Part shown: positions 1-64,000 of the stretch, one piece after another | How the letters are laid out: the number at the start of each line of letters is the position of its first letter | How positions within the stretch are numbered: position 1 is the stretch's first letter | NCBI RefSeq assembly: GCF_002563675.1 | Contig: NZ_PDJC01000001.1 | Location: 1 to 64,000 of the forward strand | Direction of reading: 5' to 3' | Length of the DNA stretch: 64,000 bases | Source of the DNA: Propionicimonas paludicola | GTDB lineage: Bacteria; Actinomycetota; Actinomycetes; Propionibacteriales; Propionibacteriaceae | Notes under the pieces: generated by a model | Databases searched by the model: none | The model's input: only the letters and a program-made list of their open reading frames with translations | Told to the model about the DNA's origin: nothing | Program-made: the position numbers and the translations under genes

Positions 1-2
1 GG

Positions 3-317
3 GTCCGTCCCGACGATGCCCGCGGCTATGCCCGTCGGGTGTTGGTGAATCTGAGCGTCGATCGGTGGCGGCGCCGTGGCCCGGAGTCGGTCGAGCTGAC
101 CGAGTTCGCGGCGTCCGGCTCGGCCGAGGCCGGCGTCGACGATCGGGACGAGATCGTCCGGTTGTTGCGGACGCTCTCGCCCCATCAGCGGCGGGTGATC
201 GTGCTGCGCTACTTCGACGATCTGACTGAGCCCGAGGTGGCCCGCACCCTCGGGGTGAGCGTGGGCACCGTGAAGTCGGCCTGCTCGCGCGGGCTGGCCT
301 GCTGCGTGAGCAACTGA
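3..317 (+). CDS. SigE-family ECF sigma factor, C-terminal part (cut by window start)
   Basis: The frame is open from the left edge, so the N-terminus lies outside the window. Visible residues cover the end of region 2 (a basic VDRWRRR stretch) and all of region 4, with LSPHQRRVIVLRYFDDLTEPE followed by the helix-turn-helix around GVSVGTVKSACSRGL. Region 4 recognises the -35 element. The family normally ends with an LREQL-type helix. Here that helix is in the next frame from about 299, while this frame runs into a stop after a cysteine-rich tail. A one- or two-base indel near 295-300 is therefore likely. The next gene, also broken, looks like its membrane partner. Confidence 0.8.
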   Translation, partial: VRPDDARGYARRVLVNLSVDRWRRRGPESVELTEFAASGSAEAGVDDRDEIVRLLRTLSPHQRRVIVLRYFDDLTEPEVARTLGVSVGTVKSACSRGLACCVSN

Positions 318-341
318 CCCCGATCAAGAGGGGGAACGGTG

Positions 342-1388
342 ATGGACGAAGTGGAGACCCGCTTGCGGGATGGCCTGATTGCGGTGGCGGAGCCGGTGCG
401 TCCGACCGTTCAGGCGGAGGCGCTGTTCGCTCCCGGAGAGCGGCTGCGGCGCGTCCGGCGGTCCGCGCGGTGGCCGGTGGGCTCGCACTGGCCCTGGTCG
501 GCTGGCTGAGCTGGACGGGCCTGGCGCCGCTGCGCCCGAACGGGTCGGCCCCGGTGGTCGCCACGCCGTCCCCGTCGGTGGTGGACACGGAGGACCCGTC
601 CCGCTAGCGAAGGACCGGGCGCGCATCGAGCTGTCCTCCAATGCGGGGGTGACTGCCCGGGTGGAGGGATCGGCGGTGCCGTCCGCGGGCGGGCTGACGG
701 TGACGCTATTTCGGTACAGCCCCTCCGGGGCGCTTCTGCAGAGTTGGACGGGTGAGGCCACCGCAGATCGGCCCTTCGACGTCGCCTCGGACCTGGGGCA
801 ACACTTGCGGATCGGAGTGCTGGCCCACCGGGCAGTCCACCTCTGGGCGCCGATGAGCTTCGCCTGGGATGACACCCCCGGCATCCTCTATGAGCCGTTG
901 CCCGGGGTGGATGCGACCTTGTACGTGGCCTACTACGACGACGGTCGAGTTCCGACGATCGACCGGCTGGAATGGGAGAGCCCGTCCGGGGAGCACTTCG
1001 ACGGCACGGGCAAGCGGCTGTCGCAGGTGCATGTGGCGCTGGGTGGCCTCGACGGCTGGCTCTACCTGGATCAGACGCACACCGTTCTGCGCTACAAGAT
1101 CAACGACATGGTGAACTCCTTCCGGCGCGGGGCGCTCGTGCTGGACTGTGACGCCCCTGACCCCGCCATGGGGCCGACCAAGTCCCTACAGGTGTGCCTG
1201 GTGCCCCACGGTTCGACGATCATCCGGACGAAGCTGGCCCCGGCGTCCGGCACTCGCAGCGGTACCACCTGGACGGCTGGGACGTGATCATGGCGATCGG
1301 CACTCCGCAGTCCGGCAACCTGGTGACGTCAGTGACCTACCGGGACGACCGTGGCTACACCTACACGGAGACTCCGCGCCCCGAGTAG
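342..1388 (+). pseudogene. Membrane partner of the sigma factor, broken by several frameshifts
   Basis: A conceptual protein can be followed through four frame segments. A cytoplasmic start (MDEVETRLRDGL) is at 342 to about 465. A single transmembrane segment (GGLALALVGWLSW) is read in another frame at 467-605. An extracytoplasmic domain is in a third frame from about 600 to 1255. An ending (GYTYTETPRPE) is back in the first frame at about 1255-1388. The order of cytoplasmic tail, one membrane span and outer domain is what follows SigE-type sigma factors in actinomycetes and suggests an anti-sigma or sensor role. There are no in-frame nonsense codons apart from the frame changes, so indel errors in the sequence are as likely as true decay. 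Confidence 0.6.
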
Positions 1389-1514
1389 GGGTCTGATCGG
1401 TGCACCTGCGAGCGTCGGCGGGCGCTGGGGTGGGCTGGGGGCTCAGGGCGTCCGTCTGACCAGGGGTTTCGCTCGGTTGGAGTTCTCCGCCGCTCAGCCG
1501 GTATCATCGCCGAC

Positions 1515-1602
1515 GGAGGATTCGCCTAGAGGCCTATGGCGCTCGCTTGGAAAGCGGGTTGGGTTCACGCCCTCACGAGTTCGAATCTCGTATCCTCCGC
1601 CA
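1515..1602 (+). tRNA. tRNA-Ser (anticodon GGA)
   Basis: The acceptor arms GGAGGAT and ATCCTCC pair, and the discriminator G is followed by an encoded CCA. The anticodon stem CTCGC/GCGGG encloses the loop TTGGAAA with anticodon GGA. A long variable arm follows, and the T loop reads TTCGAAT. At 88 nt it has the expected length of a class II tRNA. It sits at the left edge of an accessory region and could be that region's integration site, although I found no second copy of its 3' end in the window. Confidence 0.96.
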
Positions 1603-1785
1603 GTTGGCTAGGGAGGCGTGCTCCGACCACGGGAGGAGCGTTTCAGGCATCTGGCCCAGCTGTTATCCGCGGAGGGGTTGTCCCAATCGCAACCGGGCCA
1701 GGTCAGTCGCCCGCCTCCACGCAAGGACTGATCCGCCCCCCAGCAACCCACGCAGGGTGTGCCGGCGAGAGCCGCCCATGGGGGC

Positions 1786-2439
1786 CTAGGCCCACATCGG
1801 CGCTGCTGCACCGAGATGTGAGGCGAGAGCATCACCGGTGAGCCCGACCACGCGCTTGAAGAACACAAGGCACTGCTCGGCGTCGACCAAACGGAGCGGC
1901 GGATCCGCGAGCGGGCTGGCGGAAGCACGAACTGACTGGAGAACACGGACCGCTGGAAGGTGCTCATGTCCGTGGGCGATCGCGTGACGCACCTTGAGCC
2001 ACTGGTCGATCCTGGCTTCAACATCAGACGGTTGCACGGCAATCGATCCCTGACCGCGACCACCAGCCTGGCGCCAAGCCCAGTGTTGCCGCGGGTCGAA
2101 ACCCACTCCTTGGAGAAGCCGACGCGTGTTCTGCGCGTTCGGAGTGGAGAAGGCGCCCACTTCCGACTGAACCCGGCCGACAATGACCTTGTAAGCGGGC
2201 AGAAATGGATCCGCCGCTGGAGGTTCCGACATTGCTGCGCAGCTCAACACCATGTCTTGGACGGCAGCCTGCCACGTCGCAACGGTGATCACCACCACCG
2301 CCCGGTTGATCGAGGTCTCTTGAGTGCGACGCCCGCGCCCGCCGCCTCCGGCATGCCGGTGCACAGAGACCAGGTTGTCGGCGTGCACGATCGCGCGACG
2401 GAAGTTCGCTGCTGCCTGGTTCAGGTCCACGATCCACAT
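1786..2439 (-). CDS. HEPN-domain protein (RiboL-PSP-HEPN-like)
   Basis: This 217-residue protein looks mostly helical. Near its C-terminus, residues 151-156 read RHAIAH, the R-x4-H motif of HEPN ribonucleases, within RIDQWLKVRHAIAHGHE, which resembles the RiboL-PSP-HEPN family. Such proteins usually act as RNases in toxin-antitoxin or phage-defence settings. No nucleotidyltransferase-type antitoxin is recognisable beside it, and the flanking gene is fragmented. It is the only intact frame of this size before 3.5 kb. The family assignment is from motif reading only. The ribonuclease activity is inferred. Confidence 0.6.
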   Translation of the reverse strand: MWIVDLNQAAANFRRAIVHADNLVSVHRHAGGGGRGRRTQETSINRAVVVITVATWQAAVQDMVLSCAAMSEPPAADPFLPAYKVIVGRVQSEVGAFSTPNAQNTRRLLQGVGFDPRQHWAWRQAGGRGQGSIAVQPSDVEARIDQWLKVRHAIAHGHEHLPAVRVLQSVRASASPLADPPLRLVDAEQCLVFFKRVVGLTGDALASHLGAAAPMWA

Positions 2440-2904
2440 AATGCCAGCGGACGGGGAGTTGGGCCGATGGTGTCAGAGCTCGCCCCGCAGCCCGGGCAAG
2501 CATCGCGCGGCGTCCGCAGCGGTGGTAACTCGGTGCGTGCACCGAGGCCGACCTGGCCACCTTCGCTGGCCTGGGAAGTGTCGCCCGTGTGGTGGCTGAC
2601 CCGACGCCGGGCCGGTCGCAGGAACCCAGGGCTCTTCGTGCCGTCGGAAGTAGGGCCTTCGACTCAGCCCGGTCCGATGGAAGCCCGCTTGAGATTCCGC
2701 ACCGCGGCTTTCCCAGACTCATGCCGGTCGTTCAGGACTTTGTGACGAGCCGCTTTGTGTATGCCGAGGTCCTCGGCAGGTTCATATTGGGAACCTTGGA
2801 CGCAGTGCTACCCGCTCGCATCGAGCGGGTAATCGCCACATCCCGCACCCCACTCGCGACCTGAAGGCACGAGATCCAGCGCATGCGGCGGTCGGCAGGG
2901 CAAG
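2440..2904. other. Gap without a recognisable gene
   Basis: Several short open frames exist on both strands, but none has a convincing ribosome-binding site, a family motif or a normal amino-acid balance. Because the flanking genes are frame-broken, a damaged gene could be hidden here. Confidence 0.4.
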
Positions 2905-3573
2905 ATGTCCTCTGTGATCACCCCACCGCCGCAACCAACCACGACGCGAGGTTGGGCAGGGCTCTGTTTTAATGTGCACAAGCAGCTCGCGGCCATTAAC
3001 GAACCGGTGGTCAAGGCCAAATTGGGGGCAGCTATCGCAGCCGCGGACGCCATGGACTTCGCCGTTCGTCTCCGTGGCTTTGGAGCGGCCTCAGCGCTGA
3101 TATGGCCATCGAGTTTGCGACCCTCGCGGGCATAGGCTCGCATCGGCTCAGCACGAAGTGCTGCCCACGCTCAAGCGGCGGATGCTAGTCGACTACTCCT
3201 GGGTGTCGACGGGAGGCTGGCTTCGATCGAGGAGTTCGTCGGCCTAAGCGGACGAGTAATCGACCAAGCACTCCGCGTGCTGAGCGAATACAATCCTACG
3301 GGAGTTGGAGCAGGCAGTTCTTCACAGCACCGAGATCGCTAGTTGGCACCGTTGACCCGGTCACAGCAGCGGACCAGATCTCGCGGAGAGGCTATGTCGA
3401 TGAAGTCGCCGACGCAGCGCTTGCTCTGACGCTCGCCTCGGGGATCACTGCAAGGTGCTATCGGCGGCGCTTGGCGAGGATGTGGTCTACAACCCCAATG
3501 TCTGGGGAGGCGGAGCGCAGGCAGTCGACATTGCGGGCTTTCTGCGGTCGCTGCCCACGGCGAGCGAGACTCG
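2905..3573 (+). pseudogene. 5' part of an unknown gene, fragmented by at least six frame changes
   Basis: Coding-like stretches follow each other on the plus strand but keep changing frame. They are residues like NVHKQLAAINEPVVKAKLGAA from 2905, DMAIEFATLAGIG from 3099, HEVLPTLKRRM from 3152, RLASIEEFVGLSGRVIDQAL from about 3181, LEQAVLHSTEIASWHR from 3296, VDPVTAADQISRRGYVDEVA from 3348, and EDVVYNPNVWGGGAQAVDIA from 3446. They then run into the intact frame at 3574. Together they would form the first half of a protein of about 440 residues. I do not recognise the family. The pattern of single-base frame changes without nonsense codons looks more like indel error than old decay. Confidence 0.5.
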
Positions 3574-4245
3574 TTGCTCGGCATGTGCGAGTTGGCATCT
3601 GCCAGGCCGGGGCTAGCGCTCAACAGCTATGGCGCATTCGATTCCTCGATCCTCAAGTCTGCTCGGAAGGTAGGGCTCCTGCAGGCCGTCACGGTGAAGT
3701 CCAGCGCTGCCGGCGCCTCACCACAGACGTACGTCTTTTCGCCGATCCAGGAGTCGCAGGACGACCGTCTCCTAACAACGGAAGCACTGCACCAGCGGAA
3801 GCTCTTCGTTGCCCACATTCTCTACGGTCACGAGAAGGCAGCGACGAGCATGGGGCGTATCCAGAGCCCCACCGTTCTCGTGAATGCGCTGGTGAATCGG
3901 GGCTCTGTCGGTCCAGCAACGAACATCTCGACCGATTATCACCTGCTGGAGGCCCACGGAATCGTTTCTGTACGATCTGGCTCCGGCGGGCGGGCGTATC
4001 TGGACGCCGTGAAGACTGAAATCATTGAGGGTGGCCTTGCTTGGCTCCAAGCATCACAATCCGCGGACTCAGGCGTGAGGGGTTCGCTAGAGCCGTTGCG
4101 TCCCCCGTCGAACTGGAAGACGCCAGAGGCGGACCGAGCAGAGATTGGGGATCAGCGGGAGGCCGACGAGATCACCGGCGCAGCGATACTTAAGCTTCGA
4201 GAAGCCCGACAGGAGGCCCAGCGTGCTGCCCGATTCGACTTCTGA
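3574..4245 (+). CDS. Hypothetical protein, C-terminal part of the fragmented gene
   Basis: An open frame of 223 residues continues the sense of the broken upstream segments. The text just before its first methionine (ERDSLLG) is in the same frame and reads as coding, so the methionine at 3574 is probably internal. A region around SSILKSARKVGLLQAV and a later one around TDYHLLEAHGIVSVRSGSGGR look like winged-helix elements, which would suit a DNA-binding protein, but this is only an impression. The end is charged and helical. The stop overlaps the GTG start proposed for the next gene by about 23 bases, suggesting translational coupling. The function is not known. Confidence 0.5.
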   Translation: MLGMCELASARPGLALNSYGAFDSSILKSARKVGLLQAVTVKSSAAGASPQTYVFSPIQESQDDRLLTTEALHQRKLFVAHILYGHEKAATSMGRIQSPTVLVNALVNRGSVGPATNISTDYHLLEAHGIVSVRSGSGGRAYLDAVKTEIIEGGLAWLQASQSADSGVRGSLEPLRPPSNWKTPEADRAEIGDQREADEITGAAILKLREARQEAQRAARFDF

Positions 4246-4265
4246 GCAGAACTCCTTGCCAATGG

Positions 4266-5525
4266 ATGATCTGGTTGCCCCCGGTGGCGCTTCGGCTGGA
4301 ACGAGAGGCAGTGGTCGCTCACACCTTTCTCGGCTTGGGCATCGAGCTCCCGCTGCAGCCAGCGTTACGGGTCGCCGCCTTGAGCATGCAGCTCCCGCGA
4401 AGCTCAGTGCCGGCGCCGAGCTTGAGATGCGGCTCGCCCGAATGTGCTTTCTGGCAGGGGAGTTACGTAAGGGCTGGGGTCGACCTTCAGCGCCATTACT
4501 ATCCGGATCCGTTGCTGATTACGGACCTGGATCTTCTGGCGTACTCGTTCACCCCGCAGATGAAGTCCGTCAAGTTGATCGGGGAGGCGAAGAGCGGGAC
4601 CGGGAAGTCGGCCCCAAAGCCACTGGACCGCGTCATCTGGTTGGCTGGGCTACAGCGAATTGTCCGCGCTGACCACGCGATCTTGCTGACCGCCACGCCA
4701 CCGTCCGAGAGAGTTCGTGACCTTGCTAGGACGCTCGACGTCGCCGCGCTTAGCACCGGCGATCTAGGAAGATGGGAGCAACGAGACCTCGCTGAGATGC
4801 AACAGAATGCTGGAAGCCAGGGCCCGGAAGCATGGCAGGCGACTGCATCCACTCACTTCGCAGTCAAGAAGGAGCCAGTTCTCGAGCGCGCCTTCTGGTC
4901 GCTCCGGTCGGAGATCTGGTTCGTCTCTCCGTGGCAGGCAACGAAGCGCTGCGTCGGGATCATCGCCGAGCTTCGAAAGTGGTGGACGCCAACGCTCGAC
5001 GATGACGACCAGGCGGCGCTGCGTTGGCTGTACGCGGAAGCGATCTCTGTGCTCGGGCTCCAGATCGTCATGCTGGTAGGTCTGGCTCGCTCAACCGACC
5101 CCCGAGATTGGCGCCAGCAGGTGGAGGACCGCTTGGCCGAAGGGCTCGTTCCGGCTCACGCGATGCGAACGCTATCGAAAGCAGTTGACATGTATGTTGC
5201 TCGGGCACTGTCGGCTGCTGGTGCTGATGCCACGCTGAAGGCGGAGTCTGTCGGTGCCTTCGAGCCCGCACCCCCACCTTGGACTGAGCAACTTGTCGAA
5301 CTGATCAACCGACTCGCAGAAGAGTCGACGCTGAGTGAGTTGCCCCGCCATATCGACTTAGTGATCCACGAGCGATTGGTGAAGCGAAGACACATTGCAC
5401 CGGACCTTCTACAAATCTGCGGCCACGATCTCGCATCTGGCGAGCGACACCGTCGTTGGCTCGCCGCATTCCTGCGCTCCGCGGCGGAGATACCAGATGC
5501 CGTCAGCAAGGCCCTCACGGCATGA
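4266..5525 (+). CDS. Protein with a PD-(D/E)xK-nuclease-like segment; 5' end broken
   Basis: The trustworthy part starts near 4440 with FWQGSYVRAGVDLQRHYYPDP. It then shows ITDLDLLAY followed about 20 residues later by LIGEAKSG. A D, then E-x-K on a following strand, is the signature spacing of PD-(D/E)xK nuclease folds. The remaining 300 residues look helical and are unfamiliar. The real start is probably GTG at 4223, six bases after AGGAGG. Between 4223 and about 4445 the likely protein changes frame more than once (for example FGWNERQWSLTPFSAW and AELEMRLARM lie in other frames). The neighbours suggest a conflict or defence role. The nuclease activity is inferred. Confidence 0.55.
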   Translation: MIWLPPVALRLEREAVVAHTFLGLGIELPLQPALRVAALSMQLPRSSVPAPSLRCGSPECAFWQGSYVRAGVDLQRHYYPDPLLITDLDLLAYSFTPQMKSVKLIGEAKSGTGKSAPKPLDRVIWLAGLQRIVRADHAILLTATPPSERVRDLARTLDVAALSTGDLGRWEQRDLAEMQQNAGSQGPEAWQATASTHFAVKKEPVLERAFWSLRSEIWFVSPWQATKRCVGIIAELRKWWTPTLDDDDQAALRWLYAEAISVLGLQIVMLVGLARSTDPRDWRQQVEDRLAEGLVPAHAMRTLSKAVDMYVARALSAAGADATLKAESVGAFEPAPPPWTEQLVELINRLAEESTLSELPRHIDLVIHERLVKRRHIAPDLLQICGHDLASGERHRRWLAAFLRSAAEIPDAVSKALTA

Positions 5526-5795
5526 AGACCTCCTGGAGACGGGGCCTTTCCCCGGGCATCAATCGGCTCACGGCTGCGCGCTGAGGCCGGATGTCTTTGG
5601 CTCTTTGGGTGGACACGCGGGCGCCAAGGTGAATCACAGCCGTTCGATGAGAAGCGTCGTTTGGCCCCTGTGGCGGGCTCGTGTCAACCTCGCGAGCTCG
5701 GCCGTCGGTTGGCGTGGACGGCCTCCGGTCGGGTGGCGAGGCTGTCGTCCCCAGTCTGACAAGTTCGCACCGCCGTCTTGCGTCATAATGACTAC

Positions 5796-6236
5796 ATGAG
5801 CGAACCTCCCCAACTTGTGAGCATCGGCTACGAGGGCAGGGACTTGAGCCAACTCGTGCGCGCTCTTCAGAGTTGCGATGTTCAGGTGCTGATCGACGTC
5901 CGTCTGACCCCGATATCCAGGAAGCGAGGGCTCTCCAAGTCGGCCCTCCGTGACGCGCTTGGCGCGGCCGGGATCGGCTACGTACATCACAGAGAGCTCG
6001 GAAACCCGAAAGACAACCGTGAGGCCTTTCGGCACGGCTCCACTCAATCCCGGATGCTGTACCGGCAACTACTTGAGTCGGATGAGGCTATGGGTGCGAT
6101 TCACCACGTGACTGAACTCCTCGATGAGGGCACTGTGGCTCTGTTGTGCTTCGAACGTGACCATTCCCAGTGTCACCGTGGAATAGTCGCGGACGTCATT
6201 GCCGAGGAGATGCCAGTGGAGCTGACCTGCGTCTAG
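5796..6236 (+). CDS. DUF488 family protein
   Basis: The 146-residue product has the family's landmarks: SIGYEGR at the N-terminus, LIDVRLTPISRKRGLSK, HHRELGNPKDNR, and CFERDHSQCHR near the C-terminus. DUF488 proteins lack an agreed activity. Some authors link them to nucleotide or nucleic-acid modification. I chose ATG 5796 over an in-frame TTG at 5778 because homology starts right after it. The gene runs tail-to-tail into the next one with a four-base overlap, and an Nmad2-like gene lies 0.9 kb on. These associations make a modification or defence role plausible but unproven. Confidence 0.85.
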   Translation: MSEPPQLVSIGYEGRDLSQLVRALQSCDVQVLIDVRLTPISRKRGLSKSALRDALGAAGIGYVHHRELGNPKDNREAFRHGSTQSRMLYRQLLESDEAMGAIHHVTELLDEGTVALLCFERDHSQCHRGIVADVIAEEMPVELTCV

Positions 6237-7057
6237 GTCTTCCGGGGGTACCAGACGCCAAGCCCCATGAAGGATTGAGGGTGTAGTAGCTGGTTCCCAA
6301 CGAAAAGGTGGGCATCCTTGTCTTCAGAAAAGAGCCCCTGCCACTTTGCGCGCAGGCGTTCGGGGATCTCGTCCGCTGGGTAACGAAGCGACCAGGTACG
6401 ACCAGCCTGTCCGACCTCCCAGTCGATCAGCGACTGGTCGTGCCCCTTGCAGGCTGGATCTGTGCAGCAGTACCGAACCCGCATGTCGTAGGGCTGTGGT
6501 TCGAGTTCATTGCGGACGTAATCCTCATCGAAGAGCGTTGGCATTGCCGCCCGGGCCACTTTCTGCTGCTGTGCTCGATTCCAGGGCTTCCCTTTGGTGA
6601 CGCTCACTTGCGGATTCAAAGGCTTGACTAGGCCGAGCGAGGGGCCCAGAGTATGAGGTGGAAGGTTCTTGTTAGCGCTGATCAACGCACAGGTTGTGGT
6701 GGCGCCCACCAGAGAGCCCAGCATCTCGCGACGCCTAGTCCACTTTCCTCGCTGCGAATCGATGACCTCGCCCGAGATGAGGCGTGAGATGTCAGGGGTG
6801 TACGACTCTGATCGGATGTCCTTGGCGCCGCGTGAGCGTATCGGGACCTCCACAATCTGGTACTTCTTGAATTGCAGATCGTAATCGAGCAGGCGGAAGG
6901 AGATCGGGTAAAGCCGTACCCACTCCGGCTGCGGCGTGTCAAGACGCACGCCGGCTGTGCACACTGTCTCGAGGTGCCTCTCGGACGGCGTCGGGTAGGT
7001 CTTCGCGGTAATGAGGATGCGGGCCTGCACCATTCCTTGGGCTGCCTGAGCAGTCAT
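6233..7057 (-). CDS. Conserved hypothetical protein with a Cys cluster, paired with DUF488
   Basis: The product has 274 residues, starting at the methionine of MTAQAAQGM. Upstream in-frame codons look non-coding. The N-terminal half is rich in beta strands, with ARILITAKTYP, PEWVRLYPISFRLL and FKKYQIVEVP, and reads like an OB-fold or similar barrel. Residues 197-206 read CCTDPACKGH, a possible metal site. The end (AHLFVGNQLLHPQSFMGLGV) is well ordered. It converges with the DUF488 gene and diverges from the Nmad2-like gene. I cannot name the family with confidence. A nucleic-acid-related role is a guess from the neighbours. Confidence 0.7.
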   Translation of the reverse strand: MTAQAAQGMVQARILITAKTYPTPSERHLETVCTAGVRLDTPQPEWVRLYPISFRLLDYDLQFKKYQIVEVPIRSRGAKDIRSESYTPDISRLISGEVIDSQRGKWTRRREMLGSLVGATTTCALISANKNLPPHTLGPSLGLVKPLNPQVSVTKGKPWNRAQQQKVARAAMPTLFDEDYVRNELEPQPYDMRVRYCCTDPACKGHDQSLIDWEVGQAGRTWSLRYPADEIPERLRAKWQGLFSEDKDAHLFVGNQLLHPQSFMGLGVWYPRKT

Positions 7058-7133
7058 GCGTCTCCTTCGATCATGATGAGACCCATAATGTCGAAATGCG
7101 GGATCCGCGTCAGGTAGTTCGGAGAGGAACCTC

Positions 7134-7159
7134 GGGCGCCGCACCGCGCGGCGGCGCCC
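7134..7159. repeat. GC-rich inverted repeat between divergent genes
   Basis: Arms GGGCGCCGC and GCGGCGCCC (nine bases) are separated by eight bases. The repeat lies in the 121-bp gap between two divergent starts, so an operator or a 5' mRNA hairpin is more likely than a terminator. No T-run follows. Confidence 0.5.
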
Positions 7160-7178
7160 GTTCCGTCAATATTGGGAC

Positions 7179-8003
7179 ATGGCCGACGATGCCCGAACGG
7201 GTCCGGCGAACCCGAACCGGGTGGACGCGCTCTTCAGCTATGTGGTGGCGACTGACTCTGGATTTGCGCCGAATCCGTTCTTCGGGGTTTGCACGTTGGC
7301 GTGCTGCAAGCCAGCGATCCGCAGGGCGATTGGCGGACGGCTGCTGCGTCAGTCGGGACGAGCCGACATCACTGAGCTGCGGAGGTCAGATCCGGGCTAC
7401 ATCCGAGCGCAGAACATCTGGGTGGTCGGGCTGGCCGGTGTTGGGCTGCGGGGTCGTCCGCATCGGTCGGTGGTGTTCGTGATGCAGGTCACCGACGTCC
7501 TCGATTTCGAGTCGTACCACCGGGAGTATCCGCAGAAGCGTCCGATGCGGACGCCGCCGGCCACGTCCGTTGATCCGGCCTGGCATGGGGATGCGATCTA
7601 CACCGGCAACGATCCGGCCACCGCGCGCCAGCTGGCCCCGTCCGCGCACTCCAACGGTGAGGCCGAGGACGAGGGCAACAAGTGGCACGACCTCGGCGGA
7701 CGCTACGTCCTGGTGTCGGATCACTTCGTCTACTTCGGGCCGGACGCGCCCTACTTGCCGATCGAGGGGAAGTTGCACCGCGGCAGGGGGCATCGCTCGA
7801 ATCACGGCGCCGAGGCCATCGCCGAGCTAGAGGCGCTGCTCAACGGGGAGTGGGCTGAACTGCTCGACGATCCAGAGAGGCGGGTGAGCTTCGTCGCGGG
7901 CGACCAGCCGAGCTGCGACTGCGGATGCGCAACGATCCACGCCGACTCCGACAGACATCGCTCAACTGGCGTCGGGACCCGCGCTCTTGCGACGAGACTG
8001 TGA
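7179..8003 (+). CDS. Nmad2-like protein (nucleotide modification associated domain 2)
   Basis: The 274-residue product begins with VDALFSYVVATDSGFAPNPF, followed by GVCTLACCKPAIRR. This matches the opening of Nmad2 domains (a Tyr-Val-Val, FAPNPF, then Cys-Cys-Lys-Pro). NIWVVGLAGVG and VVFVMQVTDVLDFESYHREY further follow the family, as does GDAIYTGND. The linker normally holding a GDW-type motif is altered here. The C-terminus after residue 240 has a CDCGC run and a frayed end. Nmad domains were defined by genome context with DNA-base modification enzymes. No modifying enzyme is present in this window, so the role stays open. Confidence 0.65.
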   Translation: MADDARTGPANPNRVDALFSYVVATDSGFAPNPFFGVCTLACCKPAIRRAIGGRLLRQSGRADITELRRSDPGYIRAQNIWVVGLAGVGLRGRPHRSVVFVMQVTDVLDFESYHREYPQKRPMRTPPATSVDPAWHGDAIYTGNDPATARQLAPSAHSNGEAEDEGNKWHDLGGRYVLVSDHFVYFGPDAPYLPIEGKLHRGRGHRSNHGAEAIAELEALLNGEWAELLDDPERRVSFVAGDQPSCDCGCATIHADSDRHRSTGVGTRALATRL

Positions 8004-8210
8004 GCTGATCGCGTTGGCCGCCTTTGCAGCAACGCCACGCGCTCAGTAGCAGGGGCGGCTAGTGGAATGGGACTGTGTCGCAAGAGTGGCCAACACGTTG
8101 CCTGAATCGCCGGGCGACACGAGTAGCTTCGTGGCTCCGCAACATCGGTCCCCGCTCAATGTTGCCGCTACCCTGGTGATCCCAGTCAATTCACGTTCTA
8201 GGGCTGCAAG

Positions 8211-9803
8211 GTGAACGAGCACTTTTTCCGCAGACAATCTACATATGCTCGAATTCGTGATCTCAGTACTCCTGACCACTGGGTTGTCTACGTGGGACTA
8301 GGCGCCACGATCGACCGAACGGATGTCAGCTGGAGCAACTTGGTTCAGCAGTTGCTCGGGAAGTTCTGGAAGGAGACGGATGCCAATCTGGAGGATGTCT
8401 CTGATTGGGTGACGAACCTCGGACCCGAGCGTGCGGCAACTGCGGCTGAAGCCCTGTATCAGTGGCGAGACAAGGGCAATTGGGTTGGTCATCTGCAAGC
8501 TGATCTTGGTTCGATTCTCTATGGGCCGCGCCGCATGATGGCCGGAATGCTGCTCCAGGCGCTGAGCATGTGGGCCGCGATGATTGCGTGGCAAGGAGGA
8601 TCAGTCCTTTTTGTCACTCCCAATTACGACAGCTATCTCTATGAGGAGTTGCATCTTCAGTCGGAAGGGCTGGCTCCGCGGGTGGTGTTGAACCCTGTGG
8701 TGGTCTTAGGCGAGGGCGAGGGCCTTCCCGGCAACGTCACTAGCCCGGGCTCACTGACGTGTGTGCACCTGCATGGATCGGTGCCCTACGGCGACCGCCC
8801 TGTCGGAATTCCAGTCGTAGGTGAGGTTACCTACAGCATGACGAGTGCCCGCACGTCCGCGTTCCTAACTGAGTGCATTGAGTCTGCGCGACTGCTGATA
8901 GTGGGCTCGTCAGTAAGCGACGGGCCACTAGTTTCGAGTTTGATAGCTACTTCAAGCTCTGAGGGCCTGCAACCGCGCTATGCGATCCTGCCGCATCAAG
9001 GCTCGGAGTGGCTTGCGTCATCAGGTGTTCGCCACGGCATAAAGGCGCTTAGCTCTGACCGGCTCGCTGCGCTGGCGCTCACCGCCATCAATCCGGACTT
9101 CTACTCACAAGTAGCGCAACTGCTTCTCGAAAGCACCTGGGCACTCATGCGCGGCGACGTGGATCGTCTTGAAACCGTAAGGTACCGACGGAGGTACGAC
9201 GAACGGTTGGCGCGTTGGTGGAGGGGTTGGTCCGGGCACTGTGATGACTCGGCAGCCCAGGCGTTCCACCACGACATTCTTGACAGGTATCTGAAGATGG
9301 TGCGCTTCCAGCTTGGCGCCAGCCCGGACGAAGGGTTGAAGATTGAGATATGGGCGCGATGGAGCCCGAACCATCTGCGCGAACTGGCACTTTGGGCGGC
9401 CTCCATTGGGACTTGGCGCGACCACGAGCTTATGCGTCGCGACACTATCTCGCTTGAGAGTCCATATTTCGCGGTTCGGGTGTTCTGCGCAGGCTCGCCG
9501 CAGTTGGACGCCGCCGGTGCAGACGCGCCAGGGAGATGGAAGACGTCGTTTGGAATGCCCCTTTGGCATGATGGCAAGGGTGATGGGCCAGTTCCCGTGG
9601 GTGTTGTCGTCGTCTCCAGCACATGGGGAGTGAAAGCGGGTCCCGGCCATGGCGAGAGCTCGCTAAGGGAAAGGAACCTTGATCGCATTCAGCGAGCGAT
9701 GCCGTGGCTGGAGGAGGCAGGTGAACTGATCCTTGACAAGGAGATTCCAGCCAAGAGTCGGGGCGAAGTGCTGCGTGAGATTGACCGCGCGCTGGGTGCC
9801 TAA
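8211..9803 (+). CDS. SIR2-like domain protein with a possible GAF-like C-terminal region
   Basis: In this 530-residue protein, residues 25-45 (VVYVGLGATIDRTDVSW) match the NAD-binding loop of SIR2-like proteins. NYD at 138-140 and HLHGS at 186-190 match the Asn and catalytic His motifs. LLIVGSSVSDGPLVSSL at 228-244 matches the second nucleotide loop. Stand-alone SIR2-like proteins of this kind are mostly NADases of antiphage systems. The C-terminal 200 residues contain KTSFGMPLWHD and PVGVVVVSSTW, which resemble the core of a GAF sensor fold. This part is speculative. The start is GTG 8211 with AGGG six bases upstream. The gene stands alone, with about 200 bp free upstream. Confidence 0.7.
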   Translation: MNEHFFRRQSTYARIRDLSTPDHWVVYVGLGATIDRTDVSWSNLVQQLLGKFWKETDANLEDVSDWVTNLGPERAATAAEALYQWRDKGNWVGHLQADLGSILYGPRRMMAGMLLQALSMWAAMIAWQGGSVLFVTPNYDSYLYEELHLQSEGLAPRVVLNPVVVLGEGEGLPGNVTSPGSLTCVHLHGSVPYGDRPVGIPVVGEVTYSMTSARTSAFLTECIESARLLIVGSSVSDGPLVSSLIATSSSEGLQPRYAILPHQGSEWLASSGVRHGIKALSSDRLAALALTAINPDFYSQVAQLLLESTWALMRGDVDRLETVRYRRRYDERLARWWRGWSGHCDDSAAQAFHHDILDRYLKMVRFQLGASPDEGLKIEIWARWSPNHLRELALWAASIGTWRDHELMRRDTISLESPYFAVRVFCAGSPQLDAAGADAPGRWKTSFGMPLWHDGKGDGPVPVGVVVVSSTWGVKAGPGHGESSLRERNLDRIQRAMPWLEEAGELILDKEIPAKSRGEVLREIDRALGA

Positions 9804-9809
9804 CGGAGG

Positions 9810-9998
9810 CTAGAGCGGTTTGGCCTCTGGATTCACCATGGCGATATCGGAGACAAGCCAACGGTTTCGCCGAAGGTTGCGGCGGTATACAGCCTCAAGC
9901 TTCGCGCGAGTCGCGGGGTCGCCCACCCCCTTGGTGAGCTCACGCAGAGTGAACACCTCGGTTGGCTTGAGGTCCTTCACAGGCTCATCGAGGGTCAT
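9810..9998 (-). CDS. Small hypothetical protein (62 aa)
   Basis: The short frame starts MTLDEPVKDLKPTEVFTLREL and continues with a charged helix (TRAKLEAVYRRNLRRNR). Codon use is GC-rich in the third position, as for real genes here, and the end lies six bases from the convergent SIR2-like gene. An upstream in-frame ATG at 10022 would add eight basic residues. The function is not known. It could be a small partner of the SIR2-like protein, but position is the only hint. Confidence 0.45.
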   Translation of the reverse strand: MTLDEPVKDLKPTEVFTLRELTKGVGDPATRAKLEAVYRRNLRRNRWLVSDIAMVNPEAKPL

Positions 9999-10579
9999 GC
10001 GTCGTTCCCTTCCCCGGGGCACACCGACATGAAACCGCGCGGGTGGTGGTACGCGACCCCGGTGCCAGTAGCCGTTCGGTCATGCGACCACACCGGACAT
10101 CTGGGTTGAGTGGCCGTTCCTGCCGAACTTGGCGCGGGTTCCGCGACGCGAATGTGTCGCGGGGAGAAGGCGAGTGTGTCGCTGCTCAACTCAACTCGGA
10201 CTAATTGCGGTTCCTGATACGCACCAACAGTCACCATGTGAGCATCCTGCAATACCTGACGCGGTTCGCCACGTAGGCGAACCGCGTGTTGCAGTTCGAG
10301 AAATTGCACCAAGTGCTCCAGTGTGACGTCGTGCGTCGGCTCGCGTCTTGCTTCAACTACAGAAGCTGCGGTTATCGTCCACCGCAGAGGCTGGGCTTGG
10401 CAAGTACCCTTTCGTTGGCCGGTCGGCTAGGGGGTCGCCGCGGATCGTGCGCTAGTTGGTGCCTGAGTGCTGCCCCACATCCGACCGCAAGGCGGGGTCC
10501 GTCGCTGTGACCTGGGCATACTCCCGCCGCGTCTGCGGCGACCTGTTTGCGCCGTGGTGAGCCGGAGGCCTTGTAGTCC
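9999..10579. other. Intergenic region without a recognisable gene
   Basis: No frame here shows a family motif or a good ribosome-binding site. The only clear structure is the inverted repeat at 10259-10287. The right end runs into a malic-enzyme remnant. Confidence 0.4.
10259..10287. repeat. Perfect 12-bp inverted repeat
   Basis: Arms ACGCGGTTCGCC and GGCGAACCGCGT surround a five-base loop ACGTA. No T-run follows on either strand. It may be a processed hairpin, a regulator site or a remnant repeat. Confidence 0.6.
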
Positions 10580-10607
10580 AGGGCCGTCGGGTCAGGGTTG
10601 GGGCTTA

Positions 10608-10725
10608 GGCGGTCTGAGCGACGGTGGCGGCGACGACGTGAAGGTCGCGCATCGCGGCAGAGTGAGGCACCGGACGGAAATCGTTGATCAACCGGGCGAG
10701 GGCGGTCGCGGCGGCTCGGATCGGC
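10608..10725 (-). pseudogene. Remnant resembling the C-terminus of malic enzyme
   Basis: Read on the minus strand, this gives AAATALARLINDFRP and MRDLHVVAATVAQTA before a stop. These line up with AAADALAGLMNEYRP and MSDLRVVAATIAKAV in the intact malic enzyme at 27-28.8 kb. The rest of the gene is absent. It begins a few bases beyond the stop of the MarR gene, the same order as in the remnant pair at 24.4-25.0 kb. Confidence 0.5.
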
Positions 10726-10734
10726 CGCTGAGCC

Positions 10735-11184
10735 TCAGGAGTCGGCGATGGTGCTCAGCAGCGCGCAGGCGTGGGCGATGGCGTGCTGGTCCTCGGCGTT
10801 GAGGGCGCGGAGTTGGGCGTCCAGCCAGGCGTGGCGCTGGGTGCGGGTGGTCGCGGCGATGTCGTCGCCTTCGGGGGTGGTGCGGAAGAGCACCTTGCGG
10901 CGGTCTTTCGGGTCGGGGGTGCGGATCGCGTAGCCGGCGGAGGTGAGTCGGTTCACGCTCTGGCTCATGGACGCCGGCGCGACCTGGCCGTACTCGCTGA
11001 GCTCGGTCAGGGTCTGCGGGCCGTGCTTGTGTAGCCAGATGAGCACGTCCAGGGCGGTGTCGCCGAGGCTGCCTTCGGGACGTTCGCTGCGGAAGCGGCG
11101 ATAGAGCCGTCCCACCGTGGACCTGACCTGGCCTCCGAGACCTCCGTCGAGGGCGTCGTCCACTCCGTTTGCTTCCGTCTCCAT
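10735..11184 (-). CDS. MarR-family transcriptional regulator
   Basis: The 149-residue product has the family plan: dimerising helices at both ends, a winged helix at about residues 45-110 (GPQTLTELSEYGQVAPASMS), and the wing motif DPKDRRKVLFRTTPEG. It is divergent from an MFS exporter, and two palindromic TTAG-N5-CTAA sites lie between them, the first only six bases from its ATG. The likely role is repressor of itself and of the exporter, released by a small toxic ligand. The ligand cannot be told from sequence. Confidence 0.9.
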   Translation of the reverse strand: METEANGVDDALDGGLGGQVRSTVGRLYRRFRSERPEGSLGDTALDVLIWLHKHGPQTLTELSEYGQVAPASMSQSVNRLTSAGYAIRTPDPKDRRKVLFRTTPEGDDIAATTRTQRHAWLDAQLRALNAEDQHAIAHACALLSTIADS

Positions 11185-11190
11185 AGATCG

Positions 11191-11227
11191 TTAGCATACC
11201 TAAAAGACGATCTTTAGTACACCTAAA
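11191..11227. promoter_or_regulatory. Two TTAG-N5-CTAA operators in the marR/MFS divergent region
   Basis: TTAGCATACCTAA lies at 11191-11203, and TTTAGTACACCTAAA at 11213-11227. The centres are 23 bp apart, about two helical turns. Matching half-sites in both copies and the position between a MarR gene and its divergent target support MarR operators. Confidence 0.7.
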
Positions 11228-11270
11228 CATCGTGACTCGCCAACCACCGATGCCTTCCTCGGAGCTACCC

Positions 11271-12686
11271 ATGTCATCACCCACCGCCGCTGCAGGGTCA
11301 GCCGTGATGGAGAAGCCGTTCTCGTGGCGGTTCACCACCCCGCTGTTCATTGGCTCGGCGCTGAACCCGATCAACAGCTCGATGATCGCCACGGCGCTCG
11401 TCCCGATCGCCACCGGACTGGGCGTCCCCATCGGGCAGACCGCTTCCCTGGTGACCGCCCTCTACCTGGCCAGCGCGATCGCCCAGCCCACCGCGGGCAA
11501 GTTGGCCGCGGTGTTCGGCGCCCGACGGGTCTTCGTCGTCGGGATCGTCCTCGTGCTGCTCGGCGGCGTGCTGGGGGGAGTGGCGCCGAGCCTGGCGATG
11601 GTGCTGTCCGCCCGGGTGTTGATCGGGCTGGGGACGTCGTGTGCCTACCCGTCCGCCATGATGCTGATCCAGCGTCGGGCCGCGCAGACCGGCATGGAGA
11701 AGCCGCCCGGCGGCGTGCTCGGTGGTCTGCAGATCGCAGGGATGGCCACCGCAGCGCTCGGCCTGCCGATCGGCGGGGTGATCGTGCAGACCATCGGCTG
11801 GCGTTGGGTGTTCTTCATCAACGTCCCCGCGGCGCTGATCGCCCTAGCCGCAACGCTGATCTGGATCCCGCGCGACCCCGTCCCGCAGGAGCGCAGGAAC
11901 GTCCGCGGCGTGCTGTCCAGCATCGACCTAGCCGGGATCATCGGCTTCGGGCTGGCCACGATCGCGCTGCTGCTATTCCTGTTCTCCCTGCAGAACCCCA
12001 ACTGGACGATGCTGGCCGCCGCCGTGGTCCTGTTCGTCGCACTGACCCTGTCGGAACTGCGCGCCGCGTCCCCGTTCCTCGACGTGCGACTGCTCGTCCG
12101 CAACGGTGCCCTGACCCGCACCTACATCCGCTTCGCCCTGGTCGGGCTGTGCGTCTACGTGGTCATGTACGGCGTCACCCAATGGATGGAGGCCGCGCGC
12201 GGCATGTCCGCGCTGAGCGTCGGACTGCTCCTGCTGCCGATGGGGGTCATCTCCGGGGTGATCGTCGCGCCGATCTCGAAGCGCAACCTGGTCCGCGGGC
12301 CGGTGATTGTCGCGGCCGTCGCCAGCCTGATCGGCTCCATCGGCGTGGCCTTCCTCACCTCCGACACCAACATCGCGTGGATCATTGCGATCACGGTGGT
12401 CTTCGGTGTGGTGCTGGGGACGGCCTCCAGCGGCAACCAACTCGCCCTCTACCTCGAGGCGCCACCCGAGCAGCTCGGCGTCGCGTCCGGCCTCTTGCGG
12501 ACGTTCGGCTACATCGGCTCGATCGCGTCCTCGGCCATCGCCGGCATCGTCTTCCACACCGAAGCCACCGACAGCGGCGTCCGCACCATCGGCGCGATCA
12601 TGATCGTGGTCAGCCTCATCGCGGTCGCTTTCACGGTCTTCGACCGCTCCCTCCGCCGCCACGCCGGCACCACGTCCCACGCCTAG
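11271..12686 (+). CDS. MFS drug-exporter-type transporter (DHA2-like, about 14 TM)
   Basis: The hydrophobic 471-residue protein carries the MFS loop motif GKLAAVFGARRVFVVG and, in the N-terminal half, a motif-C-like GLPIGGVIVQTIGWRWVFFIN typical of antiporters. The length and segment count fit the 14-helix DHA2 group. I chose ATG 11271 because GGAG lies six bases upstream. In-frame GTG 11232 and ATG 11250 lack such a site, and the first would sit almost on the operator. The gene is probably repressed by the divergent MarR protein. The substrate is not known. Confidence 0.85.
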   Translation: MSSPTAAAGSAVMEKPFSWRFTTPLFIGSALNPINSSMIATALVPIATGLGVPIGQTASLVTALYLASAIAQPTAGKLAAVFGARRVFVVGIVLVLLGGVLGGVAPSLAMVLSARVLIGLGTSCAYPSAMMLIQRRAAQTGMEKPPGGVLGGLQIAGMATAALGLPIGGVIVQTIGWRWVFFINVPAALIALAATLIWIPRDPVPQERRNVRGVLSSIDLAGIIGFGLATIALLLFLFSLQNPNWTMLAAAVVLFVALTLSELRAASPFLDVRLLVRNGALTRTYIRFALVGLCVYVVMYGVTQWMEAARGMSALSVGLLLLPMGVISGVIVAPISKRNLVRGPVIVAAVASLIGSIGVAFLTSDTNIAWIIAITVVFGVVLGTASSGNQLALYLEAPPEQLGVASGLLRTFGYIGSIASSAIAGIVFHTEATDSGVRTIGAIMIVVSLIAVAFTVFDRSLRRHAGTTSHA

Positions 12687-12700
12687 AAGGAAGCCAGTTC

Positions 12701-13267
12701 ATGCCCGTCAACCCCCTAGGCGTCCTGCTCCGCAAGCGGCGTGCCGGACACCACACCCTCGCCTGGGCCACGCCCGAACTGCAGGCACCCGGAACCTTCG
12801 TGCTGACCAGCCCGGCCTTCGACCACGGCACTCCGATCCCGCCCCGACATCGCGGACGGATGCGCGGACCCAACATCTCACCGGCCCTGACCTGGACTCC
12901 GCCGCCGGCGGGCACTCAGGAGCTCGTCCTCATCGTTCAGGACCCCGATGTGCCTCTCGGCCGACCGGCCACGCATGCCCTCACTCTCGGCATCGACCCC
13001 ACTGCCCAGGGCATCCCGGAGAACGGGCTCACTCACCCCAGCCCCGTCCGTGGACTCCGCCACGGCAAGGGCGGTCTCGGTCGCCGCGGCTACTCAGGTC
13101 CGCTGCCGATTCGCTCCCACGGCCCGCACAGCTACGTGTTTCAGCTGTTCGCCCTCGACCAGCAGATCGATCTGCCCGACACGTTCACCCTGGACGACAC
13201 CGTCCAGGCCATGGCTGGACATGTGATCGCCCGCGCCCGTCTGGACGGGACCTACGAGATCCGCTGA
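12701..13267 (+). CDS. PEBP/YbhB-family protein
   Basis: The 188-residue product has the family order: FVLTSPAFDHGTPIPPRHRG, NISPALTWTPPPAGTQELVL, then a DPDVP motif, and later GYSGPLPIRSHGPHSYVFQL, which carries the GPxP and HxYxF signatures of the ligand pocket. The family binds phosphorylated or phospholipid-like ligands. The bacterial role is unclear. It follows the MFS gene by 14 bases with AAGGAAG upstream of ATG 12701, so it is probably in the same MarR-controlled operon. Confidence 0.88.
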   Translation: MPVNPLGVLLRKRRAGHHTLAWATPELQAPGTFVLTSPAFDHGTPIPPRHRGRMRGPNISPALTWTPPPAGTQELVLIVQDPDVPLGRPATHALTLGIDPTAQGIPENGLTHPSPVRGLRHGKGGLGRRGYSGPLPIRSHGPHSYVFQLFALDQQIDLPDTFTLDDTVQAMAGHVIARARLDGTYEIR

Positions 13268-13432
13268 CGGCACACAATCACGTTCGCCAGCGAGGAACCC
13301 TGCGATCACTCGAGTCGGGTGCGCGCACTCATCTCCGCTAGCTGCACTGTCGCCTCATCGCCTGCAGTCAGGCGTGGCTGTTGTATCCCTCAGTGCCCCT
13401 TGGTGTGCGGGAGGGCAGGCGGTGCTGACAAG

Positions 13433-13458
13433 GGTGAGAGTTGGCCCAAACTCTCACC
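13433..13458. repeat. 10-bp inverted repeat left of the invertible segment
   Basis: Arms GGTGAGAGTT and AACTCTCACC surround GGCCCA. It lies 45 bp outside the left 24-bp repeat. It could act as a hairpin that stops read-through into the ATP-grasp gene, although no T-run follows. It could also be a binding site. Confidence 0.55.
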
Positions 13459-13502
13459 GCCGATTACCCATGCGTGTCATAGTTGAGAGCAAGCGAATAC
13501 TA

Positions 13503-13526
13503 GATAATTGAGGATTATCTGTTGTC
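13503..13526 (+). repeat. Left 24-bp inverted repeat (probable recombination site)
   Basis: This is identical, in reverse orientation, to 17129-17152. Its core has short arms GATAAT and ATTATC around TGAGG, the layout of a tyrosine-recombinase crossover site, followed by TGTTGTC. GAGGA within it serves as ribosome-binding site and TTG at 13522 as the start of the ATP-grasp gene. Confidence 0.9.
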
Positions 13527-14670
13527 AGCGAACAATGAAGCCGCTGGTGATGGTCGGGCGGCGGTCAAGGCCCTTATCCGGCGGATGGAGCGTGAAGCAC
13601 CCGAGCTTGCACTCTTTCTCGTCTACGATCGGCCGAGCCGCGCGGGGGAGCGCCCCGGTCTTGAGCGAGCGTTCTTCACTCAGCGATGCGTATCCGATGA
13701 GCAGTTGAGGCAGACGGTGGAGGCGTTCCGCAGCATCGGGGCCTACGTAGAGTTGTTCGAGGGTGAGCGGGAGTTCATCGGTGCTGCGGCATCCGGCCGA
13801 CTCGGCTCACTCCAGCGGCGCATGAAGGTCGTCTACAACGGCATTGAAGGCTCGATCGCGCACGACGCGTTCATGCCAGGACGCAAGGCACTAGTGCCCG
13901 CCGTCGCAGATTCATACGGGTTCCTCTGCGCCAACTCGAACGCCTACGCCTGTGCGCTAGGTCGCCACAAGTTCCACTATCTGAGCCTGCTGAGCAGTCT
14001 GGGACTGCCCACGCCTCGCACCTGGCACTACCGCAAGGAAACCGGCTGGGCCGGCGGCCATTCACCCACAGAGGGCCTGAAGGTCATTGCGAAGTCGACC
14101 TACGAGTCGTGGTCGGTTGGCGTAACGGACGAGTCGATCTTCCTCGCTGACTCGACCAGCACGAACCGGGTCGCGGCAATCGCGGAGCGGATCGGTCAAT
14201 CCGTGACCGTGCAGGAGTTCGTCGCGGGGCAAGAAGTCTGCGTTCCCGTACTCGCGACACCCGAGTTGATGGGTACTCCCCCCGTTGTCGCAGTCCTTGC
14301 GAAGGCACCATTGGATCCAGAAGCAGTCATGACGATTGATGACAACCTGATGTCTGGCGGAGTCACGTACCAAGCGCTCACAGACCAAGACCTTGTCGGA
14401 CGGCTTCACTCTCTCGCACTCCGGGCCTTCATCGCACTAGAGCTGGATGCCTTCGCCCGGATCGACTTCCGTGTCGACGAGTCGGGGAACCCCTTCATCT
14501 TCGACGTCGGAGTGTCCCCGGGCCTGAGCAGGGGCAGCTCGGCTTTCGCGTCAATGTCGCACTGGGGTTTCACTCACGAGGAGTTCCTTCGGGCGATACT
14601 GGCCGCCAGTCTGCCAGCATCGGGCATACGGACTCCCTCAGGAGTCTCGCCAGAGCTCCACCTCCGGTAG
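13522..14670 (+). CDS. ATP-grasp protein related to D-alanine-D-alanine ligases
   Basis: The 382-residue product has the ATP-grasp layout. KSTYESWSVGV at 191-201 matches the ATP-binding loop of D-Ala-D-Ala ligases, QEFVAGQEV at 231-239 the adenine-binding strand, and ARIDFRVD at 312-319 plus FDVGVSPGLS at 327-336 the metal site. The usual Glu-x-Asn there reads Asp-x-Gly, so metal binding may differ. The family joins a carboxylate to an amine. The N-terminal 110 residues are not recognisable. The start is the TTG in the left repeat, eight bases after GAGG. I see no good promoter to its left, so the gene may be silent in this orientation. Confidence 0.8.
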   Translation: MSANNEAAGDGRAAVKALIRRMEREAPELALFLVYDRPSRAGERPGLERAFFTQRCVSDEQLRQTVEAFRSIGAYVELFEGEREFIGAAASGRLGSLQRRMKVVYNGIEGSIAHDAFMPGRKALVPAVADSYGFLCANSNAYACALGRHKFHYLSLLSSLGLPTPRTWHYRKETGWAGGHSPTEGLKVIAKSTYESWSVGVTDESIFLADSTSTNRVAAIAERIGQSVTVQEFVAGQEVCVPVLATPELMGTPPVVAVLAKAPLDPEAVMTIDDNLMSGGVTYQALTDQDLVGRLHSLALRAFIALELDAFARIDFRVDESGNPFIFDVGVSPGLSRGSSAFASMSHWGFTHEEFLRAILAASLPASGIRTPSGVSPELHLR

Positions 14671-17133
14671 CCGGAACCCTCTTCCGTAGTTGTCCCACAA
14701 CGGGCCGAACTCCACCGGATGGCGGTCGATCACATACCGATCAAACTCGCTCGGCGTGAGGCTCGCTTCCGTGAAGCTCTCGCGTAGAAACAGATGCCGA
14801 CGTTCAAGAAAGCTGACGGTGGTGTAGGCGATGGCGGAGAGCGTTGTCCCAAGGCCGTCCCACACCCGCAGTACATCGAAGTCTTCGCCGGCTAAAAACC
14901 GAACGGCGGTCTCGTTGCTGCCGAGAAGGTAGACCATGCTGGGCTCAGGACTTGTGCGGGTGGCATTGAGGTGACTGCGAAGAATCTTGAACTGACTAAG
15001 CGCACCATCGAGGTCACCGGAGAGTGCTAGGTACACGGCGAAGGCGTTATGAAGATAGAAGGGGTCTTCTCTATTGCCGTGCACGGCGATGATCTCTCGT
15101 TGACGCGAGGCAGCCTCACCCGGCGTGACTCGGCCGCCGCGGAGGCTGGCCAGCAGATGATTGCCGTGCGCGTAGTCCACCCTCGGGAAGGTCCCCGGTT
15201 CGAAGTCGTCGATCAAAGCAACGAGTCTCTCATGCGCCGTGATCGCATCGTCGTAGCGAGCGTTGCAGATTAGGTTCGCCCCATAGTTCAGGAGGCACCG
15301 GTAGTACTCAAGTGGTTTCCGAATGACAGACTCTTCGTCACGCGGCGCGAAGTACTCGGCGGCGCGTCTTGTACGGCGGAGAGCGATATCCGGCTGCTCG
15401 ACTGCACCGGCGCTTCTGTCGAGGATGTGGAGTTGGTCACCAGCGCTCTCGTCGAAGCCAACTCGACTCTCGAGACGGCTTCGGAGATCCCGTTCAAGCG
15501 CGCGAGCTTCGCCCTTATCTGTGGTCATTGCGAGGCCGTAAAGGAGGTGGCGCATAAGCCGAAAACCCAGGTCGAACTCCTCTGACTCGATACCCCGCCA
15601 GGAGTGCAACAGTTCCCGGCCAGACCGTCGGTTCACCTCACTCCGAGTGGCCATCAGGCACGCCGCAGCTATGCAGTCCGCCTCAGCATTGACCGAGCGT
15701 GCCAAACCTCGTGGAACGCGATCGACCAGATCAAGGCACTTCTCAAACTCGTAGGCGCCGAGAGCGATGGTTGCCTGCACCAGTGCACTGAGCGCGTCAG
15801 CTAGCCCGCCATCAGCAATGGCTTGTCGGACCTCTGGAGAGAGGTCCTCTAGGGTCCTGCTGTGATCTCGGGTGGCCTGGAGGCCCGCTTGAAGTCCTAG
15901 GACTGCAGCCTCCTTCGTCCGCTCAGCACGAAGTGCGTTGATGCAGCGGGTCTCATAGTCATCAGGCCGGAGGACCCGTAGGCAGTCCATTAGCCGCTCA
16001 TGCACTTCCACGCCGTCAGTCAGTTCGGGATCGCGGAAGTACTCGCGGATGATGTCGTGCACAAAACGGTATGTGCTCGCTCCTCCTTCGATGACGCGTT
16101 CATCGCAGCACCTCCGGATCAGGCGACGCGCCTCGGCATCCTCGCCGGGGTAGGCGCACACAACCTCGGCTTGTCGGAAGGTGAGCCCGATGGTTGCCGC
16201 GATCTGCAGTAGGGAGTGGAGCTCGTTACCAACATTGCCGAGTGCGCGCACGCGTTCGCCGAACAGCTCTCGCCGAAAGGCTGTGATGCTCATGGTTGTG
16301 AGTTGGCTGGGCCCGTAGCGGGATAGGTACTCCGCCGCCCGCTGAGCCAGCTGCAGGTGTCCGCCAGTCAGCGCGTAAATGTCCTCCACCGTCTCGCTCG
16401 GCGTGCCAGCCGGCGCACCAAAAGCGGTCAGGACTTCTCGGAACTGGGATGGAACTATCTCACCTAGCTCACGGCGGCGAACCCACCTGGCGGCAAGCGC
16501 GTCGTCATGGGCTCGCGGATAGACAACGCCTTGATACTTGGCGAGAGTCTCAACAGCAATCACGCGAAGCTGAGTCAGGAAGGGATACGACTCTCGCAAC
16601 TCTTCGTCTAGCAATGAGCTAAGGAACTTTAAGGAACCCGCGTCCCACCAATGCAGGTTATCGGCGATCAGGAGTAGCGGTCGCTTCCTAGACGCCCGCT
16701 CCAACACGGCTAGGGCATGCTGCTCGGCATCGCTGAAGACTCGGGAGTGTCCCCTCTTGCGGGATGGGCCGAGCCGCCTTGCGCCATCCACCACCTGAGC
16801 AAGCCCTTCGACGAGGCCCGCCATGTTCACGGCAGCCAGGGCCATCTGGCCTATGCCAGCCACGACTGGTACCGCACCCCTCCATCCCTGCGGCAGGCTC
16901 TCGAGTGCGTAGCCGAAGGGCGCGAGCGTTGAGGCGCTGCGATCGATGTCACCGACGGCAGTGAGAGTCACGCCTCCTGCGTCCTGCCAAGCAGAGCCAA
17001 CCACTCTTGCGATCGTTGACTTGCCTACGCCAGGAGGCCCGGTTAGAAGCTGGATTTCATCGGCGGTTTTGAGGCCTTCCGACAACTCCCGCACGACCGT
17101 GTCGTAGCCGAGCACCTGCATGACGCTGGACAA
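14638..17133 (-). CDS. STAND/AAA-type signalling ATPase with helical-repeat C-terminus
   Basis: The 831-residue product has Walker A GPPGVGKST at 32-40 and a Walker-B-like LLLIADNLHWWD at 153-164. A MalT/ORC-like arrangement of sensor and winged-helix segments extends to about residue 370, and a long helical, TPR-like region follows. It lacks a C-terminal LuxR helix-turn-helix. STAND proteins act as switches that assemble when they sense a ligand or partner. The start is the TTG in the right repeat, with GAGG at the same spacing as in the ATP-grasp gene. The recombinase stop lies 11 bases upstream, so recombinase and ATPase form an operon in this orientation. Confidence 0.75.
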   Translation of the reverse strand: MSSVMQVLGYDTVVRELSEGLKTADEIQLLTGPPGVGKSTIARVVGSAWQDAGGVTLTAVGDIDRSASTLAPFGYALESLPQGWRGAVPVVAGIGQMALAAVNMAGLVEGLAQVVDGARRLGPSRKRGHSRVFSDAEQHALAVLERASRKRPLLLIADNLHWWDAGSLKFLSSLLDEELRESYPFLTQLRVIAVETLAKYQGVVYPRAHDDALAARWVRRRELGEIVPSQFREVLTAFGAPAGTPSETVEDIYALTGGHLQLAQRAAEYLSRYGPSQLTTMSITAFRRELFGERVRALGNVGNELHSLLQIAATIGLTFRQAEVVCAYPGEDAEARRLIRRCCDERVIEGGASTYRFVHDIIREYFRDPELTDGVEVHERLMDCLRVLRPDDYETRCINALRAERTKEAAVLGLQAGLQATRDHSRTLEDLSPEVRQAIADGGLADALSALVQATIALGAYEFEKCLDLVDRVPRGLARSVNAEADCIAAACLMATRSEVNRRSGRELLHSWRGIESEEFDLGFRLMRHLLYGLAMTTDKGEARALERDLRSRLESRVGFDESAGDQLHILDRSAGAVEQPDIALRRTRRAAEYFAPRDEESVIRKPLEYYRCLLNYGANLICNARYDDAITAHERLVALIDDFEPGTFPRVDYAHGNHLLASLRGGRVTPGEAASRQREIIAVHGNREDPFYLHNAFAVYLALSGDLDGALSQFKILRSHLNATRTSPEPSMVYLLGSNETAVRFLAGEDFDVLRVWDGLGTTLSAIAYTTVSFLERRHLFLRESFTEASLTPSEFDRYVIDRHPVEFGPLWDNYGRGFRLPEVELWRDS

Positions 17134-17152
17134 CAGATAATCCTCAATTATC
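17129..17152 (-). repeat. Right 24-bp inverted repeat (probable recombination site)
   Basis: This is a perfect inverted copy of 13503-13526. Read on the minus strand it holds the recombinase stop TGA (17146-17144), the GAGG ribosome-binding site and the TTG start of the STAND ATPase (17133-17131). Confidence 0.9.
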
Positions 17153-18100
17153 GTGGAGGAACCTCTGGGTGAGGACGTCGGCGTTGGTGACTGCGCGGTG
17201 CAGAGCGGTGTCCGAGACGTGCGTGTAGATCTCGGTCGTGGTGATGCTTGCGTGGCCGAGCAGTCGCTGAACTACGCGGATGTCGACTCCCGCCTCGAGG
17301 AGTTGGGTCGCTGCAGCGTGGCGGAGCATGTGGGGCGTCACTGGCTGCTCGATGCCGGCTTGCTCGGCGGCGCGCTTGATGCGCCAGCGGATCGTCTCGG
17401 CCGTGATGGGGTTCCCGCTGCTGTTGAACAGCAGGTAGGGGTGAGTGACACCCGCCGAGTCGCGGTACCCGAGGTACTCATCGATCAGCCTCTTCAGCCA
17501 CGGGCCAACGATGTAGACCACTCTCTCGCGTTGTCCCTTGCCATGGACTCGCACCGCTCCCGCTGTGAGGTCAATGCTCTTGCACGTGATCGTCGCAGTC
17601 TCGCTCACGCGCGTGCCGGTGACGAGCATCAGGCTGACAGCCAGCAGCGTGGTTGCGGTGGCAGGTTGCTCCCGGATGTCGCCGTGGAGGCTGCCCGTTC
17701 GGCGGAGCTGCTTGCGGAGGTAGCTGTGGAGCGTCTCCAGATCACCGCTGCGAGCGACCTTGGGCAGTGTGTATCCGCCGCCTGGGCGAATATCGACCGA
17801 CGCCCACAGTCCGGGCTGCGCGAGTTGGCGGTCCACCATCCAGGAGTAGAAGCCGTGGAGTGCGCTCGAGCGCCTCATGATCGTGCGAGAGGTGAGCCCC
17901 GCTTGGCGTTGCCCCTGTAGGAACCTAAGGAAGTGGCCTGCCGTCAGTTCAGTTGTGTCTATGGCCGCGTCCATCTGGCGCAGCCACAGCGTCAGATCGG
18001 AGTCGTATGCGCGTGCCGTGTGCGGTGACGGGTCCTTCGTCATCCGGTACCAACCTAGGTACTGCTCGACCGCGGAGCTGGTCTGCATCGTCAAATCCAT
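17144..18100 (-). CDS. Tyrosine recombinase (XerC/XerD-like integrase)
   Basis: The 318-residue product has an N-terminal SAM-like DNA-binding domain and a complete catalytic set: Arg164 in TGTRVSE, Lys188 in VHGKGQR, His257 and Arg260 in HMLRHAAA, His283 in LLGHASI and Tyr292 in TEIYTH. The start ATG 18100 follows GAAGGA by a good distance. The last codons and the stop lie within the right 24-bp repeat, and the STAND ATPase starts just after. The enzyme probably recombines the two repeats. Because the repeats are identical, inversion does not change its own C-terminus. Confidence 0.92.
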   Translation of the reverse strand: MDLTMQTSSAVEQYLGWYRMTKDPSPHTARAYDSDLTLWLRQMDAAIDTTELTAGHFLRFLQGQRQAGLTSRTIMRRSSALHGFYSWMVDRQLAQPGLWASVDIRPGGGYTLPKVARSGDLETLHSYLRKQLRRTGSLHGDIREQPATATTLLAVSLMLVTGTRVSETATITCKSIDLTAGAVRVHGKGQRERVVYIVGPWLKRLIDEYLGYRDSAGVTHPYLLFNSSGNPITAETIRWRIKRAAEQAGIEQPVTPHMLRHAAATQLLEAGVDIRVVQRLLGHASITTTEIYTHVSDTALHRAVTNADVLTQRFLHDN

Positions 18101-18185
18101 CCTTCATGTGTTGAGATCGGTGACCGGGGACCCCTGCTCTCGCGGGCGCCAATCGGCAATCGCGCAGCGACAAGGTGAAACGGCC

Positions 18186-18323
18186 ATGGCTTCTCACGCG
18201 AGGATGTACCGGTTGGCGCACAGGTGGGCGCAACTGGCTGATGGTGAACACGTACAACGCCGGCCGCAGGACGCGATGCGAACCCAGTTCGGGGTCGCCT
18301 CAACCACTCGCGTCAGCGAGTAA
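18186..18323 (+). pseudogene. Possible short helix-turn-helix remnant
   Basis: The 45-codon frame ends RTQFGVASTTRVSE, which resembles the recognition helix of small actinomycete regulators, but no full domain is present. No family can be named. The frame may be chance. Confidence 0.25.
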
Positions 18324-18354
18324 CTGGAGCCTCAGGAGAAGGCAGTGCTGCGGC

Positions 18355-19107
18355 TCAGCCCTTCGAGCGGGATCCGGCGGTGAGCTTGGGTGCGAAGTTG
18401 GCGAACTCGTAGTCGAAGACGTCGGTGCGGATCTCGCCGACCAGGCCCCGATAGAGCTCGACGCCGACGTACTTGGTGGCCAGCTTGAGGCGTCCCTCCT
18501 TCTCCAGGCGCCGGACGCTGACCTGTACCTGCGGTTCGTCCAGCACGCGCAGTGGACGGAACTGGCTGGCCCGCCGGACCAGGTCGTGGTCTTCGGCCAG
18601 TCGCAGCGACTCGTCGAAGCCGCCGACCCGCTCGAAGAGCCGGCGCGAGATCACGATGCAGAACCCCGGCGCATGCGGGTCGACGTACTGTCCGACCTTG
18701 ATCACGGCCATGCAGGCGCTGTGCAGAAACTTGTCGAGCGAGCTGTCCGACAGCGGGACGATCTGGCAGGTGGCCAGGTCGAGGAACCGGCCCTCCAGCT
18801 GCTCATGCAGGTCGGCCAGGAACGTCCGGGAGATCCGGACGTCCGCGTCCAGGAACACCAGGAACGCGCCGGTGGCCGCGCGGGCGCCGTTGTTGCGTCC
18901 GATCCCGGGCATCCCGCCGGCAACCACCCGAGCCCCGGCGGACGTGGCCATCTCCACTGTCTGATCAGTCGAGCCGGCATCGGCCACGATGACTTCGAAG
19001 CTGCGGAACTCCTGGGCCTCGAGGTCGGCGAGCAGGCCGGGAAGCAGCTCCGCTTCGTTCAGGGTCGGAATCACGATGCTGAAGGCGATCGGGTCAGTCC
19101 GGGTCAT
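18355..19107 (-). CDS. Family 2 glycosyltransferase
   Basis: The 250-residue product opens FSIVIPTLNEAELLPGLL, then has VIVADAGSTD and FLVFLDADVRIS, the nucleotide-sugar and metal (DxD) motifs of GT-A fold enzymes. LRLAEDHDLVRRA is the C-terminal ED-type motif. It is soluble and lacks membrane helices. The start is the methionine of MTRTDP at 19107. Upstream in-frame sequence overlaps the patatin gene and looks non-coding. It is the third gene of a TetR-patatin-glycosyltransferase operon, so a link to membrane lipid or glycolipid metabolism is plausible. Donor and acceptor are unknown. Confidence 0.85.
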   Translation of the reverse strand: MTRTDPIAFSIVIPTLNEAELLPGLLADLEAQEFRSFEVIVADAGSTDQTVEMATSAGARVVAGGMPGIGRNNGARAATGAFLVFLDADVRISRTFLADLHEQLEGRFLDLATCQIVPLSDSSLDKFLHSACMAVIKVGQYVDPHAPGFCIVISRRLFERVGGFDESLRLAEDHDLVRRASQFRPLRVLDEPQVQVSVRRLEKEGRLKLATKYVGVELYRGLVGEIRTDVFDYEFANFAPKLTAGSRSKG

Positions 19108-19142
19108 GGCGATGCTCCTTTCCTCGTCGTTGCGACGGTGAG

Positions 19143-19925
19143 TCAAGCGGCGCTGCGGTCGGCCAGCCGGCCGGCGACCAAGTGGTCGCCGATCGTGTCG
19201 AACGAGTGGAAGTTGCGCAGGACGTCCTCTGCGGCTGCGCGTCCGGCTTCGATCAGCTGCGGGACGTCCGCAGGAGACCACTTCGACAGCCCCCTCAGGT
19301 CGGGTCGGATGGTGAGGGTGGACGCCTCGCGCTCCAGCTTCGCGATGGCCTCGGCGGTGCCGGGAGGTGCGGCCACCCACTCCGGGCTGAGCCGGACGGC
19401 GATGGTCCAGCGGGCGCCGAGCTGTCGGGCGGCTTCGATCGGGAGGTTCGCCCGCAGCCCGCCGTCGTACAGGACCTCGTTGTCGCGGATCACCGGCGGG
19501 AACAGTCCGGGAATGGCGACGCTCGCCCGCAATGCGTCGGCCAGTGATCCACTGGTGATCACGACGGTCTTGCCGCTCCGCACGTCCGTGGCCACCGCAC
19601 CGAACCGGATCGGCAGCTCCTCGATGCGTTGCACGGTCTCCAGCCGGCTCAGGGTCTCGCTCAGCGCTTGGGAGTCGAGGATCCCGAGCCGCGGGGTCAG
19701 GGTGAGTCGACCGACCGCCGCCCAGCTGCTGGACAGCATGAGTTCCTCGATCTCGTCCAGCGGCGTCCCGGACGCATAGGCGGCACCCACCAGGGCGCCG
19801 GCGCTCGTCCCGGCGACGACCTCGGGGTACAGGCCACGGGCGTTGAGGGCCTGCAGGACGCCGAGGTGCGCGGCACCCAGGACGGCGCCACCACCCAGGG
19901 CCAGGCCCAGCCCGGGGGTGGTCAT
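19143..19925 (-). CDS. Patatin-like phospholipase (RssA type)
   Basis: The 260-residue product has the oxyanion loop GLALGGGAVLGAAHLG at the N-terminus, the nucleophile elbow GTSAG at about residues 39-43, and the DGG motif of the catalytic Asp in LYDGGLRANLP. All catalytic elements of the Ser-Asp dyad are present. Its ATG overlaps the stop of the TetR gene by four bases (ATGA), so the two are translationally coupled. It probably hydrolyses acyl esters of phospholipids. The substrate is not known. Confidence 0.92.
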   Translation of the reverse strand: MTTPGLGLALGGGAVLGAAHLGVLQALNARGLYPEVVAGTSAGALVGAAYASGTPLDEIEELMLSSSWAAVGRLTLTPRLGILDSQALSETLSRLETVQRIEELPIRFGAVATDVRSGKTVVITSGSLADALRASVAIPGLFPPVIRDNEVLYDGGLRANLPIEAARQLGARWTIAVRLSPEWVAAPPGTAEAIAKLEREASTLTIRPDLRGLSKWSPADVPQLIEAGRAAAEDVLRNFHSFDTIGDHLVAGRLADRSAA

Positions 19926-20533
19926 CGTCTCGCCTCGACCGCGCGGCGTCCGGGCAACTCCTGTGCCCGGGTGGGGTTCAGGCCGTCCAGAAGCAGGCTC
20001 AGGTAGCGCCGGCGAGTGCCCTGGTCGGTATCCAGCAGTCCGGGGACGGCGGTGACCATGGCGAGCAGGGCCGGCACGTCATCGGGATCGAGGTCGGGAC
20101 GCAGGTTGCCGGCGGCCTGCGCCCGAGCGATGGTGTCGCGCAGTTCCTCGTCGCGGGCCAGGAACTCGCTGGTCACCGAGGCGATGTTGCCGATCGACTC
20201 GACGACGCCGCGCTCCCGCTCGAGCAGGTCGACCAGGCGTTCGGCGACCGACAGCAGATCGTCCCGGGACGCGTCCGAGGCGCAGAACTCGGTGAGCAGC
20301 GGACGAACCTCCTCGACGAACACCCGCTCCATGACCGCCTCGGCCAACTTCTCCCGGTTCGGGAAGTGCCGGTAGAGGGTGGCGATGCCGACCCCGGCCT
20401 CCTTGGCGATCAGGTTCAACGTGGTCGATCCCGGACGCCGCAGTGCCTCGCGGGCAGCCGCGAGGATCCGTCCGATGCTGGAGGCGGCGTCGGCGCGCAG
20501 CGCCTGCAAGGGTCCAGTGGTATCCGATAGCAC
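19922..20533 (-). CDS. TetR-family transcriptional regulator
   Basis: The N-terminal helix-turn-helix contains NLIAKEAGVGIATLYRHFPNR, the TetR signature, followed by an all-helical ligand domain. I chose GTG 20533. Longer versions starting at TTG 20569 would overlap the palindrome TGATAG-TGAG-CTATCA at 20544-20559, which is better read as the operator. The product is about 203 residues. It heads an operon with the patatin and glycosyltransferase genes and probably represses them and itself. Confidence 0.88.
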   Translation of the reverse strand: MLSDTTGPLQALRADAASSIGRILAAAREALRRPGSTTLNLIAKEAGVGIATLYRHFPNREKLAEAVMERVFVEEVRPLLTEFCASDASRDDLLSVAERLVDLLERERGVVESIGNIASVTSEFLARDEELRDTIARAQAAGNLRPDLDPDDVPALLAMVTAVPGLLDTDQGTRRRYLSLLLDGLNPTRAQELPGRRAVEARR

Positions 20534-20543
20534 ACTCTCATTT

Positions 20544-20559
20544 TGATAGTGAGCTATCA
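20544..20559. promoter_or_regulatory. Palindromic operator upstream of the TetR gene
   Basis: TGATAG and CTATCA are perfect inverted arms around TGAG, ten bases upstream of the chosen GTG start. Such a dyad beside a TetR gene is typical of autoregulation. Confidence 0.6.
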
Positions 20560-20677
20560 CTTCTGTCAACCAGGTCGGTGGCGCGGCCTCGAGTTCAGTG
20601 CGTTCCCGTGGGTGGCTGCGGTCGGTCAGGCCTGGTGCCTCCGATCAGCCCCGGCGACGCTCGGACGGCTGGGGCCG

Positions 20678-22108
20678 CTACTCGCCGTGGCCGGCGTTGG
20701 CTGCCGTGCGGGGAAGCAGGGGAATGATGGCGAGGACGGCCAGGCAGACGATTCCCACCACGATGAGGCAGACCTGCATGGCGTGGGCCATGTCGGTGCC
20801 GTAGGCCAACCAGATCGAGGTGATCACGGCTGAGCCGATCGCGCCGGCGAGTTGCTGGACGGCCGACAGGCTGCCACCGGCCGAGCCGGCCTCGTCGGGG
20901 GACGCGTCGCCCACGGCGATGTCGAACAGAGTGCCGAAGGTCAGCCCCATGCCGAGGCCGGTGACCACCATCGGCCCCACCAGATCCCAGGTTCCCAGTG
21001 CGAGCCCGTTGCTATAGACGGTGAGCCACAGCCATCCGGCGCCGAGGGCTGTGGTGAGGACGCCCGCGGCCACCAGGTTGCGACCGAGCTTGCCGATCAG
21101 GGGTGCCGCGATGAAGGAGGCGACGATGATGCCGACCGACATCGGCACGATGCCGGTGAGTGCGGTCTGGACCGGGTCGCGGTGCAGTGCCTGCTGGCAG
21201 AACAGCGACACGACATAGGCCATTCCAGTGACGACCGCGAAGTAGCCGAGCCCAGCCAGCAGGCCCGCGGTGAAGCCGCGGTTGCGCAGCAGCGAGGGGA
21301 GAATGAGCGGGTTGGCGGCCTTGGCCTGGCGGACGGCGAAAGCCGCGAAGGCGGCGATCCCGATCGCCAGCAAGGAGAGGGGCCATGGGCCCCAGCCGAG
21401 CTCCGGGCCCTCGATCAGGCCGGCAATCGTCCCGAGCACGGCCAGGCTGAGCAGGACGGAACCAGGCGCGTCCAGGACGACCTTGGGGTCGGCCGGGATG
21501 CGGGGCAGGATCTTCGCGGCAAGAGCGAGCCCCAGGCCGCCGAACACGATGTTGATCAGGAACATCGGACGCCAGGACAGTCCGAACCAGTTGGCGTTGA
21601 CGATGTAGGCGCCCAGGATGGGTCCGCCGATCGATGCCAGAGCCATCATCGGCCCGAAGGTGGCGAAGGCGACCGACTTGAAGTCGCGCGGGAACACGGC
21701 GGTCATGATCGCGAGCCCCTGGGGGATCAGCAGAGCACCGAAGCCTCCTTGAATGAGGCGGGCGATGACCAGAACTGTCGGCGACCAGGCCAGGCCGCAG
21801 GCCAGCGACGCCAGTGTGAATCCGGTGATGCCGATCAGGAACACCCGGCGTTGGCCGAAGCGGTCGCCCAGGCGTCCGCCGAGGACGAGCAGGCTGCCGA
21901 GCGCCAGCGCGTAGGCCGACCCGAGCCACTTCAGCAAGCCGGCCCCACCGCCGAGTTCGGCGACGATCGTCGGCGCGGCGATGTTGGTGAGGGTGGAGTC
22001 CATCAGGTCGAGCATGTCGGCGATCAGGACGACGGCGAGGATCGCCCACAGGCCGGCGCGCGAGGTGGCGCCGACTGGCTCCTTTATTGGTTCGAGCGTG
22101 GTGTCCAT
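20678..22108 (-). CDS. MFS transporter, DHA2 drug-efflux type (14 TM)
   Basis: The 476-residue product is very hydrophobic with about 14 helices. The N-terminal DLMDSTLTNIAAPTI (motif D1 region), GGRLGDRFGQRRVFLIG (motif A) and a motif-C-like GPILGAYIVNANWFGLSWR are typical of proton-driven efflux pumps. It is divergent from a TetR gene 100 bp away, which probably represses it. Drug or solvent export is the usual role. The substrate is unknown. Confidence 0.9.
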   Translation of the reverse strand: MDTTLEPIKEPVGATSRAGLWAILAVVLIADMLDLMDSTLTNIAAPTIVAELGGGAGLLKWLGSAYALALGSLLVLGGRLGDRFGQRRVFLIGITGFTLASLACGLAWSPTVLVIARLIQGGFGALLIPQGLAIMTAVFPRDFKSVAFATFGPMMALASIGGPILGAYIVNANWFGLSWRPMFLINIVFGGLGLALAAKILPRIPADPKVVLDAPGSVLLSLAVLGTIAGLIEGPELGWGPWPLSLLAIGIAAFAAFAVRQAKAANPLILPSLLRNRGFTAGLLAGLGYFAVVTGMAYVVSLFCQQALHRDPVQTALTGIVPMSVGIIVASFIAAPLIGKLGRNLVAAGVLTTALGAGWLWLTVYSNGLALGTWDLVGPMVVTGLGMGLTFGTLFDIAVGDASPDEAGSAGGSLSAVQQLAGAIGSAVITSIWLAYGTDMAHAMQVCLIVVGIVCLAVLAIIPLLPRTAANAGHGE

Positions 22109-22209
22109 GGGGTTCCTTCCGGTTAGCGGCCCGCCAAGGCTGGCATCGCTCTAATATTGGAACCGTTACAGATATGATGTCAACTCAGGAATCTTGGTAG
22201 GGTGATGCC

Positions 22210-22779
22210 GTGACCGACGAGGTGGGCCTGCGCACGCGCAAGAAGCTCCGTACCCGTGAGGCGATCAGCAACGCCGCATTGGGGTTGTTCATCGAGCGGG
22301 GCTACGAGAACGTCACTCTTTCCGAGATCGCCAGAGCGGCCGAGGTGTCGGTTGCCACCGTTTTCAGCTACTTCCCCGACGGCAAGGACGCACTCGTCTT
22401 CGAGCAGGACGAAGACCGGCCGGCCGCCATCGCCGAGGCGATTCAGACCCGTGGGGACGGCGCGAGTGTGATGGACGCGGTCGAGGCGTTCATCCTGAGT
22501 CGTGGCCCTTTCCGGAAGGGAAACGCCGCCACCCCGGTCCAGCGACTGATTGCCGAGACCGCGCCGCTGCGGGCCTACGCCCAGAAGCGGTGGGCAGCCT
22601 GCGAGCCCGTCCTGAGGTCGGCACTGGCTGAGGAGTCCCGCCGTCCCGAGGACGTGAATGTCCGAGCGCTCGCCCGATACGTTCTCGAGATCCCGGAGAT
22701 CGCGGCCCAGGATGCCGATCCGCGAGCGACCGTCGGCCAGCTCTTCACTCGCCTCCGCGCAGGATGGGGCATCGCTTAG
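22210..22779 (+). CDS. TetR-family regulator of the divergent MFS pump
   Basis: The 189-residue product opens with RTREAISNAALGLFIERGYE and then TLSEIARAAEVSVATVFSYF, a full TetR helix-turn-helix. The C-terminal part (about 120 residues) resembles the ligand domain found with actinomycete efflux pumps. The start is GTG 22210. The 101-bp divergent spacer is relatively AT-rich and holds only an imperfect dyad (GTTAC and GTCAAC around 22166-22185), so I cannot fix the operator. Confidence 0.9.
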   Translation: MTDEVGLRTRKKLRTREAISNAALGLFIERGYENVTLSEIARAAEVSVATVFSYFPDGKDALVFEQDEDRPAAIAEAIQTRGDGASVMDAVEAFILSRGPFRKGNAATPVQRLIAETAPLRAYAQKRWAACEPVLRSALAEESRRPEDVNVRALARYVLEIPEIAAQDADPRATVGQLFTRLRAGWGIA

Positions 22780-22909
22780 CGATCAGGTGCGGCGACATCT
22801 GAACCCGAAGTCGCGGGCATCGGGCTGGCTCGGCGCGGACGAGGCCGTCGACCGAGGCACGCGATGAGCCACACCACCGCACCCGCGCCGACGCGGACGG
22901 AGCTGGACC

Positions 22910-24031
22910 CTAGAGCCAGCCCTGACGGCGGAAGGTGCGGTGCAGGAGCAGACAGACCGTCGCCATCCCGATGAGCACGGCGGGATAGCCCCACGGGCTG
23001 GCCAGCTCGGGCATGTATTGGAAGTTCATCCCGTAGATGCCGGCGATCATCGTCGGGACGGCCGCGATCGCCACCCAGGCGGAGATCTTGCGCATGTCTT
23101 CGTTCTCGGAGACCGAGAGCCGGGCGACGGCAGCCTGCAGAATCGACGACATCACCTCGTCGTAGCCACCCACCTGCTCACGGACCTGTTCGAGGTGGTC
23201 GTGCACGTCCAGGAAGTACTGCCGCAAGTCGCGGTCCCCCTGCTGGTCGGCGAGCTTGCGCAGCGGGCCACCGAGGGGACCGACCGTCCGCTTCATCTCG
23301 ACCAGGTCTCGCTTGAGCTGGTAGATGCGCTCGACCTGTGGCGTGCCGCCAGGGGCGAACACGTGGCTTTCGATCTCGTCCACGTCCTCGCCCACCTCGT
23401 CCGCGACGCGCAGGTAGTTGTCCACGACGCTGTCGATCACTCCGTGCAACACTGCGATCGGGCCGAGCCGGAGCTGTTCGGGGCGAGACTCGAGGGTCCT
23501 GCGCACCTGCCCCAACGGTGCGAGCTGCCCATGCCGCACCGACAGTGCGTACCAGGCACCCACCAGTACCGTGGCTGTTCCGGTCTCGACGATGTCACCG
23601 CCCTCGCTGCGGACGTCGCTGTCGATGTAGCCCAGCGTGCGCATCGAGAGGAACGTGGTGCCGTCGTCGTGGCGCTCGAGCTTGGGCCGCTGCCGCGAGT
23701 TGCCCGCATCCTCCACCGCTAGCGGGTGCAGTCCGAACACGTGGCGCAGGGAGTCCAGCTGCTCGGGGTTAGGCTCGAAAAGGCCCAACCAGACGAAACC
23801 GTTCCCGGCTGCCGCCGCGCGGCAGGCGGCCTGGAACTCCGCGGCTGGCTGGCGCTCACCGTCGACATAATGTGCCCAGTCGACCGCCGCGAGCAGGGGG
23901 TCGCTCGCCGAGCGCTCTGCGACCAGCTCAGGTTCGATCAGGCGGACGGGAGCCGTCCGACGTCGGGCGACCATGGGACGCAAGCCCGCGGGCAGACCCA
24001 GACGCGGGTAGATGGGCGTGTTGAGGTTCAT
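22910..24031 (-). CDS. corA: CorA-family magnesium/divalent metal transporter
   Basis: The 373-residue product has a long cytoplasmic N-terminal domain, a coiled region with IYQLKRDLVEMKRTVGPL, and two C-terminal membrane helices. The selectivity signature YGMNF is at 333-337, followed by QYMPEL. CorA channels form pentamers in the inner membrane. The gene is preceded by a short proline-rich leader frame and a base-paired leader region, suggesting control by translation of the leader. Confidence 0.92.
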   Translation of the reverse strand: MNLNTPIYPRLGLPAGLRPMVARRRTAPVRLIEPELVAERSASDPLLAAVDWAHYVDGERQPAAEFQAACRAAAAGNGFVWLGLFEPNPEQLDSLRHVFGLHPLAVEDAGNSRQRPKLERHDDGTTFLSMRTLGYIDSDVRSEGGDIVETGTATVLVGAWYALSVRHGQLAPLGQVRRTLESRPEQLRLGPIAVLHGVIDSVVDNYLRVADEVGEDVDEIESHVFAPGGTPQVERIYQLKRDLVEMKRTVGPLGGPLRKLADQQGDRDLRQYFLDVHDHLEQVREQVGGYDEVMSSILQAAVARLSVSENEDMRKISAWVAIAAVPTMIAGIYGMNFQYMPELASPWGYPAVLIGMATVCLLLHRTFRRQGWL

Positions 24032-24052
24032 GCGTTGCTCCTTCAGGTGGAG

Positions 24053-24095
24053 CCCGCAGCAGACTGACGCAGTCAGCTCACAAGGGTGCTGCGGG
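24053..24095 (-). promoter_or_regulatory. Base-paired leader between the leader peptide and corA
   Basis: CCCGCAGCA in the last codons of the leader peptide (residues 14-17) can pair with TGCTGCGGG downstream of its stop, enclosing a small CTGAC/GTCAG hairpin. The stem ends about nine bases before the corA ribosome-binding site. A ribosome sitting on the leader would prevent the stem, so the layout fits attenuation. No T-run is present, so a factor-dependent stop or translational control is more likely than an intrinsic terminator. Confidence 0.5.
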
Positions 24096-24135
24096 AGGTC
24101 GGTGGGACGGGTATCAGGGGACTACCGGGTGACAT
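24073..24135 (-). CDS. Proline-rich leader peptide upstream of corA (20 aa)
   Basis: The 20-codon frame has prolines at positions 3, 6, 9, 11 and 12 (core SPLIPVPPTS). Its ATG follows AAGGAGGTGA at ideal spacing, one of the strongest ribosome-binding sites in the window, so translation is likely. It ends 41 bases before the corA start. Proline-rich leaders control Mg2+ transport genes in enterobacteria (MgtL and its analogues), where low Mg2+ slows ribosomes on proline codons. A similar control here is inferred from layout only. No sequence relationship to MgtL is claimed. Confidence 0.6.
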   Translation of the reverse strand: MSPGSPLIPVPPTSRSTLVS

Positions 24136-24280
24136 CCGCCTCACCTCCTTCTTCCGAGCGCCACAGCGCATGACCGTGTGATCCACGAAGAGGCTAGACC
24201 TCTGCGACGTTGGACGGAAACCATCCAGCCGGTCACGAGGAGGCGACGGCGTCCACGCGCGTGGACCCGATGCCCGCTTC

Positions 24281-24433
24281 CTACGGGAAGACGACGGCAA
24301 GCAGTAGGTAGATCAGGCCGAGGCTCACCGCGGTCTGGCCGATCAGGACTTCCCAACCGGTGATCACCGGTGTCGCTGAGTCGAGTTTGCTTAGTTCCTT
24401 TGGCTCTTTGTCATGGTCAACAAACCAGCCGCT
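24281..24433 (-). pseudogene. C-terminal fragment of a membrane protein
   Basis: The open frame lacks a start codon. It reads GWFVDHDKEPKELSKLDS and then one membrane helix (TAVSLGLIYLLLAVVFP) before the stop. It begins right after the stop of the malic-enzyme fragment. It looks like the tail of a multi-pass transporter whose front part is missing. Confidence 0.4.
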
Positions 24434-24437
24434 GGGC

Positions 24438-24932
24438 TCAGTTCTGCGTGTCCGGGGGCAGGATCTCCAGGCGCGGGTACTCGGGCTTCCACATCCGCTG
24501 GTAGATGTCGGCGATCGCGTTGGTCATCGGACGCCGGGCCAGGCCTTGGGCTTCGGCGGTCTCGGCCACGGCCTTGGCGATGGTGGCGGCCACGACCCGC
24601 AGGTCGCTCATCGAGGGCAGCAGGGAGGCGCCCGGACGGTGCTCGTTCATCAGTCCGGCCAGGGCGTCCGCTGCGGCGTAGATCATCTCGGCCGTGACCC
24701 GCTCGGCGCGGACCACGGACACACCCAGGCCCAGGCCGGGGAAGATCAGGGCGTTATTGGCCTGGGCGATGGTGTGGTAGATCTCGCCGTGCCGGATGGT
24801 GCCGAACGGACTGCCGGTGGCGATCAGCGCCTGTCCGTCCGTCCATTCCAGGAAGTCGGACGGCTGCGCCTCGGCGCGGCTGGTCGGGTTCGACAGTGGC
24901 ATGATGATCGGCTGCTCATCCCGACTGCTCAC
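24438..24932 (-). pseudogene. Malic enzyme, duplicated C-terminal fragment
   Basis: About 159 residues from EQPIIMPLSNPTSRAEAQPS to the C-terminus match the intact malic enzyme at 27074-28804 with only a few substitutions (for example DFLEW for DLLEW, NEHRP for NEYRP, PPDTQN for PPDSQN). The N-terminal 415 residues, including the NAD-binding and catalytic residues, are missing. The junction lies near 24917. The high identity points to a recent duplication or gene conversion. Confidence 0.85.
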
Positions 24933-24951
24933 TAGGGGCGGCGCCCAACCT

Positions 24952-25045
24952 CAGGAGTCCGCGATGCTGCTCAGCAGCGCGCAGGCTCGGGCGGTCGCGG
25001 CGATGCGTCGCATTCGGGGGTGGTGCGGAAGAGCACCTTGCGCCT
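24952..25045 (-). pseudogene. MarR-family gene fragment
   Basis: The sequence matches the end of the MarR gene at 10735-10900. It shares CTCAGGAGTC at the stop, GTGCTCAGCAGCGCGCAGGC apart from one base, and the DRRKVLFRTTPE wing. An internal deletion and frame change have destroyed it. It is followed on the minus strand by the malic-enzyme fragment. Confidence 0.65.
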
Positions 25046-25131
25046 GTCATGGAGGGCACCCGGCGTCGATCCACGGGAGATTCCGAACTTCAGCGCTGTC
25101 ACAACGGGGCCATGGCGGACACTGTTGAGGT

Positions 25132-25677
25132 GTGAGCACCTCGACGCCGTCGCCGTCTGAGGCCGAGTTCCGGCGCTTCCATCAGCGGAACTCGCCTCGG
25201 GTGTACGGCTACGTCCGTCGGCATTGCGATGAGGCCGAATGTGATGACGTCCTCGCCGAGGTCTTCGTGGTGGCCTGGCGGCGTTGGGGTGAACTTCCGG
25301 CCGACCCGATCCCGTGGCTGCTGGCGACCGCGCGCAAGACATTGGCCAACCATTGGCGCTCGCGGGACAGGCGGACGCGTCTGGCGACCGAGCTGGCCGG
25401 CATCCGCGACCTGTCCAGCGATGACCCGGCCAGCGTGGCCGTCGAGCGAGCCGAGCTGTTGGCCGCCCTGGCTGCCCTCGACCAGCCTGATCGGGAGATC
25501 TTGCTGTTGGTCGGCTGGGACGGGCTCGACTCGGCCGGCGCGGCGAAGGTGCTGGGCATCACGCCCGTGGCTGCGCGCGCCCGGCTCAGCCGCGCTCGGC
25601 ACCGGCTGGCCAGTAGAACCGAGACTCCGAGCGGCGGCTCCCGACCGCACTCCTCCCTACTGATCGAAGGAAGCTGA
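25132..25677 (+). CDS. ECF-type RNA polymerase sigma factor
   Basis: The 181-residue product has region 2 (VYGYVRRHCDEAECDDVLAE, then VVAWRRWGELP and the basic ATARKTLANHWR) and region 4 (LDQPDREILLLVGWDGL with helix-turn-helix ITPVAARARLSRARHRL). It starts at GTG 25132. The next gene, one base after the stop, encodes a one-pass membrane protein, the common pairing of an actinomycete ECF sigma with a membrane sensor or anti-sigma. Confidence 0.92.
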   Translation: MSTSTPSPSEAEFRRFHQRNSPRVYGYVRRHCDEAECDDVLAEVFVVAWRRWGELPADPIPWLLATARKTLANHWRSRDRRTRLATELAGIRDLSSDDPASVAVERAELLAALAALDQPDREILLLVGWDGLDSAGAAKVLGITPVAARARLSRARHRLASRTETPSGGSRPHSSLLIEGS

Positions 25678-25678
25678 C

Positions 25679-27034
25679 ATGGCGAACACACACAGCCATG
25701 ACCAGGCGATGGACGCGGTGACCGGCATCCGGCCCGACGCCGACGAGCTCGCCCACCGTTGGCACCTTGGACGCAGCGAAGCCAACCTGCGGACCGTCCT
25801 CGGTCGCACCGCCAACCCCAACGTGAGGGAGGGCGAGACATCGGCCGCCGGGGCCGGGGCGTCCACGGCGTCCCGCATGGATGGTCGGCGCCTGCGGGCC
25901 CGCTGGGTCGTGGTGCCGGTCGTTGCGGCCGCCGTCGTGACGGCCGTGGTCTTGGTTACCCCGCGCTTCATGAGCTCTCGGCCCGTCGAAGCGATACCTG
26001 TCGCCACGCCCACGCCGCAACCGACAGCAAGCCCCACCCCCCGGTGGGCGACGTCTGCGCTCGCCCCCGACGACATGCCGCTGGTGCCGTACTTCGAGGC
26101 CATCCGGAAGGCGAAGGGCCAGGAGGCCGCACAGGTCAGCGAGAGCGATCAGCGCAAGTGGTGGCAGCAACGGGAGACGTTCCTGGGTCAGTGCATGGGC
26201 AAGGCGGGGTTCGAGTACTTCCCTCGCGGCTACGACCAGCCGAGTTCTGCGGCTCGCTCCGAGTTCGAGACCCGAAAGGCGCTGCGGTACCGCGATACCC
26301 TCCCGATCCCGGCCCTGGACGATGACCGCGCCGTGGTCGCGTCCGTCGGCTACGGCCTGAGCAGCCCCCCTGGGCAGTTCCTCGACCAGTTGGCGTCCGC
26401 CGACCCGAAGAACACCGATTACATCGCCTCCTTGTCGCCGCAACGACACGACGAGTACGACATCGCGATGAACGGGCAGACCAGCCACGACACCCGCTCC
26501 AACCCGATGACGAAGGGCTGCTACTGGGAGTCGGAGAAGAGATACCCCGAGCCGGACGCCTCGTCGTTCAACAACCAGATCGCGTTCATGTTCATGGACG
26601 TCATTCCCGGCATCCTGAACTTCACCGACGATGCATCCATCGAGGCCGACTCGCGGGTGGTCGCGCTGAACGACCAGTGGCGTGCCTGCATGGCTCGGGA
26701 GGGCTTCGACTTTGCGGCCTTCCGGGCGCTTCAGACCGACGGCGCCGGGCCCTTCGACGGGCCACAAGCCGCCATTCTTCTGGCCAGCCTGACCGGCGAC
26801 GATGGCACAGTCGCCACCTACCCACTGCCGAGTGACGCACCCGCCGGCCAGGGAGCGCTTACTGGCTCTGCACCGCAGCTCCGAGTGGCCTTGGCTGACT
26901 ACGACTGTCGCCAGGCGGTCGGCTACACCCAAGGGCTCATCGACGTACAACGCGATCTCGAGAAGCGATTCGTCACCAAGCACCAAGCGCGCCTGGACGA
27001 ACTCCTCAGCCACGTTCGAAAGAACGTCCCGTAG
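25679..27034 (+). CDS. One-pass membrane protein paired with the ECF sigma factor
   Basis: The 451-residue product has a cytoplasmic N-terminus of about 75 residues, one membrane helix (VVVPVVAAAVVTAVVLV), a Pro/Thr-rich linker (ATPTPQPTASPTP), and an outer domain with spaced cysteines (GQCMGKAGFEYFP, TKGCYWES, WRACMAREGFDF, DYDCRQAVGY) that could form disulfides. The start lies one base after the sigma stop. It may hold the sigma factor at the membrane until a signal arrives, but no known anti-sigma motif is visible. Confidence 0.75.
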   Translation: MANTHSHDQAMDAVTGIRPDADELAHRWHLGRSEANLRTVLGRTANPNVREGETSAAGAGASTASRMDGRRLRARWVVVPVVAAAVVTAVVLVTPRFMSSRPVEAIPVATPTPQPTASPTPRWATSALAPDDMPLVPYFEAIRKAKGQEAAQVSESDQRKWWQQRETFLGQCMGKAGFEYFPRGYDQPSSAARSEFETRKALRYRDTLPIPALDDDRAVVASVGYGLSSPPGQFLDQLASADPKNTDYIASLSPQRHDEYDIAMNGQTSHDTRSNPMTKGCYWESEKRYPEPDASSFNNQIAFMFMDVIPGILNFTDDASIEADSRVVALNDQWRACMAREGFDFAAFRALQTDGAGPFDGPQAAILLASLTGDDGTVATYPLPSDAPAGQGALTGSAPQLRVALADYDCRQAVGYTQGLIDVQRDLEKRFVTKHQARLDELLSHVRKNVP

Positions 27035-27073
27035 CGTTGACCGGCGCCCGGCGGGGTGCGTTGACCGCCGGGC

Positions 27074-28804
27074 TCAGTTCTGCGAGTCCGGGGGCAGGAT
27101 CTCCAGGCGCGGGTACTCGGGTTTCCACATGCGCTGATAGATGTCGGCGATCGCGTTGGTCATCGGACGCCGGGCCAGGCCTTGGGCTTCGGCGGTTTCG
27201 GCGACGGCTTTGGCGATGGTGGCGGCCACGACGCGCAGGTCGCTCATCGAGGGCAGCAGGGAGGCGCCGGGACGGTACTCGTTCATGAGTCCGGCTAGGG
27301 CGTCCGCTGCGGCGTAGATCATCTCGGCCGTGACCCGTTCGGCGCGGACCACGGAGACGCCCAGGCCCAGGCCGGGGAAGATCAGGGCGTTATTGGCCTG
27401 AGCGATGGTGTGGTAGATCTCGCCGTGCCGGATGGTGCCGAACGGGCTGCCGGTGGCGATCAGCGCCTGCCCGTCCGTCCATTCCAGGAGGTCGGACGGC
27501 TGCGCCTCGGCGCGACTGGTCGGGTTCGACAGCGGCATGATGATCGGCTGCTCGCAGTGCTCGGCCATGGCCCGAACGACGTCCTCGCTGAAGGCGCCGT
27601 GCTGGGCGGACGTCCCGATCAGGATGGTTGGCTTCACCTCGCGGACGGCCTCAGCCAGGCTGATCCGGGCGGGGTCGACCACCGTCCAGTCGGCGACGTC
27701 GGCGCGCTTGCGGGCATACGGACGCTGGAAGTCGCGCACCCCCTTACCGTCCTCGACGATCAGCCCACGGCTGTTGAAGGCCCAGAACTGCCGGTAGGCG
27801 TCATCGTCGGAGACCCCGGCTCGACGGAAGGCCTCGCGAATCAGGTCGGCCACCCCGACCCCGGCGGTGCCGGCCCCGTAGATCATCACCCGATGCTCGG
27901 CCAGCGGCATCCCGGTCAGCCGGACGGCCGCCAGCACGGCGGCCAGCACCACGGCCGCGGTGCCCTGGATGTCGTCGTTGAAGGTGCAGATCTCGTCGGT
28001 GTAGCGGTTCAGGATCCGGTGGGCGTTGCCGGCTCCGAAGTCCTCCCAGTGCAGCATGGCGTTCGGGAAGAGCCGGGTCACGGTCTGGACGAACAGGTCG
28101 ATGAACTCGTCGTAGCGCTCACCGCGGACCCGGGCATGCCGCTCGCCCAGATAGAGGTCGCTGTTCAACAGGCCCAGGTTGTCGGTGCCCACGTCCAGCA
28201 CGATCGGGATGGCCCGCCTCGGGTGGATGCCGGCGGCCGCGGTGTACACGCCAAGCTTGCCCAACGCGATCTGGACGCCACCGATGCCCTGATCGCCGAT
28301 CCCGAGGATGCCTTCGGAGTCGGTCACCACGACGAGGTCGACGTCGTCGGCGTCCAACTCGAAGTCGCGCAGCGACTGCTCGACCAGCTCGGGGTGATCG
28401 ATCGAGAGGAACACGGCCCGGGCGCCGGTGTACTCGTGGCTGAACCGCTCGATGGCCTCGCCGATGGTCGGGGTGTAGATGATCGGCAGCATCTCTTCCA
28501 GATGCTCGCTCAGCAACCGGTAGAACAGCACCTCGTTGCGGTCGCGCAGCTGGGTGAGCTGAATGAACTTGGCCAGCGGGGATGGCGAGCGGCTGTACTG
28601 CGCGTACGTCCGGCGCAGCTGCTCCTCGATCGTGGTCACCCGCGACGGCAACAGCCCCGACAGCCCCAGTTGCTCGCGCTCACCGAGAGTGAAGGCCGTG
28701 CCCCGGTTGGCCATCGGATGGACCAGGACCAGTCGTCCTCTGGCACTGATCTGCAGTACCGCGTCCCGAGAAGTGGTGTCCAGGTTGAATCCGACTTGCC
28801 GCAT
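27074..28804 (-). CDS. maeA: NAD-dependent malic enzyme (SfcA/MaeA type)
   Basis: The 576-residue product has the long form's full length. Visible signatures are LPIIYTPTIGEAIERFSHEY, GILGIGDQGIGGVQIALGKL, EDFGAGNAHRILNRY, FNDDIQGTAAVVLAA, the NAD-binding YGAGTAGVGVADL and PLSNPTSRAEA. The enzyme converts malate to pyruvate and CO2, linking the citric acid cycle to pyruvate. It stands as a single gene. Its last 159 codons are duplicated 2.6 kb away. Confidence 0.95.
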   Translation of the reverse strand: MRQVGFNLDTTSRDAVLQISARGRLVLVHPMANRGTAFTLGEREQLGLSGLLPSRVTTIEEQLRRTYAQYSRSPSPLAKFIQLTQLRDRNEVLFYRLLSEHLEEMLPIIYTPTIGEAIERFSHEYTGARAVFLSIDHPELVEQSLRDFELDADDVDLVVVTDSEGILGIGDQGIGGVQIALGKLGVYTAAAGIHPRRAIPIVLDVGTDNLGLLNSDLYLGERHARVRGERYDEFIDLFVQTVTRLFPNAMLHWEDFGAGNAHRILNRYTDEICTFNDDIQGTAAVVLAAVLAAVRLTGMPLAEHRVMIYGAGTAGVGVADLIREAFRRAGVSDDDAYRQFWAFNSRGLIVEDGKGVRDFQRPYARKRADVADWTVVDPARISLAEAVREVKPTILIGTSAQHGAFSEDVVRAMAEHCEQPIIMPLSNPTSRAEAQPSDLLEWTDGQALIATGSPFGTIRHGEIYHTIAQANNALIFPGLGLGVSVVRAERVTAEMIYAAADALAGLMNEYRPGASLLPSMSDLRVVAATIAKAVAETAEAQGLARRPMTNAIADIYQRMWKPEYPRLEILPPDSQN

Positions 28805-28882
28805 GGGTTCAGTCTTCCACCCCTGCCGGAGTCGGGGTGCCAGCGCCGTCTGCGCGACGCACTCGTCGGCCGGCGAGCGGTG

Positions 28883-29251
28883 CTACCGGCCACCCTCAGG
28901 CATGCGGCATTTATCGCTCGCGCCTGGCATCAGATGCCGGTTCCTGGCCACCCAGCGGTAGACCGCGCGAGCCAGCACCCGCACCCCGGGGAGGGTCAGA
29001 AGTACGCCCACCGGACGCAGCCCGATGGCGCCTTCACGCAGGGCCCGGCCGATCCCGTCGCTTCCCCGATGCAGGCTGCCGTCCTTCGATACGAACCACG
29101 ACGCCTCCTGGCACTGCTCCGGAGTCAGACCCACAGCCTCGAGATCGGCGTCCTGCCAGGCCACGACGTCGTAGGCCCCCTTCGCGGACGCGCGCTCCAG
29201 CAGCTCGCTGCATCGGGTGCAGAACCCGCAGTCGGCGTCGAAGAGGAACAC
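28883..29251 (-). CDS. DCC-family thiol-disulfide oxidoreductase-like protein (DUF393)
   Basis: The 122-residue product opens MFLFDADCGFCTRC, holding the D-x-D-C-x-x-C signature of the DCC family in a thioredoxin-like fold. A short helix-rich remainder includes RALREGAIGLRPVGVLL. The start is GTG 29251. The family's substrate is unknown. There is no obvious operon partner, as the malic enzyme start lies 78 bases downstream on the same strand. Confidence 0.85.
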   Translation of the reverse strand: MFLFDADCGFCTRCSELLERASAKGAYDVVAWQDADLEAVGLTPEQCQEASWFVSKDGSLHRGSDGIGRALREGAIGLRPVGVLLTLPGVRVLARAVYRWVARNRHLMPGASDKCRMPEGGR

Positions 29252-29480
29252 CTCTCCAGGCTAACCGGCACCGCCCAGCGGGCTGCCTGCTCAGTTGCTC
29301 GGAGCGGGAGTTGGCTCCCATCGCGGCGGAGTTAAGCCCTGTCGGGGACAAAGATTGAGATCTGTTTAAGCTCTCCCGCTCTGCAGCGGAGGGGCTCAGC
29401 TGCAGGTGCCCTTCAGGACGGGGCGGTGTCGCGTCATCGCCCCAGGAGGGTCGACTGGTGGTGGCCGGATCGACATGTGG

Positions 29481-29496
29481 TTAAACGTTTGCGCAA
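29481..29496. promoter_or_regulatory. LacI-type operator 1 of the fructan locus
   Basis: TTAAACGTTTGCGCAA has the central AAACGTTT core of LacI/GalR operators. It lies 42 bp (four helical turns) upstream of a second copy. Confidence 0.8.
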
Positions 29497-29522
29497 TGTG
29501 TTGAGCTCATGCTAGCGTCCGC

Positions 29523-29538
29523 TTAAACGTTTACGCAT
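29523..29538. promoter_or_regulatory. LacI-type operator 2 of the fructan locus
   Basis: TTAAACGTTTACGCAT shares ten leading bases with operator 1 and lies 13 bases before the GTG start of the first GH32-like gene. The LacI-family gene at 34173 is the likely binder. Confidence 0.8.
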
Positions 29539-29551
29539 CGAAGGTGACGCA

Positions 29552-30997
29552 GTGGACCAGCATGTTTTCGTCAAGCCGACCGACGGTTGGGTTGGAGACG
29601 TAATCCCGTTCGTTGAGGGCCGGCGCGCCCAGCTGTACTACCTCCACGAGGCGCGCGACCCGCAACGTCCCGGCATGCCGTGGCACTGCTACGAGACCGA
29701 GGACTTCGCCACCTTCATCGATCGGGGTGAAGTGATCCCCCGCGGCGGCGCTGCGTCGCCCGACCTCAACGTGTACACCGGCAGCGTCGTCGAGTTCGCC
29801 GGTTTCCAGCATGCTTTCTACACCGGCTTCAACGCGGACTTCCACGAGCCCGGCCAGCCTGCCCGCCAGCTGGTGATGCACGCCTCCCGGCGGATCGGCG
29901 ACCAGACCTGGCGCAAGCATCCGGAACACACCTTCGGTGCACCCGAGGGCTATGAGCCGGTCGACTTCCGCGATCCATTCGTCTTCCGGGCCGACGAGAC
30001 CGGCCCATGGCACCTGCTGGTGATCGCCCGCAAGGAGCACGGTGCCGATCGGCGACGCGGCGTCATCCTGGAGTACGTCTCGGCGGACTTGGCCGAGTGG
30101 GAACTCCACGGCGAGTTCTGGGCATCGAACCGCTACGTGGCGATCGAGTGCCCCGAGGTCTTCTCGTTCGAGGGCAACTGGTACTTCGTGTTCTCGGAGT
30201 TCTCCGATCGGTTCGCTACGCACTACCGAGTCGGGCCCACGGCCCACGGACCCTGGTCGGTTCCCGAGCTGGACACAGTGGACGGCCGGGCCTTCTACGC
30301 CGCGAAGTCGCTGGAGTTGGGCGGCTCCCGCTACTTCGCCGGGTGGATCCCCACCCGTGAAGGTGAGACCGACGATGGGGCCTGGGAGTGGGCCGGGTCG
30401 CTCGCCGTCCATCAGGCGCGGGTCTTGCCCGATCGGTCGCTGGCGTTCCGCATGCCACCGGCGATGCGGGCTCTCTTCGTGACCGACCAGGCCGCCGAGT
30501 TCGACTCCGTCGTGGGTCAGTGGCGGCGTAGCTGCGGCGAACTCGCAGCATCAGTGCCCGATGGAGTCGCCGTCGCCGTGGCCCAGGGCATGCCTGAGCA
30601 GTACCTGCTCGAACTCACCATCGATGCCGCACCCGGCACTTCCGAGTGCGGAGTGATCCTGCGCTCATCGGCCGACGGCTCGGAGGGCTACCTGCTCCGG
30701 ATCGAGCCCAAGCGCGACCGGCTGGTGTTCGATCGCTGGCCGCGCCGACGCACCGGCCCGGCCCAGTGGCAGATCTCCGGCGACGTCCCCTTCCTCATCG
30801 AACTCGAGCGCCCGTTGCGTCCCTGCGGGGGACGTTACGAGCTGAAGGTCGTCGTCGACGACACCTGCTGCGTGGCCTACGTCAACGACGAGGTGGCGCT
30901 CAGCGTCCGCATGTACGACCACCGCAGTGGCGGAGTCGGTCTCTTCGTCGGGGACGGGTCCGCACGCTTCACCGATGTCTCCATCGCCACCAGATAG
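29552..30997 (+). CDS. GH32-like glycosidase (five-bladed propeller plus C-terminal beta domain)
   Basis: The 481-residue product reads GWVGDVIPF at the N-terminus, where the usual GH32 nucleophile motif WMNDPNG would lie, so the Asp is kept in a changed context. VDFRDPFVF gives the RDP motif and AIECPEVFSF the ECP motif with the acid/base Glu. The C-terminal 170 residues look like the GH32 beta-sandwich. It has no signal peptide, so it would act on an imported beta-fructoside. GTG 29552 follows AAGGTGA. It heads the LacI-controlled operon. Confidence 0.8.
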   Translation: MDQHVFVKPTDGWVGDVIPFVEGRRAQLYYLHEARDPQRPGMPWHCYETEDFATFIDRGEVIPRGGAASPDLNVYTGSVVEFAGFQHAFYTGFNADFHEPGQPARQLVMHASRRIGDQTWRKHPEHTFGAPEGYEPVDFRDPFVFRADETGPWHLLVIARKEHGADRRRGVILEYVSADLAEWELHGEFWASNRYVAIECPEVFSFEGNWYFVFSEFSDRFATHYRVGPTAHGPWSVPELDTVDGRAFYAAKSLELGGSRYFAGWIPTREGETDDGAWEWAGSLAVHQARVLPDRSLAFRMPPAMRALFVTDQAAEFDSVVGQWRRSCGELAASVPDGVAVAVAQGMPEQYLLELTIDAAPGTSECGVILRSSADGSEGYLLRIEPKRDRLVFDRWPRRRTGPAQWQISGDVPFLIELERPLRPCGGRYELKVVVDDTCCVAYVNDEVALSVRMYDHRSGGVGLFVGDGSARFTDVSIATR

Positions 30998-31027
30998 AAG
31001 ACACTCTCTCAAGGAGGAGAAAGAACC

Positions 31028-32356
31028 ATGAAGAAACACCTTGTCGGGCTCGCCGGCGCGGTTACAGCCTTCGCGCTGGCGCTGACCGGCTGCTCCGGAG
31101 CCACCGCCCAGCCGAGCACCAGCTCCACCGAGATCGTGCCCCGGCAGATCTCGTGGCTGCTGTCCCGTCCGGCGGATGGCTCGGTCATCACGATCGTGAA
31201 GAAGCTCGCCGACGAGTACGCCGCCAAGCATCCCGGCTTCTCGCTGAACCTGATCACCACGCCCGACCGGCCCTCCTACCTGCAGAAGCTGCAGACCTTG
31301 GCCGCGGCGAACCAGCTCCCCGAGCTGTTCGACACCGATGCGACGCCGTTCACCCAGAAGCTGGTCAAGCAGGGCAAGCTGGTCGACGTCCAGAAGATGC
31401 TCACCGACCTGGGGCTGTACGACAAGTACCGTCCGCTGGCCCTCGACTACCAGCGCTTCGACGACGGCGGCCTGTACATGGTGCCGTTCGAGTTCGAGCT
31501 GGAGTTCTTCTGGTACAACAAGGCCCTCTTCCAGAAGGCCGGCGTCAGCGTCCCGAAGACCCTGGACGACATCGTCTCGCTGTGCAAGCCGCTGCGTGAC
31601 GCCGGGGTGATCCCGATCTCGGTGGACGGCCAGGACGGCTGGCCCCTGCTGCGCTACATGTCCTACCAGCCCTTCCGCCTGGCCGGCTCCGACTATGTCG
31701 ACAAGCTGAAGAAGGGCGAGGCCAAGATGAGCGATCAGGTGGGCGCCAAGGCCGTCCAGTGGATGTCCGACCTCGGCTCGAACAAGTGCTTCCAGGACGG
31801 CTTCTCCTCCCAGGGCTACACCGACGCCCGGGATCTGTTCACCAGCGGCAAGTCCGCGATGTACCAGATCGGAACCTGGGAACTGGCCAGCCTGACCAAC
31901 AAGGACGTCCCGGCCGCGGTGCGCGACAACGTCGACTTCTTCACCTTGCCGACAGTCAAGGACGCCGTGACGGCCGACAACGAGTACACCGTGGTGTCGG
32001 GCATCGGGATGGCGGTCAGCCAGCAGACCTACGACCCGCTGATGAAGGACTTCCTGAAGTTCGTCCTCGACAACTACTCCGAGCGTCTGGCCGCGTCGGG
32101 CCACCTGACTCCGATGCAGGGTTACGAGCCCACCATCCCGGCCGGCTCCAGCGACCTGTACAAGCGGGCGCTCGCCGAGGTGAACAACCTCGGGAAGAAG
32201 ATCGCCTTCCCGTGGGACACCAAGCTCGACCCGACCACGAACACCTTGATGCAGCAGGAGCTCACCCTGCTCGTGCAAGGTGACAGCACTCCCGCGGCGT
32301 TCGAGCAGAAGATCGACGCCTCCATCACCGAGAACGCGCCGAAGTTCTTCGGCTGA
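31028..32356 (+). CDS. ABC sugar transporter, substrate-binding lipoprotein
   Basis: The 442-residue product has a lipoprotein signal ending ALALTGC (lipobox Cys at about residue 22), followed by a family 1 extracellular solute-binding fold. Landmarks are FDTDATPFTQKLVKQGKLVD, VPFEFELEFFWYNKALFQ and GKSAMYQIGTWELA. It lies between the GH32-like enzyme and two permeases and so probably binds fructo-oligosaccharides or sucrose. AAGGAGGAG lies just upstream of ATG 31028. Confidence 0.93.
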   Translation: MKKHLVGLAGAVTAFALALTGCSGATAQPSTSSTEIVPRQISWLLSRPADGSVITIVKKLADEYAAKHPGFSLNLITTPDRPSYLQKLQTLAAANQLPELFDTDATPFTQKLVKQGKLVDVQKMLTDLGLYDKYRPLALDYQRFDDGGLYMVPFEFELEFFWYNKALFQKAGVSVPKTLDDIVSLCKPLRDAGVIPISVDGQDGWPLLRYMSYQPFRLAGSDYVDKLKKGEAKMSDQVGAKAVQWMSDLGSNKCFQDGFSSQGYTDARDLFTSGKSAMYQIGTWELASLTNKDVPAAVRDNVDFFTLPTVKDAVTADNEYTVVSGIGMAVSQQTYDPLMKDFLKFVLDNYSERLAASGHLTPMQGYEPTIPAGSSDLYKRALAEVNNLGKKIAFPWDTKLDPTTNTLMQQELTLLVQGDSTPAAFEQKIDASITENAPKFFG

Positions 32357-32361
32357 ACAGT

Positions 32362-32397
32362 GCCGGGGTGCCGCTCACAACGCGGCGGCACCCCGGC
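32362..32397 (+). terminator. Intercistronic hairpin after the binding-protein gene
   Basis: A perfect 12-bp stem (GCCGGGGTGCCG with CGGCACCCCGGC) and a 12-base loop lie just after the stop codon. No T-run follows. Such hairpins commonly protect binding-protein mRNA or reduce read-through to the permease genes. Confidence 0.65.
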
Positions 32398-32417
32398 CCC
32401 TTCAAGAAGGAACCGAC

Positions 32418-33302
32418 ATGCTTCCAGGACGCTCCCGCACCTCGGTGCTGGTCTTCCTCGTCCCGCCGCTGCTGCTCTACCTCGTGGCCGTCGCTCTCCC
32501 GATCGTGCAGTCGCTGGTGCTCAGCTTCTTCTCCTGGGACGGGGTCACCGACCTCCGTCTGGTGGGCTTCAGCAACTACGTGAAGATGTTCACCGCTGAC
32601 CCGATCTTCTGGCGCGCATTCGCTAACACGATGGTCTACCTGGCGGTGTGCCTGTTCTTCCAGCTGGGCGTCTCGCTGTTCGTGGCGAACCTGCTCAGCT
32701 ACGCCGGACGGGGCAAGGAGGTCGCCAAGACCCTCTACCTGCTCCCGGCCATCATCTCGACGGTGGCGATCTCGTTCCTCTTCCAGAGGATCTACTCCTA
32801 CGAGCCGGCCGGCCTGATCAACCAGTTGCTCGCCGGCGTCGGACTCGGCGACCTGGCCGCACCGTGGTTGTCGCAGGTGAACACGGTCCTGGTGGCGGTG
32901 TCCGCCCCGGAGGGTTGGCGGTTCACCGGCCTGTACATGCTGATTCTCTACGCCGCGATCCTGGCCGTCCCCAAGGAGCTCGAGGAAGCCGCTCGGCTCG
33001 ATGGCGCCTCCACCTGGCAGATCTTCGCGCACGTCCGCTTCCCCTACATCCGGCCGGTGTGGGTGACGACGATGATCATGGCCGCCACCTACAGCCTGCG
33101 TGGCTTCGACATCCCGTACCTGCTCACCAACGGTGGGCCCGGGCAGGCCTCCGAACTCCTCACCACCTACATGTTCAAGACCGCATTCCGCAGCACGGAC
33201 TTCGGCTACGCCAGCTCTATCGCGGTGTTCATCGTGATCGAGTGCGTCGTGGCTGTCGGACTGATCCTGTTGCTGCTCCGCCGGGGGAGGGAGAACGCAT
33301 GA
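32418..33302 (+). CDS. ABC sugar permease, MalF/UgpA type
   Basis: The 294-residue product has six membrane helices and the permease loop EAARLDGASTWQIFAHVRFP, the EAA motif that contacts the ATPase. The start ATG 32418 follows AAGAAGGAA. Its stop overlaps the next permease start (ATGA). No ATPase gene is in the operon, so a shared MsiK-type ATPase encoded elsewhere probably drives it, as is common in actinomycetes. Confidence 0.93.
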   Translation: MLPGRSRTSVLVFLVPPLLLYLVAVALPIVQSLVLSFFSWDGVTDLRLVGFSNYVKMFTADPIFWRAFANTMVYLAVCLFFQLGVSLFVANLLSYAGRGKEVAKTLYLLPAIISTVAISFLFQRIYSYEPAGLINQLLAGVGLGDLAAPWLSQVNTVLVAVSAPEGWRFTGLYMLILYAAILAVPKELEEAARLDGASTWQIFAHVRFPYIRPVWVTTMIMAATYSLRGFDIPYLLTNGGPGQASELLTTYMFKTAFRSTDFGYASSIAVFIVIECVVAVGLILLLLRRGRENA

Positions 33303-34162
33303 CCTCGACAGTTTCCGCACCGGAACGGCGCCGCCGACTGAACCTGGCCCGGAGCTTCACCAACCTCCTGGTGGTGCTCATCGTCGTCGTCCAGGTCTAT
33401 CCGCTGGTCTGGCTGTTCGTGACCAGCCTCCGCCCGGCTCAGGAGTTCGCCTCCGGCAATGCGTTCGGCATCCCGTCCGCCTTCACGTGGGACAACTACG
33501 TCCGGGCCTTCGGCTCGGCCGACCTCGGCCGCTACATCTTCAACAGCTTCGTGGTGACCGGCGTCTCCAGCCTGCTGATCGTGCTGCTGGGCATGATGGC
33601 CGCGTACGCCATCAAGGTGCTCGGCTTCCGGGGCAGCAAGATCGTGATGGGCGCGTTCCTGCTGGGCATCATCGTGCCCGTCCAGATCGCCCTGGTGCCG
33701 CTGTTCATCAACTACTCGCGAGTAGGGCTGCTGAACACCTACCAGTCGATGATCATCCCGCTGGTCGGCTTCGCGCTGCCCACCTCGGTCTACCTGTTCG
33801 TCTCGTTCTTCGAGTACATCCCGCGAGAGACCTACGAGGCTGCATCGCTGGACGGAGCCGGACCCTTCCGGGTCTTCTTCGAGATCACCATGCCGCTGTC
33901 CACCAACACGGTGATCACGGTCGTCTTCGTCAATGGCATCTTCATCTGGAACGACTTCATCTTCGCCAACACCTTCGTCTTCGAAGAGGGGATGAAGACC
34001 ATTCCACTAGGGCTGCAGAACTTCATCGGGGCCATGGGCTCGGTTGATTGGACGGCCACCTTCGCCGCCGTGTGCGTCACAGTGACGCCGCTGCTGCTGG
34101 TCTTCCTAGTCATGAACCGCGCCATCATCTATGGCCTCGAAAGCGGCGCCACCAAGGGCTAG
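33299..34162 (+). CDS. ABC sugar permease, MalG/UgpE type
   Basis: The 287-residue product has six helices and the EAA loop YEAASLDGAGPFRVFFEITMP. It overlaps the preceding permease by four bases. The two permeases form the membrane channel of the fructo-oligosaccharide or sucrose importer. Confidence 0.93.
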   Translation: MTSTVSAPERRRRLNLARSFTNLLVVLIVVVQVYPLVWLFVTSLRPAQEFASGNAFGIPSAFTWDNYVRAFGSADLGRYIFNSFVVTGVSSLLIVLLGMMAAYAIKVLGFRGSKIVMGAFLLGIIVPVQIALVPLFINYSRVGLLNTYQSMIIPLVGFALPTSVYLFVSFFEYIPRETYEAASLDGAGPFRVFFEITMPLSTNTVITVVFVNGIFIWNDFIFANTFVFEEGMKTIPLGLQNFIGAMGSVDWTATFAAVCVTVTPLLLVFLVMNRAIIYGLESGATKG

Positions 34163-34172
34163 GGTGACCACG

Positions 34173-35219
34173 ATGCAAACCAAGGGTTCCGGCCCCGAGC
34201 CGACCACCCCCGCCCCGGTGACGCTGCACGATGTGGCCCGTGCCGCGGGTGTCTCGGTCGCGACCGTTTCCTATGTGGCCAACGGCCGGACCAACGTCCG
34301 GCTCTCTGATGCCACTCGGCTCCGCGTCCAGCAGGCACTCGATGATCTCGGCTATCGACCCAACGCCTTGGCCAAGAACTTGGTCAAGGGGACCTCGAAG
34401 TTCGTGGGGCTGGTCACCGATGGCGTCGCCACCACCCCGTTCGCCGGGCAGATCATTCACGGCGCGCAGGATGAGGCCTGGCGGCACGGGTTCGTCCTGC
34501 TGGTGGCCAACACCGACGCGGACCCGCAGGTTGAGCACGAAGCCATCGAGATGATGCGCGAGCATCAGGTGCGCGGAATCCTGTACTCGACCTGGTATCA
34601 CCGCGAGATCACCGTCCCGCCTGCCCTGGATTCGGCAGAGATGGTGCTGGTCAACTGTTACGCCCCCGGCTCGGACGCCCGCGCCGTCGTCCCCGACGAG
34701 CGGCAAGGCGGACGGGTGGCGACCGAGCAGCTCCTAGAGCAGGGGCATCGCCGGATCGCCTTCCTCAACACCACCTGGGAGTCTCCGGCCCGCACCGGAC
34801 GACTCGCCGGCTATCGGGACGCGCTCGCCGCAGCCGGGGTCGGCTTCGACCCGGCCTTGGTGATCGATGCCGAGCCGAATCAGGAGGGTGGCTACGCGGC
34901 GTACGAGGAACTCCGCAGGCTGGACGTGACTGCGGCCTTCTGCCACAACGACCGAGTGGCCATGGGCCTCTACGACGCACTGCGGGTCCGTGGGCTGAAG
35001 ATCCCCACGGATCTGGCGATTGTCGGTTTCGACAATCAGGAAGTGATCGCCGCGCACTTGCGTCCGCCGCTGACCACCGTGCAGTTGCCGCACTACGAGC
35101 TCGGCGCAGCCGGCGTCCGGATTCTGCTGGGGATCGACCCCGTGCCGACCGGCTCGGTCAGCAAGCTCGCGTGCCCGTTGGTGCCGCGCGAGTCGGTGGC
35201 CTCCGGTCTGGCCGACTAG
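34173..35219 (+). CDS. LacI-family transcriptional regulator
   Basis: The 348-residue product has the N-terminal helix-turn-helix and hinge VTLHDVARAAGVSVATVSYV, then a periplasmic-binding-like sensor domain with VRGILYSTWYH and FDNQEVIAAHLRPPLTTV. The start is ATG 34173. GTG 34164 is possible. It lies in the middle of the sugar operon and probably binds the paired AAACGTTT operators at 29.5 kb. The inducer is unknown. Confidence 0.93.
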   Translation: MQTKGSGPEPTTPAPVTLHDVARAAGVSVATVSYVANGRTNVRLSDATRLRVQQALDDLGYRPNALAKNLVKGTSKFVGLVTDGVATTPFAGQIIHGAQDEAWRHGFVLLVANTDADPQVEHEAIEMMREHQVRGILYSTWYHREITVPPALDSAEMVLVNCYAPGSDARAVVPDERQGGRVATEQLLEQGHRRIAFLNTTWESPARTGRLAGYRDALAAAGVGFDPALVIDAEPNQEGGYAAYEELRRLDVTAAFCHNDRVAMGLYDALRVRGLKIPTDLAIVGFDNQEVIAAHLRPPLTTVQLPHYELGAAGVRILLGIDPVPTGSVSKLACPLVPRESVASGLAD

Positions 35220-35303
35220 GCCCACGGCGGCCTCGACACGTCCTTCGAGGTCACGACCGTCCGATCACCACACCTCGCTTTGTCCTGCCCTTGTTGGAGA
35301 CCA

Positions 35304-36824
35304 ATGATGACCACCGCACCCACTCCGCACCCGTATGTGGACCCGTCCGGGCCAACGGTGCCGGATCCGCACCGTCCCGGCTTCCACCTCACCGCGCCAC
35401 AGGGCTGGCTGAACGACCCGAACGGGCTATGCCAGTGGGACGGGGTGTTCCACCTCTTCTACCAGTACAACCCGGACGCCCCGGTGCACAACCAGATCCA
35501 TTGGGGACATGTCACCAGTACCGATCTGGTGCACTGGCGCGACGAGCCGATCGCGCTGGCGCCCTCGTCCGGGCCGGACGCGCAGGGCTGCTGGAGCGGT
35601 GTCCTGGTCGACGATGACGGCACTCCGACCCTGGTCTACTCCGGGCACACGCCGTCCGCGCGTCCGACCCAGACCTGCTGCATCGCCGTGGGCACCCCCG
35701 AGCTGGCCACGTGGGAGAAGCTTCCGGACAACCCGGTGATCGACGGGCCGCCGCCCGGGCTGCAGGTGACCGAGTTCCGCGACCACACGGTCTGGCGTGA
35801 GGACGGTCAGTGGCACCAGGCCATGGGGTCGGGCCTGGTCGGACGCGGCGGCGCACTGCTCCACTTCCTCAGCCCGGATCTTCGCCAGTGGACCTATCAG
35901 GGTCCGCTGGTGACCGCGGACGGCTTGCCGACCGGGGGGCCGTTCAGCGGCACGACCTGGGAGTGCCCCGATCTCTTCGTGCTCCCGACGACCGAGGGAG
36001 AGCCCTGGCACATCCTGGTGTTCTCGGCCTGGGACTACGGCCGCACCCTCTACCCCCTCTATCTGGTCGGGCACCTCGTGGACGGGTCGTTCATCGCCGA
36101 TGCTGCCCCGCGTCACCTCGATCTGGGCTTGCGGCACTTCTACGCGCCGCAGAGCTTCGCGGCTGCGGACGGGCGACGGATCCAGTTCGGCTGGGCACAG
36201 GAGGCCCGGCCCGAGGCGGCCGTACTCGACGCCGGCTGGACGGGCGTGATGTCGTTGCCGCGCACCCTCACCCTGCGATCGGACGGGACCCTGGCGGCCG
36301 CACCGGTCGCCGAGGTGGACGCGCTGCGCGACGGCGCCGGGGAGCGCCTGGACCTCGTCGAGGGCACGCGTCGGCTGCGGCTCACCGGCGACCAGCTGGA
36401 TCTGTGCGCCGAGATCGTCCTACCGTCGGGGTCCGGGGTGGAGTTCGCGATCCGGGCCAGCGAGGATCTCCGGGAGGCCACCTTCGTCCGGCTGCAGCGC
36501 GCGGACGACGGCGCGGCCCGCCTGATTCTGGACCGTAGCCACAGCCGCAGCCGTGATGCCGGCGATCTCGACGACTACGACCTGAGTGAGCTCGGCGGGG
36601 AGCTGCCCGCCCTGATCGAGGATCGAGTGGAGCTGCGAATCATCGTTGACCACTCGATGATCGAGGTGTTTGCCGGGGGCGTCCCGCTGACCGCGAGGGT
36701 CTACCCCTCCAGCGCAGAAGCCACCGGAGTGGAAGTCACCGTGCTGTCGTCGGCGAAGGTCGACCTGGTGGCCTGGCCGATGAAGGCAGCCCTGCGCAGG
36801 AACCCTGAGGTGGTCACCTCATGA
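35304..36824 (+). CDS. GH32 beta-fructosidase (sucrose-6-phosphate hydrolase/levanase type)
   Basis: The 506-residue product contains the nucleophile motif GWLNDPNGLCQW, then FRDHTVWRED (the RDP motif with His for Pro) and TWECPDLF with the acid/base Glu. The C-terminal beta-sandwich includes VDHSMIEVFAGG. All three catalytic acids are present. It lacks a signal peptide, so it acts in the cytoplasm on imported sucrose or fructo-oligosaccharide. The start is ATG 35304 after GGAGA. It is last in the LacI operon, 84 bases after the regulator. Confidence 0.93.
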   Translation: MMTTAPTPHPYVDPSGPTVPDPHRPGFHLTAPQGWLNDPNGLCQWDGVFHLFYQYNPDAPVHNQIHWGHVTSTDLVHWRDEPIALAPSSGPDAQGCWSGVLVDDDGTPTLVYSGHTPSARPTQTCCIAVGTPELATWEKLPDNPVIDGPPPGLQVTEFRDHTVWREDGQWHQAMGSGLVGRGGALLHFLSPDLRQWTYQGPLVTADGLPTGGPFSGTTWECPDLFVLPTTEGEPWHILVFSAWDYGRTLYPLYLVGHLVDGSFIADAAPRHLDLGLRHFYAPQSFAAADGRRIQFGWAQEARPEAAVLDAGWTGVMSLPRTLTLRSDGTLAAAPVAEVDALRDGAGERLDLVEGTRRLRLTGDQLDLCAEIVLPSGSGVEFAIRASEDLREATFVRLQRADDGAARLILDRSHSRSRDAGDLDDYDLSELGGELPALIEDRVELRIIVDHSMIEVFAGGVPLTARVYPSSAEATGVEVTVLSSAKVDLVAWPMKAALRRNPEVVTS

Positions 36825-38006
36825 GGCAGGACTGAGCCGCAGCAGCCGTCCGCTGGGGGCGTCCTCGAGGAGCCAGATGGTCCCGTCCGGGGCTTGCTCG
36901 ACTTCGCGGATCCGCTGGCCGAGCCCCCAGGTGTCGGCGAGCCTGGCCGTCGTGCCGTCCAGGTCAACCCGGATCAGGGCCTGCCCGGAGAGCGCGCCGA
37001 TGAAAGCATCGCCCTGCCACTGCGGGAAGGCCGTGCCGGTGTAGATCATCAGGCTGCTGGGCGAGATGCTCGGGTTCCAGAAGGCTGCCGGGGCGGCGAA
37101 CCCGTCCCCTGCCCGATGGTCGGGAATGTCGCGTCCGTCGTAGTGGGAGCCGTTGGACGCCTTCGGCCAGCCGTAGTTGCGGCCGGGCTCGATCAGGTTG
37201 AGTTCGTCGCCGCCGCGCGGCCCCATCTCGGTCGACCAGAGGTTGCCGGATGAGTCGAAGGCCAGCCCGAGTGGGTTGCGGTGGCCGCGCGTCCACAGCT
37301 GCGCGGTGACACCGCCCTGACCAGCCCACGGATTGCCGGCAGCCGGCGCGCCGTCCGGAGTGAGCCGGACGATCTTGCCGAGGTTCGTGCCGAGATCCTG
37401 GGCCGGGTCGAACTTCTGCCGCTCGCCGGAGCTGATGAACAGGTACTGCCCGTCCGGACTGAACGCGAGCCGATGCCCGAAGTGGCCCGAGCCGCTGGTC
37501 TTGGGCTGCTGGCGCCAGATCACCTGCAGCCCGGTGAGGGCGGGCTCGTCCGGGGTGCCAGCGAGCTCGGCTCGTCCGACCAGCGCTCCGGTGCCGCCGT
37601 CGCCGCGCTCGACCCAGCTGAGATAGACGAGCCGATCCATAGCGAAGCCGGGGGAGACGATGACATCGCCGAGCCCGCCCTGGCCGTCGTGGACGACCTT
37701 CGGCACACCGCCGACGGTGAGGACGTGTCCGTCAGCTCGACGCAGCTTCAGCGCGCCGCCGCGCTCGGTGACCAGCAGGTCGCCGTCGGGCAGGAAGGTC
37801 ATCGCCCACGGCTCGTCGAAGCGACTCAGCTTCTCGATCACGAATGGACGCCCGTCCGGCGCAGTCTTCGGAGTGCTCGGTGGGGTGGCCGCCGGCGCCG
37901 AGGTGGACGAAACTGGTGCCGGTGCGGGCGTGGTCGGTGCCGAGATCGGCGCGGAACAGCCGGCCAGCAACACCATGACCAGCGTCAGGGTGAGGGTGCG
38001 TCCCAT
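36819..38006 (-). CDS. PQQ-type sugar dehydrogenase (glucose/sorbosone dehydrogenase fold), lipoprotein
   Basis: The 395-residue product has a lipoprotein signal (VMVLLAGC) and a Pro/Thr/Ala-rich linker, then a six-bladed propeller with EPWAMTFLPDGDLLVTERGG, GQGGLGDVIVSPGF, GHFGHRLAFSPDGQYLF, RGHRNPLGLAFDSSG and GPRGGDELNLIEPGRNYGWP. These match the soluble quinoprotein glucose dehydrogenase family. It would act outside the membrane. Many actinomycete members have no proven cofactor. It converges on the GH32 gene with a six-base overlap. Confidence 0.9.
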   Translation of the reverse strand: MGRTLTLTLVMVLLAGCSAPISAPTTPAPAPVSSTSAPAATPPSTPKTAPDGRPFVIEKLSRFDEPWAMTFLPDGDLLVTERGGALKLRRADGHVLTVGGVPKVVHDGQGGLGDVIVSPGFAMDRLVYLSWVERGDGGTGALVGRAELAGTPDEPALTGLQVIWRQQPKTSGSGHFGHRLAFSPDGQYLFISSGERQKFDPAQDLGTNLGKIVRLTPDGAPAAGNPWAGQGGVTAQLWTRGHRNPLGLAFDSSGNLWSTEMGPRGGDELNLIEPGRNYGWPKASNGSHYDGRDIPDHRAGDGFAAPAAFWNPSISPSSLMIYTGTAFPQWQGDAFIGALSGQALIRVDLDGTTARLADTWGLGQRIREVEQAPDGTIWLLEDAPSGRLLRLSPAS

Positions 38007-38187
38007 TCACCGAGGCTACCCGCGCCCGGCGTCGGTGCGGGAGGGTCGCCGGTGGGGCACTTCTTCGGCGAGATCAAAGCCGGGCCTGAACCGCCGCTCC
38101 TCGTGCCGGCCCACAGGGCTCGATGGCCTCCTTACGAGAATGTATGACGAGCGTCATGAGATGGCATATGAGGGCACGGGGGATCGT

Positions 38188-38208
38188 GCTGATTCCGCCG
38201 GAATCAGC
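38188..38208. repeat. 21-bp palindrome containing GATTCCG-C-CGGAATC
   Basis: Arms GCTGATTCCG and CGGAATCAGC surround a single C, 27 bases upstream of the next gene start. Its 15-bp core recurs at 42666 with one central base changed. Confidence 0.6.
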
Positions 38209-38234
38209 AGTCCAACACACAACGAAGGGGACCC

Positions 38235-38684
38235 ATGACTCTGCCCAGCTCAGCTGATCTTCAGGCCTGGTTTGACCAGGAGCCGTCGCAGACGGTTCTC
38301 GGCGTTACGTGGATCGGGCAAGACCCGCGCGACCCGCAGCTCGAGGTCCCGACCTTCTGCTACTTCCCGAGTGCGCCAACGGCCCGAATGAGCGCGATCG
38401 CGCGCGCCGCTGGCCTGAGCCTCATGGCAAATGGCCAGATCCCGACCCACCGGCTCGGGGTCGGGATGCGGGTCGCCGCGCACACCGCTGCCCTCGTCGT
38501 CCTCGGCCAGCGCCCGTTCGCGCCAATCCCGCTCGACGAGTCGTGGACCCAAGAGGTAGCGGACTACCGCCACGCCCTCGTCATCATCAGTGACCGGCCC
38601 CTCGACCTCGACCCGGCCCAGTCCACCTACAGCCTGCCGGCATACAGCAGCTGGGCCGCCATCACACCGCTCGCTTTCGCCTAG
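38235..38684 (+). CDS. Conserved hypothetical protein (149 aa)
   Basis: The product is soluble, with balanced composition and good codon use. AARMSAIARAAGLSLMANGQ-like text in the middle and VAAHTAALVVLGQRPFAPIP towards the end look like an alpha/beta fold. ATG 38235 follows AAGGGGACCC. The palindrome at 38188 may regulate it. I do not recognise the family. Confidence 0.65.
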   Translation: MTLPSSADLQAWFDQEPSQTVLGVTWIGQDPRDPQLEVPTFCYFPSAPTARMSAIARAAGLSLMANGQIPTHRLGVGMRVAAHTAALVVLGQRPFAPIPLDESWTQEVADYRHALVIISDRPLDLDPAQSTYSLPAYSSWAAITPLAFA

Positions 38685-38790
38685 CTTCACACCACGCCAT
38701 AGTCGAAATCTGGCGGGGCAGCCATCTTGGTGGTGCCTGGCGGCGATGGGGCGGGAGGGCGAGAATAGGCCTTGTTCGCGTGATGCGGAC

Positions 38791-38845
38791 CGTGTCCGCC
38801 GCCTTTACATTTCTCTCCCCGAGATTGCCGGAGGCGGCGGACACG
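38791..38845 (-). terminator. Long hairpin downstream of the sigma/membrane-protein operon
   Basis: There is a 14-bp perfect stem (CGTGTCCGCCGCCT with AGGCGGCGGACACG) and a 27-base loop, beginning six bases after the stop of the minus-strand gene. There is no T-run, so an intrinsic terminator is possible but not classical. Confidence 0.5.
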
Positions 38846-38850
38846 CCCTT

Positions 38851-39315
38851 CTACTGGGGCTCGGTGAGGCCCAGGTCCTTGCAGGCTTCCTCGGTCTTCT
38901 CCCGGGGAAGGATGGCGAGCCGCCCATCCCTGAGTTGGCAAGCGGTGAGTGGGCCGGGAGGCGTCGTGGTGGGCCACAGTCCGCTACGCCAACCGGCTTC
39001 GCACGCCTCTATTGCGGCCGCCACACGCTGCTCGGTCGGGTTCAGCGTGGTGCTCAGGTTGGGGTCGGTGATGTTGGCGGAGTCGTAGAACTCCGAACTG
39101 GTCGACCAGGCGCTGTAGCAGCGAGTGAGGTGGTTCTGCTGGGTGAGGTTGGCTTGCACGACAGCGACTCCGCCGGCGGTGGTGGCGAGGACGAACGCTG
39201 CCACGGATCCGATGATGAGCGGCGTGCGGTGCTTGCGTCGACGATCGATCGTGGCGCGGGTGCGGCGTAGAGCCCGCTCTGTGCTTGCGGTCGACGTGAG
39301 GTCCTGAAAGGTCAT
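38851..39315 (-). CDS. Small one-pass membrane protein paired with an ECF sigma factor
   Basis: The 154-residue product has a basic cytoplasmic start (RRTRATIDRRRKHRTP), one membrane helix (LIIGSVAAFVLATTAGGVAVV) and an outer region with four cysteines. It follows the sigma gene by 21 bases. The pairing parallels that at 25.1-27.0 kb and suggests sensing or restraint of the sigma factor. There is no named domain. Confidence 0.7.
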   Translation of the reverse strand: MTFQDLTSTASTERALRRTRATIDRRRKHRTPLIIGSVAAFVLATTAGGVAVVQANLTQQNHLTRCYSAWSTSSEFYDSANITDPNLSTTLNPTEQRVAAAIEACEAGWRSGLWPTTTPPGPLTACQLRDGRLAILPREKTEEACKDLGLTEPQ

Positions 39316-39336
39316 AGCCCCTCCTATGGTGTGGGC

Positions 39337-39909
39337 TTAGTCCGGGTTCGCCGACAGCTGCTCACGCAGCTGTCGTTTCGCCCGAGAGAGTCGGTTCCCG
39401 ACCGCGGGGACGGTCAGCGAAGTCGCGGTAGCGACCTCTTGATAGGTCCGGCCTTCCACGACGCACGCAATGAACACGTCGCGGTCCATGGGGGAGAGTC
39501 TTTGTATGCACTCGTCGAGGAACGCGGCGGCCTCACGCTGAGCGGCCTCCAACTCTGGCTCGGCGACGAGCCGGAGGTTGGCAGCGTCTCGGATCCTTCG
39601 CTGTTCTCGAGCGCGGGCCTTGGCGATGTTGCGGGCCACGTTCTTCGTCGTGACCAGCAGCCAAGGGAGTACGGACTGGTTGGCGAGCCGTATATGTCGG
39701 CGCTTTCGCCACATGAGTGTCATCGCTTCGCAGGCGGCGTCTTCGGCATCGCTGCTACCGCCCTGGCTGATGGTCAGCGCGTAGGCGACAACGACCCGGT
39801 AGTGCCGGCGGAAGAGTTCGTCGTAGGCGAGCATGTCGTCGCGTCCTGCGGCGGCCAGCAGGTCGGCGTCACTGCGCTCGGCCGGTTCTGATCCTGTGGT
39901 GATGCTCAC
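39337..39909 (-). CDS. ECF-type RNA polymerase sigma factor
   Basis: The 190-residue product has region 2 (AYDELFRRHYRVVVAYAL, then CEAMTLMWRKRRHIR and the VTTKNVARNIAKARAREQ helix) and region 4 (LSPMDRDVFIACVVEGRTYQ with helix-turn-helix LTVPAVGNRLSRAKRQLRE). The organisation with a downstream membrane protein matches the other pair in this window. Confidence 0.92.
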   Translation of the reverse strand: MSITTGSEPAERSDADLLAAAGRDDMLAYDELFRRHYRVVVAYALTISQGGSSDAEDAACEAMTLMWRKRRHIRLANQSVLPWLLVTTKNVARNIAKARAREQRRIRDAANLRLVAEPELEAAQREAAAFLDECIQRLSPMDRDVFIACVVEGRTYQEVATATSLTVPAVGNRLSRAKRQLREQLSANPD

Positions 39910-39977
39910 ACCTCACACTGTCCACCCGACCCCGATTCCTCCCAAAAGCCTTACACGAGGCCGGCGAAACTGCCAGC

Positions 39978-40592
39978 ATGGAGAACATTGGACGGAAACC
40001 CCTCCGCCCACATCGGCAATCTCGGGGAGAGATTCATGAATCGATTTGGCATGCGCCTTTCGCTGGCGCGTTCGCATCACTACTAGTCAGCGCAGCAGGT
40101 ATGGCTAATCTGCCCAGCGCCTCGGCGCAGACTCCGGCAGAGGAAGAGGTCGTCACACAGACCTGTGCCTACAACCTGATCACCGAGACGAAGGTGTGCG
40201 TCGCTAGCGACGCCGACCTCGCCAAGGCTGTGAAGGACGAGACGGGCTACACGCTGCTGCCGGCGTCCGCGATGCCGGAGGAGGGTCTTGCTTCCAGGAG
40301 CATCGTCACTCCCATGGCTACCTACATCATTGCGGAGTTGTACACCTGGCCCAGCTACAGCGGCACTCGCTGGGTGGTCACTGCGAGCGGCGACTGTGGA
40401 ACCTGGCAGATCGGTGACTTCAGCGTCAACGGCTGGTCGAACGACGTTGACTCGTTCAAGAGCTTCGGCAAGTGCAAGACGACGCTTTACGACAACAAGA
40501 ACTTCGGTGGAGCGAAGATCACCGGTGTGGACCTCGCCAACCTCGGCGCTATGCAGAACCAGGCGGAGTCCGGCAAGTGGACCAAGGCGTGA
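39978..40592 (+). CDS. Secreted crystallin-fold protein (peptidase inhibitor I36-like); signal region frame-shifted
   Basis: The mature part has two crystallin-like repeats (ELYTWPSYSGTRWVV and TTLYDNKNFGGAKITGVD) and paired cysteines, as in secreted actinomycete I36-type inhibitors. The better start is ATG 40036, with GGGAGAG just upstream and a basic signal opening MNRFGMRLSLA, but that frame stops at 40086. The hydrophobic core GAFASLLVSAAG and the SASA cleavage site are in the other frame, open from ATG 39978. A one- or two-base indel near 40070 would join them. Confidence 0.65.
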   Translation: MENIGRKPLRPHRQSRGEIHESIWHAPFAGAFASLLVSAAGMANLPSASAQTPAEEEVVTQTCAYNLITETKVCVASDADLAKAVKDETGYTLLPASAMPEEGLASRSIVTPMATYIIAELYTWPSYSGTRWVVTASGDCGTWQIGDFSVNGWSNDVDSFKSFGKCKTTLYDNKNFGGAKITGVDLANLGAMQNQAESGKWTKA

Positions 40593-40610
40593 TGTAGAGC
40601 CACAGCCCTT

Positions 40611-40650
40611 GGACCGCCACTACCCAGTCACGACCGGGTAGTGGCGGTCC
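40611..40650 (+). terminator. Rho-independent terminator-like hairpin
   Basis: A 15-bp perfect stem (GGACCGCCACTACCC with GGGTAGTGGCGGTCC) and a ten-base loop lie 19 bases after the stop of the crystallin-fold gene, followed by the moderately T-rich GTCCATCTTC. Confidence 0.8.
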
Positions 40651-40711
40651 GTCCATCTTCAGACCTTGGCCGGTCTCGCTTGGGAAGGTCCAGCCGGCGC
40701 ACGCAAGCCAT

Positions 40712-40733
40712 GATTAGAACATGAGTTCTAATC
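40712..40733. promoter_or_regulatory. LexA (SOS) box overlapping a start codon
   Basis: Nine-base inverted arms GATTAGAAC and GTTCTAATC surround ATGA. The centre GAACATGAGTTC fits the actinomycete/Bacillus LexA consensus GAAC-N4-GTTC. The ATG within it is the start of the next gene, so LexA would cover the translation start region. Confidence 0.7.
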
Positions 40734-41056
40734 GACGCTACCCACAGCTCGGCCCGCAGCTCGCAGAAGAGCGCGAGCTGAGGGTAGCTCGCAGCTCAGG
40801 GCCGCTGCAGACGCTCACCGATGCCCAGCTCAGGCTCGGCCACGTCGTCGTCTCGATCGTTCCCGAAGGCACAGCCATGTGGGGCCGCGCTTGGCTCCGC
40901 TTCGGAACCACCGACGTCCGAGCCTGCGTTCGCGTGATGCGATGGACCCCCGACGCCATCGGCGTCGAGGTAGAGGTAGGAGAGGAGCGCCTACGCTGCT
41001 GGGTGTGGCAGGGAGCCGTAGAACACCTCGCCAGCAGTGAAGACGCCTGGCGGTAG
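40721..41056 (+). CDS. Small protein under a probable LexA box (111 aa)
   Basis: The product is soluble with a basic and then acidic N-terminus and a beta-rich middle (LRLGHVVVSIVPEGTAMWGR, VEVEVGEERLRCWVWQGAVE). The family is unknown. The ATG 40721 lies inside the LexA-like palindrome and has no strong ribosome-binding site, which suits a leaderless mRNA. By location it would be induced by DNA damage. Possible roles range from an SOS effector to a product of the nearby mobile-element remnant. Confidence 0.55.
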   Translation: MSSNRRYPQLGPQLAEERELRVARSSGPLQTLTDAQLRLGHVVVSIVPEGTAMWGRAWLRFGTTDVRACVRVMRWTPDAIGVEVEVGEERLRCWVWQGAVEHLASSEDAWR

Positions 41057-41234
41057 TGCGCTGTCACTAGCGCTTCTAGAAATAGCGGCCTCTGCCCAGT
41101 ATCCTTAGCAGCGAAGTACAACTGCACCGCAAGGTGTGACGGGCCAGGCTCCAACCTGACCCGCCACCGACGATCACCAGGTACCAGTGATGATCGACAT
41201 AACCATCCGAGCCGTGTAGTACAAGATCGCTCCT

Positions 41235-41268
41235 AGACGCGCTGCAACCTCAAGGTTGTGGCGCGTCT
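41235..41268 (+). terminator. Terminator-like hairpin
   Basis: Outer arms AGACGCGC and GCGCGTCT and inner arms CAACCT and AGGTTG are separated by TG-TG internal bases, with loop CA, followed by GTCGTTCTCTCC. It could end a transcript from the LexA-boxed gene or a small RNA within 41070-41235. Confidence 0.6.
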
Positions 41269-41555
41269 GTCGTTCTCTCCTACGACGATCGGACGGCAAC
41301 TGCGGTGGGACTTCTTGATCCATCGCAGCACCTCCTCTCCTTGTTGGCCGGCCAGCCGGCGGCTGCCCGGGCCCGCCTGCGGCGGGCGCCTGTGGGGCAC
41401 CATGGATCGGAAGTGGTCCTCACCATATCGGCCTCACAAAGAGAGCGTGCGGGGACCTGAGCAGAGCACCAGCTGAGCCCTCATGGGGGCCGCTGCGCGG
41501 CCTCGGCCGCGCCCTGCGGGCGCGACTGTTCGGGGATCTCCGTCACGGCCGCGGT

Positions 41556-41638
41556 CCGGTGTCAACGACCCCGCTGCGCGGCCGCCTTCCGGTCCTCGCT
41601 TCGCTGCGGTCCCGGCGGTTCCAGGTCGTTGACACCGG
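41556..41638. repeat. 15-bp inverted repeat with 53-bp spacer
   Basis: CCGGTGTCAACGACC at 41556-41570 is matched by GGTCGTTGACACCGG at 41624-41638. It lies about 90 bp upstream of the DUF932 gene and may be a regulatory or recombination site of a former plasmid-like element. Confidence 0.65.
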
Positions 41639-41724
41639 CCCTCTCCGGCCGTGAACGCCTCCGGCTTCGAGAGCAGAACCCCGGCGGCGCAAAGCAGCCG
41701 CCAAAACAGGCAGGAGGAGCCACC

Positions 41725-42667
41725 ATGAGCCGCGAGACCCTTACCACTTTGAACACCCAGACGCTCATCGGGTACACCGAGAAGCGCGGCAACGCCTGGC
41801 ACTACCGGGCTTGTGAGCAGGGTGGCGAGTCGAACCACTACCCGCGCGCGATCCCCGTTGAGGACCTGTACCGGCGGCTGTTCAACTGGACGCCCATCGA
41901 GGGCACGGTTCGGACTATGGCGATCACCGCTGATGGAGTGCTCACCATCGACGACCCCGACCGCAAAACCATCATCCGGCCCGACACCGAGACCATCCTG
42001 GGCATCTTCAAGAAGGGCTACAAGATCCACGGCTATTCGGAGTGGCTGGTCCACAACGTCGAGAACATCCTCGACGCGGATCTTCAGATCGGATCGGCCG
42101 GGCTGCTGCGCGGCGGCGCTCAGGCGTGGGTCCAGGTCGAGATGGAGGACACCCTCGAGGCGGAGGGCGTCGAGTTCCGACCGTTCCTGACCGCAGCGAC
42201 CAGCCTTGTCGGCCGCGATCGGGACTCCGAACGACCGCCGCCTGAAGGTCAAGCACTTCCGTAACAGCCTGGGCAAGATCGGCAGCGTCCGGGACGCGCT
42301 GGGCATCGTTCACAAGGCTGGAGACGCCTTCGCTGAGCAGGTTCGCCGGCTCACTGACGAGGCGGTCAGCGAAGCACGCTGGGCAGCGTTCGTCGACGTC
42401 TACGCCGAGGCGAGCAGCGACACCAAGCGCGCCGCGACCATCGCCGGGCAGAAGGCCGACGAGCTGCACCGACTGTGGAACCACGACAGCCGCGTGAACC
42501 CGTGGCGAGGCACCGCTTACGGAGTTGTCGCCGCAGTGAACACCTACGTTCATCACGTCCAGGAGGTGCGCGGCGCAGACCGGACGACCCGCAACATGGA
42601 GCGGATGATCACCGGCGGCGTCGACCAGCTCGACGCCGGAACGCTGGCACTGCTGGCCACGGTCTGA
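41725..42667 (+). pseudogene. DUF932 (phage/plasmid-related protein), internally deleted and frameshifted
   Basis: The N-terminal part (MSRETLTTLNTQTLIGYTE, then NVENILDADLQIGSAGLLRG) and the C-terminal part (VKHFRNSLGKIGSVRDALG, TAYGVVAAVNTYVHHVQEVR) match DUF932 proteins of plasmids and integrative elements, but they lie in different frames. The join near 42207 lacks about 25 residues that in relatives connect ATSLDG to the CDNT motif. The protein cannot be complete. AGGAGGAG lies upstream of ATG 41725. Confidence 0.8.
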
Positions 42668-42680
42668 TTCCGGCGGAATC
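42666..42680. repeat. 15-bp palindrome GATTCCG-G-CGGAATC
   Basis: The palindrome overlaps the stop codon end of the DUF932 gene and repeats the core at 38191-38205 apart from the central base. Confidence 0.5.
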
Positions 42681-42906
42681 GAGGGGGCGGGGGCAGGTTC
42701 CCTCGCCCCTCCTGCCTGTGGCGGGTGGTTGGTGGTGGCGGGCGTCGAGCCCGCCGCCACCTCCGCGAGGGGGCAGCCCGGCGCGCTACCCACCGATCTC
42801 ATCACCGGCTGAGTCAACGCGGTAACGACGGTGCGGCGACCCCGCTACCCAGTTGGAGGCACAATGATGAGTACCGAGAGTCGGCACGAGTAAGGGGGCA
42901 GGGACA

Positions 42907-43158
42907 ATGAACATCCAGAGCGCCGACCCGCGAGATATCTCCTGGGAGGTATTAGCGAAGAGATATCGGGTCTACATCTGGAACGCGAGGCGTTCCCAGA
43001 GTACCGAGTTCGAAATCACGGATTGTCCAAGCGTGAGCCAGGCAATTGACTGGGCTTCAGCTCACTGCCCTGGTGGTCATCACTGGTACCTCTATGCGGT
43101 GGTTAGCGCGGGGACCGAACTCGGCCTGGTCCTGCTTCAGGAGCACTCAGCAGCTTGA
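42907..43158 (+). CDS. Small hypothetical protein (83 aa)
   Basis: ATG 42907 follows GGGGGCAGGGACA. The product reads VLAKRYRVYIWNARRSQSTE, FEITDCPSVSQAIDWAS and WYLYAVVSAGTELGLVLL, a plausible small alpha/beta protein. The family is unknown. Base composition is lower in GC than the neighbours, which suits the mobile-element surroundings. Confidence 0.5.
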   Translation: MNIQSADPRDISWEVLAKRYRVYIWNARRSQSTEFEITDCPSVSQAIDWASAHCPGGHHWYLYAVVSAGTELGLVLLQEHSAA

Positions 43159-43563
43159 GCTAGAGGTGGTTCGTTGGGGCAGACCCCCTCTTCTTAGCTA
43201 CCCACAGGGCCCAATAATCCCCACAGATTGTGGGATCGACACCTTGTAAGAGGGCTGGGTAGAGTGCGAGTGAAGGCTGTCCAAAGTGGCTCTGACAACG
43301 TATGTCGAGCGTCGGCGATGTCGGCCTTGGGTCGATCCGCCAGGTCACTCGCTGCCCGGCGAATGTGGTGATCAATCATTGAAGGAGTGCATCGACGTGC
43401 GCGGCTGGCTTGGTCTCGCTGTCGGTCGGTACCGAGGCCATGGCGTCGAAGGCGACCACGTCGGTGAAGAAGCAGTTGAATCAGCTCGCGAGGGTGGGGG
43501 GACTTCCGGTCTGCGGAGGTCCCCGAGTCACGTCCCGAGCACTATGAAGGTGAGTGGAGTCTC
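43159..43563. other. Gap without a firm gene
   Basis: There are short hairpins (CCCACA-GAT-TGTGGG near 43220, and GGGGACTTCCG with CGGAGGTCCCC at 43497-43524). A 35-codon frame from ATG 43440 (MASKATTSVKKQLNQLAR) reads reasonably but lacks a ribosome-binding site. I do not call it. Confidence 0.35.
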
Positions 43564-44511
43564 ATGAGGGGAATCAAGGCTGCGGCCGTCCTCATCGTCG
43601 CGTTGACGACATTGGCGGGGTGCACCCCGTCCAGTCCGGTGCCGAACCCGTCGGCAGTCGCCAGCGCCGACCAGGCAACCGTCGCGGCGATCAAGTGGGA
43701 GGGTGGCGCCAAGGACCCGAAGCTCGATCTGAAGACTCCGCTGCGGGTCAACGAGCCCACGGTCAGCATGGTCGAGCCCGGTTCGGGGGCCAGCATCTCG
43801 ATGGGGCAGCTGGTCACCTTCGACTCGTTGGTCGTCGATGGCGAGACCGGTGCGGTTGAGGGCTCCACCTACGGCGGCGCTACTCCCAACAAGCTGATCC
43901 TGGCCAAGAGCACTGCCAACGAGACCATGCTGGGCGCGATGCGCACCGCCAAGGTCGGCGGCAAGTTCCTCTATGTGGTGCCCGCTCCCGCCAACGACGC
44001 CACCGCAGCGCCGACCGATCCCTTGGCCACTCCGGCTCCGTCGGCGTCCAAGGTGCTGGCGATCACGATTCGGTCGGTCGAGAACGTCCCGAATGCCGCC
44101 GAGGGCACCGAGAAGGCGCCGGATCCGGCACTGCCCAAGCTCACCTTCGCTGCCGACGGGACGCCCAGTGTGGTCGCCCCCAAGAGCAAGCCGACGGACA
44201 AGCTGGCCAGCTCGGTGCTGATCGAAGGCTCCGGCCCGCAGGTCACCGACGGCCAGACCGTGGCCGTGAAGTACTACGGATGGCTGTGGGACGGTAAGCC
44301 GTTCGACGCCGTGTGGGGCGTCAGCGCTCCCGAGGTGGTCGGAGTCAGCACCGCAATCTCCGGATGGCGCAAGGCCATCGTCGGCAAGAAGGTCGGAAGC
44401 CGGGTGCTGATGGTGGTGCCGCCGGCCATGGCCTACGGCGGCGCCGGCCAGGACTCGATCCCGCCGGACTCCACGTTGATCTTCCTGGTGGACGTGCTGG
44501 CCGCCTACTGA
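43564..44511 (+). CDS. FKBP-type peptidyl-prolyl isomerase lipoprotein
   Basis: The 315-residue product has a lipoprotein signal (VALTTLAGC). The C-terminal domain (residues 220-315) is FKBP with VTDGQTVAVKYYGWLWDGKP, FDAVWG, GWRKAIVGKKVGSRVLMVVP and YGGAGQDSIPPDSTLIFLVD. A first, degenerate copy lies at about 70-150 (MGQLVTFDSLVVDGE, MLGAMRTAKVGGKFLYVVP). It probably helps fold exported proteins at the outer membrane face. Confidence 0.92.
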   Translation: MRGIKAAAVLIVALTTLAGCTPSSPVPNPSAVASADQATVAAIKWEGGAKDPKLDLKTPLRVNEPTVSMVEPGSGASISMGQLVTFDSLVVDGETGAVEGSTYGGATPNKLILAKSTANETMLGAMRTAKVGGKFLYVVPAPANDATAAPTDPLATPAPSASKVLAITIRSVENVPNAAEGTEKAPDPALPKLTFAADGTPSVVAPKSKPTDKLASSVLIEGSGPQVTDGQTVAVKYYGWLWDGKPFDAVWGVSAPEVVGVSTAISGWRKAIVGKKVGSRVLMVVPPAMAYGGAGQDSIPPDSTLIFLVDVLAAY

Positions 44512-44691
44512 TCGACCACGCCTGATCCGTGGCCGGTGACTCGTTCGGGGGGTTCGAGTCATCGGCCACAGCTGTGCCCGGGCGGGCTGATGCCGGGGCC
44601 TGCGGTGAAGCGCAGCAGCCCCCGGGTTGGCAATGCACTCAGCCCGCGGTGGGCGCCCCGGCGCTAGACCGTGCGGCGGGCACGGCCGCAG

Positions 44692-45984
44692 TCACTGCTT
44701 GGGCTCGGCTTTCGGTGCAGCCTGCGCGGTCCAGGGCAACCGTCGGGCGATCAGGGCAGTGCCCCAGGCGACGACCACGAGCACCCCGAGCATGGCGATG
44801 GACGGTCGGGCCAGCTCCCAACCGAACACGGCAGCGAACCACGGGGCCCGCTGGGTCGCGGCGAGCACTCCGACGGCAGCGATCAGGGTGAAGGTGGCCA
44901 CCGGCCAGTTCTGGCCCGCTGACAGTCCGGCCATGGCGACCGCAGCTCCCAGCGCAGCACCGGTGCCGAGTGCGGGGGTGAGGAAGCCGCCGTCCACGCC
45001 GCTGCCGGCGGTGACCGCGGTGGCCACGGGCTTGAGCACCAGGAGGAGCGCGAAGGTGAGCGCGGTGGCTCCGCCGGCCAGTCCGAGCTGGACGATGCCC
45101 TTGCCGTTCCCGGGCAGGCTCGGCCACCAGATCGCGGCCACACCGACGGCCAGGCCGGCCAGCGCCGTGGCGACCGGGAGGCGCCAGGTGGGTTGCGGAC
45201 GCCACCGTCCGCACCAGCGCACGAGCCGGTCGAACCCGGCCCCGACCAGGGCACACAGTGGAGCCGCGGCCAAAGCCCAGATCAGCGTGGTGGCATCGAG
45301 GTCGCCGGCGGGCAGCTGGTAGACCGAGTTCATGCCGAGGACCGGCCAGGAGACAGCCACCGCCACCAGACTGACCGGAACGAAGATCGCCAGCCCGCTC
45401 AGACCGAAGCCGCCGGCCAACACCTCGGCGCCGAAGATCACCCCGCTCAGCGGAACGTTGTACACCACGGCCAGACCGGCTCCCGCGCCGGCGATGACCA
45501 GCCGGCGCCGAGTGTCTCGTCCGATGCCGAGAACGCTGCTGAGCACCGAGGCGAGGGCTGCACCGATCTGGCGGGGAGCTCGCTCCCGTCCGATCGAGGC
45601 GCCGGTCCCGACAGCCAGGATCTGGAGGAGTGCGTCCGCGGTCGTCCGGCCCAGCGGCAGTCGGCGCGCCTTCGGACCACAGGCCTCGCTGACCTGCGGC
45701 AGCCGACGGCGGCGCAGCCACATCCAGGCCAGGCCGGCAAGACCGAGACCGAGAGTCGGGGCGAGCACTCGTCGGAGCGGATCGGCGTGCTCGACACCCA
45801 GCAGGAAGGTTTCATCGGTGTAGCCATAGGCGAGGTGCTGGATCAGATGCAGCAGCTCAGTGACCAGGGTCGCCGCCACCCCAACGCTCAGCCCGGTGGC
45901 GATCACCCCGACGGCCACACGCACCGGCATCGGCCACGTTTGGGTGCGGCGGCGAAATGTGGCCAGCAGGGTGCGCCAGCTCAC
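44692..45984 (-). CDS. ClC-family chloride channel/transporter
   Basis: The 430-residue product has about 11 membrane helices. GASIGRERAPRQIGAALASV replaces the usual GREGP motif but keeps the gating Glu. NVPLSGVIFGAEVL and DGGFLTPALGTGAALGA give the third (GxFxP) motif. GTG 45984 (SWRTLLATF) was chosen because upstream in-frame codons look non-coding. Whether it is a channel or an H+/Cl- exchanger cannot be said. It is a single gene. Confidence 0.85.
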   Translation of the reverse strand: MSWRTLLATFRRRTQTWPMPVRVAVGVIATGLSVGVAATLVTELLHLIQHLAYGYTDETFLLGVEHADPLRRVLAPTLGLGLAGLAWMWLRRRRLPQVSEACGPKARRLPLGRTTADALLQILAVGTGASIGRERAPRQIGAALASVLSSVLGIGRDTRRRLVIAGAGAGLAVVYNVPLSGVIFGAEVLAGGFGLSGLAIFVPVSLVAVAVSWPVLGMNSVYQLPAGDLDATTLIWALAAAPLCALVGAGFDRLVRWCGRWRPQPTWRLPVATALAGLAVGVAAIWWPSLPGNGKGIVQLGLAGGATALTFALLLVLKPVATAVTAGSGVDGGFLTPALGTGAALGAAVAMAGLSAGQNWPVATFTLIAAVGVLAATQRAPWFAAVFGWELARPSIAMLGVLVVVAWGTALIARRLPWTAQAAPKAEPKQ

Positions 45985-46485
45985 GTGGCCTCTGTGATGA
46001 CGAGTCGTCGGAGTTGGTCCCTTCGAGATGTGGCTCGCTCGACCGCGATCCGCGCATCCTGGTGGGGGGACGCCGGTGGTTCTGGTCCGCGGCACGTGGC
46101 CGGATCGATCGAACTCGGGACGTCCATCCCGCCGGCCCCAACCCTACCGGCGGCAGGTGATGGGTCTGCCGAAGGGGAGGTCGATCACCGGAGTAGCCGA
46201 CAGCTGCTAGCCGCCGGGCTGGCAGCCGCTGAGGAGCAGAGCGTCGTCCTGAGGAAGGCCGGATGAACGGCGGGATGATTTGTGCCGCGATTCTTGACCG
46301 AGCCGCGCCCGCGAGGCTTACGCTGGCCGGTAGGCGGAAGTCCACTTTGCAGTGCGTCCTGCCTTGCCATCGGCGAGGAGAGGGGCCGGAATCGACCGGT
46401 GCGGGCGAAGCGGGCCGAATGCCCCCGTTCGACGGTGATCCGGGAGTCTGGTGCCGTCGCCCCCGGACCCCCTCGGAGGTGCCTG
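45985..46485. other. Divergent intergenic region (501 bp), no gene seen
   Basis: Open frames exist but lack ribosome-binding sites or family motifs. A weak promoter candidate for the exporter operon is TTGACC at 46294 and TACGCT at 46319, but the 19-base spacer is long. Confidence 0.35.
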
Positions 46486-47403
46486 ATGTCGGAGCCGGCG
46501 ACCAGCCTGGCCGCGACCGCGCACGCCGCTGCCGACGACCACCTGATCGTCTGCGAGAGCGTCGTCCGGATCTTCCAGCACGGGCCGATCGAGGTGCAGG
46601 CATTGCAGGGCCTCGATCTGCACGTCACCAAGGGCGAGATGATCGCGGTGGTCGGGCCGTCCGGGGCCGGCAAGTCGACGCTGCTGTCGATCCTGGCCGG
46701 AGCCGACTCGCCGACCGCGGGCACCGTCCGGGTGGCCGGCTGGGATCTGGCCAAGCTGCCGGCCAACCAGCGGGTCGGCTACCGGCGCGGCGTGGTCGGA
46801 CTGGTGCAGCAGCAGACCTCCCGCAACCTGATTCCCTACCTCAACGCCGTCGACAACGTGGTGGTGCCACTCAGCCTGTCCTCGTATCCGCGACGCAAGC
46901 GGGCCGCGCGGGCTGCTGAACTGCTCGACCGGTTCGGGGTCGGCTACTGCGCGCGGCGGCTGCCCGGCGAGATGTCCGGCGGCGAACAGCAGCGGGTGGC
47001 GATCGCCGTGGCCATGGCCAACGAACCGCCATTGCTGCTGGCCGACGAGCCGACCGGCGAACTCGACACCACCACCTCGCACGAGATCTTCGAAACCCTG
47101 CGCGCCACCAGCGCCGAGGACGGGGTCACCGTGGTGGTGGTCACCCATGACCCGACGGTCAGCGGGCAGGTCGGACGCACGGTGGCCATCCGCGACGGCC
47201 GGACCAGCTCCGAGGTGCTGCGGCACACCGAGGAACTCGAGGACGGCCAGCAGCGGATCGTCGCCCAGGAGTACGCCGTGATGGACCGGGCCGGACGCGT
47301 CCAGGTGCCGCGGGAGTTCCGGGAAGCCCTCGAACTGACCCGCCGAGTGCGGCTGACCCTGGAGGCCAACCACCTCGAACTATGGCCGGACGATCGCCGA
47401 TGA
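46486..47403 (+). CDS. ABC exporter ATPase (MacB/LolD type) with C-terminal AbrB-like segment
   Basis: The 305-residue product has Walker A GPSGAGKST, signature MSGGEQQRVAIAVAM, Walker B LLLADEPTGELD and switch VVVVTHDP. Residues 263-305 (DRAGRVQVPREFREALEL, then VRLTLEANHLELWP) resemble the swapped-hairpin AbrB/MazE fold. This extension is unusual for MacB-type ATPases and may help dimerise. ATG 46486 follows GGAGGTG. It is the first gene of a four-gene exporter operon and overlaps the next. Confidence 0.9.
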   Translation: MSEPATSLAATAHAAADDHLIVCESVVRIFQHGPIEVQALQGLDLHVTKGEMIAVVGPSGAGKSTLLSILAGADSPTAGTVRVAGWDLAKLPANQRVGYRRGVVGLVQQQTSRNLIPYLNAVDNVVVPLSLSSYPRRKRAARAAELLDRFGVGYCARRLPGEMSGGEQQRVAIAVAMANEPPLLLADEPTGELDTTTSHEIFETLRATSAEDGVTVVVVTHDPTVSGQVGRTVAIRDGRTSSEVLRHTEELEDGQQRIVAQEYAVMDRAGRVQVPREFREALELTRRVRLTLEANHLELWPDDRR

Positions 47404-48092
47404 GCACCTCTCGCTACCAGCTGATGGTCGACGTGCGCTCTGTGCAGCGCACCTACGGCTCGGGCCACTCCGCGGTGACCGCGCTGCGCGACGTCTCGCT
47501 CCAGATCGCCGAAGGGGAGTTGGTCGCCCTGGCCGGACGCTCCGGTTCCGGAAAGACCACGCTGCTGAACATCATCGGCGGCCTGGATCGCCCCAACCAC
47601 GGCGAAGTGATCGTGGACGGCACCGACTTGGCCCAGCTGAACGAGGCCGGGCTCGAGGCCGTCCGCCGGGACACGGTGTCGTTCATCTTCCAGGGCTTCG
47701 GGCTGGTGCCCGAGCTGACCGCCGCGGAGAACGTGGGCCTGCCGTTGCGGCTGCGCCGCACCCCGCCGGAGATCCGCGAGCAGCGGGCCGCGCTATTGCT
47801 GGAGCTGGTCGGACTGGCCAGCCACGGTGCGCACCGGCCCGATGAGATGTCCGGCGGCCAGATGCAGCGGGTGGCGATCGCCCGGGCCCTGGCCGGCTCA
47901 CCGCGGCTCCTGATCGCCGACGAACCCACCGGTCAGCTCGACACCGAGACCGGCCTGGCCGTGATGGCGCTGATCCGCGGTGTGGTCGAGGCCGAGGGGA
48001 TGACCGCGATCATCTCCACCCACGACCCGGTGATGATGGCGCTGGCCGATCGCGCGCTGCGAATCGAGGACGGCAGGCTGGTCGATGCCTGA
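47400..48092 (+). CDS. ABC exporter ATPase (MacB/LolD type)
   Basis: The 230-residue product has Walker [11 protein letters not shown]-loop [12 protein letters not shown], signature [15 protein letters not shown] and Walker [13 protein letters not shown]. Its start overlaps the stop of the first ATPase (ATGA) and its end overlaps the permease start by eight bases. The two ATPases may form a heterodimer driving the two permeases downstream. Confidence 0.94.
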
Positions 48093-51000
48093 ACCGGCAC
48101 CCACCGGTGCCGCTGCCGGGCCGGGCAGGCTCCGGCTCAGACGGCGTGGGCTGCGCCGGGCCGGCGCCCAGCGCGGCCTGATCGCCGCGCTGCTGGTGGT
48201 CTTCACCGTGTGCTCGGCCGCCTCGGGAGCCTGCCTGCTGCTGCTCACCGCCGGTGACCACCGGGCGTTGTCGGCTGCGGTCAGCCAGGCCGACGGCACC
48301 GAGGCGCAAGCCGGGCCCGACCTGGCGTCCATGGCGGTGCTGGCCGACAGCCTCAGTGACACCAAGCCGGACGCCAAGACGCTGCTGCCACTGGTGCGGA
48401 CCTCGCTGAACACCGTGGCGGCGCCCTACCCGGCGAAGATCTCGCTGTGGACCACCAGCGCCAGCTTCTTCCTGGACGGGCCGAAGGTGCGCCGCGGCTA
48501 CCTGGTCGAGGCCGACACGATCGCGGCCAATGCCACCCTGACCAGTGGCAGCTGGCCCACGCCGGCCGGGCCGGGCGCACCGATCCCGGCCGCCGTCCCA
48601 CAGACCGCAGCCGAGGAGTTGGGCCTGAAGCCGGGATCGACGATTCGGCTGCTCAGCGATCGCAGCGGTAAGCAGGCGTCGGTCTATGACCTGGTGGTCA
48701 GCGGGACCTTCACCTCCGCCGAGACCCCGGTCTGGACCCGGGACGAGTTGGACGGACGGGGCTACGACCCCAGCCACTTCCGGCTGCCGACCTTCGGCCC
48801 GTTCATCGTGGCGCCCGGCACCATGGAGTCGCGGGCCACTCCGGTGGAGCAGCTCAACGCCGTGCTCGACCCCACCTTCGGCGGCGACGAAGCCGGAATC
48901 CCGGCCTACCTGCAACGCCTGAACGCGGCCCCCGACCTGCTCAAGGATCAGGCCGGTCCCGCAGTGGCTCAGGTGGTCGTCCGCTCTGATCTGGGCGCGG
49001 AGTTCGAGCGCTGGCGCTCGACCCTGCGGGTCACCGATGCGCTGGTGGTGACCGTCTTCGTCCTGGTGCTGGCGCTGGGTGCGGCCACCACGGCGCTGAT
49101 CTCGCGGGTCCTGGCCGGACGTCGCGCCGTGGAGAACACGCTGCTGCGCGACCGCGGCGCCTCGAGCCGGCAGCTGGTCCGCTCGGCCGCCATCGAGGCC
49201 GTGCTGGTCGCTGTGGTGGCGGCCGTCCTGGCCGCGCCGCTGGCGCTGCTGGGCTACTGGCTCAGCGCTCCCGGGTCCGGTTCCTGGTGGCCGTGGGTGG
49301 GGCTGAGCCCGGACCTGGCGATCCTGGCCGCAGCGTTGCTCGCCGGTGCGCTCCTGCCGGCCGCCGTGGTGGTGCTCAGCGCGTTGCCGCCGCGCTCCCG
49401 GCGCTCCCGGACGTCCGGGGCCGGCGTGTTCGTCCGCTCCGGCGCCGACCTGATGCTGGCCGGGCTGGCCGTGGTCGCCTACCTGCAGCTGCGCTCCCAC
49501 GCCCCGACTCCCGGACTGATCGACCCGTTCCTGGCCGTGGCGCCGGCGGCGTGTGCACTGGCCGTGGCCGCGCTGATCGCTCGGCTGCTGCCGCTGCTCG
49601 CCCGCGCCGCCGAAGCCCTCGCCCGTCGCGGACGTGGTCTAGTGCTGCCCCTGGCCGGCTGGCATCTGTCCCGTGGCGGAGGCACCCAGGGGGTGTTCCT
49701 GCTGGTCCTGGCCACGGCGGTGGGCACTCTCGGCCCCACCTTCCTGGCCACCTGGGCGGTCTCCCAGGACGAACAGGCATCGGTGCTGGTCGGGACCGAC
49801 CTGGTGGTGGAACGGCCCGGACGGCCGGACACCGGAGGCTCGGTGGCCACGTTCACCGGCAGCCCGGCGTCCCCGATCGCCGACGGGCCGATCGTGCTGG
49901 GCAGCCGACCCGACGGAGTGCAGCTGCTCGCCGTGGACGCCGCGGCCGCCGGCCGGCTGCTGGTGAGTCGTCCACCGGCGGACGCCAGCTGGGCGCAGGT
50001 GATGGCCGGGCTCACTCCGAAGGCCCCCGCCAACTCTCTGGCGGTCGGCTCCGGACCGTCCGGGCTGACCGTGACCGGAACTCCCCGACCCGGGCCTAGT
50101 GACGCCGGCCTGAAGCCTCCGGCGATCGCGGTGAGGCCCACGCTGGTGCTCAGCGACGGGGTCGGCTCGACCATCACTCAGGTCGGCAGCGAGGTGACCC
50201 TGGACGGACGGCCGCATACCGTCGCGCTGCCGCTGCGCGGACAACCGCCGCTGCCACCGGGCAACTGGCAGCTGGTGGCCATCGAGCTGCTGCTGCTGGA
50301 CCACAGCGGTGGTCAGCTGGAGTGGAGCAACGAGACCGCAGAGGTGGACCTGACGATCACGGTGGCCGGGGCGTCCGGCGCGGGCGGGCCATGGAGTGCG
50401 CCGCCCCCCGATGCGCAGGCCTCCGTCACCGCCGAGCAGGTGCAGGCCGCCGGCGACACGATCCGCGCCTCCTTCCGCTACGCGGTCCTGAACCTGGCCT
50501 GGCAGGAGGCTCATCTGACCTTGCTCAGCTTCCCGGCCTCCACCGACGTGCCGGTGGCGATCGAGGAGAAGCTGGCCGCCGAACTGGGGCTGCACGTCGG
50601 TGACCGAATCGCCTTGGCCTGGCAGGCCACCGCGCTCGAGGCCGTCGTGGTCCGGACGGTTCCCTACGTCCCGTCCCATCCGCGGCAGGCCGCCTTGCTG
50701 ACCGATCTCACCTCGCTGCAGCACGCCCTGCTGAGCACTGGACGGACGACGTCCCTCACCACTGCCTGGTGGGTGGCCGCACCGCGTCCCGGGGCGGCGC
50801 AGGCCATCCGGCAGGCCGGCCAGGGTCCGGTGCTGGATCGGGTCGAGACTGCGGCCGAGCTGCGCGATGGGTCGCTGCGGCTTCCGGTCCAGTACGCCTG
50901 GCTGCTGGCGATCGTGGTGTCGGTGGGGTTGGCGATCGGTGGCGCCACCGCCTTGGCCGCAGCTCAGGCGCAGCAGCGCTGGATCACCATCGCCCGGGTC

Positions 51001-51312
51001 CGGGCGATCGGGGCGTCCCGGCGGGAGGCCCTGGCCAGCCATTTCGCCCAGCACGCCGTGGTGACCGTGTTGGCTGTCGGGTTGGGAGTGGTCGGCGGCG
51101 GGTTGCTGTCCTGGGCACTGGTACCGCTGCTGGTGGTCAGCACGTCCGGTGAGCCCGCGGTGCCTCCGGCCATCGTGAACTGGGCCTTCGGACCGTCCGC
51201 GGCCGTGATCGGGGTGATCCTGGTCGGCGGTCTGCTGGCCGGCGTCCCCTCGGCGCTGGCCATGGTCCGACGCTCGACGGTGACCGCCTTGCGGATGGGG
51301 GAGGCGCGATGA
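48085..51312 (+). CDS. FtsX-like ABC permease, large (1075 aa)
   Basis: The layout is one helix near the N-terminus (ALLVVFTVCSAASGACLLLL), a large outer domain, a middle cluster of helices at about 320-560, a second outer domain, and three C-terminal helices in an FtsX domain (AIVVSVGLAIGGATALAAAQ, then VRAIGASRREALASHF). This is a fused double-FtsX permease. Substrates of such actinomycete exporters are mostly unknown lipids or peptides. Confidence 0.88.
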   Translation: MPEPAPTGAAAGPGRLRLRRRGLRRAGAQRGLIAALLVVFTVCSAASGACLLLLTAGDHRALSAAVSQADGTEAQAGPDLASMAVLADSLSDTKPDAKTLLPLVRTSLNTVAAPYPAKISLWTTSASFFLDGPKVRRGYLVEADTIAANATLTSGSWPTPAGPGAPIPAAVPQTAAEELGLKPGSTIRLLSDRSGKQASVYDLVVSGTFTSAETPVWTRDELDGRGYDPSHFRLPTFGPFIVAPGTMESRATPVEQLNAVLDPTFGGDEAGIPAYLQRLNAAPDLLKDQAGPAVAQVVVRSDLGAEFERWRSTLRVTDALVVTVFVLVLALGAATTALISRVLAGRRAVENTLLRDRGASSRQLVRSAAIEAVLVAVVAAVLAAPLALLGYWLSAPGSGSWWPWVGLSPDLAILAAALLAGALLPAAVVVLSALPPRSRRSRTSGAGVFVRSGADLMLAGLAVVAYLQLRSHAPTPGLIDPFLAVAPAACALAVAALIARLLPLLARAAEALARRGRGLVLPLAGWHLSRGGGTQGVFLLVLATAVGTLGPTFLATWAVSQDEQASVLVGTDLVVERPGRPDTGGSVATFTGSPASPIADGPIVLGSRPDGVQLLAVDAAAAGRLLVSRPPADASWAQVMAGLTPKAPANSLAVGSGPSGLTVTGTPRPGPSDAGLKPPAIAVRPTLVLSDGVGSTITQVGSEVTLDGRPHTVALPLRGQPPLPPGNWQLVAIELLLLDHSGGQLEWSNETAEVDLTITVAGASGAGGPWSAPPPDAQASVTAEQVQAAGDTIRASFRYAVLNLAWQEAHLTLLSFPASTDVPVAIEEKLAAELGLHVGDRIALAWQATALEAVVVRTVPYVPSHPRQAALLTDLTSLQHALLSTGRTTSLTTAWWVAAPRPGAAQAIRQAGQGPVLDRVETAAELRDGSLRLPVQYAWLLAIVVSVGLAIGGATALAAAQAQQRWITIARVRAIGASRREALASHFAQHAVVTVLAVGLGVVGGGLLSWALVPLLVVSTSGEPAVPPAIVNWAFGPSAAVIGVILVGGLLAGVPSALAMVRRSTVTALRMGEAR

Positions 51313-53999
51313 GCCGACCCGCTCCTTCGCAGCGCTCCGACAAGGCCGGACGGCTGCCGCTGGGCAACCTGTGGCGGCAGTCGCGGCGCGACCTCGGCCC
51401 GCTGCTGGTGGGTCTGATCGTGATCGCGGCCGCGTCCTTCCTGGCCTCGGCGGTGCCACAGGTACTGAGCTCGGTGGCCACCGCGGTCGTCCAGGACGCC
51501 GTGGCGCACCCCAGCCGGCCACCGGAGATCCTGGTCCAGATACCGTTCGACTCCAGCGACGTCCCGAGCTCCGACGGCAGCGACTGGTTCAGCACTCGGA
51601 TCGAGGCTGGAATGCCGACCGAGCTCCGCGGCGTCCTCGCTGCGCCGGTGCTGTCGATGGTGGGCCCCGAACTGAAGGCCGGTTCGATCGCCGGACGGCC
51701 CGGACGGGCCCGGTTCATCTACGTGCACAGCGCCGGCGGACCGGCCGTGACCTGGGTCGAGGGACGCGCCCCGGCGGCCACCGGCGATGTGTCCCGCTGG
51801 AACTACTCGGACGAGGCGCTGCCGATCGAGGTGGCGTTGTCGGTGGACGCGGCCGCGCTGATCGGCGTCCATCCCGGCCAGCAGCTGACCGTGACCAGCA
51901 CCCAAGGTGCCCCGCTCGACGTGCGGCTGAGCGGGATCTATCGTCCCGACGATTTGAACGATGATGCCTGGAAGGTGACTCCCACCCTGGTCAAGCCCCA
52001 GTTGGTGGACGGCTCGGCGGCCGTGGCTTCGGTCGGGCTGCTGGTCTCGCCGGAGTCGCTGCCGTTCGCCATGATCGGTGCGCTGCCCGGCAGCATGGAC
52101 CGCACCTACACCTACCCGGTGATCGCCTCCCGGCTGGACGCCGGCCGCGCCGAAGCGCTGGCCGTCGAGGCTCGATCGCTGGCCGCCGGGCGAAAGAGCA
52201 TCGACCTCAACGGAAGTCAGCCGAGGATTCACACCAACCTCGATGCGATCATCGACGACGCTCTGGCCCGGGTGGCGGCCGCGTCCGCGCAGGCCTCGGT
52301 GCTGCTGATCGGACTGCTGGCCACGGCACTGCTGGTGGAACTCCTGGTCGCCGGGCTGCTGGTCGAGCGGCGCTCGGCCGTCCTGGTCCAATGGCGCGCC
52401 CGGGGCGCCACTCTGCCGGTAATCGCGTGGGCCAACCTGCTGGAGGCAGCCCTGCTGACCATCCTCGGCGGAGGGATCGGAGTGGGCGCCGCCATGCTGC
52501 TGCTCGGTGGCACTCCGCCGCCGGCCTGGCTGGTGCCGACCTTGCTGGCCGCGCTGCTGCCGCAGCCGCTGCTGGCGGTCCGGGCTGCCGGCGGTGGCGT
52601 CCGAGCCGGTGCGGTGGCGGTGGGCAAGCATCATCGGCTGGCCACCGCACACGCCCGCCGACTGGCCGCCGAGATCATGCTCGGCGTGGTGGCCCTGGCT
52701 GCGCTGGCCACCTTGGTGATGCGCGGAGTGGTGGCGTCCTCGGCCTCGATCTGGACCGACGGCGTGGTGTTGGCCGCCCCGGTGCTGGTGGCCGTGGCCG
52801 TGGCGCTCCTGCTGATCCGGCTGCAGCCGAGCGGCTTGGCCCTGGCCCGACGGCTGGCCACTCGGCGGACCGCGGCGGTGCCGCTGTTGGCGGCCGCGCG
52901 GGTCCGAGCCGACGGACTGGCCACCGCGGCCCTGGTGGTCTCCTGTGCCATGGCTGCGATCGCCACCACGGTGGCGGTGACGGTGAGCTCCGGGCAGATC
53001 GATGCGTCCTGGGACGCGGTGGGCGGCGAGGCCGCGGTGACCAGTACCTCGCCCGACGGGATCCCGTCCGCCGTGCTCGATCTGGATGGCGACGCCGGCC
53101 TGGTGGTGGCCACGGCGGCAGTGGTGCCCAGTGCGCAGCTGCTCGGTTCCGGCCTGGACCGCTCGGTGTCGGTGGTGGCCATCGACGCCGACGCCTTCGG
53201 ACGGCTGCTGGCCGCCACTTCGGGCTCGTCCGACGCACTGAAGCAGCTCACCACGGCCAACCCCAGTGCCGTCCCGGTGCTGAGCACCGGCTTGCCGCAG
53301 TGGGACTCGGCCACCCTGCTCTGGGGGGACGACCGGCTGTCCGTCCAGGCCGTCGGGATCGCCCCCACCCTGCCCAGCGGGCTCGGGCTGAGCGACTATC
53401 CGACGGTGGTCGCCGATCGGCGGCTCCTCGCTGCGGCGCTCGGCCACGAGGTGGCCGCCAGCCAGGCCTGGGTGGTCGGGCCGGACGCCGCGGCGCGGCT
53501 GCGGGCGGCCGTGGCCGGGACCGACGCGCAGTTGCTGACCCGCCAGGAGTGGCTGGCCGCCCAGGCCCATGATCCGCTCCGCAATGCCCTGGGCTGGCTG
53601 TTCGCCGGCGCCAGTGCGGCGGCCGTTGCCCTGGCCGCATTGGCCGTGATGCTGATGGCTGCGGCCGGCGCCGGGCAGCGCACCCGGGCGGCGGCCCAGC
53701 TGAGGGTGATCGGCATGCCCGCTGCTGCCGCGCGCCGGGTGAGCTGGCTGGAGGTGGCCGTCCCCGCCGTGCTGACCGGCCTGGTTGGACTGGCCATCGG
53801 GATCGGCCTGTCCGGTCTGCTGGTGACCGCACTGGACCTGAAATCGGTCACCGGCGGACGAGTGGCGCCGCGCCTGGTGATCTTCTGGTGGGCCTTGGCC
53901 CTGCCGATCCTGTTGGGCGTCCTGGCCCGGCTCGCCGTCCTGATCGCCGGACTGCGCGGACGACGGGTGCCGCTCGGCCCCTTGATGCGGGCCAGCTGA
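51309..53999 (+). CDS. FtsX-like ABC permease, second subunit (896 aa)
   Basis: The start overlaps the stop of the first permease by four bases. The N-terminal helix (LLVGLIVIAAASFLASAVP) is followed by an outer domain, helices at about 310-560, a second outer domain and a C-terminal FtsX-type helix set (ALAALAVMLMAAAGAGQRTR, LRVIGMPAAAARRVSWLEVA). It pairs with the 1075-residue permease as a heterodimer driven by the two ATPases upstream. Confidence 0.88.
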   Translation: MSRPAPSQRSDKAGRLPLGNLWRQSRRDLGPLLVGLIVIAAASFLASAVPQVLSSVATAVVQDAVAHPSRPPEILVQIPFDSSDVPSSDGSDWFSTRIEAGMPTELRGVLAAPVLSMVGPELKAGSIAGRPGRARFIYVHSAGGPAVTWVEGRAPAATGDVSRWNYSDEALPIEVALSVDAAALIGVHPGQQLTVTSTQGAPLDVRLSGIYRPDDLNDDAWKVTPTLVKPQLVDGSAAVASVGLLVSPESLPFAMIGALPGSMDRTYTYPVIASRLDAGRAEALAVEARSLAAGRKSIDLNGSQPRIHTNLDAIIDDALARVAAASAQASVLLIGLLATALLVELLVAGLLVERRSAVLVQWRARGATLPVIAWANLLEAALLTILGGGIGVGAAMLLLGGTPPPAWLVPTLLAALLPQPLLAVRAAGGGVRAGAVAVGKHHRLATAHARRLAAEIMLGVVALAALATLVMRGVVASSASIWTDGVVLAAPVLVAVAVALLLIRLQPSGLALARRLATRRTAAVPLLAAARVRADGLATAALVVSCAMAAIATTVAVTVSSGQIDASWDAVGGEAAVTSTSPDGIPSAVLDLDGDAGLVVATAAVVPSAQLLGSGLDRSVSVVAIDADAFGRLLAATSGSSDALKQLTTANPSAVPVLSTGLPQWDSATLLWGDDRLSVQAVGIAPTLPSGLGLSDYPTVVADRRLLAAALGHEVAASQAWVVGPDAAARLRAAVAGTDAQLLTRQEWLAAQAHDPLRNALGWLFAGASAAAVALAALAVMLMAAAGAGQRTRAAAQLRVIGMPAAAARRVSWLEVAVPAVLTGLVGLAIGIGLSGLLVTALDLKSVTGGRVAPRLVIFWWALALPILLGVLARLAVLIAGLRGRRVPLGPLMRAS

Positions 54000-54153
54000 G
54001 CCTGGTTCGGAGCACTTCCGGGCGCCGCCGAGCCACTTTACGAAGGCTTGAGGTTGACCTGACCCTGCCATAGCGCGATGGACAGGAAGCCCACAGACAG
54101 CGCTGTGAGTCTTGCGAGCAGAGCCCGATCAGCCGCGAGACAAGGAACAACCG

Positions 54154-54474
54154 ATGCGCACCACGGCCCTAGGCAAGACCGCTCTGACCCTCAGCGCGCT
54201 GCTGGCCACCGGCACAGCCGCCACCGCCGGTCTGTACGTGACCTTGGCCGGTGCCGCAGTCGGTCAGTCGGACGACTCCGCCGACTCGGTCGCCGCCGGT
54301 GACCAGCTCGCCCCGCCCGCGTCGAGCGATCCGACCTCGACCAGCGGCCGCACTCGGGACTCCGGCGCGCGGACCAGCCCCAGCGCCAGCAGCAAGGCGC
54401 GTCCGTCGTTCAGCGCGACGCCGACCCCACAGAAGACCAGTGCCCCGGCGCACACCAAGACGAAGGGCTCCTGA
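54154..54474 (+). CDS. Small secreted or anchored Ser/Thr/Pro-rich protein
   Basis: The 106-residue product has a signal-anchor (LTLSALLATGTAATAGLYVTL) and a low-complexity tail rich in Ser, Thr, Ala and Pro ending in KTKGS. ATG 54154 follows AAGGAACAA. Its stop overlaps the ApbE start by one base, so it heads the redox operon at the place where an FMN-binding partner is often found. No FMN-binding domain is visible. An SGA motif in DSGARTS does not fit the known flavinylation consensus well. Confidence 0.65.
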   Translation: MRTTALGKTALTLSALLATGTAATAGLYVTLAGAAVGQSDDSADSVAAGDQLAPPASSDPTSTSGRTRDSGARTSPSASSKARPSFSATPTPQKTSAPAHTKTKGS

Positions 54475-55421
54475 TGCTGGCCCTGGAGACACCGCACACC
54501 ATCGCGCCGGTTGCGGCCGACTTTCGGGCGATCGGGACCAGCAACCAGATCCTGGCCACTCGTCCGGATGTCCTGGGCGCGGCGGTCGCCATCGCCAAGG
54601 ACTACCTGGATGCCCTGGACTGGGCCTGCTCCCGCTTTCGGCCCGACTCCGAGGTGAGCCGGCTGGCCGCCGCCTCGGCCACCGAGCCCGCCTCGCTGGT
54701 CGGCTCGCCGATGCTGGTCGACCACCTCGAAGCGTCCCGCTACGCCTCCCGGCTCAGTGATGGCCTGGTCGATCCCACGGTCGGCTCAGCGCTGATCAGT
54801 TCCGGCTATGACGCGGACCTGGCCGAGGTGCAGGCCCGCGACGAGTTCCACCAGAGCGTCCCCGGAGTGGTCGCCGGCTGGCAGCGGGTCGAGCTGACCG
54901 GAAGCCGGATCACCACGCCGGCCGGGGTGCTGCTGGACTTCGGCGCCACCGCCAAGGCGCACGCCGCCGACATGATCGCCCGGCTGCTGGCTCTGCAGTT
55001 GCCGGGCAGCTTCCTGGTGAACCTGGGTGGCGATCTGGCCACGGCCGGTGAGGGCCCGGACGGGGGCTGGCGGGTCGCCGTCGAAGCCGCCGACGGCTCG
55101 ATCCGCCAGGTGATTTCGATCGCTCACCAGGCCGTGGCCACCTCGTCCACTCAGCTGCGCACCTGGGCCACCAGCAGCGGCAACGCCCACCACATCATCG
55201 ACCCGCGGACCGGTCGACCGGCGGCCCCGATCTGGGGCCAGGTGACCTGCGTGGCGATCACGGCCCTGGAGGCGAACACGGCCGCAACTGCAGCCGTCGT
55301 CCTCGGCGAGGACGCCGTGGCCTGGCTCACCGGCCACGGCCTGGCCGCCCGCCTGGAACGTCCGGACGGCTCGGTGGTCTGCACCGCCGGCTGGCCCCAA
55401 CCTGCCTCGGAGGTGCACTGA
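54474..55421 (+). CDS. apbE: FAD:protein FMN transferase (ApbE family)
   Basis: The 315-residue product shows RFRPDSEVSRL near the N-terminus, LLDFGATAKAHAADMI (the FAD/metal motif, with Ala for the usual Gly after Lys), LVNLGGDLATAG and NAHHIIDPRTGRPA. The family attaches FMN to a Thr or Ser of extracytoplasmic proteins. No clear lipoprotein signal is visible. The target protein is not evident within the window. The operon continues with a ferric-reductase-like membrane protein. Confidence 0.92.
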   Translation: MLALETPHTIAPVAADFRAIGTSNQILATRPDVLGAAVAIAKDYLDALDWACSRFRPDSEVSRLAAASATEPASLVGSPMLVDHLEASRYASRLSDGLVDPTVGSALISSGYDADLAEVQARDEFHQSVPGVVAGWQRVELTGSRITTPAGVLLDFGATAKAHAADMIARLLALQLPGSFLVNLGGDLATAGEGPDGGWRVAVEAADGSIRQVISIAHQAVATSSTQLRTWATSSGNAHHIIDPRTGRPAAPIWGQVTCVAITALEANTAATAAVVLGEDAVAWLTGHGLAARLERPDGSVVCTAGWPQPASEVH

Positions 55422-55990
55422 TGTTGGACGGATCTGCCTTGTGGTACCTGTCCCGGGCGACCGGCGTGGTCACCGTCGTGCTGTTCACCGTGGTCTTCTG
55501 CCTGGGCGTGATCACCGCCGGGCGGCGTCGTCCGCAGGGGCACGCGGCAACCGTGGTGATGGGCGTCCACCGGTGGCTGTCGGTCGGAATGCTGGTCTTC
55601 CTGGCCGTCCACATCGTCACGGCCATCGTCGACGGCTACGTCTCCATCGGCTGGCTGGCCGTGGTGGTGCCGTTCATCTCCGACTACCAGCCGCTGCTGG
55701 TCGGCTTCGGCTCGCTGGCCGTCGACCTGCTGATCGTGGTGATGGTGACCAGCTACCTGCGGCACCGGATCCCGGAGCGCTACTGGCGCGGCATTCACTG
55801 GGTCTCCTACGCCATGTGGGTGGTGGCGCTCGTCCACGGCTTCATGATGGGCACCGCCGACCAGCCCGGGCTGCGGCTGACCACGCTGGCGTGCGGGGTG
55901 ATCGGCGGCGCCACCGTGGTGTGGCGGACGGTCGTCTCCCACGCCGACCGAGATCGCCGAGAACTGATCAACGCACAGGAGTGGTCATGA
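55421..55990 (+). CDS. Ferric-reductase-like transmembrane heme protein
   Basis: The 189-residue product has about five helices. His residues suited to heme ligation lie in GVHRWLSVGMLVFLAVHI and RGIHWVSYAMWVVALVHG, the spacing of ferric-reductase-like domains. It starts on the last base of the ApbE stop and overlaps the NuoF-like start. It likely carries electrons across the membrane to a flavinylated or metal acceptor. Confidence 0.85.
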   Translation: MLDGSALWYLSRATGVVTVVLFTVVFCLGVITAGRRRPQGHAATVVMGVHRWLSVGMLVFLAVHIVTAIVDGYVSIGWLAVVVPFISDYQPLLVGFGSLAVDLLIVVMVTSYLRHRIPERYWRGIHWVSYAMWVVALVHGFMMGTADQPGLRLTTLACGVIGGATVVWRTVVSHADRDRRELINAQEWS

Positions 55991-57075
55991 CCCAACTCGC
56001 TCAACTGCTGGAAGAGGCCGGCCTGACCGGACGCGGCGGGGCGGCCTTCCCGACCGCGATCAAGGTCAAGGCCGCCATCGAGAAGCGCGCCCGGCTGATC
56101 GTCAACGTCTGTGACGGCGAGGTCGGCGCGGCCAAGGACGGCTGGGTGGTCGAGCATCACCTCGACGAACTGCTGGACGGGGTGGCGCTGGTGGCCGGGA
56201 TCAGCCCGCACACCCGCTTCGCCGCCCACCGCGGCTCGGCCACCGCGATCCGGCTGGCCGCGGCCGGGCTCCCGGTGCTGGAGGTTCCCGACCGGTACGT
56301 CTCCTCGGAGGAGACCTCGCTGATCTCGGCGGCGCACGGTGGCTCGGCTCGTCCGATGACCAAGCGGACGCCGTTCGTCTACGGCGGCCGCGACCCGCAG
56401 GGGCGTCGAGTGCGGCCGACCGTGGTGCTCAACGCCGAAACCCTGTGGCGGGTCAGCCAGATCACCCAGCGCGGCGCCGACTGGTTCCGTTCCTTCGGCA
56501 CGGCGGCCGAACCGGGTCCGCGGCTGGTCGCCATCGGCGGCTATGTGGCTCGTCCGGGGGTCTACCAGTCGGCCGCGGGGACGCCGCTGGCCGAGGTGAT
56601 CGGCCTTGCCGGAGGGCTGAGCCCGGACGTCCGCTATCTGGGGGTTGGTGGGCTGGGCGGCATCGTGATGACCGCAGCCGAGGCCCGCTACGCCATCTGG
56701 GATACCCCCGGCATGAAGGCCTATGGCGGCGCGATCGGCCCGGGCATCATCACCATCTGGAACCCGGCCGAGAACCCGGTGGACACGGTGAACCGGATGC
56801 TCAACTACGGTGCGGCCGAGTCGGCCGGGCAGTGCGGGCCCTGCATGTTCGGACTGCCGGCCTTGGCCGAGCAGTGGCGCAGCTTCGTCGACCTGCCCAG
56901 CGCCAGCGCACAGCGCCGGATCACCGAGCGGATCGAACTGCTCAACGGACGGGGCGCCTGCGCCCACCCGATGGGGGTGGCCCGGTTCGCCGCGTCGGCG
57001 GTCCGCGTCCTGGAGCCTGAACTGACCGGACGGCTGGTCGGCCGCCGCTACTTGGAAGGAGCCAGCCATGTCTGA
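55987..57075 (+). CDS. NuoF-like flavin/SLBB/iron-sulfur protein
   Basis: The 362-residue product opens EAGLTGRGGAAFPTAIKVKA, the FMN-binding glycine loop of NuoF. VNVCDGEVGAAKDGW follows, then an SLBB-type domain (YVARPGVYQSAAGTPLAEVI) and a C-terminal cluster region ESAGQCGPCMFGLPALAE with GRGACAHP. NuoF normally reads ESCGKCTPC, so the first cluster Cys is Ala here. It likely delivers NAD(P)H electrons to the ferredoxin or membrane heme. ATG 55987 overlaps the previous stop. Confidence 0.85.
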   Translation: MTQLAQLLEEAGLTGRGGAAFPTAIKVKAAIEKRARLIVNVCDGEVGAAKDGWVVEHHLDELLDGVALVAGISPHTRFAAHRGSATAIRLAAAGLPVLEVPDRYVSSEETSLISAAHGGSARPMTKRTPFVYGGRDPQGRRVRPTVVLNAETLWRVSQITQRGADWFRSFGTAAEPGPRLVAIGGYVARPGVYQSAAGTPLAEVIGLAGGLSPDVRYLGVGGLGGIVMTAAEARYAIWDTPGMKAYGGAIGPGIITIWNPAENPVDTVNRMLNYGAAESAGQCGPCMFGLPALAEQWRSFVDLPSASAQRRITERIELLNGRGACAHPMGVARFAASAVRVLEPELTGRLVGRRYLEGASHV

Positions 57076-57268
57076 CGCGGTGGAGATCGCCAAGTTCGCC
57101 GTGGACCGAGTGCGCTGCACCGGCCACGGGATCTGCGCTCAGACCCTGTCCGGCTCGATCACTCTGGACGAGTGGGGCTACCCGATCGTTCGTGACGACC
57201 GAGCCGATCCCGCGGACGCCGCGCTGGCCGTCAAGCTCTGCCCGGCCCGGGCGCTCTACCTGCGCTGA
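57068..57268 (+). CDS. Ferredoxin with three cluster cysteines ([3Fe-4S] type)
   Basis: The 66-residue product has VDRVRCTGHGICAQTL (C-x5-C) and VKLCPARALYL (final Cys-Pro). Three Cys with that spacing fit the [3Fe-4S] ferredoxins of actinomycetes. It overlaps the NuoF-like gene and ends the redox operon. Confidence 0.9.
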   Translation: MSDAVEIAKFAVDRVRCTGHGICAQTLSGSITLDEWGYPIVRDDRADPADAALAVKLCPARALYLR

Positions 57269-57325
57269 GCCGAGCTGCGCTGAGCAGAGCCGGGCCGAGG
57301 CTGGCAGGAGCAGGAACAGGGGAGA

Positions 57326-58261
57326 TCAGCGGGTGAGCAGCGCGTCCCGGGCCAGGATCGCAGCACCCCAAGTGCCGGCGTCGTGGCCGAGCTCGGCGCG
57401 GACCAGCCGGGGCACGTTCAGCCCGGCGCAGTAGTCGGACAAGGCCGCCCGGACCGGGCCCAGCAAGGCGTCCCCGGCTTCGGCCAGGCCGCCGCCCAGG
57501 ACGATCAGTTCCGGGGCGACCAGCGCACTCAGCGCACCCAGCCCGGCTCCCAGCGCCGAGGTCGCCGAGCTCCAGGCGTGGACGGCCCGCTGGTCGCCAC
57601 CCTGGGCTCGGGCCAACACCTCGGCTGCCCCGCTCACGAGCTCGCCACCCAACTCCTGATAGGTGCGGACGATCGCCGGGGCCGCAGCCAGGGTTTCCAA
57701 GCATCCATGCTTGCCGCAGGCGCATCGCGGCCCGGATGGATCGATCACCAGATGGCCGAGTTCGCCGGCCGAGCCGTTCCCGGCATAGCTGTGACCGTCG
57801 ATCCGCAGCGCGGCGGCGATCCCGGTTCCGACCACCACGATCGCGGCATCGGCCACTCCGCGGGCCGCACCCAACCGGGCCTCGGCCGTGCCCGCAGCCC
57901 GGACGTCGTGGGCCACGGCGATCGGCAGCTCGGTGCGGGCCGCCAGGGCGTCCCGGAAGCCGAAGTCCCGCCAGCCGAGGTTGGCCGACCAGCGGCCGAT
58001 CCCGGCGGCCTCGTCCACCACGCCGGGGATGGTCAGGCCGATGGCCCCGATGCGCTGGTCGGGTCGCTGGAGCTCGTCCAGCAGTGCCGCGACCCCGACG
58101 ACGATCGCGTCGCCGGGGTCCTCGGCCGAGCGTGGGGTCGGCCGCCGGACGACTCCTCCGAGTCGCCCGGCGCCGTCCAAGACGGCTGCCTTGAGCTGGG
58201 TGCCGCCGACATCGACGGCCAGCACCGCAGGGCCGGTGCCGAGTTCAGGAGCAGCCATCAT
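57326..58261 (-). CDS. ROK-family sugar kinase
   Basis: The 311-residue product has the ATP phosphate loop VLAVDVGGTQLKAAVLD, GAIGLTIPGVVDEA, the sugar-binding NGSAGELGHL and the zinc motif CACGKHGCLE, so it is a kinase and not a regulator (no helix-turn-helix). It lies last in the chitosan operon and probably phosphorylates a released hexose, possibly glucosamine. The exact sugar is inferred from context only. Confidence 0.9.
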   Translation of the reverse strand: MMAAPELGTGPAVLAVDVGGTQLKAAVLDGAGRLGGVVRRPTPRSAEDPGDAIVVGVAALLDELQRPDQRIGAIGLTIPGVVDEAAGIGRWSANLGWRDFGFRDALAARTELPIAVAHDVRAAGTAEARLGAARGVADAAIVVVGTGIAAALRIDGHSYAGNGSAGELGHLVIDPSGPRCACGKHGCLETLAAAPAIVRTYQELGGELVSGAAEVLARAQGGDQRAVHAWSSATSALGAGLGALSALVAPELIVLGGGLAEAGDALLGPVRAALSDYCAGLNVPRLVRAELGHDAGTWGAAILARDALLTR

Positions 58262-58282
58262 CAGACCTCTGTCGAGCCGGAC

Positions 58283-59407
58283 TCAGGCGCCGGCGCCGGC
58301 AGTCGCCGCCTGCCAGAAGCTGGCGTCCTCCTGGCCGAGGGCGTACATGGCGAAGCCGGCCAGGTGGTACTTCGGAATGAAGGAGGTCTTGGCCTCGATG
58401 CTCTTGGTGTTCTCGAACCAGGCCTCGTGCTTGTGGCCCTTGAGGGTGTAGGTCACCGACGGCGACAGCGAAGTGTCGTTCCAGTGCTCCACGGCGCCGG
58501 GCACCTTCAGCCAGTCGGAGAACTTGGTCCAGGCCACGAAGGACGCCGGGTAGGCGCCGGTCTTCTTGTGCGCGGTGATGTCCCAGTCGTAGCCATAGGC
58601 ACCCAGTCCGAGCAGCAGCTTGGACGGCTCGACCGTGGAGGTCGCGTACTTCAGGCAGGACTCCACCCAGTCCGCACCGGCGACCGGTCCGGGATCGCTC
58701 CAGTCGGGGCCGTTCTGGTCGTAGGTCATCAGCTGGAGCAGGTCGGCCACCTTGCCGATGGCGACGTAGTCGAAGGGGTAGGACCAGTCATCGGTCTTGT
58801 CGTCGGCGGCCTTGGCCGGGACGCTCAGGATCAAGGTGAGGCCCTCGGCGTGCAGCTTGCTGGACAGCTCGGTGACGAAGGCGGTGTAGGCGTCCCGGTC
58901 GGCGACCTCGAGAGCCTCGAAGTCCAAGTTCAGGCCGTCATAGCCGCCGTCCTTGGCCAGCGTGACCAGGCTGGTGATCATCTTGTCCTTGTTGGTCACC
59001 ATGGCGGTGTGGGCCAGCTTGCCGTCGAAGCCGTTGCCGGCCGAGTCGTAGACACCGGCGTAGGTGCGGATGTTGTGCGCCTTGTCGAACGGGATGAGCT
59101 CCTTGTTCGGCAGGGTTCCGGTGACCTCACCGGAGGTGTTGATCTCGAACCGGGCCGCGGAGACCGCGTTGATCGAGGAGGTGAATGAGGTCACCGAGTT
59201 GTAGACGATCGGGGCGTCGCCGGCGTAGTAGCCCAAGGCGATCTTCCCGGCGGCCACGCTCGGAGTCGGGGTCGGGGTCGGCGTGGTGGCAGATGCCGGG
59301 GCCGAGGCGGACGGGCTGGCGGCCGGGGCCGTGCAGCCACTGACCAGCAGTAGGCCGACGGACAGGACGACGCCGGCCAATGGCACGGCGGTGATGCGAC
59401 TTCTCAT
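58283..59407 (-). CDS. GH18 glycosidase lipoprotein (chitinase-like/YaaH-like)
   Basis: The 374-residue product has a lipoprotein signal (LLLVSGC), a Thr/Pro linker, and a TIM barrel with DGLNLDFEAL at about 157-166, carrying the D-x-x-D-x-D-x-E catalytic motif. LLQLMTYDQNGPDWSDPGPV follows. The fold is shared by chitinases and by spore-cortex/peptidoglycan hydrolases. The context next to a chitosanase favours chitin-type sugars. It is anchored outside the membrane. Confidence 0.9.
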   Translation of the reverse strand: MRSRITAVPLAGVVLSVGLLLVSGCTAPAASPSASAPASATTPTPTPTPSVAAGKIALGYYAGDAPIVYNSVTSFTSSINAVSAARFEINTSGEVTGTLPNKELIPFDKAHNIRTYAGVYDSAGNGFDGKLAHTAMVTNKDKMITSLVTLAKDGGYDGLNLDFEALEVADRDAYTAFVTELSSKLHAEGLTLILSVPAKAADDKTDDWSYPFDYVAIGKVADLLQLMTYDQNGPDWSDPGPVAGADWVESCLKYATSTVEPSKLLLGLGAYGYDWDITAHKKTGAYPASFVAWTKFSDWLKVPGAVEHWNDTSLSPSVTYTLKGHKHEAWFENTKSIEAKTSFIPKYHLAGFAMYALGQEDASFWQAATAGAGA

Positions 59408-59503
59408 GTGTTGACGCTCCTCATGGGTTGGGCAAAGTCGGTCGTCGACGACGACGGCCGTTCCGAGGACTCCGCGGCCAGCAGTTGCGCCGCCCTTGGA
59501 TGA

Positions 59504-60382
59504 TCAGGGGATGTGATAGGTGTCGCCGTAGGTCTTCCAGACCAGCGGCGGGTCGAGATTGAGGTTGCCGGCCGCGAGGAACACCCGCTGGGCGTCGTCG
59601 ATCCGGGACGTATCGGCGTGCGCCTCCTCGGTCTTCATCACCGCGATCCGGGCGGTGAAGAACGCCAACAGGTACTTCTTCTCGTCCCCGCCCTGGCTCG
59701 GCGGCTGCACCTTCTTCATGGCTGCGGCACGGATGCCGCCGAAGCTGGCCGCATCATCACCGGGGCCGTGCATGACCATGGCGTCGTAGTAGACGAACTG
59801 ACCCAGAGTGCCCAGCCCGTCCGCCTTGGCCTGGGACACAGCCGGGTCGAAGTAGACCCGATCCCGTTCGGCGTCCTGCGCCTGCTGGAACACCGGGTCG
59901 GCGGCAGCGGCCTTCCAGGCCTTCTCGAAGCCCGCGCCCAGACCGGCGTGCGAGGCGGAGTTGTTCACCTTCTTCAGTGCCGGGAGGTACTTCGCCAGGT
60001 CCGCGGCTGCGGCATCGTCCGGCCCGGCCGCGGCCTGGTAGGCCTGCACCAGTTCGAGCATGTCGCCGGTGCCGGAGCAGAAGCCGATGATTCCGCCGGT
60101 GTAGCCGCGCCCGTCCTTGATGTCCTCCAGGTAGGCGTACTGCGCCTTCCAGTCCAAGGTGGAGTTCTCCGCGCTGGAGACCAGCTCCATGGCGATCTCC
60201 TTCTTGGCCGGATCGTCCAGGCCGGGGGCAGCCGCCGCACTGGACGGGGCCGCCGAAGCCGTGGTCGGGACGGACGAGGCCGCTCCGCTGGCCGTGGCGG
60301 TCGGCCCGGCATTGGCCGTGCACCCGCCCAGCGTCAGTAGTGCAGCCATCACGGTCGCCGTCACAGTGGCTTCGCGGTTCAT
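59504..60382 (-). CDS. GH46 chitosanase, lipoprotein
   Basis: The 292-residue product has a lipobox (LLTLGGC), then a Ser/Ala linker. The catalytic part opens IAMELVSSAENSTLDWKAQY with the acid Glu, followed by LEDIKDGRGYTGGIIGF with the second acid Asp, and GDMLELVQAY, the classic chitosanase core. It hydrolyses chitosan to oligomers outside the cell. The start is ATG 60382. Upstream in-frame codons overlap the kinase end. Confidence 0.93.
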   Translation of the reverse strand: MNREATVTATVMAALLTLGGCTANAGPTATASGAASSVPTTASAAPSSAAAAPGLDDPAKKEIAMELVSSAENSTLDWKAQYAYLEDIKDGRGYTGGIIGFCSGTGDMLELVQAYQAAAGPDDAAAADLAKYLPALKKVNNSASHAGLGAGFEKAWKAAAADPVFQQAQDAERDRVYFDPAVSQAKADGLGTLGQFVYYDAMVMHGPGDDAASFGGIRAAAMKKVQPPSQGGDEKKYLLAFFTARIAVMKTEEAHADTSRIDDAQRVFLAAGNLNLDPPLVWKTYGDTYHIP

Positions 60383-60416
60383 CTCGCTTCTCCCTGGCGG
60401 GGCCGCAGCCCCGCCA

Positions 60417-61382
60417 TCATTGATGCTCTGACAAGGCATCCAGCGCGACGGCGAGGGCCTGCGTGCTGGTCGTGACTCGGCTCAGGGTGAGCAGCGCGGC
60501 GCCGACCACCGGCAGACTGCGCACCACCACGGGATGCGCGGACGGTGCTTGCGCCGCCAACCCGGCGATCACGCCGGTCATCAGCTGGTGATAGCCGGCC
60601 GCAAGAATTCCGCCGCCCAGGACCACCGGAACCGGCACACCGAGCAGATCCAGGCGGCGCAGGCAGGACACCGCCATGGCCACGATCTCCGCCGCCTGGC
60701 GCTCGACCAGGGCGGCTGCGATCTCGTCGTGGTCGCCCAGCGCGAAGACCTCCGGGGCCAGGGTGTTGAGCTCCTCGTAGTCACGCTCGCCGAAGTGGAG
60801 TTGCTCGATCAGCGCGTCCACCGAGGCGACCTTCAGCCGGCTGAGCACCACCTCGGTGAGCGCCGTCTGCGGGCCGCGTCCGTCATTGGCCCGGGCCACG
60901 TGCCACAGCACTTCACTGCCCAGACCGGAGCCGCCGCCCCAGTCGCCGGAGATGTGGCCGAGCGCAGGGAAGCGCACCTTGGCCCCGTCGGCGCGTACCC
61001 CGACCGCGTTGATCCCGGTGCCGCAGATCACTGCCACGGCATTGGGCTCGGCGGTACCGGTGCGCAGCAGGGCGAACAGGTCGTTGTCGATCACGGCGTC
61101 GGTGGCCCACGGACGGCCGACGATCGCCGCATTCATGGCGGACAGCTCCCGGGGCAGGTCCAGTCCGGACAGATACAGTCCGGCCGCGGTGACCGGCGCC
61201 TCGCCGGCGGCGTGGTGGACCAGGTCGTCCAGCAGCGCCACCGAGTTGGCCAGGCCGATTACCTGCGGATTGGAGCCGCCGCCGCGGACCCGTCCGACGA
61301 GTTCGCCGTCGGGACGCAGCGCGACCACATCGGTCTTGGTGCCGCCGCCGTCGACGGCGATCACCACCGGACTCAGGCCCAT
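60417..61382 (-). CDS. BadF/BadG-type ATPase, N-acetylglucosamine-kinase-like
   Basis: The 321-residue product has the ATP loop VVIAVDGGGTKTDVVAL, then VIDNDLFALLRTG, VAVICGTGINAVGV and GHISGDWGGGSGLGSEVLWH, as in N-acetylglucosamine kinases. VPVVLGGGILAAGYH follows. The end of the GH4 gene overlaps its start by ten bases. It probably phosphorylates imported GlcN, GlcNAc or their dimers, making the substrate for the GH4 enzyme. Confidence 0.88.
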   Translation of the reverse strand: MGLSPVVIAVDGGGTKTDVVALRPDGELVGRVRGGGSNPQVIGLANSVALLDDLVHHAAGEAPVTAAGLYLSGLDLPRELSAMNAAIVGRPWATDAVIDNDLFALLRTGTAEPNAVAVICGTGINAVGVRADGAKVRFPALGHISGDWGGGSGLGSEVLWHVARANDGRGPQTALTEVVLSRLKVASVDALIEQLHFGERDYEELNTLAPEVFALGDHDEIAAALVERQAAEIVAMAVSCLRRLDLLGVPVPVVLGGGILAAGYHQLMTGVIAGLAAQAPSAHPVVVRSLPVVGAALLTLSRVTTSTQALAVALDALSEHQ

Positions 61383-62629
61383 GGCAGGAACCCTCGGTTC
61401 GCCGCCAGCAGCAGGTCGGCCAGCTTGTCGGCGCGCTCGTGCTGGAGCACCAGCGGGTGCGCGCGCAGTGCCCGGACCACCCGATCCCGGCCGCCGTTGA
61501 CGGCCGCGTCCAGGGCCAGCCGCTCGTAGGCGGCCACTCCACTGATCAGACCGGTGATGTCGTCGGGCAGCGGTGCGACCGGCTCGGCCACGAAGTGCCC
61601 GTCGACGAACCTGGCCGGCACCTCGACCACATGGTCGTCGGGCAGGAACGGCAGCAGACCGGCATTGCGCATGTTGACTACGCGCGGCGGAGTGTCGGCG
61701 CCCTGCATGGACGCCATCAGCTCGACCGCGGACTCGGAGTAGAACGCGCCGCCGCGCCGCTCGAGCGCCTCCGGCTTGGTGTCCACGCTCGGGTCGGCGT
61801 ACAGGTCGAGCAGCTCATGCTCGACCGCGCGGACCGCCTCGGCCCGAGTCGGCTCGTGCAGCTGCTCGGCCAGCACCTGGTCGTGGTCGTAGTAGTAGTG
61901 CAGGTAGTAGGACGGCACCATGCCCAGCTGAGCCAGGACGTCCGGAGCCGACTCGACCTCTTCGGCCAGTTCGCCCAGTCGTCCGGCCAGCAGCTCGGGA
62001 AGTCGATCCACGCCGTCCACGGTGATGCTGCGCTCCCAGGTCAGGTGGTTCAGCCCGACGTGGCCGAGCTGGACGTCCTCGTGGCCGACGCCGAGCAGCC
62101 CGGCGAAGCGACGCTGGAAGCCGATGGCCACATTGCACAGCCCCACGGCGCGATGACCGGCCTGGAGCAGGGCCCGGGTGACGATCCCGACCGGGTTGGT
62201 GAAGTCGATGATCCAGGCGTCCGGCTTGGCGTGCTTGCGGATGGTCTCAGCGATGCCCAGCATCACCGGGACGGTGCGCAGCGCCTTGGCGAAGCCGCCG
62301 GGTCCGGTGGTCTCCTGCCCGATGCAGTGCACCTCGTGCGGCCAGGTCTCGTCCTGCTGACGGGCATCCTGCCCGCCGATCCGCAGCTGGATCAGCACCA
62401 CGTCCGCACCGTCCACCCCGGCCACCAGGTCGGAGGTGGCCACGATCTTGATCGGGCAGCCGGCGCGGGCCAGCATGCGCCGACCCATTCCGGCGACCAG
62501 ACCGAGCCGGTGCTGGTCGGGGTCGACCAGATGGATCTCGGTCAGCGGCAGCACATCGTGATAACGCGCAAAGCCGTCGATCAGTTCGGGGGTGTAGGTA
62601 GAGCCGCCGCCGACAATGGCGAGCTTCAT
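61373..62629 (-). CDS. GH4-family 6-phospho-beta-glucosidase-like enzyme
   Basis: The 418-residue product has the N-terminal NAD loop KLAIVGGGSTYTPELI, then DFTNPVGIVTRAL, the metal Cys in GLCNVAIGFQRR and the His in GHVGLNHLTWER. GH4 enzymes cleave phosphorylated glycosides by an NAD+/Mn2+ oxidation-elimination route. With a chitosanase and a GlcNAc-kinase-like gene, the substrate may be a phosphorylated chito-disaccharide. The family cannot be assigned to alpha or beta glycosides from sequence alone. Confidence 0.92.
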   Translation of the reverse strand: MKLAIVGGGSTYTPELIDGFARYHDVLPLTEIHLVDPDQHRLGLVAGMGRRMLARAGCPIKIVATSDLVAGVDGADVVLIQLRIGGQDARQQDETWPHEVHCIGQETTGPGGFAKALRTVPVMLGIAETIRKHAKPDAWIIDFTNPVGIVTRALLQAGHRAVGLCNVAIGFQRRFAGLLGVGHEDVQLGHVGLNHLTWERSITVDGVDRLPELLAGRLGELAEEVESAPDVLAQLGMVPSYYLHYYYDHDQVLAEQLHEPTRAEAVRAVEHELLDLYADPSVDTKPEALERRGGAFYSESAVELMASMQGADTPPRVVNMRNAGLLPFLPDDHVVEVPARFVDGHFVAEPVAPLPDDITGLISGVAAYERLALDAAVNGGRDRVVRALRAHPLVLQHERADKLADLLLAANRGFLPWA

Positions 62630-63798
62630 GATTCTCCTTCGGTTTCAATCTCGATCGACTGGCTGATCCGCGTTTCCAGTTCTTCGCGGAGGGTGGCCAC
62701 CAACAGGCGGCGGGCGCCGAGCAGCACCGGCTGGTCGCCGACCCCGCTCAGCTCGACTCGGAGTCCCGGGTAGGTGCCGGCCATTCGCTGGGCGACCAAC
62801 TCGGCAAGGGACGCCCCGGCGGCCAGGCAGGTGGGCCCGCCCAGCACGATCAGGCCCGGATCCAGCACCGCGCAGGTCGGCTGCAGGGCCAAGGTGATCC
62901 GATCGGCCAGTCCGGCGATCAGATCGGGACGTTCGGTCAGCAGCGGCAGGGCTCGCTCCAGGCAGTCCTGTTCGCGGCCGAGCTGGGCCAGCAGGTGCGG
63001 CCCGCCGAGCAGATCGGTGAAGTCGTCGGCGTCGGGGTCCAGATCGGTCGCCGAACGCGGCACCTCCAGGTAGCCGATCTCACCGGCGCCACCAGCCGCG
63101 CCGCGATGGACGGTTCCACCCAGGTCGATGCCCAGGCCGATGCCGTGGCCGACCCACAGGTAGGCGAACTCGGTGGCCTCCTTGGCCACGCCCATCACCC
63201 GCTCGGCCATGGTGGCCAGATTCACGTCGTTCTCGAGGATCACGGTCAAGCCGGTGGCCGCCTCGAGCTCGGCTCGCGCGCCCTGGGCCGGCCAGCCGGG
63301 CAGGGTGTCGGTCAGTGAGAGGGAGTCGGCGGCCTCGTCCACTGCGGCCTGGACGCCGATGGCCACCACGCTCACGCTGTCCGGACGCAGCCCGGCTGCG
63401 GTGCAGGCCGCCGCCACGGCGGCGGTGACATCGGCGGCGGGGGAGCGGTGCCGTCCGGTGGTCGGGATCTCGACGATCTCGTGCTCGGTGCCGGTCGGAT
63501 CGACGCCGACGGCCTGGATGCTGTCGGCCAGCATGCTGATCGCCACGCCGGTGATGGTGTCGGCGCGGACGCCGTAGGCCACCGCATTCGGGCCGCGCTG
63601 GCCGGTCACCTGACCGACTGGGGCGATCAGCCCGATCCGCTCCAGCCGGGCCACCATCTGCCGGGCGGTCGGCTTGGACATCCCGGACAGCTCCCCGAGC
63701 TGGGCGCGGCTCAGCGGTCCGTGGTCGAGCAGCAGCCGCAGCGCGGCCCGGTCGTTGTGAGCGCGCAGCCAGGATTGGGTGCCGGGGTCAGTCTTCAT
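62626..63798 (-). CDS. ROK-family transcriptional regulator (NagC/XylR type)
   Basis: The 390-residue product has an N-terminal winged helix (LDHGPLSRAQLGELSGMSKP, RLERIGLIAPVG), then a ROK sugar-binding domain (GHGIGLGIDLGGTVHRGAAG, GAGEIGYLEV). ATG 63798 follows GGAGG. Its stop overlaps the GH4 start by four bases. It probably represses the operon until an amino-sugar ligand binds. Confidence 0.93.
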   Translation of the reverse strand: MKTDPGTQSWLRAHNDRAALRLLLDHGPLSRAQLGELSGMSKPTARQMVARLERIGLIAPVGQVTGQRGPNAVAYGVRADTITGVAISMLADSIQAVGVDPTGTEHEIVEIPTTGRHRSPAADVTAAVAAACTAAGLRPDSVSVVAIGVQAAVDEAADSLSLTDTLPGWPAQGARAELEAATGLTVILENDVNLATMAERVMGVAKEATEFAYLWVGHGIGLGIDLGGTVHRGAAGGAGEIGYLEVPRSATDLDPDADDFTDLLGGPHLLAQLGREQDCLERALPLLTERPDLIAGLADRITLALQPTCAVLDPGLIVLGGPTCLAAGASLAELVAQRMAGTYPGLRVELSGVGDQPVLLGARRLLVATLREELETRISQSIEIETEGES

Positions 63799-64000
63799 GG
63801 ATCCCTCCTGGCTTCTCGGCGCGCACCTCGTCACGAAGCCGGCCCAGCCGATCGGGATCGGCGGCTGCCTCACGCAGTGCCCTGGTGTACTCGTGCTGCG
63901 GGTTCAAGATGACGTCATCGGCGGGTCCGCGCTCGACGATCACGCCGCGATGCATCACCAGGATCTCGTCGGAGAAGTGCCGGGCCGTGGCCAGGTCATG
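63788..64000 (-). CDS. Oligopeptide/oligosaccharide ABC transporter ATPase, C-terminal part (cut by window end)
   Basis: Reading from the window edge gives HDLATARHFSDEILVMHRG, VIVERGPADDVI and HEYTRALREAAADP. These match the H-loop and the C-terminal tail of DppF/OppF-type ATPases. It runs 11 bases into the ROK gene, so it is in the same operon. It is probably the last component of an importer for chitosan oligomers. Confidence 0.85.
   Translation of the reverse strand, partial: HDLATARHFSDEILVMHRGVIVERGPADDVILNPQHEYTRALREAAADPDRLGRLRDEVRAEKPGGIHED

Follow-up and report, generated by a model that had tools for sequence, protein, structure and literature searches.

Results

A perfect inverted repeat encloses two convergent genes beside a recombinase gene

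Within the window, by which we mean the whole 64-kb stretch of DNA analysed, an ATP-grasp gene and a STAND-like ATPase gene lie tail to tail on a segment bounded by an inverted repeat, and a gene for an Xer-type tyrosine recombinase stands at the right-hand end, fixed outside the segment except for its stop codon (Table 1). The arms of the repeat are complementary at 24 of 24 positions with 3,602 nt between them, and no longer perfect inverted repeat occurs in the window; the longest obtained by chance, in 100 dinucleotide shuffles of the region, measured 16 bp. The preliminary description had reported this repeat, a small dyad of GATAAT and ATTATC around TGAGG in both of its copies, and two complete convergent genes between them, and all of this is borne out, the genes being complete and overlapping at their 3' ends. 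In the whole genome the dyad occurs only in this pair and in a second pair at contig 3253178/3256811. The same description had the recombinase retain all its catalytic residues and abut the right copy; the residues are indeed present, whereas "abut" understates the arrangement, as the stop codon, TGA at 17144-17146, is inside the repeat.

Read in the direction of the recombinase gene, the site, GATAATTGAGGATTATCTGTTGTC, contains in succession the recombinase stop (TGA), a Shine-Dalgarno sequence (GAGGA) and the start codon of the next gene (TTG), which at the right site is the TTG of the STAND-like gene at 17131-17133. Since the same TTG is present at both sites, the translation starts of the two switched genes are identical, and because the site combines the end of the recombinase gene with the ribosome-binding and start region of its neighbour, a flip would change the operon partner and leave the recombinase protein unaltered.

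In the orientation of the window the ATPase gene is directly behind the recombinase, and the ATP-grasp gene is at the far side, downstream of co-directional MFS-YbhB genes. The cassette has a GC content of 61%, against 68-69% in its flanks. No U/T-tailed terminator was found in the module region, either between the genes or around them, which, together with the tail-to-tail overlap, implies that a transcript from the recombinase gene runs sense through one of the two genes and antisense through the other. Neither was a consensus promoter found between the MFS-YbhB genes and the far site. This interval does hold a perfect hairpin, 44 bp outside the left site, whose stability is equalled by none of 200 shuffled versions of the 41-nt piece; it was noticed at the window locus only and may act as a transcriptional insulator of the far-side gene.

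Two perfect inverted repeats of 19 bp were seen elsewhere in the window. One (38812-38830 / 40014-40032, 1.2 kb apart) surrounds a gene for a sigma-70-like factor, with one arm also lying within a local hairpin, so that it may be terminator-like sequence; the arms of the other (30416-30434 / 38312-38330) are 7.9 kb apart.

Table 1 Features of the invertible locus, in window positions
Feature	Position	Strand	Remarks
Perfect hairpin, 10 bp	13433..13458	+	-17.4 kcal/mol
Invertible segment	13503..17152		3,650 bp; opposite orientation at contig 3253178-3256827
Left (far) inversion site	13503..13526	+	Shine-Dalgarno GAGGA and TTG start of the ATP-grasp gene inside
Dif-like dyad core, left	13503..13519		GATAA-TTGAGGA-TTATC
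ATP-grasp gene	13522..14670	+	D-Ala-D-Ala-ligase-like C-terminal domain, PF07478, E 8.6e-13
3' overlap of the convergent ATP-grasp and ATPase genes	14638..14670		33 bp
STAND-like ATPase gene	14638..17133	-	N-terminal AAA_16, PF13191, E 2.5e-12
Right (recombinase-side) inversion site	17129..17152	-	same sequence as left site, on the minus strand
Dif-like dyad core, right	17136..17152
Xer-type tyrosine recombinase gene	17144..18100	-	PF00589, E 5.1e-41; PF02899

One assembly carries both orientations of the segment

The genome is assembled as a single contig of 3,262,476 bp, the end of which (3239665-3262476, 22.8 kb) repeats window positions 1-22801 from first base to last. This terminal repeat is the untrimmed end of a circular assembly, and genes within 1-22801 are consequently counted twice in whole-genome searches. 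The sole structural difference between the two copies is that 13503-17152 is reversed, with 3650 of 3650 bases identical. There are 26 mismatched columns, nearly all of them single-base indels together with one small misaligned patch at 3179-3184, and all of these fall within the first 4.5 kb or the last 0.4 kb of the overlap; from 4449 to 22419 there is no difference at all, the reversed segment aside.

Since both orientations are found in one assembly, DNA of both must have gone into it, and both were thus present in the sequenced culture; a genuine duplication at the contig ends would equally contain both. Short of read counts, the assembly is direct sequence evidence for inversion between exactly these repeats, and the overlap displays what is expected of phase variation, namely the same clone with both orientations and breakpoints in inverted repeats. 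The assembly thereby supplies, in effect, the check that the preliminary description had asked for, a look for the two orientations, and its proposal that inversion exchanges the gene directly behind the recombinase is supported.

The arrangement recurs on plasmids of two other phyla

A tblastn search of plasmids found the ATP-grasp, ATPase and recombinase genes side by side on pMRAD01 of Methylobacterium radiotolerans (JCM 2831), and on a plasmid of Paenibacillus sp. (IHBB 10380) an ATP-grasp match that adjoins the same two partners. The trio thus spans three phyla, on a high-GC, probably actinobacterial chromosome (that of the window), a Pseudomonadota plasmid and a Bacillota plasmid, with identities of the two homologues to the window proteins of 25 and 22% for the ATPase, 33 and 25% for the ATP-grasp protein and 36 and 26% for the recombinase. 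Both orientations occur among these distant relatives, the gene behind the recombinase being that of the ATP-grasp protein in Methylobacterium and that of the ATPase in Paenibacillus, as in the window.

Perfect inverted repeats are found in the same places, ATAATCGGGGATTATGG (17 bp) in Methylobacterium and CCTAATAACTATGAATTATTTGGAGGTGTT (30 bp) in Paenibacillus. The former exceeds its longest shuffled counterpart, of 16 bp, by very little, and owes its significance to where it lies, precisely at the recombinase stop and both gene starts. The recombinase stop and the Shine-Dalgarno sequence are within the repeat at all three loci, and the start codons of both switched genes at two of the three, the start in Methylobacterium being ATG. 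The site sequences differ from locus to locus around a common core, ATAA-N7-TTAT. Judged by sequence, the genes, their order, and the position and function of the site are therefore conserved although the sequences themselves are very distant, and because the arrangement has been kept across three replicons at about 22-36% protein identity, it is probably itself under selection.

The module is rare: no second copy or close homologue of it was found in the 30 genus, 147 family, 231 order, 395 class and 396 phylum genomes sampled. As for the flanking genes, GT2 had no genus relative above the threshold applied, and that of YbhB was remote. Several matches were set aside as ATP-grasp genes without the module, namely the genome-contig loci L027 and L028 and the viral or phage loci L038-L041 and L044.

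As a control we scanned 118 loci with related recombinases (110 from genomes and viral contigs, 8 from plasmids). None of the scorable recombinases among them has a perfect repeat of at least 17 bp across its stop codon, a control that is weaker for the loci from the genome search, which are only about 3.5 kb long. The single longer repeat near a stop, of 19 bp (L159), lies downstream of the stop codon, beside an annotated IS5-family transposase gene. The arrangement is thus a property of the module and not of Xer-like plasmid recombinases, and the idea that it extends to other gene pairs was dropped, since the related plasmid and viral recombinases have no comparable repeat.

The recombinase resembles XerC and XerD but scores below both family cut-offs

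With its Phage_integrase domain and its R, K, H, R, H and Y residues, the recombinase belongs to the tyrosine recombinase superfamily; R164, K188, H257, R260, H283 and Y292 are invariant across the three module enzymes, and the profile aligns to XerD (1a0p). It scores well below the NCBIfam cut-offs for XerC and XerD (195.8 and 187.1 bits against 335 and 330), and below those for FimB/FimE-type invertases (52.1 and 41.8 bits against 221 and 222 for NF007370 and NF007371). Gin of phage Mu is a serine invertase, and the enzyme here, as a tyrosine recombinase, is not of the Gin/Hin type. In a recombinase tree with long branches the three module enzymes do not form one clade: those of the window and Methylobacterium fall into a nine-row group with plasmid recombinases (100/100), and the Paenibacillus enzyme lies outside it.

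A probable two-state switch and its alternatives

Taken together, these observations make it likely that the locus is a two-state switch, in which the adjacent Xer-type recombinase flips the 3,650-bp segment and so decides whether the ATPase or the ATP-grasp gene takes second place in its operon. The recombinase would join the two identical dif-like sites, which stand in inverse orientation, and reverse the DNA between them; from the anatomy of the site, whichever gene arrives behind the recombinase would be translationally coupled to it, and the other, at the far side, would be read antisense by the recombinase transcript and have no obvious promoter. In a mixed population the two proteins would then be made largely as alternatives. 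We infer that expression is limited to the gene behind the recombinase, which would make the two proteins alternative "effectors".

Both switched genes keep a Shine-Dalgarno sequence and a start codon at the far position, so that exclusivity would depend on transcription alone. One could imagine that both genes are ON in one of the orientations, or that the far-side gene has its own promoter, with inversion mainly altering recombinase or antisense transcription. In the window the co-directional MFS-YbhB genes do precede the far-side gene, and a promoter located beyond the far site may drive it. That interval, however, carries the strong hairpin and shows no consensus promoter, and the sharing of stop, Shine-Dalgarno sequence and start with the recombinase at all three loci is best explained if the position next to the recombinase matters. 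We therefore regard a switch that is not either/or as unlikely.

A second question is which enzyme operates the sites. Their cores are dif-like, and two further Xer-like matches exist in the host besides the module recombinase, so host XerC/XerD could act on them, alone or both together, with the adjacent recombinase a relic or employed elsewhere. Against this, the recombinase gene is intact, linked to the sites at all three loci and has its stop codon within one of them, and the centre of the site is 7 bp and not 6, although dif-like sites of phages may be longer as well (PMC3025954). Catalysis of the inversion by the adjacent enzyme seems the natural assumption, and a switch worked by the host proteins quite improbable.

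The low GC content of the cassette, the plasmid location of two of the three loci and the Xer-like character of the recombinase might instead suggest that the repeats bound a mobile cassette, one that is exchanged in the manner of an integron or pdif module, with inversion as a side effect. We consider this very improbable, since there is one site pair only in the whole genome, the recombinase is outside the sites, and the same gene pair is kept in three phyla where a varying cargo would be expected. Finally, it is hardly credible that the inverted contig-end copy arose as an artefact of assembly from a segment that never flips: the evidence comes from one assembly with contig ends of lower quality (the small indels), but the inversion breaks precisely at the repeats, whose 24 bp are far from enough to confuse a long-read assembler, all 3,650 bp match between flanks free of differences, and distant homologues show both orientations with the repeat in the same position.

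The two switched proteins

The ATP-grasp protein reaches 61.6 bits against D-Ala-D-Ala ligase (Ddl), far from the cut-off of 243, and the metal-ligand motif of Ddl, E-x-N before P-G, is replaced by D-x-G/A in all three module proteins. The missing E-x-N indicates that the protein is probably a ligase-like enzyme for another substrate, or one with altered activity, and the shared D-x-G/A (window 13522-14670; L034 5032-6111; L035 5796-6875) suggests an ATP-grasp subfamily not yet assigned. The ATPase has an AAA_16 domain with a Walker A motif, and its remaining ~650 residues match no family and contain no recognisable effector domain; the Paenibacillus homologue weakly matches nSTAND_NTPase5, and the predicted structure, with a mean pLDDT of 39.8, is unusable. 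The label "STAND" is reasonable but unproved. PADLOC models gave no match for the module proteins of the window and marginal P-loop matches in the homologues only, so that no module protein is tied to a known anti-phage defence system by a match beyond the P-loop.

Comparison with known inversion systems

The preliminary description named invertible promoters and invertible specificity genes but no precedent for this pairing. A claim that no switch of this kind is known would be too strong. In the G segment of phage Mu and its Mu-like relatives, inversion decides which gene set is expressed, and there, as here, an invertible gene segment lies beside its own recombinase gene (PMC4406740); in Ureaplasma, inversion at short repeats alternates the expression of two neighbouring genes of opposite orientation, as in mba/UU376 and UU172/UU171, and Xer-type recombinases are suspected (PMC3047005). 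The differences lie in the genes and in the site. The Mu alternatives are pairs of tail-fibre genes that share one role, and their 34-bp repeats are not shown in PMC4406740 as stop, ribosome-binding site and start, whereas the site of the window contains all three. The Ureaplasma genes encode surface antigens, with one repeat within coding sequence, fusions as the product of inversion and a recombinase that was not identified (PMC3047005), whereas the module exchanges unrelated ATP-using enzymes, unfused.

Tyrosine recombinases also drive phase variation at short inverted repeats in FimB/FimE, RecV and other promoter invertons, but these flip small, mostly intergenic pieces of ~150-315 bp (PMC5903667), and the module flips two whole genes with the recombinase gene as its fixed part. 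In Streptococcus pneumoniae the tyrosine recombinase PsrA inverts coding DNA at hsdS and shuffles homologous specificity genes (PMC4948785, PMC7096588), in contrast to the two unrelated complete genes exchanged here. In protein family and site the module resembles XerC/XerD and dif, for example F. alni dif, GATAATGCACATTATG, the dif pattern being CATAA-N6-TTATG against ATAA-N7-TTAT in the module (PMC3025954); unlike that system, the module combines a recombinase below the family cut-offs with a local, inverted pair of sites with a 7-bp centre.

In the open-access literature we found neither this gene pair described nor a recombination site serving also as stop, ribosome-binding site and start, so that in these two respects, the pair and the site anatomy, the claim of novelty appears to hold. 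The bacterial inversion switches described so far mostly turn a promoter round or swap homologous genes for surface or specificity proteins, and here the alternatives are two unrelated enzymes in a compact two-state switch, for which a recombinase stop codon inside an inverted repeat offers a signature for finding more. One could speculate, and we do so tentatively, that this is an undescribed cross-phylum module in which a single sequence serves as recombination site, stop and ribosome-binding/start region, and by which the cell might choose between two unrelated, jointly conserved proteins in a heritable bistable decision, perhaps immune-on/immune-off; co-expressed with the recombinase, either protein could then also set the rate of exit from its own state.

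Genomic neighbourhood

Just left of the module the window holds a defence-like stretch of low GC content (0.60-0.63). It comprises a DUF488 gene and an opposite-strand partner (5778-7144), which match the PADLOC candidate pair PDC-M19A/PDC-M19B, as well as Nmad2 (7179-8003) and a weak SIR2-like match (8211-9803). On the Methylobacterium plasmid a Pycsar TIR effector gene (PycTIR, L034 10940-11851) is found at a distance of 2.4 kb from the module, with an IS5-type element in between. Defence-like genes are thus near two of the three module loci, a neighbourhood that hints, if weakly, at conflict biology; on such slight indications the likeliest use of the switch might be bet-hedging in conflict with phages or other elements. 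The locus could also help to test whether recombinases found near defence genes serve regulation and not mobilisation.
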